Notes: a model not told the origin generated them from the letters alone. Counted from the stretch's first letter, positions 1-32,571 are shown. The stretch is 32,571 bases of DNA from Thiobacillus sp. (GCA_013335435.1 JAAXVP010000005.1:1-32571), one strand, 5' to 3'. A program made the numbers and translations.

Positions 1-310
1 CGTGTGCGGGGCCGAAGATGGCGCCCATCACCGCCATGGCGATGCCCATGCCGTTGGCCGCCATGTCGCCCATCATGCCGGCCATCTGGGCGTTGCCGGC
101 GCAACCGGAAGCCTGCGCGCCCTCCTTTTCGGGGACCGGACAGGCCTGGGTCTTTTCCTGCGGTGCCGGCTGGTTGTTGCAGCCCGACGCCCCGCCGCCG
201 GACATCATCATCATGGGCATGCAGGGCCCCATGCCGGCCTGGGCGGGGGCGACGGAAGAAAACAGTGCGACGGCGGCAAGCGCGGCGGCGGATTTGGTCA
301 GTGCGTTCAT
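1..310 (-). CDS. Secreted Met-rich protein, N-terminal part (runs off left edge)
   Basis: The reading frame opens with ATG at 310 and stays open to the window edge (about 103 residues), so the C-terminus is missing. It starts with a clear Sec signal peptide (positive MNALTK, a hydrophobic Ala/Val core, then an APAQA cleavage site). The mature part is rich in methionine and glycine, with a PMMMMSGGG stretch near residue 38, an MAGMMGDMA stretch near residue 80, and several cysteines. Met-rich and Cys-containing periplasmic proteins often bind copper or silver, but no definite metal-site motif is visible, so that is only an idea. I do not recognise the family. Confidence is good that this is an exported protein and low for any function. 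Confidence 0.72.
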   Translation of the reverse strand, partial: MNALTKSAAALAAVALFSSVAPAQAGMGPCMPMMMMSGGGASGCNNQPAPQEKTQACPVPEKEGAQASGCAGNAQMAGMMGDMAANGMGIAMAVMGAIFGPAH

Positions 311-404
311 GGTGGACTCCAGTCAGGTTGAACCCCGTCGATCACGGGTGGAGTCATCGTGCGCGCCGGCCGCAAGCGGCGGATTTCCGGGCTGTGGTAG
401 AGAT

Positions 405-423
405 GTAACCAGGTGTTACTGGT
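405..423. promoter_or_regulatory. Nested inverted repeats, possible operator
   Basis: Two short inverted repeats interleave upstream of the Met-rich secreted gene: GTAAC (405-409) with GTTAC (415-419), and ACCAG (408-412) with CTGGT (419-423). The arms are only 5 bp each. The site could be a regulator-binding site for the gene starting at 310. I do not recognise a named regulator motif, and chance is possible. Confidence 0.2.
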
Positions 424-470
424 AGGAAACAACCAGCAGAATCCAGACTACGCCGGCCCAGAGTCGAACA

Positions 471-770
471 TCACAGCAGCTGGCCTTCCCGCAACGCAAC
501 GTCGTGGATCGGCAGATGCATCAGGTTCGGTGCGCTCAACACCACATCCACCTTGCGGCCATGCATCAGGCGCGACACCTTGGCCGACAGTCGGGCGGCC
601 AGCAGGGCCGAATTTTCGACCGGCTCCGGCAGTTCCAGGAAGAGATCGAGATCGCCGCCATGCGCCGAGTCGTCGAGGCGCGAACCGAACACCCGCACGC
701 GCGCCTGAGCACCGGCCACTTGCCGCGCGGCTTGGCGGATCGCTTGGGTTTGGGCTTCGGTCAGGCGCAT
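471..770 (-). CDS. MNT-type minimal nucleotidyltransferase
   Basis: This 99-residue protein belongs to the minimal nucleotidyltransferase (MNT/MntA, Pol-beta-like) superfamily. The hallmark GS followed by DxD is seen: GSRLDDSAHGGDLDL with G29-S30 and acidic residues D40 and D42, and the third carboxylate is probably D75 in RKVDVVL. The whole metal-binding triad is therefore retained. Family members commonly act as antitoxins that AMPylate or otherwise neutralise HEPN RNase toxins. A HEPN gene normally sits next door, but none is visible on either side: downstream is a 160-base gap and upstream, after 121 bases, is an unrelated DUF6941 gene. It may be an orphan antitoxin or may have another nucleotidyl-transfer role. 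Family call is firm, function uncertain. Confidence 0.85.
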   Translation of the reverse strand: MRLTEAQTQAIRQAARQVAGAQARVRVFGSRLDDSAHGGDLDLFLELPEPVENSALLAARLSAKVSRLMHGRKVDVVLSAPNLMHLPIHDVALREGQLL

Positions 771-891
771 GAGACGGTCAATCAGGCTGGATAACGATTT
801 GATTGGACTGCCAAATTGGACGCCGAACAGGCATGTCCGATCCCGGATTCTGCCCCGGCGCCCACTTCCGGGTTACGCATTCTTACAGCCA

Positions 892-1338
892 TCAATGACC
901 ATGGCTCTGCCAAGGAATCATTTCTCCCTCGGTACGAGCCCGAATCGAAAGGGCATTGCCTTTGAGGACTCCGTCTTCGGTCTCTGCTTCAATTTCCAGC
1001 TTTCCGGGATCGGTCACCACCAGAGGGCTAAATGACATGATGGCCATAACGCCCATGCGCTTCAGCTCAAGCTTATTATCCGGCGGCGTCAAATCGGCAA
1101 TACCGACATCCATCTCGGCTATGGTTTCTCCATTTAGATGAGCTCGCAGGACAAACTTTGTGAACGGGTTGTCAATTGGAGTGGTGACACGAACCTGTGC
1201 ACACAGCTTGGGCAGCACTGCCGGCAATTTATCGACGATGAGCTCTTCTGTGTAGCACCCCATAAGGGAATACTTGTTGCCTACTTCTTGACGAACGTCA
1301 TCGCAGAACTGTGCGACGAGAAGGCGTTGTTCGCTCAT
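892..1338 (-). CDS. DUF6941 family protein
   Basis: The 148-residue product begins MSEQRLLVAQFCDDVRQEVG and continues NKYSLMGCY, a pattern I recognise as the DUF6941 family of small uncharacterised proteins. No signal peptide or membrane segment is seen; the predicted content is mainly beta strand. Its ATG overlaps the TGA of the XRE antitoxin gene by four bases, so the two are probably translationally coupled and form the third member of a toxin-antitoxin-DUF6941 operon. Codon choice and G+C are lower than in the neighbouring chromosomal genes, which suggests acquisition with the cassette. No biochemical role can be stated. Confidence 0.75.
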   Translation of the reverse strand: MSEQRLLVAQFCDDVRQEVGNKYSLMGCYTEELIVDKLPAVLPKLCAQVRVTTPIDNPFTKFVLRAHLNGETIAEMDVGIADLTPPDNKLELKRMGVMAIMSFSPLVVTDPGKLEIEAETEDGVLKGNALSIRARTEGEMIPWQSHGH

Positions 1339-1796
1339 TTTGAATTGGCCCGCGTAGCTAGTTGATTTCGGATGGCCTGGAATGCCAGAACCTCATCAAC
1401 CCCAAGTGCTTGCGCGATACGAGAGATCACGTCAGTGCGTGGATCGTTTTGCCCACGCTCAATCTTGGCGATGTGAGGCTGGCTAGTTTGAGCTTTCATG
1501 GCAAGTTGCACCTGCGACAATCCAGCAGCCAGACGCAGGGCGCTCAGGGTGATCGGCTCAGATCCGTAGACCGTTGCAGCCATGTTTTTTCTGGCTTCGG
1601 CCATCCGGCCAGCCATGTCCGAGTCCGCCTCCACTTCTTCCAGGAACGAGTCGAAACTGGAGGTGTTTGGCAGCGGTAATGGACGAGGAGGACCGAACTC
1701 ACGGTACACCACTCGCGATGGCGAGGCTGTCGGCGTGTTAGAGGGCACGCCAATCGGCAAAGATTCTTTTTGCGAGATCGCTGCTGAGGTTGTCAT
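1335..1796 (-). CDS. XRE-family antitoxin / HTH regulator
   Basis: The frame encodes up to 153 residues with a C-terminal helix-turn-helix of the Cro/C1 (XRE) type at about residues 85-143. LSALRLAAGLSQVQLA and TSQPHIAKIERGQNDP are the typical HTH and post-HTH signature. It is expected to neutralise the toxin encoded just upstream and to repress the operon. With the ATG at 1796 the gene overlaps the toxin gene by 59 bases. A second ATG at 1616 has a GGAGG about 11 bases upstream and would give a 94-residue antitoxin of the usual HigA size; I cannot decide between them. The gene is coupled downstream to DUF6941 by an ATGA overlap. Lower G+C than the flanks. Confidence 0.82.
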   Translation of the reverse strand: MTTSAAISQKESLPIGVPSNTPTASPSRVVYREFGPPRPLPLPNTSSFDSFLEEVEADSDMAGRMAEARKNMAATVYGSEPITLSALRLAAGLSQVQLAMKAQTSQPHIAKIERGQNDPRTDVISRIAQALGVDEVLAFQAIRNQLATRANSK

Positions 1797-2124
1797 AGTC
1801 GAAAGTGTCTTTGTGAACTACGGCAAGAACGCATATTTGGCGCGTCTGCCAGTGATATCCGTAAACGACTCGGTACACAGTTGCGGGAGAGTCCAACATC
1901 CTGAAACGCCACAGGTTACCTATACCCTTTGCACTTTCCCACGGCTTCAAGCTCAGTCTGACAGTGCCTACGACATTGTTGCCGTATGTCGTCATCAGGT
2001 CGATAGCTCGTGGATCCGCCTGAATCTGCTCCAGGGCAACAAGCACTGCTGCAACAGCACTCGGATCTATCGCCTTGATCGCCCGAAGATCCTGCTTGGC
2101 ATGGTCGTGGATGTCTATGTGCAT
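1738..2124 (-). CDS. RelE/HigB-like toxin of a type II toxin-antitoxin pair
   Basis: The product (128 residues from the ATG at 2124; a TTG at 2133 would add three) resembles RelE/ParE-superfamily toxins. An N-terminal helical part with DHAKQDLRAI precedes a beta-rich C-terminal half with LWRFRM, YRVVYGYHW and ICVLAVVHKDTFDYD, the usual arrangement of the RelE fold core. Such toxins are ribosome-dependent mRNA interferases or gyrase inhibitors; which applies cannot be read here. The toxin gene comes first, as in HigBA-type operons, and overlaps the XRE antitoxin gene. No good Shine-Dalgarno is seen, but the sequence before the start is A+T rich and includes TATAAT overlapping the ATG. Confidence 0.8.
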   Translation of the reverse strand: MHIDIHDHAKQDLRAIKAIDPSAVAAVLVALEQIQADPRAIDLMTTYGNNVVGTVRLSLKPWESAKGIGNLWRFRMLDSPATVYRVVYGYHWQTRQICVLAVVHKDTFDYDNLSSDLAKRIFADWRAL

Positions 2125-2125
2125 T

Positions 2126-2205
2126 ATATGCAATTTGATATTAAAGAAAACCTCTTGCAGGAAGTTCCAGCTTTGCTTGGCTCAACATCGCCATCCATAT
2201 GCAAT
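2126..2205. promoter_or_regulatory. Direct repeat ATATGCAAT in toxin promoter region
   Basis: The 9-mer ATATGCAAT occurs at 2126-2134, beside the toxin start codon, and again at 2197-2205, 71 bases away. The stretch lies in the A+T-rich gap between the toxin gene and the nrdJ stop codon. Antitoxin operators are often paired half-sites, so these could bind the XRE antitoxin. The match is short and the spacing large, so this is weak. Confidence 0.2.
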
Positions 2206-2238
2206 CTTGAGCCTACGGTTGCCCGTAAACCTACAGCC

Positions 2239-5200
2239 TCACCCGCACGCCCCCACCGCCCCACACGCCGTGCAGAAATCGCAGCCATCCTTGCGGATCA
2301 CCGTCTCGTTGCCGCACTCCTTGCAGCGCTTGCCCTTCATCGCCGGCATGGCGGCGGGGGCCTGGCCGGCCGGGGCGGGGGCTTCCAGGATGCCCATCTG
2401 CTGGATCGGCTGGCCGTCTTCGGTCAAGAGGCCAAGCATGGCGTAGCGGTGGATGATGAGCTGGGCGACGTAGGCCACCGTCGACGGCCAGGTCTGGCTC
2501 TTCTCGGAACCCGGGATCTTGGCCATGAAGTCGCCCAGCGGCTCCTGGTAATTCAGCAGCTTGCGCAGCTTCATGCCGATCCAGGCCGGGTCGATCACCC
2601 GCATGTCGAGCGACAGCAGCTTGCACAGGCCGTCCAGGGCGCGCGGGTAGTCGCCCGACAGCCAGACCGAATAGGGCCGGGTGACGCCGTCAGGCAGGGT
2701 GATCTCCTTCAGGCCGAGGACGAAGTCGTCCTCCGAGGCCGGGTTGAGCACGTCGACGGTCCAGGACAGGGTGCCGTCGGTGCCGGTCTTGGGCTCCTTG
2801 TGGCTGAACAGGACGTCGATCAGCGGGCTTGGGCCTTCCACGTTGAGGGCGCCGATCTGTTCCAACCGCCACTGCACGATCTGGGCCAGGGCCGCGACCA
2901 TGCTGGGCACCGAGCGCAGTTCGCCATGGGGCGGGAAGGGAATGAAGCAGGCGTCGTCGCCGCGGGTCTTGGCCAGGGATTCCAGCTTCAGTTTCAGCCA
3001 GGCGCGGTCGTTGGCGCGCATGTCCATGGACAGTGACTTGGCCAGGGCGCCGAGGCCGCGCGGCTGCTCGGCGCCGTTGACCCAGAGCTCGAACGGCCAG
3101 GCCTTGCCGCCGCCGTTCTCCACATGGCCGACGAAGATGGCGAAGCTGCCGTGGGGCGATTCGATCATGTAGCTCCAGGCCATGTTGCCGCCCGGCAACT
3201 TGGGCCGGCCGGGCCACTTCAGCGATTCCAGCACCGGGGCGGGGACGTTCTTGATCTCGATGCGGCGGTTCACGTCGCTGATCTGGAAGTCCTGCGGCGC
3301 GGCCTTTTCCTTCTCGACCGAGAGCACGCTGCCGAGCACGGCGTTGGGCCGGTAGGTGGTGATGCCCTTGAGGCCGGCCTTCCAGGCGGCGCTGTAGAGC
3401 TCGGAAAAATCGTCGAACGGATAGTCGCCGGGCACGTTGACGGTCTTGGAGATGGCCGAGTCGACGAACGGCGCCACCGCAGCGACCATCTGCATGTGGT
3501 CCAGGGCGGAGATCTCCAGGGCGGTGACGAAGCTGGCGGGCAGGCGCTCCATGTCGCCGCCCTGGTCGCGGTAGATGCGGTAGGCGTGGTCCTCGACCTG
3601 GTATTCCTTGTGGCCGCCGTCCGGCATGCGCTTCTTGCGCGTGTAGTACCAGGAGAACGGCGGCTCGATGCCGTTGCTGGCGTTGTCGGCGAAGGCCAGC
3701 GAGATGGTGCCGGTGGGGGCGATGGAGAGCAGGTGCGAGTTGCGGATGCCATGCTCGCGGATATCGGCCTTGAGCTCGGCCGGCAGGCGCGAGGCGAAGG
3801 TGCTGCCGGAGAGATACAGGTCGGCGTTGAAGAGCGGGAAGGCGCCGCGTTCCTTGGCCAGCTCGACCGAGGCCTTGTAGGCCTCGTTGCGCATGAACTC
3901 GGCCGCCTTGCCGGCGAAGATGCGCGCCAGGTCGGTGTCGTAACGCAGGCCGAGCATGACCAGGGTGTCGCCCAGGCCGGTGAAACCGAGGCCGATGCGG
4001 CGCTTGGACTGGGCCTCATTGTTCTGCTTGTCGAGCGGCCAGGCGGTCAGTTCGAGGACGTTGTCGAGCATGCGCACGGCCGTGGCGACGGTCTTGGCCA
4101 GGCCGGCGAAGTCGAACTCGGCCTCGGCCAGGAAGCCCGACTTGACGAACCGGGTCAGGTTGATCGAGCCCAGGCAGCAGCAGCCGTAGGGCGGCAGGGG
4201 CTGTTCGCCGCAGTTGTGGGCGTACAGGCCGTTGGCGTCGAAGGCATTGATGCCAGGCACCTGTACGTCGTAGACATCTTCCACCCCCGCCGGAACCACG
4301 GCCTCGACGCGGGCGGTAAAGCGCTCGCGGTTGAGGGTGCGCTTGTAGCCGGCGAGCAGGGCATCCAGTCGACCGGCCTTGTCGCTATCGGAAAAACCGA
4401 TCCGGTCACGGAAACCCAGCAGATTCTCGCCGCTGACCACCAACTCATGCTGGGCGCGGGTGGCATAGTCGGCCCGGCCGCCCTTGCCATCCGGCAGGCT
4501 GGCGCGGCCGGCAACCCGGCGATCGCGATAGACGGAGGACGCGATACCCAGGCGCAGCAGCATGCGCTGGACAGCCAGCAGGTTGTCGAGGTCCGACTGG
4601 GCCAGTCGCACGGACACCCCTTTTGCCTGGCTGCCCTGGACCGAGCCATCGGTATCGAAAAAACCGCGCAGGAAGCCGCGATAAAACTCGCTGGAACACT
4701 GTTCCATGCGCGCGGTTACGACCTTGTTGCCCGATTCGATGCCAAGCTCAAAGGCCAGATCGCGGATGGCCGCGGTCGAGAGCCGGTATTCACCCCGGCC
4801 GGCCACCTCGGACCATCCGGTGAAATCAGCCCGATGCGGCAAGGCGCGCGCAGCGGCCAGAGCTTCGGCCATCATGGCCTGAACACCGACAGGAAGCGTA
4901 GCGGCGGCGCCGTTTGCCTCCGCCGCGTTACGCCAGACCGAAAGGACGGCGGCCTCCTTGTTGATGGTGCCATCGCCAAGCAACAACCCCATCAGGTAGC
5001 CCTCGTGACGACCATGGCTACCTGACCATGCGCCATTGCCACGGTGATCGTTGATCAGTATGCGGTCGCCTGCCTTTAGCTCGCCGGCCGCACACCACTC
5101 CGTTTCGGTGCGATAGCGGGTAAATTCGGTCACCCGCCGCACGCGATGGTCCGTCGTGAGCTTGAGGCGGTAGCCCTCGCTGGTGACAAGCTGCATGACC

Positions 5201-6216
5201 GGCTTGGTGGCGGTACGGAAGAAACCCTGGGAACCGGTGGCGTGGTCGATGCCGTCGACCCTGGCCAGGAACGGCCGGCCGATCAAGTCGCTCACCTGAC
5301 GCGGACCGTCGGCGGTATGTACCCAGGTATCCGCACTGACGCACGGGTTGGTGGCCTCGATGGTTTCGCAGTAGCCGAGGTTGTTGTCCTTGTTGATGCG
5401 GTCGATGAACAGCACGCCCGGCTCGGCATGGTCGTAGGTCGAATGCATGACCTGGGCCCACAGGTCGCGCGCCTTCACCTTCCGATACACCCAGAGGCCG
5501 TCACCGCGCTGGTAGGCCCCGGCGGCCTTCTGCTCCTCGCCCGGCTCGGCCTTGTGGCTGAGTTCGACGTCGCCGTCGTCCTGGACCGCCTGCATGAAGG
5601 CGTCGCTGACGCCGAGCGAGATGTTGAAGTTCTTCAGGTCGCCGCTGTCCTTGGCGTGGATGAAGTCCTCGATGTCCGGGTGGTCGCAGCGCAGCACGCC
5701 CATCTGGGCGCCGCGCCGGGCGCCGGCCGACTCCACGGTCTCGCAGGAGCGGTCGAACACCCGCATGTAGGAGATCGGGCCGCTGGCGCGCGACTGGGTA
5801 CCCTTGACCAGGGCGCCCTTGGGCCGGATGGTGGAGAAGTCGTAGCCGACCCCGCCGCCCCGGCGCATGGTCTCGGCGGCCTCTTCCAGGGCGTTGTAGA
5901 TGCCCGGCTTGCCGTCGTTGATACCGGAGATGGCGTCGCCCACCGGCTGCACGAAGCAGTTGATCAGGGTGGCCTGGAGTTCGGTGCCGGCGGCGGAGTT
6001 GATCCGCCCGCCGGGAATGAAGCCGGCCTCCATGGCCTCGAAGAAGCGGCGTTCCCAGACCGCACGGGCTTTCTTGTCCTCGACCGCGGCGAGCGCGCGG
6101 GCGACCCGCATGCGCACGTCGGTGACGTTCTTCTCGGTGCCCTTGGCGTACTTCTCAAGCAGGACTTCGGTGGAAATATCCTGCTCGGCCAGTTCCGGAA
6201 ACAGCGCTTCTTGCAT
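2239..6216 (-). CDS. nrdJ: Adenosylcobalamin-dependent class II ribonucleotide reductase (intein-containing precursor)
   Basis: The 1325-residue precursor becomes a 948-residue reductase after removal of a 377-residue intein. It reduces ribonucleotides to deoxyribonucleotides using B12, with no oxygen requirement. Visible marks are INCFVQ (C87, likely one of the redox-active pair), GGGVGYDFS (120-128), [20 protein letters not shown] (166-183), [17 protein letters not shown] with the conserved cysteine C669 (extein numbering C292), IAPTGTIS, and a C-terminal Cys-rich tail ([17 protein letters not shown]) of the kind that shuttles reducing equivalents. The region before the tail resembles the TSCPD-type extension of long NrdJ proteins. 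The ATG at 6216 has GGGAGA seven bases upstream. Upstream NrdR-like sites suggest NrdR control. No class I or III reductase genes are in the window. Confidence 0.95.
4213..5343 (-). mobile_element. Intein with LAGLIDADG homing endonuclease inside nrdJ
   Basis: This in-frame insertion covers precursor residues 292-668. It starts with Cys ([10 protein letters not shown], block A), has TTDH at 354-357 (block B), and ends with block F/G residues [10 protein letters not shown] and GLYAHN, where His667-Asn668 is the standard C-terminal splice pair. The +1 residue is the extein cysteine C669. Two LAGLIDADG motifs are present, [11 protein letters not shown] (406-416) and [13 protein letters not shown] (512-524); both keep the aspartate expected for metal binding (D415, D523), so splicing and homing endonuclease activity both look intact. 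Insertion is exactly between NP and CGEQ of the catalytic-site motif. Confidence 0.96.
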
Positions 6217-6259
6217 CGTTTTATCTCCCTTGCTCGATTACAACCAAGGCGGCAACCAT

Positions 6260-6307
6260 ACACTACATGTAGCGGCGCACGCCAGCGCAAAACACCATAT
6301 GCATGGT
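6260..6307. promoter_or_regulatory. Pair of NrdR-box-like sites upstream of nrdJ
   Basis: Two 16-base sites lie at 6260-6275 (ACACTACATGTAGCGG) and 6292-6307 (ACACCATATGCATGGT). Compared with the NrdR consensus ACACWATATATWGTGT as I know it, they match at about 12 and 11 of 16 positions. Their start-to-start distance is 32 bases, the two-site spacing usual for NrdR operators. They sit 44-91 bases upstream of the nrdJ start, in the 128-base gap after the xth stop codon. NrdR is the ATP/dATP-sensing repressor of ribonucleotide reductase genes. The nrdR gene itself is not in the window. Confidence 0.65.
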
Positions 6308-6344
6308 TTATGCCAGGTCAGGGAGTAAACCTGCTCAGCGCCCG

Positions 6345-7112
6345 TCAGGACTGGATTTCGGCCACCACGGGGGTGTGGTCGGAGGGGCGTTCCCAGGTGC
6401 GCGGGGTACGGTCGATGCGGCAATTTGTGCAGGCGGCGGCGAGTTCTTCCGTAACCAGGATATGGTCGATGCGCAGGCCGAGATTGCGCCGGAACCCGCC
6501 CTGGCGGTAGTCCCACCAGGAATAGGCCTTGTCGTCCTGGTCGAACAGGCGGAAGGCATCTTTCAGCCCTTGGCCGAGCAGGTCGCGGAAATGCTCGCGC
6601 TCGGGTTCCGAGCACAGCACCTGGCCGGCCCAGGCCACCGGGTCATGGCAGTCGCGGTCTTCCGGGGCGATGTTGAAGTCGCCCAGCACGGCCAGGCGGG
6701 GATGCGCGGCCAGTTCGTCCTTCAGCCAGCCTTGCAGGGCGTGGAGCCAGGCCAGCTTGTACTGGTATTTGTCGGAGTCGACGCTCTGGCCGTTCGGGAT
6801 ATACAGGCAGATCACCCGGGTACCGTCCACCGTGGCGGCCAGCACCCGCTTCTGCTCGTCCGGGAAGCCCGGGATGCCCATCACCACGTCGGTCGCCTCG
6901 GTCCGGCTCAGGATGGCGACGCCGTTGTAGGTCTTCTGGCCGGAAAACACCGACTTGTAGCCGGCCGCGGCCAGTTCGGCGACCGGAAAGGCCTCGTCCA
7001 CCGTCTTGGTTTCCTGCAGGCAGACCACGTCGGGCGCTTCGGTCGCCAGCCAATCGAGCAGGTGGGGCAGGCGGACTTTCAGGGAGTTGACGTTCCAGGT
7101 GGCGATTTTCAT
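6345..7112 (-). CDS. xth: Exodeoxyribonuclease III (AP endonuclease family 1)
   Basis: The 255-residue protein removes 3' blocks and cleaves abasic sites in base excision repair, acting in the cytoplasm as an Mg-dependent phosphodiesterase. The full set of ExoIII/APE1 motifs is present: ATWNVNSL at the N-terminus, CLQETK with the metal ligand E34, YIPNG with Y104, LGDFNIAP with D145 and N147, [19 protein letters not shown] (199-217), and SDHTPVV with the catalytic D245-H246 pair. Length fits the family (about 250-270). The start is the ATG at 7112; its ribosome-binding site is weak. The gene lies just upstream of nrdJ on the same strand but is separated from it by the NrdR-type promoter region, so they are probably separate units. 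Confidence 0.95.
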
Positions 7113-7449
7113 TCTACTCGTAACATGATGTTATTTATGACGATACGTTTCTTGGACACACCCAAGGACACAATCCCAAACAACTGCCGTTTCGATCTTC
7201 ACCACACGTCGAAGTAATCGCATGGATCTCGAGCGAAGAAACCAACTCAGCGGCTTCCGGATAAGAAACAACCATATCAGGCCCATTTCTTCCGCACCAT
7301 TATTTGATGCCGCCGCCGGGGCGATCACACCGTGGACCTCTCCACTAATGCCTGAATTCTTCCCAGCACGACCAAGTAACGAGCACTGCCGTGCAATTAA
7401 CGAAGCCCAAAACGATGCGTTCTCCAACCGCAGGCCTTCGTTCTCGCAA
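7113..7449. other. Lower-G+C intergenic stretch, no recognised gene
   Basis: This 337-base stretch between the speD stop and the xth start is visibly richer in A+T than its flanks. A minus-strand frame from a GTG at 7487 to a stop at 7131 is open for 118 codons but overlaps the end of speD, lacks recognisable motifs and reads like non-coding sequence. Nothing else is supported: no tRNA-like cloverleaf and no clear terminator hairpin followed by a T run. It must contain the end of the polyamine-type operon transcript and the xth promoter, but I cannot place either. Confidence 0.5.
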
Positions 7450-7812
7450 CTATGTCCTATTCCTGTTATGGCCACGTCGAAGTTCACTGACCTGCACGTG
7501 CTTGGGGCTTAACCCGTCTTTCAGAATCTTGAGCGCCGGCGCGGTATCCCGGTCACCGCACAGGAAAATGTCCAGGGCGATGAAATCGCGTTCCGGCCAA
7601 GTGTGCAGGCTGATGTGGGATTCCGCCAGGATGGCCACGCCGGTGATGCCGCCGCCATCGCCGAAACCGTGCAGGCGTACCTCCAGAACCCGTGCGCCGC
7701 AGGCCTCGGCCGCCGCCCGCAGCAGGGTTTCGACCTGATCGAGGCCGGTGGGCTGGTGGGCGCCCCAAAAGTCGATGAGCAGGTGCAGGCCGGGAGCGTG
7801 GTTTTCGTTCAT
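7450..7812 (-). CDS. speD: S-adenosylmethionine decarboxylase proenzyme (pyruvoyl type)
   Basis: The 120-residue protein is the short bacterial (class 1b, SpeH-like) AdoMet decarboxylase, which makes decarboxylated AdoMet, the aminopropyl donor for polyamine synthesis. The self-processing site is seen in LAESHISLHTWPE: cleavage between E64 and S65 would turn S65 into the pyruvoyl group. H70 and C85 (DIFLCGD) fit the other conserved active-site positions. The ATG at 7812 overlaps the TGA of the preceding membrane-protein gene (ATGA); the frame is open further upstream but that part is only the shadow of the other gene. It is the last gene of the operon and supplies the substrate for the aminopropyltransferase-like gene at 10935-12449. 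Confidence 0.93.
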   Translation of the reverse strand: MNENHAPGLHLLIDFWGAHQPTGLDQVETLLRAAAEACGARVLEVRLHGFGDGGGITGVAILAESHISLHTWPERDFIALDIFLCGDRDTAPALKILKDGLSPKHVQVSELRRGHNRNRT

Positions 7813-8909
7813 GTCTTCGCCGAATTGAAAAATAGGATGGCCTTCCAGGGAGTATTCGCCACGCCCATGCGCCAGATGTAGGCATCCAGCAGGTAGTGGG
7901 TGATCTGGGGCAGCGCCAGGAGGGGAACCAGCCAAGTCAGCAGGGTGGGGCTGTCCAGGCCGGGCAGATGGGCGAAGGTTGGGAATAGCACCGCATGCTC
8001 GCGCCATACCAGACCGTCCCAGAGCCCCTCTTCCAGATAGGCGATCAGGAACAGCAGCGCCAGGTAGATCGGGGCGAACCTCGCCTGGAACAGGCGGGCC
8101 ACCGGCAACAGGTAAGCGGTGCATCCACGATCGTGCGCCTGCTGGTTGCGGCCGTAGATCCAGATCAGGGCGATGTAGGGCACGCCGTGGGCAATGACGT
8201 TGGTGGCGGTGAAGGCCAGATCGTTGTCGAACACCAGGATGCCCACGTACCAGGACAGCGCCGTACCCAGCAGCATGAGGTTCTTGGGCAGGTTCAGCAC
8301 GCCACGCCGCAGTCCGTACACAGTCTCCTTGGCCATATAAACCGCCAGCATGGCCACATAGACCCAGCCTGCTGCCGCCGCCACGGCCGGCGCGTCGAAG
8401 GCCAGGAAATCTCCCGGCACGAACCAGTCGAACTGACGTGGACCGCAATGCCAGGCAATCAGGGGATAGAGCGTGGCGGCATAGATCAATGCCTGGTCCA
8501 GACGTTTGGCCCAGGCGGGGTCCGCGTATTCGGCACGCCGGTAAATCATCAGGAAACCATATTGTTGGCGTACGAAGTGAAACGCCGCCAGATAGGCCAG
8601 GGTGCGCCAGAACACCATGTCCCCCAGCCGGTAGAGCACCACCCCAAGCACGAAGCCGATCAGCGGCGTCAACACATAAAGTGCTTGATGCGAGCGCAGC
8701 TCCCCCCGGTCGAGGTAGGTGCGGAATATCGTGCTCCAGACGTGGCCCACATCCACCCCGACGATGAGCAGCAGCCAAAGCAACGGGGGCGTCTCGGCGA
8801 TGGCTTCGACCGAATCGCCCAGGACCAGCACCAAGCCCGTGACGAGGAAGGCGGGTGCCAGGATGAAGGCCGAATCCAGGCCGGCGGAATGGATCCAGGG
8901 TTGCTTCAT
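7809..8909 (-). CDS. Polytopic membrane protein of unknown function with intramembrane histidines
   Basis: The 366-residue product has roughly nine or ten hydrophobic segments (about residues 14-33, 41-58, 77-97, 101-120, 141-155, 174-193, 211-227, 232-252, 279-292, 322-345). Several histidines fall in or at the edges of these helices: GHVW (H56), RSHQ (H74), AAFHFVRQQYGF (H111), AWHCG (H154), VIAHGVPY (H241) and QITHYLLDAY (H338). That distribution is reminiscent of membrane metal or haem enzymes, but I do not recognise the family. The ATG at 8909 overlaps the TGA of the flavin oxidase gene and its own TGA overlaps the speD start, so it is tightly coupled within the operon. A frame open upstream of 8909 is not coding. 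Confidence 0.85.
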   Translation of the reverse strand: MKQPWIHSAGLDSAFILAPAFLVTGLVLVLGDSVEAIAETPPLLWLLLIVGVDVGHVWSTIFRTYLDRGELRSHQALYVLTPLIGFVLGVVLYRLGDMVFWRTLAYLAAFHFVRQQYGFLMIYRRAEYADPAWAKRLDQALIYAATLYPLIAWHCGPRQFDWFVPGDFLAFDAPAVAAAAGWVYVAMLAVYMAKETVYGLRRGVLNLPKNLMLLGTALSWYVGILVFDNDLAFTATNVIAHGVPYIALIWIYGRNQQAHDRGCTAYLLPVARLFQARFAPIYLALLFLIAYLEEGLWDGLVWREHAVLFPTFAHLPGLDSPTLLTWLVPLLALPQITHYLLDAYIWRMGVANTPWKAILFFNSAKT

Positions 8910-10531
8910 GCCCTTGCCCCCAGATGGTCGAGGACGCCTTCGGCGGCCTTGACGCCGTAGGTGTAGGCCTCCTCGAAGATGGAAATCCCGGCCATGTCCG
9001 AATGGGCGAAGAAGATGGGGGGATGCTGCCGCAGGGCCTGCCGGCGCGCCTCGCCCCAGATGAAACCGGGATGGGGGCGGATCATGGCGTGGCCCCACAG
9101 CCTGAGGTCGATACGCCGGATGGCGCCCTCCAACTCGGGGTGGAGCCGCAACACCTCCGCATGGATCAAGGACTTCCATGCCTCCGCGCCGCGCGCCAGG
9201 GCCTGCTCGCGGGCCGCAGGGGGAGGAAGGTGATCCAGCGGCCAGTACCAGGTAATGACCGTCCGGCGCGGCCGCATCGCCAGGCCCTGATGGGTGGCCA
9301 CCACATAACCGAGCATGGGGCTGCCATATACCACGTTGTCCCAGGCCAGTTCGGCACCGGGCCCGGCAGGCAGGCGATCCAGCGTGAGGTTGGCGACCAG
9401 CCAGGGCGAATACCGGAAATCGCGGTCGTCGATGCCCAAGCGGTCGCTGCGCACGATGCGCCGGGCGACGAAGCGCGGCACGGCCAGGACGACGGCGCGG
9501 GCATGCACCCTCAGCACCCGGTTTTCATCCGGCAGGAAGAGGTCGGTGGCCGGCCGTTTACCGTCCTGAACCCGCACCGCCAGGGCGCGGGTGCGGATAC
9601 GATCGGCGATGGGCGCGCGCAGTTTGTCGACCAGCCAGCCGTTGCCTTCCGGCCAGGTCAGCACGGTGTCGCTTTCCGCGTTGGCGGCGCGGCCGGAGCG
9701 GGAGGCGAAGTAGTGGATGCCGGCCCAGGCGGACACCTCGTCCAGGCCGGCGCCGTAATCGTCGCGGCAACTGTAGTCGAGCAGCCAGCGCAGGTGCTCG
9801 CCCCGGTAGCCCTCCCGGTCCAGCCATTTCCGGAAAGAGATCCGGTCGAGCGTGCGTAGGTCCGGGTCGGCGGAACTCGCGTCGATGGGGATGGCGAAGG
9901 CTCGACGGCCGTCCTTGCCGCGCAGGTTCTTGAATGCCGCCATCCGGTCGAAGAAGCGCCGGTATTCGCCGTGCTCCTCGGCACTTACACCCAATTGCGG
10001 CAGCAAGCCGTCCTGCCACTGGCCGTGCATGAGTAGACGTTCATCGGGATCGGCGCAGAGGGCGTAATCGTCGTAAACGGGTAACCCCGCCGGGTCGTAA
10101 CCGGTAATGACGCCTAGCCGCTCGAACAGATGCCGCACCGCCACCGACTCCTCGCTCGGCAGGGGCACGTAATGGGCGCCCCAGGGGTAGGCGGAAATTT
10201 CATTCGCGCCGGCGCGGGAGTGGCCACCCACGGCGTCTTCCATTTCCGCCAACAAGAAGGACACGCCGGCATCGTGCAGGCGCAGCCCCGCCGCCAAGCC
10301 GCTAATGCCGCCCCCGACGATGAGCACGTCGGTTTCCAGCGTCTGCGTCGGCTCCGGGACGTCGCCTGTGCGCAAACGGTGGCCCAACGTGGCATCCGCG
10401 CCCAGCAGGGCACCCGGAATGGGTGGGGGTGCGTGCCGGGACCACGACCACCCCGCCAGTGCGGCGGAACCGGCCAGGCCGGACGCGCCCAACAGCCAGC
10501 GGCGGCGCGCGGGCGACCGGGGCTGGCTCAT
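8906..10531 (-). CDS. Tat-signal FAD-dependent amine oxidase-like protein
   Basis: The 541-residue protein starts with a twin-arginine-type signal (ARRRWLLGASGLAGSAALAG, residues 8-27), implying export of the folded flavoprotein to the periplasm. After it comes a Rossmann FAD-binding motif, VLIVGGGISGLAAGLRL (69-85), followed by an acidic strand end (LLAEME) and VGGHSRAG (101-108), the GG motif typical of flavin amine oxidases and their relatives. Near the C-terminus, IFFAHSDMAGISIFEEAYTYG resembles the second FAD-contacting region. The substrate is not readable; coupling to polyamine-synthesis genes makes a polyamine plausible. ATGA overlaps join it to genes on both sides. The related phytoene-desaturase-like group is the main alternative. 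Confidence 0.85.
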   Translation of the reverse strand: MSQPRSPARRRWLLGASGLAGSAALAGWSWSRHAPPPIPGALLGADATLGHRLRTGDVPEPTQTLETDVLIVGGGISGLAAGLRLHDAGVSFLLAEMEDAVGGHSRAGANEISAYPWGAHYVPLPSEESVAVRHLFERLGVITGYDPAGLPVYDDYALCADPDERLLMHGQWQDGLLPQLGVSAEEHGEYRRFFDRMAAFKNLRGKDGRRAFAIPIDASSADPDLRTLDRISFRKWLDREGYRGEHLRWLLDYSCRDDYGAGLDEVSAWAGIHYFASRSGRAANAESDTVLTWPEGNGWLVDKLRAPIADRIRTRALAVRVQDGKRPATDLFLPDENRVLRVHARAVVLAVPRFVARRIVRSDRLGIDDRDFRYSPWLVANLTLDRLPAGPGAELAWDNVVYGSPMLGYVVATHQGLAMRPRRTVITWYWPLDHLPPPAAREQALARGAEAWKSLIHAEVLRLHPELEGAIRRIDLRLWGHAMIRPHPGFIWGEARRQALRQHPPIFFAHSDMAGISIFEEAYTYGVKAAEGVLDHLGARA

Positions 10532-10929
10532 TTGCCGAACCCCATCCGTACGGCCGCCATGGCGAAGGCGAAGACGAATCCGTAGGCGAAGGACTCCAGG
10601 CGCAGTGGCTCCTTGCCCCGGCTGCGCATGCGCGCGCCGATCAGAGCCATCATCAGGCCGGCGCACAACGGGGTCAGGAACAGGTTGAGCCAGCGGGCGG
10701 CGGCGCCGTGGACGAACAGTTCCGGAAACACGAGCAGGCTGATGCCGCCGGCCACCGTGCCGAACAGGGCATGGCCCAGAGTGGCCAACCAGGGATTGAT
10801 GGGGCCGCGCCGGAACGGCTCGCGCACACTGCGTAGGCCCACTTCAGCCAGCAGTTCGAAAACCGCCTGGAGGGCGATTTCCAGTATGGCCTGAAGCAGG
10901 TAAGCGAGGATTTCCGCCAGGATTTCCAT
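10528..10929 (-). CDS. Small membrane protein of the polyamine-type operon
   Basis: This 133-residue protein has a short N-terminal amphipathic/hydrophobic stretch (residues 1-30, LAEILAYLLQAILEIALQAV), followed by two or three membrane helices: around 47-70 (LATLGHALFGTVAGGISLLVF), 80-98 (LNLFLTPLCAGLMMALIGAR) and 113-128 (FAYGFVFAFAMAAVRM). I do not recognise the family. The ATG at 10929 lies five bases past the aminopropyltransferase stop codon, and its TGA overlaps the flavin oxidase start. Its position between those two genes suggests it is an accessory membrane subunit. Confidence 0.8.
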   Translation of the reverse strand: MEILAEILAYLLQAILEIALQAVFELLAEVGLRSVREPFRRGPINPWLATLGHALFGTVAGGISLLVFPELFVHGAAARWLNLFLTPLCAGLMMALIGARMRSRGKEPLRLESFAYGFVFAFAMAAVRMGFGK

Positions 10930-10934
10930 GTCGG

Positions 10935-12449
10935 CTACCAGACGGTCTGGTAGGCCCCCCATTCCTCGTCGAAGTAGCGCACCAACACCTGGTTGTCGAG
11001 CCGCTGCACACCGCTGTCGACATAGGCCATGTCGGCCGGGAAATGCAGCATGCGTTCGGTTTCCTCCACGCTCACGTAACGCAGCCCGTCGGGATAGCGT
11101 TGCGGCGGCGACCAGTGTCCCCGGCTGGCGAGCAGGTAGCCCCACTCGCCGAAGGCCGGCACATAGGCATGGTAGGGGGTGACTTGGTAGCCCGCCGCCG
11201 CCAGGGTGTTGCGCACGCACCAATAGGACTTGCGTGCCACCAGCGGCGAGGTGCTTTGCACGACGATGCGGGTCTCCGCATGGGTCAGCCCGTGCAGGGC
11301 CCGATAGAAGCTCAACGAATAGAGCTTGCCGATGGAGTAGTTGGAAGGGTCCGGCAAGTCGATGACGATGGCGTCGTAGGGCGGCATGCCGGCTGCCGCC
11401 GACTTGCGCACCCAGAGGAAGGCATCCTGGTTGATGATCCGCAACCTGGACGACTTGAGGGCATCGCCGTTCAACGCCGTGAGCAGTTCATTGCCGGAAA
11501 ACAGCCGGGTCATGGCCGGGTCCAGGTCGACCAGGGTGACGTGTTCCACCGCCGGATATTTCCATATTTCGCGTAGCGCCAGGCCATCGCCGCCGCCGAT
11601 GATCAGCACGCGCCGAGGCCGGTCCAGCGACGCCAGTGCCGGGTGCACCAGTGCCTCGTGATAGCGGTATTCGTCCAGGCTGGAAAATTGCAGGTTGCCG
11701 TTGAGGTAAAGGCGCAGGTCCCGGCCGGCCCGGGTCAGCACGATGCGCTGGTAGGGGGTGGACTGGGCGTGGATCACCCTGCCCGGATAGGTGGCCGCTT
11801 CCGCCGTGCCGGTGATGTCCTCGGCATGGATGAACCCCGCCAGCAGTGCCAGCAGGACCACGAAGGCCATGCCGCGCTGCGGCCGGGCGCCGGGGATGGC
11901 GTCCGGGACCGCGTAAAGAAGCCACAGGGCCACCAGCACGTTCATCATGCCGAACAGGAAGCCGGTCTGGATCAGGCCCAGGTGGGGCACCAGCAGGAGG
12001 GGGAAAAGGATGGAGGCGAACAGGGCGCCGGCGTAATCGAAGGTGAACACCCGGGAGACCAGGTCGCTGAACTCGAAACGGTCCTTGAGGATGCGCAGCA
12101 GCAAGGGGATTTCGATGCCCACCAGGATGCCCACGGCGAGGACGTCGGCATAGAGGATGACGCGGAACGATTCCACCCGCTCGAAGACCAGGAACAGCAG
12201 GGCCGCCGAGCCGCCGCCCAGGGCGCCGACCAGGATTTCCACCTGTACGAACACGGCCACCAGATTGCGCCGGACATAGCGCGACAACCAGGAACCGATG
12301 CCCATGGCCGAAAGGTAGGCGCCGATGATGGTGGAGAACTGGGTGACCGAATCGCCCAGGAGATAACTCGCCAGGGTGCCGGCGATCAGCTCGTACACCA
12401 GCCCGCAGGTGGCGATGACGAAGACGGAGACGAGCAGCAGGAAGGCCAA
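10935..12449 (-). CDS. speE: Membrane-fused polyamine aminopropyltransferase (spermidine synthase-like)
   Basis: The 504-residue protein joins an N-terminal membrane domain of about seven helices (residues 1-205) to a C-terminal spermidine-synthase-like methyltransferase-fold domain (about 220-500). The catalytic part shows YQRIVL (233-238), YLNGNLQFSSLDEYRYHEAL (248-267), the nucleotide-binding loop LIIGGGDG (282-289), LVDLD (306-310) and AIVIDLPDP (360-368), matching the aminopropyltransferase pattern. It should transfer the aminopropyl group of decarboxylated AdoMet, made by the speD product of the same operon. The membrane fusion places it at the inner membrane. The start appears to be TTG at 12449, with only a weak AGG seven bases before it; there is no ATG or GTG back to the in-frame TGA at 12522. 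Confidence 0.9.
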   Translation of the reverse strand: MAFLLLVSVFVIATCGLVYELIAGTLASYLLGDSVTQFSTIIGAYLSAMGIGSWLSRYVRRNLVAVFVQVEILVGALGGGSAALLFLVFERVESFRVILYADVLAVGILVGIEIPLLLRILKDRFEFSDLVSRVFTFDYAGALFASILFPLLLVPHLGLIQTGFLFGMMNVLVALWLLYAVPDAIPGARPQRGMAFVVLLALLAGFIHAEDITGTAEAATYPGRVIHAQSTPYQRIVLTRAGRDLRLYLNGNLQFSSLDEYRYHEALVHPALASLDRPRRVLIIGGGDGLALREIWKYPAVEHVTLVDLDPAMTRLFSGNELLTALNGDALKSSRLRIINQDAFLWVRKSAAAGMPPYDAIVIDLPDPSNYSIGKLYSLSFYRALHGLTHAETRIVVQSTSPLVARKSYWCVRNTLAAAGYQVTPYHAYVPAFGEWGYLLASRGHWSPPQRYPDGLRYVSVEETERMLHFPADMAYVDSGVQRLDNQVLVRYFDEEWGAYQTVW

Positions 12450-12464
12450 GGGGGTGCCTATCGA

Positions 12465-12485
12465 AGTCCGGCCGGCGGCCGGACT
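12465..12485. repeat. Perfect hairpin before the aminopropyltransferase start
   Basis: AGTCCGGCC (12465-12473) pairs with GGCCGGACT (12477-12485) around a 3-base loop: a perfect 9-bp stem. It lies in the 72-base gap between the DUF350 gene and the TTG start at 12449, with its base 15 bases upstream of that start. No T run follows, so it is not a standard terminator. It could affect translation initiation or transcript stability. Confidence 0.6.
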
Positions 12486-12521
12486 CCGCCGCGGAACAGG
12501 ATGATGGCGCTCTCGCCGGTC

Positions 12522-12743
12522 TCACCCATGCACGGCCGCGCTGATGATGATGGCGATCCCCAGCATCACCGCGCCCAGGAACACGGCCAGGGCGATGTTC
12601 TGTTTCTGGGTAAGCTCATCCCAGAGATCGACCTTGGGTGTGAAAAACTCCAGGATGCCGAAGCAAAGCGCGAAAAACCCCACGCCCACGGCGGAGAACA
12701 GCACGGCGTTGAGGACGAATTTCCACTGGACGGGGTCTTCCAT
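12522..12743 (-). CDS. DUF350 family small membrane protein
   Basis: The 73-residue protein has two hydrophobic helices (about residues 10-30 and 49-70), the second being IALAVFLGAVMLGIAIIISA followed by AVHG, which I recognise as the DUF350 repeat unit; the same domain is found in E. coli YjfL. DUF350 proteins are inner-membrane proteins without known activity. In E. coli the yjfL gene lies in an operon with a PspA paralogue, yjfJ, and an ATP-grasp protein related to glutathionylspermidine synthase, so the polyamine and membrane-stress context recurs. The ATG at 12743 has AGGAG six bases upstream, overlapping the stop of the preceding 50-residue gene. Confidence 0.88.
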   Translation of the reverse strand: MEDPVQWKFVLNAVLFSAVGVGFFALCFGILEFFTPKVDLWDELTQKQNIALAVFLGAVMLGIAIIISAAVHG

Positions 12744-12751
12744 GAGAGCTC

Positions 12752-12904
12752 CTATTTGTGGCTGACCTGGCCGCTGGCGGACCGGCTGGCCGGGTCGGTG
12801 TCGTTAAAAAGGCTGGAAACCATGTAGCCCCGGTAATTGGCCCAGGCCATGCCGGCTACCAGGCAAAGGGCGAGGATCTGATACAGGCGAGGCGGTTTAT
12901 TCAT
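12752..12904 (-). CDS. 50-residue single-span membrane or secreted protein
   Basis: A short frame runs from ATG at 12904 (or one codon earlier, 12907) to TAG at 12752, giving 50 residues. It has a positive start (MNKPPRLYQ), one hydrophobic segment (ILALCLVAGMAWANYRGY, residues 10-27), and a polar tail rich in Ser and Asp. It overlaps the last codons of the DUF4178 gene by eight bases, and its stop is beside the DUF350 ribosome-binding site, so it fits neatly in the operon. I do not recognise it. The tight packing on both sides is the main argument that it is real. Confidence 0.65.
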   Translation of the reverse strand: MNKPPRLYQILALCLVAGMAWANYRGYMVSSLFNDTDPASRSASGQVSHK

Positions 12905-14225
12905 CATCGTTGCTTAATGAATTCTTGATGCTGGCGTAGCCCTCCGGCATGTAGTCGCTTTCCGACCAGCGCGCGTATTCGAAACCGTGATGGCGCAGCC
13001 AAAGAAACGCGGGGTAAGGCAGCAGGGCCAGCAATAGGGCGAACCAGTTGGACCAGATGGGGGTGTCGCGCAATACCCGCACGCTGAAGGTCTGCTTGCC
13101 GGGCCGCCCCAGCTGGAAATCCCCCGCGTCCGGCTCCAGGACGAGCCGGTACTGGCCGCCGGGCACGGCCGAGAAACAGTTCGAGGCCTTGGTATCGCCC
13201 TCGCTCCAGTGTTCCCCGCCATCGTAGCCGGAGTAGTACTCCATGCCCTGGAGCAGGTTGCGGCGTTCCAGGGTGGCTTCATTGACCAGGGTCGCGCTCA
13301 GTTCCGCCCAACTGTTGTTGAGTACCGCCTGGCTCTCAAGGCAGACGTTGGCGCTTTCCTTTTGCAGGACGAAAGAATGGCTTACATGGGTCCGGTCGGG
13401 GCTTTCTGTCGTGGCATCGAAGGTATCCACAAGAGCCTGCTGGCCGGATGCGCTGTAAACCTGGGCAAACTGGATGGCAGTGGCCACCAGCGTCGCCAGC
13501 AGGGCCGCGCGCAGCACACCGGGCAGGCGCCGGGCGAACGACGAGGGCTGGTTGGCCGCCACGCCACGCGGCGGCGGCATCTTGCCAGGGTCGATGGCAA
13601 AGGCGGCGGCGATTTCCTCCTGGCTGACATAAACGCCCAGGGCGGTGTTCGTCTCATCCTTCCCCTTCTCCACCGACAGGATGTAGGGCGGCGCGATGGA
13701 ATCGCTGACCTGTGCCGTATCACCCTTCTTCACACGCCAGTAGAACTCCCCCAGCACGTAGTCCACCCTGGCCTCGCCCGTGAAGAAGCGGGCGAAACTG
13801 GCCTCCGCCGGCAGGGCCATGCCGCTCTTGATCACCCGATATAAGGTCCAGTGGCCTTGCGCCTGAGCCAGGAAGCGGAAGCCGTGACGCGGGTTGAACA
13901 ACAGGTACTCCTCCCAGGCGTATCGGCCCTCCTGGGCGGAACCGCTGCTGCGTTCCTGGTAGCCGATAACCTCCCAGGGAGTCCCCTCTAGGCTGGCTCG
14001 GGTACCCAGGGGAATGAGCAGGGGGCGTTGGCTTTCCCAGGCCTTATTCAGGACCTTCACGTCTTCCCGCGCCACGTCCAGCAAGGAGCCGCATTGGCTG
14101 CACGCCGCGTTGACGCTGTGGCCAACCGCGCGCAGTGTGATGGCGCCGCCGCAGACCGGACATTGCATGACTTGCGGCCGGCCGGCCGGCGAGGCCGATG
14201 GCACCGGGATTTCCGGCTCGGCCAT
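12897..14225 (-). CDS. DUF4178 protein with zinc ribbon and two membrane helices
   Basis: The 442-residue product opens with a zinc ribbon (CPVCGG at 22-27 and CSQCG at 42-46), then a DUF4178-type beta-rich domain (about 65-200; LEGTPWEVIGYQER, WEEYLLFNPRHGFRFL, WRVKKGDTAQV). A membrane helix follows (about 231-258), then an extracytoplasmic domain of roughly 130 residues, a second helix (about 393-413, WFALLLALLPYPAFLWLR) and a short tail. DUF4178 proteins are uncharacterised and often sit beside SPFH, PspA or polyamine-related genes. The ATG at 14225 directly follows the TAG of the next DUF4178 gene upstream. The two DUF4178 genes look like a divided-function pair: this one is the membrane-anchored version. 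Confidence 0.82.
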   Translation of the reverse strand: MAEPEIPVPSASPAGRPQVMQCPVCGGAITLRAVGHSVNAACSQCGSLLDVAREDVKVLNKAWESQRPLLIPLGTRASLEGTPWEVIGYQERSSGSAQEGRYAWEEYLLFNPRHGFRFLAQAQGHWTLYRVIKSGMALPAEASFARFFTGEARVDYVLGEFYWRVKKGDTAQVSDSIAPPYILSVEKGKDETNTALGVYVSQEEIAAAFAIDPGKMPPPRGVAANQPSSFARRLPGVLRAALLATLVATAIQFAQVYSASGQQALVDTFDATTESPDRTHVSHSFVLQKESANVCLESQAVLNNSWAELSATLVNEATLERRNLLQGMEYYSGYDGGEHWSEGDTKASNCFSAVPGGQYRLVLEPDAGDFQLGRPGKQTFSVRVLRDTPIWSNWFALLLALLPYPAFLWLRHHGFEYARWSESDYMPEGYASIKNSLSNDDE

Positions 14226-14873
14226 CTACCAGCCCTCCAGCGGACGGGTATTTTCCAGCTTCAGTTCATCCCAGCCGGCATAACGCCCCTGATACAGACG
14301 CCCTTCGTTCTGGTGGATTTCCAGGCTGGCGAAACCGCCCGCGCCTTCCAGGTCGATGGCCAGCGCCTTCCGGCCCCGGTTGGCGAGGAAAGGCAGTTCG
14401 CCCTCGCTACCCAGGCAGATGGTATGTTTGACGTCCACCACTTCCCAGGCCCGTTCGCCCACGTTCACGCGCTCGCCCGGCTTGGGTTTCCAGGTGGCGA
14501 GATCGCGGTTGATCACGGGGCGGCCCTCATGTTCCAGCGGCCGTTCGAAGCAGGCGGCGAAGAAGCCCTGGGCTTCCGCCAGCCAGCCCTTGCGAGCGTC
14601 TTCGGTGACCATGAACCACTCGTTCCAGGTGCCGTCCTGCCAGCCGATCTTCACCCGGCCCAGCAAGGAGAAGCCGACGCCGTCCAGCACGCCGCGGGTA
14701 CCGATCTGGAAAGGACTCATGTCCGGCGGCAGGGCCGCCATCTTGCCGAACGCCTCCACATCCACGTCGCGGCGCAGGATCATGCTTTTGCAATGGTTAC
14801 AGACGGCGTAGACCGAGATGCCGGAATGGAACTCTCCCGGTGCGCCGCAGGCTGGGCAAGTGTATCCGTGCAT
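14226..14873 (-). CDS. Soluble DUF4178 protein with zinc ribbon
   Basis: This 215-residue protein has a zinc ribbon (CPACG, C6 and C9; CNHC, C25 and C28) followed by a DUF4178-type domain covering most of the chain: GTRGVLDGVGFSLLGRVKIG, WNEWFMVTEDARKGWLAEAQ and GERVNVGERAWEVVDV. No membrane helix is seen, so it is probably cytoplasmic and may be attached to the membrane through partners. The gene is nine bases downstream of the SPFH gene and abuts the larger DUF4178 gene. The ribosome-binding site before ATG 14873 is weak. Function unknown; related proteins occur with Bacillus YdjI-like SPFH proteins. Confidence 0.82.
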   Translation of the reverse strand: MHGYTCPACGAPGEFHSGISVYAVCNHCKSMILRRDVDVEAFGKMAALPPDMSPFQIGTRGVLDGVGFSLLGRVKIGWQDGTWNEWFMVTEDARKGWLAEAQGFFAACFERPLEHEGRPVINRDLATWKPKPGERVNVGERAWEVVDVKHTICLGSEGELPFLANRGRKALAIDLEGAGGFASLEIHQNEGRLYQGRYAGWDELKLENTRPLEGW

Positions 14874-14882
14874 GGACCGGGC

Positions 14883-15884
14883 TTACTGGATGCGGCCCAG
14901 CAATTCCGTCTTCTTGGCCTCGAATTCGGCCTGGGTGATCAGGCCCTTGGCGAGCAGGTCGCCGAGTTTCTCGATCAAGGCAATAGGATCCTCCTGGGCC
15001 GGGCCGGCGGTCGCGGCGGCTGGCGGGGTTGCCGTCATGGCCTGCCCCATTGCTTGCGCCATGGCCAGCCCGGCCCCCATGCCGGCGCCGATCCCGGCGA
15101 TGCCGCCGGGGTTCTCGGCCGCCAGGGGGATGGCATCGGCGGTCTGGAAGCGGGTGTATTGCCCCAGGTCGCCCACGATGCGCTGGGAGGCGGCCCGGTC
15201 CAGGTGTTTTTCCAACTCCTCCGGCAGGGACAGGCTTTGCAGGAAGAAGGTGGCCAGCTCCAGCCCATACTCACGGAAGGCCGGGGCGACGGCCTCCTTG
15301 AGCCGGTTGGAGAACTCGGCCTGGTTGGCGGCCATGTCCACGAAGGCCACGGCGCTGCCCCCGAGGAAACTGCCCAGGGCGGTGAGGATGATGGCCCGCA
15401 GCTGGCCGTCCAAGTCGTCCACGGTATAGCGCGCCGCCGTACCGGACAGCTTGCGCCAGAAAGGCTCCAACTCGGCGATGCGAAATGAATACGTGCCGAA
15501 CGCGCGGATGCGCAGCGGACCGAACTCCTTGTCGCGCACCGTGATGGGCTGGGTGGTGCCCCATTTGCGGTCGATCTGCTCGCGCAGGCTGAAGTAATAG
15601 ACATCCGACTTGAAGGGCGACTCGAAGAACTTGTCCCAGTTCTTCAGGTAGGTCAGCACCGGCAGGGTCTGGGTGGTGAGCGTGTAGGTGCCGGCGTCGA
15701 ACCGGTCGGCGAAGCGGCCCTCGTCTATGAATACGGCCTGTTGGGTCTCGCGCACCACCAGTTGCGCCCCGTTCTGGATTTCCATGTCGGCCATGGGGTA
15801 GCGCCAAGCCAGAACGCCCGGCTCATCTTCCGTCCACTGGATGACGTCGATGAACTGTTTGGCGACAAAATCGAACAGGCCCAT
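14883..15884 (-). CDS. SPFH (Band 7) domain protein with C-terminal SHOCT-like tail
   Basis: The 333-residue protein is of the YdjI-like 'virion core protein' SPFH type. An SPFH domain covers about residues 15-235, with GVLAWRYPMADMEIQNGAQL, VRETQQAVFIDEG and GTYTLTTQTLPVLTYL. A Gly/Ala/Met-rich linker (260-295) leads to a short SHOCT-like motif (DPIALIEKLGDLLAKGLITQ, then EFEAKKTELL), which in other proteins mediates oligomerisation. There is no N-terminal membrane helix; members bind membranes peripherally or through partners. The ATG at 15884 has GGGAGAG about six bases upstream; a frame open further upstream lacks coding character. It is the first gene of the operon, after a 367-base gap that should hold the promoter. 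Confidence 0.88.
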   Translation of the reverse strand: MGLFDFVAKQFIDVIQWTEDEPGVLAWRYPMADMEIQNGAQLVVRETQQAVFIDEGRFADRFDAGTYTLTTQTLPVLTYLKNWDKFFESPFKSDVYYFSLREQIDRKWGTTQPITVRDKEFGPLRIRAFGTYSFRIAELEPFWRKLSGTAARYTVDDLDGQLRAIILTALGSFLGGSAVAFVDMAANQAEFSNRLKEAVAPAFREYGLELATFFLQSLSLPEELEKHLDRAASQRIVGDLGQYTRFQTADAIPLAAENPGGIAGIGAGMGAGLAMAQAMGQAMTATPPAAATAGPAQEDPIALIEKLGDLLAKGLITQAEFEAKKTELLGRIQ

Positions 15885-16251
15885 GAATTCTCTCCCTATC
15901 GGTTTCTTGGTATTGCCGGCACCAACAATGCCGGCACGGGAAATCCTACCGGAACTTATTGCCTGCGCCCAGTACCGCAGGCCGGTACGGAATCGCACCG
16001 CATCGACCGGCAAATCGCATTGGACTCAGCCCCGGCCGCACACTGCTCACCGGGGGCGGATCGCTCAGCAGCCATCGGTTTGGAAGCTGTGAATTAGATT
16101 ACTTTGATGTCGGACTCAACAGCCGGGCACAACGCCCGGATACGCAGACTCTTTGGCGAGGAGGTTCCGGCTGCCGTCGCGATCACACCGCCCGGATTCC
16201 TCTTGACGACGGAACCCGCAACAAGCCCAACGATGGCGCGCCACCGCACGC
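15885..16251. other. Intergenic region with small hairpins, promoter of the SPFH operon expected
   Basis: The gap separates the yfaP stop from the SPFH start. It holds two copies of the palindromic octamer TGCCGGCA (15914-15921 and 15929-15936), which can pair with each other in the probable 5' leader, and a stem CCGGGC/GCCCGG with loop ACAAC (16123-16139). No T-tract terminator is visible. I cannot place -35 and -10 boxes with confidence. A possible 53-codon frame at its upstream end is listed separately. Confidence 0.5.
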
Positions 16252-16255
16252 TCAT
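16094..16255 (-). CDS. Possible 53-residue protein coupled to yfaP
   Basis: An ATG at 16255 overlaps the yfaP TGA (ATGA), and the frame runs 53 codons to a TAA at 16094. The product would begin MSVRWRAIVGLVAGSVV, a positive and hydrophobic start like a short membrane anchor. Third-position G+C is lower than in the neighbouring genes, no family is recognised, and E. coli has no such gene after yfaP. The overlap is the only real support, so chance is quite likely. Confidence 0.2.
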   Translation of the reverse strand: MSVRWRAIVGLVAGSVVKRNPGGVIATAAGTSSPKSLRIRALCPAVESDIKVI

Positions 16256-17013
16256 GGGTAGTGGAATTCGCCGATCAGGATCAGTTCGCCGGCGTTGCGC
16301 AACGGCACGGTGAAGAACTGCTTCTTTTCGCCGGGTGTGTTTTCCTGCGAAATGACCGTGACATTGGCGACGGTTATTTCGCCCTCGCCGTCGCCACGCC
16401 CGTAATAGTTCACATACACCAGATAGGCGCCGGGCAAGGGGGCCGGCATCGAGAAGATCTCCGGGCCATAGCCGGTGGTGACATCCACATCGAGCGCGCC
16501 GCCATTGTCGAGCACGCGGTTGCCGTAGAAGGCGTGGCCTCCGTCCGGGGTGACGACGTGCAGATCGAGATCGGTGCCGTCGGTGTCCCAGGCCAGTACG
16601 ACGCGCAATCGGCTTTGCGCGCGGCCGCCGTAGGATTCATGAAACTGGACGCGCCGGCTTGCGCCGCCCGGCGCGCGCAGTTCGACGCTGTTGCTACCCC
16701 GGCCGAAGCTGTAAGGACGCGAGAAACTGCCGTCCGATTCGATCCGTTGCGGCAGTGCCACACCGTTGACGATCAGGGTCGCCGGTGCCCGGCCGGGCTT
16801 CTTCGCCTGGGCGATGCGCCCGGCGATCAGCCCCGCGCGCGACTGGCCTTCCGGCACCGATACCACCACTGCCGGGTAGTTGACCGGCTGGCTGTAGCGC
16901 ACGTTCTGCCCCTCGCTGTTGCGCCAGCCACCGATCGGCGCGGTGATTTCGACATCGGCCGCGCTGGCGGTCGCGCTGAAGAGCAGACTCAGTAGGATCG
17001 TAGCAGTGCGCAT
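16252..17013 (-). CDS. yfaP: YfaP-like DUF2135 secreted protein
   Basis: The 253-residue protein has a Sec signal peptide (MRTATILLSLLFSATASA), then an N-terminal beta domain (about 20-115) and a C-terminal DUF2135-type domain (about 130-250). Diagnostic segments are LRVVLAWDTDGTDLDLHVVT and GGHAFYG followed by GGALDVDVTTGYGPEIF and PGAYLVYVNYYG. E. coli YfaP is of similar length and is encoded by the last gene of yfaATSQP, the order seen here. The role is unknown; a periplasmic beta-sandwich partner of the macroglobulin is a reasonable guess. The ATG at 17013 is 37 bases past the yfaQ stop. Confidence 0.9.
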   Translation of the reverse strand: MRTATILLSLLFSATASAADVEITAPIGGWRNSEGQNVRYSQPVNYPAVVVSVPEGQSRAGLIAGRIAQAKKPGRAPATLIVNGVALPQRIESDGSFSRPYSFGRGSNSVELRAPGGASRRVQFHESYGGRAQSRLRVVLAWDTDGTDLDLHVVTPDGGHAFYGNRVLDNGGALDVDVTTGYGPEIFSMPAPLPGAYLVYVNYYGRGDGEGEITVANVTVISQENTPGEKKQFFTVPLRNAGELILIGEFHYP

Positions 17014-17050
17014 GGCGGGTCGCCTGTTCAGGATGGTGAAGGAATGAGGA

Positions 17051-18754
17051 TCATGGCTGCCCCTCGACTTGCAAGCGCCGCGCCGTGGCTTCGATGAAGC
17101 CTTCGTCGAGGCCGCGCGGATGCTGTTTGAAGGCGAGGTGCAGATATTCGTGGGCCAGGGTCAGGCGCGCCTCGCGGTCGTCGAGTCCGCGCGCGTAGAT
17201 TCGTCCGCGTTCCAGGTCGGCATAGGGGTTGCCTTGACGCAGGCGGCAAACCGCCGGCGCGGGAACGGGCTCGAAGCCGTCTTCGCCGGCCAGCGCGCGC
17301 TGCCATTGCCTCAGTCGGGCACTCAGCCAGTGTTCCGCCCCGGCCAAATGCTCGCAGTCGGTCGCCAGCGGGCTGTCGGTGGAAACCAGGCTGGCGCGCG
17401 GAAAAGCGCCGGCGAGGATCCGGTCGAAAGGCTCGCCCCGCTGCGCCCGCGCCTCGGCCTCACGCCAGGCCAGGCGGTTCGGGCCGGGCTGGTCGAGGTG
17501 GTATTGAACCGGCACGCCATCGAGCACCAGACTGTCCGACCAGTTGGCGATGGCGCGCGCGGCGGCGCTCGGCGGCGACGGGGCGACGCGCTGGCTGGCG
17601 CTGCTGTCGTCGATGGCGAGACAGCCCATTTCACGGCCGGCGTTCTGGTACAGGTAGGTGCGCGCGACGATGGCGAGGGCGCGCGCCGCCGCCTCGGGCT
17701 GCGGCGCCGCCTCGCGCTCCAGCACCCGTGCGACATAATCGTTGACCGCCAGCGTGGCGACCAGACGCGGCCCGGCGAGCTGCTCGATCTCGCCGTCGCT
17801 GCTGAACGCGAGCCGGTTGCCATTGGCAAAGCGTGCCAGGTATCGGCCGCGCAACACGCCGCTGCGCACCGGCCGGCCGGCCGCGTCCTCGACGCCTTGT
17901 AGCGGATAGCGCGCAAACAGGCCGACCCGGACGCATTCGCCGGGCAGCGTTCCCGCATCGGCGCGCAGGGTGGCGGGGAAATGCCTTGCCGCCACCGGCA
18001 GGGCGACATGGCTGGGCCCCGCCGCGCGCAGCCAGATCGGCGTGCCGTCGGCCAGCCAGCCGGCCGCGCCGCCGATGCGCCGATCGGGCTTGTCCGCCTG
18101 GTGCCAACTCCAAGTCTTGGCGCGCAGGCGCGCACCGAATTCACGCAACAACGAGGTATCGCGCGCACCCAGCACGCTCGCCAGCAGCGCGCCCCCGGCC
18201 GCGCGACGCGGCTGCTCCGGCACGCTGGCCAAGGCTTGCAACAGGCTTTCGACGCCGACCAGCGTACCGGGTTGCAGGCCGGACAGATCCCGCAGCCAGG
18301 CCGGCGCCGCACGCGCCTGCCAGTAGCGGCGCCAGTCCGCCGCCGCGATGCCAAGCCGGTGCGGTTGGAAATAGAGTCCGCAGGAGCGCGCCAGGGCGGC
18401 CTCCCGGCCGATGCTGCCGCCGGGCGCGCAGCAATAGACTTCGTCTCGTGAATTGCCGCCGCAGACGTAGTCCTCCGAGTCGAGCCGCCGGTCGATCAGA
18501 TAGACATAGACAAACAGCTTCCAGACGCTGCCCAGTGGGGTTTGCAGGCGCGGGTCCAGGCGCGCTTCCGGTGCCGGCCGCATCGACTCCGAATCCGAAC
18601 CCGAATCCGACGCCAGCCAGTAGCGTGCCTGGCCGTTGCGCAACGCGGCGTATTCCACGGCGCCGGCCCATGCCGGGGTGGCGGCCAGGAGCGCCAGGCC
18701 GAGCGCGCCAGCCCGCATCCGGGAAACATGGCCGTACCGAAACCGGAAAGCCAT
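17051..18754 (-). CDS. yfaQ: YfaQ-like DUF2300 protein with PBP-like, SpoIID-like and HExxH segments
   Basis: The 567-residue exported protein (signal peptide ending ATPAWA near residue 30) is a DUF2300/YfaQ protein. Its N-terminal part resembles a penicillin-binding/beta-lactamase fold: GSVWKLFVY contains SxxK (S76, K79), and ALARSCGLYF (120-129) sits where SxN is expected. The middle (about 333-415) resembles SpoIID lytic transglycosylases: VNDYVARVLEREA, ALAIVARTYLYQNA and DDSSASQRV. The C-terminus has LAHEYLHLAF with HEYLH at 535-539 and acidic residues E551/E555, a zinc-peptidase-like motif. The three-part reading is mine; activity is untested. The ATG at 18754 is two bases past the yfaS stop. 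A second ATG at residue 13 would also give a good signal peptide. Confidence 0.88.
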   Translation of the reverse strand: MAFRFRYGHVSRMRAGALGLALLAATPAWAGAVEYAALRNGQARYWLASDSGSDSESMRPAPEARLDPRLQTPLGSVWKLFVYVYLIDRRLDSEDYVCGGNSRDEVYCCAPGGSIGREAALARSCGLYFQPHRLGIAAADWRRYWQARAAPAWLRDLSGLQPGTLVGVESLLQALASVPEQPRRAAGGALLASVLGARDTSLLREFGARLRAKTWSWHQADKPDRRIGGAAGWLADGTPIWLRAAGPSHVALPVAARHFPATLRADAGTLPGECVRVGLFARYPLQGVEDAAGRPVRSGVLRGRYLARFANGNRLAFSSDGEIEQLAGPRLVATLAVNDYVARVLEREAAPQPEAAARALAIVARTYLYQNAGREMGCLAIDDSSASQRVAPSPPSAAARAIANWSDSLVLDGVPVQYHLDQPGPNRLAWREAEARAQRGEPFDRILAGAFPRASLVSTDSPLATDCEHLAGAEHWLSARLRQWQRALAGEDGFEPVPAPAVCRLRQGNPYADLERGRIYARGLDDREARLTLAHEYLHLAFKQHPRGLDEGFIEATARRLQVEGQP

Positions 18755-18756
18755 TC

Positions 18757-21700
18757 TCAGCGCACCCGCCAGGACTTCCGGCCGTCGGCTTCGTAGGCCT
18801 TGTCGTTGGGCTGGTACATGCGGAAGTAGCGCGTCGGCGGCAAGACGAACCGGCCACGCTGCAGGAAGCGCACCAGTTGTCGCGTTACGACTGGGCCGTC
18901 GAGCTGGGCCAGCGGAACGCGATAGCCGAGTTGCCCCGTTTCATATTCCGGCGGGGCAAAGGCGACGGCCGCGGCCTCGCCCTTCTCGTCGCGCTCCAGT
19001 CCGGCGATTTGGATGCCCCAGGTGGAGGCCTCGACCATGCCGCCGGGCGGCAGGGGCACTTCCAGCAGACCATAGCGATGGCGTCGGCCCTGTGCGGGTA
19101 CCAGGGTCACTTCATCGACATAAAGCGTGGCACTGGACAAAGCCTCGCCCGGCGCGACCGGCAAGGCCTTGAATTGCAAATCGCCACCTTGCGATTCCAG
19201 GCGGTAGAGTTGGCGTTTCACTGCCACCGGCAGGCGCCCGTTTGCCTTCTCGAACGCGGTGTAGCGCAGGCTGGCGCTGATCGGCGCAGCGGGCGCGCCC
19301 GCCAGGCGGATGCGGTTCGGCCAGGCGATGCCGTTTGGCCAGAGCCATTGGCCGGCTTGCGGAATCCAGTCCAGTGGCCGCAGTTGCGTCCTGGCCGGGA
19401 CGCGGAAGCCACCCAGCACGCGATGTACCCAAGCCAGGGTCATCGCCCGTTCCAAGGTCGGCTGTTCGCCGCCGCTGCGGCTCAGTATCGTCTCCGGCGT
19501 CCAGGCGCGCGGGTTGCCATTCAAGCGCAGCAAGGCATGCAGGAAGGGCGAGTCCGATGCCGGCAGCGCATCCATGGCCTTGCGATGGAGCGTGTCCGCC
19601 CCTGCCGGCAGTCTGCCCCCGGCCACGGTGAGCTTCAGCAACAGCGCGCTGGCCAGACGCGCATCGCGCGAATCGGGCGCGGCGAACACCAGGCTGTCGC
19701 CGGGCGCCGGGGCGGCTTCCCGTGCCTCGATACCGTCGGCCAATTGCTGCGCCAGGCCTCCCGCCAGACCTTCCACCGGCAAGCCCATCTCCTTCGCCCA
19801 CCAGAGCAGCAGGGCGCGCTGCAGAAGCGGATCGGCCTCGCCGCGTTTGCGGTAGACCTCGAGCACATGGCGCCAGTTGTCGGCCGGCAGTTCCAGGCCG
19901 AGGCTGCGCGAGGCGAAGTAGTCGGCGTAGTAGGCATAGCCGGTCATGAATGCGCTCTCGGCGCCGGCACGGCCCCACCAGCCGAACACGCCGTCACTGC
20001 CTGCCATCTGGATCAGGCGCAGGCGTTGCGCCTGCAACTGGCTATCCAGGCCGCTGGCGCCGGCGCCGTCATGCAGCGCCTGGCGCGCCAAGGCCAGCGG
20101 GATCAGGCGGCTGGAGGTTTGTTCGACGCAGCCATAGGGATAGTCGAGCAGGTCGTCGGCAACTTGCCTGAAACGGTCCGCGGCGTTGTCGGCCAGGCTC
20201 AGGCGCAGGTCGCGGGCATCGGCGGGCAGGTGGACCGGCGTGCTGGCCGCGGCCAGATCGATGTGGTCCTGATGCGGCGAGGGCCAGGCCACCGGCGACG
20301 AGCGCAGGTCGACGGTCAGGCTGTCGACGATCTTACCGCCGCCGTTCCCGGCCACCACCAGTTGCAGGCCAAGCTGGCCGCGATGCGCCTTCTTCAACTG
20401 CACCGGGAAGAAATTCGGGCCGGGGCGCATGATCACCGGGCGGACATTCGTGCTGCCGGCGAACAGGGTGCGGAATTCGGCGCGGACGTCCTTGTTGCCC
20501 CGGTTGAAGCCGACCACGTCGATGATCGGTTCGTCGTCGTCGCGGTAATCGCGCGGGCCGGGCCATTTCAGATACAGCGCCTTGTCCGATTGAACGTAAG
20601 CCCGACGCTGGCCGGCGCTGCCGTCGTCGCCCAGCGCACGCGCGGTGATGCGCCAGCGGGTCAGCGAATCCGGCACCTTGAAGCTGGCCGAGGCGCGGCC
20701 CTTGGCGTCGGTACGCAGGTCGGGGAACCAGGCGGCGGTATCGATCTCGTCGCGCCGCGGGCGTTCCAGCACCTTGACCCGGCGTTCCGGGTGCGCGACC
20801 TGGCGCGCGCCTTCGCCGCCGTAGTCGCGCGCCAGGTCGTAGCCGATGAAGGCCAGGCTGGAACTGGTGCGTACGTTGTCGCGGCGAACGTGGTGCAGGA
20901 ATTCGTCGAGGTCGGGCGCCAGTTCGGGTTGCAGTACATAGATCATTTCGTCGACCACGCCGACCGTCAGATGCGCCGCGACCGGCTTGCCGGCCAACCG
21001 GGCAGCGAACCGCAGGCGCGCGGTTTCGCCGGGCTGGTAGACCGCCTTGTCGGACTGGATGTCGATGTCGATGCGTGGATGTTCGACCACCAGACCCGCG
21101 TTCTGGAACACGTATTCAGCGTTCCGGACCATGACCGCCGAAAACGTCATGTTGGGCGCCATGTCCTCGGTGACGCGCAGCCGCACCCGCCATTGGTTGC
21201 CGGCCAGGCGCTGGACGCTGTCGAGCCAGGCGGCGGGACGCGACAGCAGCGCATGGTGGGCGACGTTATCGCGCTCCAGCGTGAGCAGCGCGTCGTCGAC
21301 CGGCTCGGGAAAGGTCAGCAGCAGTTCCGCCGCGTCGCCCACCGCGTAGCGCGGTTTGTCGGTGACGATCTCGATGCTGCCGGGCATGGTCCGGATACCC
21401 TTGCCGCTGACCCAATGGGTCGCCGCACCGAGCAGGTTGCCCTGGCCGTCGCGCAGGTTGACGGTATAAGAGCCGGACGCGGGGAAATCCACGTTCAGGC
21501 TACCGGCGCCATCGGCGAGCCGGCCCTCGCTGCGCGCGCGGTCCTCCAGGCGGATGACCTCCCAGCGCGCGCCGGCGAGCCGACCCGCGCCCTCCAGCTT
21601 GAACACCACCTTGGCGCCGGGTTCGCTGAAACGTGCCGGCGCGACCAGACGCCAGGGCTGGGCGCCGCGTTCCACCAACAGTTCGCGGCTGATCTTGACC

Positions 21701-23331
21701 CGCCAGGCGGCGCCGTCGTTGGCCAGGATGTTGAAGATGTAGCGGCTGGGATTCTTTGCCGCCGGCAACTGGAAGCGCGCGATGCCATTCGCGTCGGCGG
21801 TCAGTTCTTCCTGTTCGAGCTTCACCGGAAATTGGCCGGCGTAGTCCAGTTCGCCGTCCACCATCGTGGTTTGCTGGGCACGCACGGACAGGCTGACCTT
21901 GCCGCCGGCCACCGGCTTGCCGCTGGGATAGGTCAGGCGCACCTGGCCTTCGATGGCCTCGCCGCTCTTGGGCGCGGCCTTGTCGAACGAGAGATGGATG
22001 TCGAAGTGCGGCTTCACGTACTCGGCGACTCGGAAGGCCGCGCCGTAGAGGTCGTCGCCCAGCGCGAAGCGCAACTCCCAGCCGCCCGCCGAGGCATTGG
22101 CCGGCAGTACGAAACTGGCGTTGCCGCCGCTTCCGGCGACCAGTTCGACGTTCTGGGTGAGCACCGGCGAACCGTTGGGGTCGCGCACTTCCAGCTTGAG
22201 GACGCCGGCCGGCAGCGCGTCCGATCGCCGGGCATCGTGAAAGCGGCGGCCGATGAACTTGACCCGCACGATGTCGCCGGGGCGATACAAGGGCCGGTCG
22301 GTCACCGCATAGAGCTTGGCGTTGTAGATCTCGCTGTCGTAGTAGAAATTTTCCGAGACGAACACGCCACCCGCCGGGTCGCCCCCGATGACATAGCTTT
22401 TCTCCGGGCTGTCGCGATTCATTTCCAGCACCCCGGCGCTATCGGTGGTGCCGGACTGGAGCACGCCGCGGCCGTCGCTCCAGATGATGGAGACGCCCGG
22501 CGCCGGCGCGCCGGTAACCCGGTGCGCGGCCCAGACCAGCATCTGCTTGCCGGCGTTCTTGGTGACCGCAACGGTATCCGAGACGAACACCAGGGTATTG
22601 GCGCGGTAGTCGCCGATCATCGCTTCGACCAGATACAGGCCCGGCGCGAGCTGGCCCAGCGGCAGCATGACGTTGCCGGGATTGCTCCGGATGAACTCGC
22701 TGCTGCTGCCGGCCAGCCTGACGTCCTTCGGTGGCGCGATGGGACGCGCCGAGCCGAGCGGATAGCGGAAACGCCGGACCAGTTCGAAGCCGGGCATGCG
22801 GCCGAATTTCACGTCCTGGCCGAACTCCGTTTGGTTCAGCATGTACTTGCCGAACTTCAGGCCGGGCACGCGCGCCACCGCTTGCTGCCGTGCGGGCGTC
22901 GCGAGAATCCGCTGCCAGGAGCGGCGAGTCTGCTTGTTCCAGCTGTCATAAAGGTAGTTGAGGGTCTGGCCGGCGCCGGCGCCGACGTACATCGCCTGCG
23001 TGCCGACCCGATGCAGATTCTGCTGCCGGCGCAGAAACTCCAATGGTTTCGGCACGCGGTGGATGGCCACGTCGACGCCCGCCTCACCGTCCAATACGCG
23101 CGCGGTGTCGCCGCCGCCCTTCGCTTCCAGGCGCACCAACGCGGTCTCCCGGCTGCCGAAGCTCTTATCGCTCAGCAGAAAGAACGGCTCACCCTTGAGC
23201 AAGGTGAAATTGCTGCGCGGAATCTCCGGCACCGCGCGCGCCGGCGTAACCGCCGACAGGGCCGTCAGCGCGACAAGAAGGCCAATCGATACACGCCGAT
23301 ATAGTTCGAGTTTTCCGGTACGGGTCGCCAC
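18757..23331 (-). CDS. yfaS: Bacterial alpha-2-macroglobulin (YfaS/MagD type) with thioester motif
   Basis: About 1524 residues from the preferred GTG at 23331, which has GGGAGG seven bases upstream; a TTG at 23346 is the alternative. A Sec signal peptide ends TPARA near residue 33, and no lipobox is seen. MG-type beta-sandwich segments follow, including YAVTDRPLYRPGDIVRVKFI and DKAVYQPGETARLRFAARL. The thioester region reads DYPYGCVEQTSSRL, with CVEQ at 20119-20130 (C1068, Q1071), then an alpha-helical thioester-domain toroid. Such proteins trap proteases in the periplasm; CxEQ forms the reactive internal thioester. Length is close to E. coli YfaS (about 1534). Its 5' end overlaps yfaT by 67 bases. 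Confidence 0.93.
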   Translation of the reverse strand: MATRTGKLELYRRVSIGLLVALTALSAVTPARAVPEIPRSNFTLLKGEPFFLLSDKSFGSRETALVRLEAKGGGDTARVLDGEAGVDVAIHRVPKPLEFLRRQQNLHRVGTQAMYVGAGAGQTLNYLYDSWNKQTRRSWQRILATPARQQAVARVPGLKFGKYMLNQTEFGQDVKFGRMPGFELVRRFRYPLGSARPIAPPKDVRLAGSSSEFIRSNPGNVMLPLGQLAPGLYLVEAMIGDYRANTLVFVSDTVAVTKNAGKQMLVWAAHRVTGAPAPGVSIIWSDGRGVLQSGTTDSAGVLEMNRDSPEKSYVIGGDPAGGVFVSENFYYDSEIYNAKLYAVTDRPLYRPGDIVRVKFIGRRFHDARRSDALPAGVLKLEVRDPNGSPVLTQNVELVAGSGGNASFVLPANASAGGWELRFALGDDLYGAAFRVAEYVKPHFDIHLSFDKAAPKSGEAIEGQVRLTYPSGKPVAGGKVSLSVRAQQTTMVDGELDYAGQFPVKLEQEELTADANGIARFQLPAAKNPSRYIFNILANDGAAWRVKISRELLVERGAQPWRLVAPARFSEPGAKVVFKLEGAGRLAGARWEVIRLEDRARSEGRLADGAGSLNVDFPASGSYTVNLRDGQGNLLGAATHWVSGKGIRTMPGSIEIVTDKPRYAVGDAAELLLTFPEPVDDALLTLERDNVAHHALLSRPAAWLDSVQRLAGNQWRVRLRVTEDMAPNMTFSAVMVRNAEYVFQNAGLVVEHPRIDIDIQSDKAVYQPGETARLRFAARLAGKPVAAHLTVGVVDEMIYVLQPELAPDLDEFLHHVRRDNVRTSSSLAFIGYDLARDYGGEGARQVAHPERRVKVLERPRRDEIDTAAWFPDLRTDAKGRASASFKVPDSLTRWRITARALGDDGSAGQRRAYVQSDKALYLKWPGPRDYRDDDEPIIDVVGFNRGNKDVRAEFRTLFAGSTNVRPVIMRPGPNFFPVQLKKAHRGQLGLQLVVAGNGGGKIVDSLTVDLRSSPVAWPSPHQDHIDLAAASTPVHLPADARDLRLSLADNAADRFRQVADDLLDYPYGCVEQTSSRLIPLALARQALHDGAGASGLDSQLQAQRLRLIQMAGSDGVFGWWGRAGAESAFMTGYAYYADYFASRSLGLELPADNWRHVLEVYRKRGEADPLLQRALLLWWAKEMGLPVEGLAGGLAQQLADGIEAREAAPAPGDSLVFAAPDSRDARLASALLLKLTVAGGRLPAGADTLHRKAMDALPASDSPFLHALLRLNGNPRAWTPETILSRSGGEQPTLERAMTLAWVHRVLGGFRVPARTQLRPLDWIPQAGQWLWPNGIAWPNRIRLAGAPAAPISASLRYTAFEKANGRLPVAVKRQLYRLESQGGDLQFKALPVAPGEALSSATLYVDEVTLVPAQGRRHRYGLLEVPLPPGGMVEASTWGIQIAGLERDEKGEAAAVAFAPPEYETGQLGYRVPLAQLDGPVVTRQLVRFLQRGRFVLPPTRYFRMYQPNDKAYEADGRKSWRVR

Positions 23332-23915
23332 CTCGTATCCTCCCAATTCATGAGTCGCCGGGGCGCAACGGCGCGCAGGCCGTTATCCGACGGGGTTGCC
23401 GTGCCGGTGTGGTACGCGATGTAAGCGCCCATCCACACCATGAGATGTTGGTCATCACCCTGATCGAAAAACAGCAGGTCGCCCGGCTCGGCACGCGTCA
23501 AATCCCTGCCCAGGGCGCGGCAATTGCCCTGAATCAGGGCCAGCGCGGTGACGAAGGACCGGCGGCGGCCGTCGATATCGACCCAGTCGCGCAGTGTTTC
23601 GTGTTGCCCGGCGGTCAATCGCGGCTCCGGCGGCAAGGCGATGCCTTGCAGGCCGTTGGCGCGCACCCAGGCGGCATCGTGCCGGCGCAGCGCCTCGCGC
23701 ACGGCAAAGCGCACCAGACCGGCGCAATCGCGATGCCGCCAGCGCGGCGACGGCCCCGCGCGCAACTGCGTCGCCACCATCAGGGTGATCCAGGCACGCA
23801 ACCGGCGCGATTGCTCGGCGTCCAGCAGGGTCTCCGGCGCGGCTTCCAGTATGGCCCGTGCCGGTCCGGCGAGCAGGCCCAGGAATAACGCCGAGAAGAC
23901 TTGACGACGGTTCAT
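23265..23915 (-). CDS. yfaT: YfaT-like DUF1175 protein, NlpC/P60-type fold
   Basis: The 216-residue exported protein (signal peptide MNRRQVFSALFLGLLAGPARA) belongs to DUF1175/YfaT. RHRDCAGLVRFAVREAL carries a cysteine (C64) at the start of a helix, and EPGDLLFFDQGDDQHLMVWM has H157 in a beta strand. That is the NlpC/P60 cysteine-amidase arrangement, so peptidoglycan-stem-peptide hydrolysis or binding is likely. The ATG at 23915 lies six bases past the yfaA stop; the 3' end overlaps the yfaS 5' region in another frame, so about 67 bases are coding twice. Order and neighbours match the E. coli yfa operon. Confidence 0.88.
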   Translation of the reverse strand: MNRRQVFSALFLGLLAGPARAILEAAPETLLDAEQSRRLRAWITLMVATQLRAGPSPRWRHRDCAGLVRFAVREALRRHDAAWVRANGLQGIALPPEPRLTAGQHETLRDWVDIDGRRRSFVTALALIQGNCRALGRDLTRAEPGDLLFFDQGDDQHLMVWMGAYIAYHTGTATPSDNGLRAVAPRRLMNWEDTRWRPVPENSNYIGVYRLAFLSR

Positions 23916-23921
23916 GCCGGC

Positions 23922-25511
23922 TTACTTGAGCGGGTTCCAGTCCACTGCCAGCCAGCCAGCCGTCCCCGCCGCCCCGCCCAGCGAAGCCGCCATGGCCGGG
24001 TGATGCGCGATGGCCGCATAACGCGGCAACAGGCTGGCGCCGGGCTCGTCGCCGATGTCGCGCGTCGCCGCTTCGAGGAAGCGCGCCAGGCGCGGCGGAT
24101 CCAGCGTGAACAGGGCGGGCGCGGCGGGCAGGCGTTCGGCCATCGCCGGGTAACGCCGCGCCAACGTATCCAGCCCCTTGTCCAGCAAAGGACCGGAGGG
24201 CGAGAACAGCACCACGTCGTCCGCCAAGGCCAGTCCGATATCGAAATAACGATCGGATGAAAACTCGCCCCGGCGTTCGGCCGGCACGGTCAATTCGCCG
24301 TAACGCGCGCTGACTTCTCGACGCCATACGCGCACGCCGTCCTTGCGGATTTCGGCACGTACCGGGAAACGCCTGTCCGCCTGCTCGAATTCGCGCGCGC
24401 CGATCCACTGGTCGAACAGCCTGCCGAGCAGCGGTGCCAGCGTGTCCGCCCTGGCGGCATCGCTCAGGCGCAGGGCGAATATCGGCGCTTGCCAGCCTTG
24501 CGCTTCGTACCAGCAGACGGCCACCGCGCCGGTCAGATACGGTTTCAGCTCCGCGCTGTCCGCCAGCCCGGCCAATTCGCCGGGCTCCACCGGCAGGCCG
24601 GCGCAGAACGCCGCGCCTTCCGGCAACGCCCGCCACGGCAATGCCCGCAGCGTTGTCGACAGGGTGGCCCGGCCATCGAGTTTCAATCCGGTAGACCACG
24701 CCTTGGCGCCACGTTCGAAACGCAGCGCCTGCACAGCCGGCATGAATTGGCCGTAGCCCTGCGCCAACACATTGGCGGTGACCGTCAATCGGTGCGCCCC
24801 CTGACGCGGCGCACCGGCAAAATCGCGGCCATACGGCGTGCCCGCGTCGCTCAGCGCGGCCAGCGCCACGGCAGCCCGATCGGGGAGCAGTTCGCCCGAC
24901 TCGTTGAGCAGCAACGATGGCTGGGAAAGCACCAGCAGGCGGTCGCCTCGCGCCGCGAACAGCAAGGTGTGGCGGCTATTCAGTTTGAGCGCATAGACCG
25001 GCGTCGCCGCGGGGTCGCCGAGATCGGCGACATGCGACAACTGGGTGTCGTCGGCCGCGACCTGGGCCAGCGCCTGCAGCGACTTGGCGATGCCGTTGCG
25101 CGTCCCGGCCAGCATCCAGTATCTCAATCGGCCGCCCTCGCCGCGCCAGAACGCGACTTCGGCGGGTTCGTCGAACACCGCGTCGAGCAGATGGTCGGTC
25201 AGGGTCAGATCGTGTTCGTAAGCCAGCCGCTTGATCGCGCCCGACACGTCCAGGCGGGTATCGAGATCCTCGTAGTAGAACGCGAAATCCTCGCTCAGCA
25301 GATCTTTCAACAGCGGTGCCTGGATGACCGCGGCAGGCAGCGCAGACAGGCTGTCCGACTCGATCAAGGCATCCGGCCTTGCCATGTCCACGGTCAATGA
25401 GGGCAAGCCGGTCAGCTTCCTGGGCGGTGGGTCTTTCAAAGCCGCGGCCCCGACCACCCCGCCTAGACCTATGGCCAGTGCGACAACCGCCCATCGCTGG
25501 TGCAAACTCAT
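23922..25511 (-). CDS. yfaA: YfaA-like DUF2138 protein
   Basis: The 529-residue protein starts with a hydrophobic signal or anchor (RWAVVALAIGLGGVVGAAAL, residues 6-25). The rest is probably periplasmic. I assign it to DUF2138/YfaA from its length, from segments such as LPSLTVDMARPDALIESDSL, FAFYYEDLDTRLDVSGAIKR and ALFTLDPPRLARFLEAATRD, and above all from its place as first gene in a complete yfaATSQP order. The ATG at 25511 has GGGAG about eight bases upstream. No catalytic motif is visible. The Pseudomonas mag operon has a related gene set around MagD, where the products form a membrane complex. Confidence 0.85.
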   Translation of the reverse strand: MSLHQRWAVVALAIGLGGVVGAAALKDPPPRKLTGLPSLTVDMARPDALIESDSLSALPAAVIQAPLLKDLLSEDFAFYYEDLDTRLDVSGAIKRLAYEHDLTLTDHLLDAVFDEPAEVAFWRGEGGRLRYWMLAGTRNGIAKSLQALAQVAADDTQLSHVADLGDPAATPVYALKLNSRHTLLFAARGDRLLVLSQPSLLLNESGELLPDRAAVALAALSDAGTPYGRDFAGAPRQGAHRLTVTANVLAQGYGQFMPAVQALRFERGAKAWSTGLKLDGRATLSTTLRALPWRALPEGAAFCAGLPVEPGELAGLADSAELKPYLTGAVAVCWYEAQGWQAPIFALRLSDAARADTLAPLLGRLFDQWIGAREFEQADRRFPVRAEIRKDGVRVWRREVSARYGELTVPAERRGEFSSDRYFDIGLALADDVVLFSPSGPLLDKGLDTLARRYPAMAERLPAAPALFTLDPPRLARFLEAATRDIGDEPGASLLPRYAAIAHHPAMAASLGGAAGTAGWLAVDWNPLK

Positions 25512-26032
25512 GGCGTCACTCCCGAAACATCGTTGTTTTGTAATTCCTTGGCACAGGCCGAGAAGAATCAGCGGGCGAATTATTGCCGTCAGCCAGTGAA
25601 CCGGGAAACCGCCCCTTGAGCGAAATCGCCTCTTTTTCTTTGATTTCGGGTATGGATGCCGACGCTTCCACCCCCAATGGCCTTCTTCCAGAAGGCGGGC
25701 CTGCTACGGGTCATTGTGAAGAAGCCGTTTCTTCATCGCAAGGCCCTTGACCGTTCGAGAATGATGGTTATCCACAAAGCATGAACGTCGACACTGTTGG
25801 AAAGCCCTCCAACCGCCCCTCTGGGCGATCACCCATGTGCCTGATTCGCCAGATAGGCAGCACCGGAGCGATACCGCCGGATTGCATGCCCCGCAGGGCA
25901 AGCCGGACATCCTGCCTCCGACAGCGGCTTTATCGGGTTCGCTATTCAGCTGGATCGCCTAGTGAGGTCGGTTCAGGTTCGCCGGCCGAATAAGGAAGAG
26001 CAGGAGCCAAGGAACGGCCTCCTGAGGCTGGC

Positions 26033-26109
26033 GTGTCCGTGCAGTTCACCGCGGTGTCCATTTCGGCCAGGGACACCGCCATGGCCACGCTGGACACGGC
26101 TACGGACAC
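26033..26109. repeat. Nested inverted repeats built on GTGTCC/GGACAC
   Basis: An outer pair GTGTCCGT (26033-26040) and ACGGACAC (26102-26109) encloses an inner perfect 9-bp pair GCGGTGTCC (26051-26059) and GGACACCGC (26071-26079) with an 11-base loop. A further GGACAC lies at 26092-26097. The arrangement could be a folded RNA or a multi-site operator; no family is recognised. Confidence 0.55.
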
Positions 26110-26250
26110 GGTTCTTTCAATGAAGTGCGTTGAGCCGTCGAGTCAACCGCGTGCGACCGCGAACGACGTTGCACGAACTTGGATGTTCCAGGTGGCGATT
26201 TATACGTGCATGGACAAGGCTGATCGCGGCTTAGCCGGCATTCTCGATTA

Positions 26251-26265
26251 GGCGGCTTAGCCGCC
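26251..26265. repeat. Short perfect hairpin
   Basis: GGCGGC (26251-26256), loop TTA, GCCGCC (26260-26265). On the plus strand it is followed by CCCCC rather than a T run, so it is not a canonical terminator. Preceding bases 26225-26239 contain a near copy, GCGGCTTAGCCGGC. Confidence 0.45.
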
Positions 26266-26453
26266 CCCCGACTTTACCGGAGGGTCACCCTGCTTGTCAG
26301 CCAAACGGCGTTCGCGGAATCGCCCCCCGATACCATCCGGGCGAGCCAATATCGCGCTAATATCAACACCAGCAATAAGGTTTCGGAAAATACCGGCCGC
26401 GGCGAACGCCAGTGGACGCTCACGCAGGACCGGCAATAACACGGGAGTGTCGA

Positions 26454-27269
26454 ATGGTTCAGGTCGGCCACGGTGTGTGCCAGGGGGACGAATCGCCCGG
26501 GCATTGCCCAGAGGCGCTAAATCTCGGACATGGAGGGTGCCTCACGCCGGGGCTGCCGCTGATGCTGGCATCGCTGTCACGGGTCAAATCGCGCGACGGC
26601 TTGGCGGCATGGTGCCGGAACGAGCTGTCCAAACGGATGACATTCCGGGCCTTCCTCTGCCGATTGAGCCACGTTGACGGACAAGCCATCGCGCCAATGG
26701 AAGCGGTATCCATCGGCATGGAAGCGGCCTTGTCCGCCGCCTGTCTCGGCCAACTGGCCGGCTTCCATCAGCACATCCTCCGCCACTGGCTGCATGTGGA
26801 GCAGCCGCTGCTGGCGACTGCGGACACGCTGGAACAGGTCATCGCCGACCCGGTTGCGCGCCAACGCTTTCAGGCCTGCGGGCTGGGCAACATCGCCGCC
26901 TTCGGCATGCGCGGCGCCAGGCCTGCGGAGGTATCCCATTTCTGCTTTTTCGGTATCCCGGAGGCATCCTGCGCACGCTGGGGTCTATTCCTGGAACTGC
27001 TGGCGGCGCCCTTGCATGCCGCCTTGGTGCGGATAGCGACTCGCTCGCACCCGGACTGGATACGCGATGCCGCCATGCCGAAGCTGACCCCGCGGGAACG
27101 GGAAATACTCAAGTGGATCGGAATGGGCAAAACCAATTGCGAGATCGCCATGATCCTGGGAACCCGATACAAGACGGTGAAAAACCAGGTCCAGAATCTC
27201 CTGGCCAAGTTGGATGTCAACAATCGCGCCCACGCGGTGGCGAAGGCCGCCGCCCTGGGACTTTACTGA
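26454..27269 (+). CDS. LuxR-type (EpsA-like) transcriptional regulator
   Basis: The 271-residue protein (ATG 26454 with GGAG six bases upstream; a GTG at 26412 is a weaker option) ends in a LuxR/GerE helix-turn-helix at about residues 206-265: LTPREREILKWIGMGKTNCE, IAMILGTRYKTVKNQVQNLL, AKLDVNNRAHAV. The N-terminal 190 residues have no receiver-domain aspartate pattern or autoinducer-domain hallmarks that I can see, and the layout resembles the EpsA-type regulators of betaproteobacterial exopolysaccharide loci. It precedes the pilus genes on the same strand, 151 bases away, and is a natural candidate for their regulator. HTH assignment is firm; EpsA likeness is tentative. Confidence 0.85.
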   Translation: MVQVGHGVCQGDESPGHCPEALNLGHGGCLTPGLPLMLASLSRVKSRDGLAAWCRNELSKRMTFRAFLCRLSHVDGQAIAPMEAVSIGMEAALSAACLGQLAGFHQHILRHWLHVEQPLLATADTLEQVIADPVARQRFQACGLGNIAAFGMRGARPAEVSHFCFFGIPEASCARWGLFLELLAAPLHAALVRIATRSHPDWIRDAAMPKLTPREREILKWIGMGKTNCEIAMILGTRYKTVKNQVQNLLAKLDVNNRAHAVAKAAALGLY

Positions 27270-27305
27270 GGCGGTCCGGCCGCCCGCCATGAAACCGCAC
27301 CATCT

Positions 27306-27380
27306 TGGGCCGAACGGCCCATTGCCGAAGCCGCCGCCGAAAAAATAGCCTAGCGGGCAGCGGACTGGCGCATCCAGTCC
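27306..27380. repeat. Two hairpins between the regulator and the pilin gene
   Basis: TGGGCC (27306-27311) and GGCCCA (27316-27321) pair around GAAC; GGACTGG (27362-27368) and CCAGTCC (27374-27380) pair around CGCAT. Neither is followed by a T run. They lie between the regulator stop and the pilin start and could stabilise the pilin message or form a leader structure. Confidence 0.4.
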
Positions 27381-27420
27381 CGACCACATACGAAACCAAA
27401 TTACACAGGGCAGGAACGCA

Positions 27421-27690
27421 ATGACCATGCAGCGCAATCAGGGCCGGCAGCGCGGCCAGGGCATGACCGAGTACATCATCATCGTCGCCATGGTCGCCCT
27501 CGCGGCGATCGCGGTTTACCAGTATTTCGGACAGACCGTGCGCAACCAGACAGCGGCGATGTCGCAGGAACTGGCCGGGGAGGACGGCAGTGCCGCCCGT
27601 ACCGCCGCCGCCACGGCCGCCGGCAATGCCGCCACCGCCGCGGACACCAAGAACACCCTGGAAGACTACGTCAACCAGAAGGCCAAGTAA
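27421..27690 (+). CDS. Flp-type pilin-like prepilin
   Basis: The 89-residue protein has a short basic leader ending QRG, then QGMTEYIIIVAMVALAAIAV. Cleavage after that glycine puts Glu at +5 and Tyr at +6, the Flp prepilin signature, followed by the hydrophobic assembly helix. The remaining 45 residues are Ala/Thr/Asn-rich and low in complexity (ARTAAATAAGNAATAAD). Flp pilins polymerise into Tad pili for adherence. It is the first structural gene after the regulator and probably the major pilin. The ATG at 27421 has AGGA six bases upstream. It is longer than many Flp pilins because of the Ala/Thr tail. Confidence 0.85.
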   Translation: MTMQRNQGRQRGQGMTEYIIIVAMVALAAIAVYQYFGQTVRNQTAAMSQELAGEDGSAARTAAATAAGNAATAADTKNTLEDYVNQKAK

Positions 27691-27756
27691 GCCCTTGCCG
27701 AGACGGCCTGACACCGGGCCGCTCGGGTGTTCGCAACGTTTCGGAGTCCCACGCGG

Positions 27757-29100
27757 ATGAGCCGACAGAATGGCCAGGCCCTGCCCTTGGCCCTGGTCAT
27801 GTTGGTGGCCGTGGCATCGGTGGTGTTCTTCATGTTCAACAGCGGCCAACTGGTCCAGGAAAAGATACGACTTACCAATACGGCCGACGCCGTGGCCTAC
27901 AGCGCCGGGGTGTTCGAGGCGCGGGCGCTCAATTACGACGCGTATACCAACCGCGCCATCGTCGCCAACGAAATCGCGATCGGCCAGGCGGTCGGCTTGG
28001 CGTCGTGGGCGAAATATGCCGGCACGGCCTCGGCCAACATCGCGCCCTATCTATACCTCATACCCTACGCCGGCCCGGCGATCGCCAACGCCATGGAACA
28101 GGTGGCCGACGTCATGGACATGATTACCTACGCCTACGCTGCGGCCGTGACCCTGCACGATGGCAGCGTCCAGGCCCTTGCCCTGTCGCAGTTCGCCGTC
28201 CACGGTCCGGGCAATGCACTGTTGCTCGCCAACCGTCTGGCGGTCATGCGGGACGTGGCCAGGCGCAACGATCCCGACGCCGAAGTCGACCCGATACCGC
28301 TGGCCGACGACTTTGCCGGGTTTACCCAGCGTTACACCGGCAGGAAACAGCGCGCACGCATGGGCAAGGTGGTCCACGACGACCGCGACGCCTTCCTGAA
28401 GCGGCGCAACTGGCAGTTCGGCCTGGTGCTCAAAGTTATCGGCTGTCGAGTCGGTTCCGACATCAAGAAGCGCGGCAGCACGGAACTCATCGATTTGACC
28501 GAGGGTTGGAAATCGATGGACACCCTGTCATTCCACAAATACTGGATGAAGATCAAGTTGTTCGGTCGCTCGTGCAAGCATTCCGAAACCCCGATCGGCT
28601 ACGGCTCGGCCTTCTCCGACGATGGCCTGGACGACTCCAGCTACAGCTATGCCGGCTCGCGATCCAGCAATCCCAGAGCCAGTTCGATGGCCGAATACAC
28701 CGTGGCCAACGGTTTCGAACCGTACACCCTGGGCGGAGGCGGCATTCCCCCCTTCCACGAACTTGCCGAGGCGGTGCTCAAGACCGCGGGTGACGCGCCA
28801 CGCACCGGCTTGGCCATCCGGGTCACCAAGGCGGCGGCGCGCCAGCGCTATTCGGGCGGGAGCGGCACCGTCAGGCCCTCCGGAGCACTGGACCTCTACG
28901 ACGGCCGTCATGCCGATAACCAAAGTGCCGCCATGGCTGGTGTGGAAGTCTATTTCGAACGGCCGGACGGCAAAAACGGACTGTCCGGAAAAGAAGAATA
29001 CGGCAGCCTGTTCAATCCCTACTGGCAGGCCCGGCTGGTGCCCGTCACGGCCGCTAGCCGTGCCCTGGCCCAGATGAAGCAAGGACTGGCACTGCCATGA
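27757..29100 (+). CDS. TadG-like pilus-assembly protein
   Basis: The 447-residue protein starts MSRQNGQALPLALVMLVAVA, a short leader with one membrane helix (about residues 7-28). It continues with NTADAVAYSAGVFEARALNY and DAYTNRAIVANEIAIGQAV, a pattern I recognise from TadE/TadG-like proteins of betaproteobacterial Tad loci. The rest should be periplasmic. TadG-type proteins are minor pseudopilin-like or envelope-linking parts of the Tad machine. Unlike its neighbours it lacks Glu at +5, so prepilin-peptidase cleavage is doubtful. The start is the ATG at 27757; a GTG at 27727 is possible but has no family-like sequence. Its TGA overlaps the next ATG. Confidence 0.82.
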   Translation: MSRQNGQALPLALVMLVAVASVVFFMFNSGQLVQEKIRLTNTADAVAYSAGVFEARALNYDAYTNRAIVANEIAIGQAVGLASWAKYAGTASANIAPYLYLIPYAGPAIANAMEQVADVMDMITYAYAAAVTLHDGSVQALALSQFAVHGPGNALLLANRLAVMRDVARRNDPDAEVDPIPLADDFAGFTQRYTGRKQRARMGKVVHDDRDAFLKRRNWQFGLVLKVIGCRVGSDIKKRGSTELIDLTEGWKSMDTLSFHKYWMKIKLFGRSCKHSETPIGYGSAFSDDGLDDSSYSYAGSRSSNPRASSMAEYTVANGFEPYTLGGGGIPPFHELAEAVLKTAGDAPRTGLAIRVTKAAARQRYSGGSGTVRPSGALDLYDGRHADNQSAAMAGVEVYFERPDGKNGLSGKEEYGSLFNPYWQARLVPVTAASRALAQMKQGLALP

Positions 29101-29936
29101 GCGTGGCCCGCACCATCGCAGCCTGGTTGCTGGGGGTGTCGCTCGCCGCCCTTGGGATGTCTCCGGCCCAGGCCGCTCTCGCCTCGATCGCCGGCATCCA
29201 CGTGCATTACGCCGGGGAGGAAGCCGTAGCCAGGCACGCCCTCGCCGCCATGCGCGCCATGTGCGCCAAGGCCGAGGTCTCGGGCACTGCCGACCTCGTG
29301 GGCCGCTACACCCTGGACGTCTATTTTGCCGCGGACGGGACGCGCATCGCCCGCTACCGGCAAGGCTACGTCGCCAAGCCCCAAGGCCCCTGCCGGATCG
29401 CCGTCGAACCCTACAGCAAGATCGACCTTTACCATCTCGACCGCCGGGTCCGCTACGAATTCGCCGCGCGCGGCAACAAGGGGCCCGACTGGATGACTCA
29501 TCCGCTGCCCGGCGGCTGGACGGCCGCCCGCCTGAACGATGCCCTGGAGGCGGGAACGGGCCTGGAGGTGAGCGCGGGCGGCGCCGGTCGATTCGCCGGG
29601 CTGGCCTGTGAATTCCATGCCGTGCAGGGCCGTGCCGGCAAGGTGGCCGAATACTGCGACCGTGTCCTGGATGGGGCCCGGCCACCGATACGGCTCGAAT
29701 TGATGTCGCGCCTCTTCAACCCGGCGACGGGCGAAACCCTGTCGTACCGGGAAGCGGAAACGTTGAACCTGTCCGCCCGCCTGGAGCGGACCCTGTTCTA
29801 TCCGCCGGACGGCTACGCGGCAAAACCGGGGCGCCGGCCGGCCATTTCGGACCCCATGCGGAAATGGTGCGAGAAACAGCGGCGGGAGACCGGCGCCGAT
29901 CCCTGCACGGACGACCCGGAAGACGATGAAGACTGA
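29097..29936 (+). CDS. Exported protein of unknown function in the Tad locus
   Basis: The 279-residue protein has a Sec signal peptide (MSVARTIAAWLLGVSLAALG, cleavage near SPAQA). The mature part is a mixed alpha/beta chain with three or four cysteines (MCAKAEV, GPCRIAV, GLACEF, ADPC) that could form disulphides, and an acidic tail (DDPEDDED). No family is recognised. It is coupled to the TadG-like gene by an ATGA overlap and overlaps the tadE gene by 11 bases, so it is clearly part of the pilus operon; a periplasmic assembly factor is the likely type of role. Confidence 0.82.
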   Translation: MSVARTIAAWLLGVSLAALGMSPAQAALASIAGIHVHYAGEEAVARHALAAMRAMCAKAEVSGTADLVGRYTLDVYFAADGTRIARYRQGYVAKPQGPCRIAVEPYSKIDLYHLDRRVRYEFAARGNKGPDWMTHPLPGGWTAARLNDALEAGTGLEVSAGGAGRFAGLACEFHAVQGRAGKVAEYCDRVLDGARPPIRLELMSRLFNPATGETLSYREAETLNLSARLERTLFYPPDGYAAKPGRRPAISDPMRKWCEKQRRETGADPCTDDPEDDED

Positions 29937-30696
29937 AGCGCGCCGCCATCCAGTCCGGCAACAGGGCCAGTCCACGGTGGAATTCGTGGTTCTGTCCCTG
30001 GTATTGCTGCCGCTTCTGCTGGCCGTGCCGCTGGTCGGCAAATACATGGATATCGCCCAGGCCACCGCCCTGGCCAGCCGCTACGTCGCGTTCGAGGGCG
30101 CGGTTCGGCACGGTTCCAGCGACGCTGGCTGGAAATCCGATGCCGAACTGGCCCAAGAAGTCAGGCGCCGTTTCTTCAGCAACAGCGATGCCCCGGTCAA
30201 GAGCGGCGATAGCGCGGGCGATTTCGACGCCCACCGCAACAGCCTGTGGTTCGACCACCGATCCGCGGCCTTGCTGCCCGACTTCGCCGGGAACGTAACC
30301 GCAAAGGCCAACCGGCGGTCCCTGGCCCAGCCGGCCGGTGCCGTGTTCGCCGGCTCGCTCGGCCTGTCCGACACCAACCTGGTTGCCGGCGAAGTCGTGG
30401 TCAGGATCGCCGACGTCGCCGGGCTGGAACCGTTCGACGCGCTCGGTCTAAGCGTCCGCCGCAGCACGGCCTTGCTGGCCGATCCCTGGGCGGCCAGCGG
30501 GCCGGCCGACGTCAAGGCGCGAATCCGCAAAGACGGCGGGAATCCGGCCGGGGTTTTTCCCTACGAGCCGCTCAAGCTGGCGGCGGCACCGCTCACGCCC
30601 TTCATCGGCCTGCTGGAATTCGACAGCAAACCGCCGGACATCGGCAGGGTGGAGCCGGATCGCGTGCCGGCAGACCGGCTCGGGGCCGCGAAATGA
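29926..30696 (+). CDS. tadE: TadE-like minor pseudopilin
   Basis: The 256-residue protein has a basic leader ending RQQG, then QSTVEFVVLSLVLLPLLLAV. Cleavage after the glycine would leave Glu at +5 and Phe at +6, the pseudopilin pattern of TadE proteins, followed by a single hydrophobic helix (about residues 18-40) and a periplasmic domain of about 215 residues. TadE is processed by the prepilin peptidase and needed for pilus assembly. It overlaps the preceding gene by 11 bases and the next by four. The ORF is longer than short TadE proteins, close to the larger betaproteobacterial versions. Confidence 0.82.
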   Translation: MKTEARRHPVRQQGQSTVEFVVLSLVLLPLLLAVPLVGKYMDIAQATALASRYVAFEGAVRHGSSDAGWKSDAELAQEVRRRFFSNSDAPVKSGDSAGDFDAHRNSLWFDHRSAALLPDFAGNVTAKANRRSLAQPAGAVFAGSLGLSDTNLVAGEVVVRIADVAGLEPFDALGLSVRRSTALLADPWAASGPADVKARIRKDGGNPAGVFPYEPLKLAAAPLTPFIGLLEFDSKPPDIGRVEPDRVPADRLGAAK

Positions 30697-31361
30697 CGGC
30701 GGCTCGCCTGCTGGTCCTGGCCCTGCTGTCCGCATGGCCGTGGTGTTCCCGCGCGGCCTGGCCGGAAGTGCCGTTTCCGCCGGACGCCAGGATCGAGTCG
30801 CTGGGCGAGCAGATACGCCTCAACGGCGTGCCCATGCGCATGTACCGGGTCTTCCATGGCGAAAATGCCGGCCGGGTGGCCACCCGCTACCGGGACTGGC
30901 TCGGTCCCAGGCTGGCGGAAAGCCGCCTGCTCGGCGACCGTGTCCTCAGCCAGGGGCGCGGCGACCATTTCATCACCGTCCGCATCCACCCGCTCTCGGA
31001 CACGGATGCCATGGCCCTGGTGTCGATCGGCGATGTCCGCGCGGCCAGGCAGTCGGCGGACCGGGTGCCGGGCTTCCGGCTGCCGCCCGAATCGACCGTC
31101 CTGACCGACCTGGAGTCGGTCGACGGTGGCCGAAGCTCGCGCCAGCTGGTCGGCCAGAACCGGATCGGCCTGAAGACGAACCTGCGGCTGATCGAGGCCG
31201 AACTGGCACGGCGAGGCTATCGTCCCGATCCGGTGGCCGCCCCGGACGGAACGGGCAGCATCGTCCGCCTCTATGGCGGCGCCGGGCGCGAAGCCCGGCT
31301 CGTCCTGATGCACGAGGACGGGCTGACCCGCATCGTCCTGACCACCATCCAGTCGCCATGA
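30693..31361 (+). CDS. Exported protein of unknown function in the Tad locus
   Basis: The 222-residue product has a Sec signal peptide (MTAARLLVLALLSAWPWCSR, then AAWPEV). The mature sequence has no recognised domain; segments such as PFPPDARIESLGEQIRLNGV and YRVFHGENAGRVATRYRDWL recall small periplasmic proteins of pilus loci. The ATG at 30693 overlaps the tadE TGA, and its own TGA overlaps the start of the next pilin-like gene, so the three are translated together. Confidence 0.8.
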   Translation: MTAARLLVLALLSAWPWCSRAAWPEVPFPPDARIESLGEQIRLNGVPMRMYRVFHGENAGRVATRYRDWLGPRLAESRLLGDRVLSQGRGDHFITVRIHPLSDTDAMALVSIGDVRAARQSADRVPGFRLPPESTVLTDLESVDGGRSSRQLVGQNRIGLKTNLRLIEAELARRGYRPDPVAAPDGTGSIVRLYGGAGREARLVLMHEDGLTRIVLTTIQSP

Positions 31362-31549
31362 GCCGCCGGCGCATTCCACCTTCCCGCCAGTCCGGCCAGT
31401 CCATGGCCGAATACCTCGTTGCCATGCTGGTGGCGATGATGGTGGTGGGCGTCGGCTTCGCCGGCGACACCTCGGTCATCGAACTGTTCCTGGACGCTGT
31501 CGGCATCGCCTTCGACAGGCTGAGCGCGTTCATGTCGCTACCCCTTTAG
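31358..31549 (+). CDS. Small TadE/Flp-like pseudopilin
   Basis: This 63-residue protein has a basic leader (MSRRRIPPSRQSG), then QSMAEYLVAMLVAMMVVGVG. Cleavage after the glycine gives Glu at +5 and Tyr at +6, as in Flp pilins. About 35 residues follow the cleaved helix. It could be a minor pilin or a short TadE-type pseudopilin. The ATG at 31358 overlaps the preceding TGA, and cpaB follows nine bases after its stop. Confidence 0.75.
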   Translation: MSRRRIPPSRQSGQSMAEYLVAMLVAMMVVGVGFAGDTSVIELFLDAVGIAFDRLSAFMSLPL

Positions 31550-31558
31550 GACGCCAAG

Positions 31559-32407
31559 ATGCTTCAACTATCGCCCCGCAACCGGAACCTGATCGTCCTG
31601 CTCGCCGCCCTCGTCGTCGGCGGCCTGGCCGCGTTCGCCGCCCAGCGTTTCCTGCGCGGCAAGGTCGAAGAGATCGAGGCGCGGGAAAAGAACCAGGCCA
31701 CCGTCAGGCTGGTGGTGGCCAAGGAAAACCTGGAGAAGGGCACCCGGCTCGGCACCGCCAACCTGGCGATCCGGCCCGTGCCGCGGGAATGGGCGCATTC
31801 CGGTGCCATCACCCCGGAGCAGTTCGGGCGCGCCGATGGCGCCGTCCTCGCCTACCCGGCCCAAGCCGGCGAACCGGTACTCTGGGCACAGCTGGAAGGC
31901 CAGCGCGCCCCCAGTCTTGCCGCGCAACTGGCGCCCGGCCGGCGTGCCGTGACCGTACCCGTCGACGAGATCAGCTCGGTGTCCGGCATGGTCGAGCCGG
32001 GAGACCTGATCGACATCGTGGTGTCGGTGCGCAAGGCCAGCCATGCCTACACCTTCAATCTGCTGCAAGGCATCCGGGTGCTCGCCACCGGCCAACAGAC
32101 CGCCCTCATGCGCACCGAATCGGGAGAGCGGGAGGAGACCTTCTCCACCATCACCCTCGACACCACGCCGGAGGATGCCAAGCGGGTCATCGCCGCCCGC
32201 GAGATCGGCAAGGTGACCGCGCTCCTGCGCGCGCCCGGCGACCGGAACCGGGTATCCGGGGCGCGTTCCGAGGCGCAAGGGCTGCTCGGCCTGGCCGACC
32301 CCGTGTCGAGCCGGGTGCCGGTGATCTACGGCGGCGGCCCCATCGGCGAAGTGAGGCGCCTGGGCGCGCGGCCCGACGAGGCGGAGGGGCCGGGCGGCGG
32401 CCTCTGA
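31559..32407 (+). CDS. cpaB: Flp pilus assembly protein CpaB/RcpC
   Basis: The 282-residue protein has an N-terminal membrane helix (about residues 11-28, LIVLLAALVVGGLAAFA), then an SAF domain (about 47-115; VRLVVAKENLEKGTRL, AGEPVLWAQL) and a C-terminal domain with VDEISSVSGMVEPGDLIDIV, the CpaB/RcpC signature. CpaB is periplasmic and supports the Tad secretin. The ATG at 31559 has AGGA about eight bases upstream. A Pro/Gly/Glu-rich tail ends the protein. The next gene begins 42 bases later. Confidence 0.92.
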   Translation: MLQLSPRNRNLIVLLAALVVGGLAAFAAQRFLRGKVEEIEAREKNQATVRLVVAKENLEKGTRLGTANLAIRPVPREWAHSGAITPEQFGRADGAVLAYPAQAGEPVLWAQLEGQRAPSLAAQLAPGRRAVTVPVDEISSVSGMVEPGDLIDIVVSVRKASHAYTFNLLQGIRVLATGQQTALMRTESGEREETFSTITLDTTPEDAKRVIAAREIGKVTALLRAPGDRNRVSGARSEAQGLLGLADPVSSRVPVIYGGGPIGEVRRLGARPDEAEGPGGGL

Positions 32408-32449
32408 AGGGCAATTTTGGAAATAACGACAAAACGGGAAGGATAGATC

Positions 32450-32571
32450 GTGCTTTCGAGACTGAAACCCGGGCTGGCATGCCTGCTGTTCCTCGTCTGC
32501 GGCGCCGGCCATGGCGGCGACACCGCCACACTGGCGGAGCCGGCCATGGCACTGGAGGCGGGCACTGCCAC
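32450..32571 (+). CDS. Probable Tad secretin (CpaC/RcpA), N-terminal fragment
   Basis: A frame opens with GTG at 32450, preceded by GGGAAGG about eight bases upstream, and is open to the window edge (40 residues). It starts with a signal peptide (MLSRLKPGLACLLFLVCGAG). The visible part is too short to show a secretin domain. The CpaC/RcpA assignment rests only on its position directly after cpaB, the usual order in Tad loci. Confidence 0.6.
   Translation, partial: MLSRLKPGLACLLFLVCGAGHGGDTATLAEPAMALEAGTA

Follow-up and report, generated by a model that had tools for sequence, protein, structure and literature searches.

Polyamine research has yet to establish what is made by operons that combine an S-adenosylmethionine decarboxylase (SpeD) with a membrane-fused spermidine-synthase-like protein (SpeE). 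One such operon is present in Thiobacillus sp. (GCA_013335435.1 JAAXVP010000005.1:1-32571; this whole stretch of 32,571 nucleotides is referred to as the window), in which these genes accompany a predicted Tat-exported flavin amine oxidoreductase (the FAD protein) and two membrane proteins, MP1 and MP2. In a sequence-only reading of this DNA, MP1, the FAD protein and MP2 were taken as a three-gene core, separable from polyamine synthesis, with MP2 as a possible haem- or metal-binding partner of the oxidase. The observations made there are partly confirmed here and the interpretation is partly supported.

The class of operon that holds band-7, AdoMet decarboxylase and polyamine oxidase genes has already been described, with the proposal that membrane structure or stability is altered by polyamines or by aminopropyl groups added to other substrates (PMC11237479). 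What is new is a membrane protein family with four invariant histidines, unnamed in Pfam and NCBIfam, which in one subfamily is tied to this operon. The presence of a nested FAD enzyme and then of the histidine protein suggests further oxidation of the product at or outside the membrane, and provides a compact gene set in which this can be tested.

Organization of the operon

The genes lie on the minus strand and form one operon, which runs from 15884 down to 7450 of the window in the order given in Table 1. The sequence bears out both the coordinates previously given for MP1, the FAD protein and MP2 and the 4-base ATGA overlaps that join them at the MP1/FAD and FAD/MP2 junctions. Since the MP2/SpeD junction has an overlap of the same kind, the coupling extends beyond these three genes, to SpeD. 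The SPFH/Band-7 gene is a conserved neighbour at other loci compared (L001, L002, L098, L102-L107, and L110). The 51-residue ORF has a positional counterpart, likewise a small transmembrane ORF, in Bacteroidota loci such as L004.

MFS/spermidine-synthase fusions are reportedly found with SpeD and DUF350. The SpeE fusion of the window has the same architecture as these and the same two neighbours, although the FAD, MP2 and MP1 genes are additions in the operon of the window. Band-7 with SHOCT, DUF350, DUF4178, membrane-fused SpeE, SpeD, and flavin oxidase, all of which feature in the available text of PMC11237479, are all present in the window; there the genes are spread over related operon groups, whereas here they are together in one operon. 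The same text describes no ten-helix protein with four invariant histidines, no MP1, and neither Tat export nor lysine loss for the oxidase.

Table 1. Genes of the operon in the window, in order of transcription
Feature	Position	Strand	Evidence
SPFH/Band-7 protein, C-terminal SHOCT	14883..15884	-	Pfam Band_7_1 2.6e-73, SHOCT 1.3e-8
DUF4178 protein a	14226..14873	-	Pfam DUF4178 1.6e-8
DUF4178 protein b	12897..14225	-	Pfam DUF4178 1.9e-12; present at all MP2 loci
Small single-helix ORF, 51 aa	12752..12907	-	Read from sequence
DUF350 (YjfL-like) membrane protein, 73 aa	12523..12743	-	Pfam DUF350 2.9e-12
SpeE fusion: membrane domain and spermidine-synthase-like aminopropyltransferase	10935..12449	-	NCBIfam NF002956 642 bits; Pfam Spermine_synth 2.4e-30
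MP1, membrane protein, 133 aa	10528..10929	-	No Pfam or NCBIfam match
FAD protein, 541 aa, predicted Tat-exported flavin amine oxidoreductase	8906..10531	-	Pfam NAD_binding_8 2.3e-9, Amino_oxidase 3.3e-7; predicted fold; Tat motif
MP2, ten-helix membrane protein, 366 aa	7809..8909	-	Invariant H56, H111, H241, H338
SpeD, S-adenosylmethionine decarboxylase	7450..7812	-	TIGR03330 107 bits; Pfam AdoMet_dc 4.4e-29

Conservation and nesting of the gene set

A genome scan for relatives of MP2 yielded seven loci. In a further set of genomes, close members were found in one of 399 from Pseudomonadota, that of the window itself, and in 11 of 396 from Bacteroidota; there is a distant group besides. At all 18 loci with MP2 (the window, L001-L007, and L044-L053) the order DUF350, SpeE fusion, FAD protein, MP2 is kept, and DUF4178 and SpeD lie beside these genes, SpeD being at the end of the operon but at its start in the Bacteroidota loci. 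These 18 loci belong to three distant lineages, the Betaproteobacteria, the Alphaproteobacteria and the Bacteroidota, and because homologues across all three keep the FAD-MP2 pair, it is not a product of chance. The suggestion that the oxidase and MP2 could be separated from polyamine synthesis does not hold in this sample; the SpeE fusion and SpeD are there at every one of the 18 loci, and none has the oxidase and MP2 together without SpeD.

A profile search for the FAD protein was positive in 28 of 795 sampled genomes, of which 16 lack MP2; the other 12 account for every MP2-positive genome in the sample (Fisher P 2e-19). At the 16 FAD loci that have no MP2 (L098-L113), the SpeE fusion is adjoining or near in 14, and is several kb distant in the other two (L109 and L111). 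SpeD is absent from the fetched stretch at several of them, for example L105, L108, and L112. No close MP2 homologue without the FAD protein was found in the genomes searched, with the exception of a decayed MP2 remnant (L054). As the FAD protein is present at loci without MP2 and close MP2 relatives are present only with the FAD protein, the parts are nested, with the SpeE fusion outermost, then the FAD protein, then MP2, then MP1.

MP1 has a relative only in L002 (71 %), a Thiobacillus relative, and is absent at all other loci compared; in L001, for example, the SpeE fusion directly adjoins the FAD gene. In the family to which the window belongs, 100 genomes were searched; besides the window they gave only one strong match, which is probably L002 itself. 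MP1, missing everywhere but in the window and L002, was therefore rejected as a conserved core member, and with it the three-gene core.

The FAD protein

The FAD protein has an N-terminal FAD-binding Rossmann motif and an amine-oxidase domain, with both Pfam matches above cut-off. Its predicted model, of moderate confidence (pLDDT 63), has a Foldseek match to 2yg3 (E 5e-18, 525 columns), and the fold so predicted aligns with those of putrescine oxidase, MAO, and SpdH across some 520 columns. On the strength of these profiles and this model, it is a member of the flavoprotein amine oxidoreductase superfamily. It shares with putrescine oxidase, MAO, SpdH, and NicA2 the whole-length predicted fold and the Rossmann motif, and with NicA2 also Tat export, although it is only 14-19 % identical to these enzymes in fold alignments and the lysine on the flavin side is not conserved. 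It differs from them further in having no cytochrome c neighbour and in being part of a biosynthetic-looking operon.

At the N-terminus there is a twin-arginine motif, RRRWLL. Such a motif, with an R-R or R-K pattern, is present in 33 of 34 orthologues, the remaining one (L112) having RRQSL. Many orthologues have a cysteine past the hydrophobic stretch, and in several this is part of a good lipobox (LAGC). Because of the twin-arginine motif and the cysteine or lipobox in the orthologues, it is probable that the protein is anchored on the periplasmic side of the membrane. The Tat motif and the predicted amine-oxidase fold thus support the earlier view that the gene beside MP2 encodes an exported flavin amine oxidoreductase.

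There is no conserved lysine column among the 34 orthologues, the absence of the flavin lysine being judged here by column conservation and by the MAO motif rather than by superposition; the residue in its place is expected near N381. In nearly all members of the superfamily, though it does not strictly define them, a lysine sits beside flavin N5 and aids reactivity with O2; one characterised enzyme without it reacted with O2 more slowly than any other measured (PMC12224317). Since no conserved lysine of this O2-promoting kind was found, the FAD protein may be a dehydrogenase rather than an O2 oxidase. No ORF with a CxxCH motif recurs beside the FAD gene in the 20 loci scanned for cytochrome c genes. 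Tat-exported relatives with an adjoining cytochrome c gene are dehydrogenases, most of the Tat-exported enzymes with no cytochrome nearby proved to be O2 oxidases in tests, and sequence is not a reliable guide to which activity is present (PMC12224317); the dehydrogenase call is therefore a prediction.

The MP2 family

The alignment of MP2 comprises 29 sequences, 17 of them close and 12 distant stand-alone relatives. MP2 has ten histidines in total. Six had been put forward as a sign of bound haem or metal (H56, H74, H111, H154, H241, and H338), and all six exist as numbered; the alignment of homologues is favourable for H56, H111, H241, and H338, which are invariant in 29 of 29 sequences, and fails for H74 and H154, which vary. 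Only 24 of the 366 columns are invariant and four of the ten histidines are among them (binomial P about 0.003), so this conservation is not due to chance. The invariant columns also include D53, D138, D342, R114, Q115, Y117, Y123, Y143, Y245, W45, and W346. MP2 therefore has invariant candidate ligands for haem or metal.

Of the nine or ten helices previously counted, the pattern of loop charges fits ten, with both the N- and C-termini inside. The invariant histidines are in helices 2, 4, 8, and 10, all of which run from outside to inside, and are 7-13 residues ahead of the cytoplasmic charges, nearer the cytoplasmic than the periplasmic ends of these helices. The AlphaFold model, built from eight sequences, is poor (mean pLDDT 57) and its Foldseek list is noise; with such a model, the location of the histidines in helices of the same direction is compatible with a spatial cluster and says no more.

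The distant relatives (L055-L066) have the same motifs, including all four invariant histidines and the three aspartates, but are 21-26 % identical, are mostly 390-430 residues long, and have further conserved histidines, aligned with Q116, I246, Y252, G253, and T337, that are missing from the operon subfamily. They are encoded by stand-alone genes in unrelated neighbourhoods, with no FAD or SpeE gene nearby. These neighbourhoods point to no common function; PurF-, OsmC-, and EngB-like genes occur in several and a tryptophan-dioxygenase-like gene in one. Because the same histidines are invariant in these stand-alone relatives, the alignment indicates that the site of four histidines and three aspartates is real and that it predates the link to the FAD enzyme.

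None of the 24 family members searched has a significant match to a Pfam or NCBIfam profile, whether of a transporter or otherwise, which speaks against assigning MP2 to a simple transporter family. Likewise, there is no sequence match in the PDB, no relative was found in a scan of viral contigs, and no internal repeat was found between the two halves of the protein. Brp/Blh dioxygenases, CREST/PAQR hydrolases, haem A synthase, and fatty-acid hydroxylases were considered as possible relatives and are unsupported by motif spacing.

Possible functions

Gene content, conserved order, the Tat motif, the predicted amine-oxidase fold, the invariant histidines, and the nesting emerge from the analysis itself, and from there we infer the remaining steps of a pathway at the membrane. 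SpeD would make decarboxylated AdoMet, which the membrane-fused SpeE would use to aminopropylate a substrate at the membrane; going by what is reportedly known of similar fusions, this substrate is probably other than free putrescine. The aminopropylated product, or its amine, would then be oxidised in the periplasm by the Tat-exported, membrane-anchored FAD enzyme, which, with no conserved flavin-side lysine, may hand its electrons to an acceptor other than O2. MP2 would act on the same product, as an optional last step, at an intramembrane site where histidines bind metal or haem. The SPFH, DUF4178, and DUF350 proteins would organise the pathway within a patch of the membrane, the whole being a function of the cell envelope. 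As a joint account of the operon, this is judged to have an even chance of being correct. It is possible, but rather unlikely, that MP2 is the founder of a hitherto undescribed superfamily of membrane metallo- or haem-oxidoreductases that have ten helices and a site of four histidines and three aspartates. In this operon MP2 would then join an amine dehydrogenase, Tat-exported and lacking the flavin lysine, in remodelling an undiscovered molecule of the membrane, such as a lipid, that carries aminopropyl groups. If MP2 does bind metal or haem, it would represent a new family of membrane oxidoreductases.

Two other roles can be considered for MP2. The sequence-only reading had it as a possible electron-transfer partner of the oxidase, with bound haem or metal; in that role MP2 would accept electrons from the FAD enzyme at the membrane and pass them on to the quinone pool. 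The window shows the two genes coupled in translation, and they adjoin at every MP2 locus; the enzyme has neither an O2-promoting lysine nor a recurrent neighbouring cytochrome c gene, and elsewhere the partners that take electrons from Tat-exported relatives are encoded close by (PMC12224317). However, MP2 is missing at 16 of 34 FAD loci and its four histidines are equally invariant in 12 relatives with no FAD gene nearby, so an obligatory electron-transfer partnership is unlikely. In addition, the histidines sit nearer the cytoplasmic ends of their helices, whereas the FAD protein is periplasmic, and Tat-exported relatives with no cytochrome nearby are mostly O2 oxidases (PMC12224317). Overall, MP2 is improbable as the electron acceptor. 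It is also rather unlikely that MP2 transports or flips the product, in its aminopropylated or its oxidised form, with its histidine, aspartate, and arginine residues serving in proton coupling or substrate binding. Ten helices with both termini inside are a common transporter layout, and invariant D53, D138, D342, and R114, together with the tyrosines, are compatible with cation binding. Four invariant histidines in four separate helices are, however, more typical of metal or haem sites, and the 24 members searched gave no significant match to a transporter profile in Pfam or NCBIfam, nor was a repeat found between the halves of MP2.

It is also unlikely that the genes serve ordinary polyamine metabolism, with SpeD and SpeE making spermidine and the FAD protein degrading it as a polyamine oxidase. 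The SpeE part carries D-x-P-D-P-(S/T)-(N/S) where spermidine synthases usually have a different loop, and fusions of this kind are said not to complement a spermidine synthase mutant. SpeE is, moreover, fused to a membrane domain and grouped with SPFH, DUF4178, and DUF350, and synthesis in the cytoplasm with an oxidase in the periplasm would be odd. In favour of ordinary metabolism, SpeD is the only copy found by a search of the genome of the window and the SpeE matches there are one strong and one weak, NCBIfam names the fusion a polyamine aminopropyltransferase, and the oxidase of related operons is called a polyamine oxidase in the available text of PMC11237479. Some SpeD homologues have been neofunctionalised as ornithine or arginine decarboxylases (PMC10407285). 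The SpeD of the window scores 107.2 bits against the TIGR03330 equivalog profile, for which the cut-off is 75.65, and the GGGDG and D-x-P-D-P motifs of the SpeE fusion are kept in every orthologue listed.

Gene arrangement and relatives of the membrane protein

In three of the loci where the flavin amine oxidoreductase gene occurs without that of the ten-helix membrane protein MP2 (L106, L107, and L110), the oxidoreductase-SpeE pair is on one strand and the SPFH-DUF4178-SpeD set is on the opposite strand, therefore the cassette is made up of two transcription units in some relatives belonging to the same order.

At locus L054, the MP2 gene (approximately 9049-9374) is decayed, being interrupted by stops, and is a remnant of loss. 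Neither the oxidoreductase nor SpeE was matched in the stretch examined around it. PurF-, EngB-, and OsmC-like genes are the shared surroundings of four stand-alone distant MP2 relatives (L056, L057, L059, and L063), found in several genomes in the Bacteroidota search.

Other features

Additional features within the window and elsewhere in its genome
Feature	Location	Strand	Basis
Ribonucleotide reductase large chain, with intein containing LAGLIDADG endonuclease domain	window 2239-6216	-	Pfam
DUF2135, DUF2300, alpha-2-macroglobulin-like, and DUF2138 genes, clustered	window 16252-25511	-	Pfam
Flp/Tad pilus genes: TadE/G-like, CpaB/RcpC	window 27727-32407	+	Pfam
Second spermidine-synthase-like ORF, weak match (266-aa frame, 30.7 bits)	G000 (window's own genome) contig C484, 10998-11249	-	Search of the window's own genome

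The cluster of DUF and alpha-2-macroglobulin-like genes resembles the yfaPQSTA group of E. coli.
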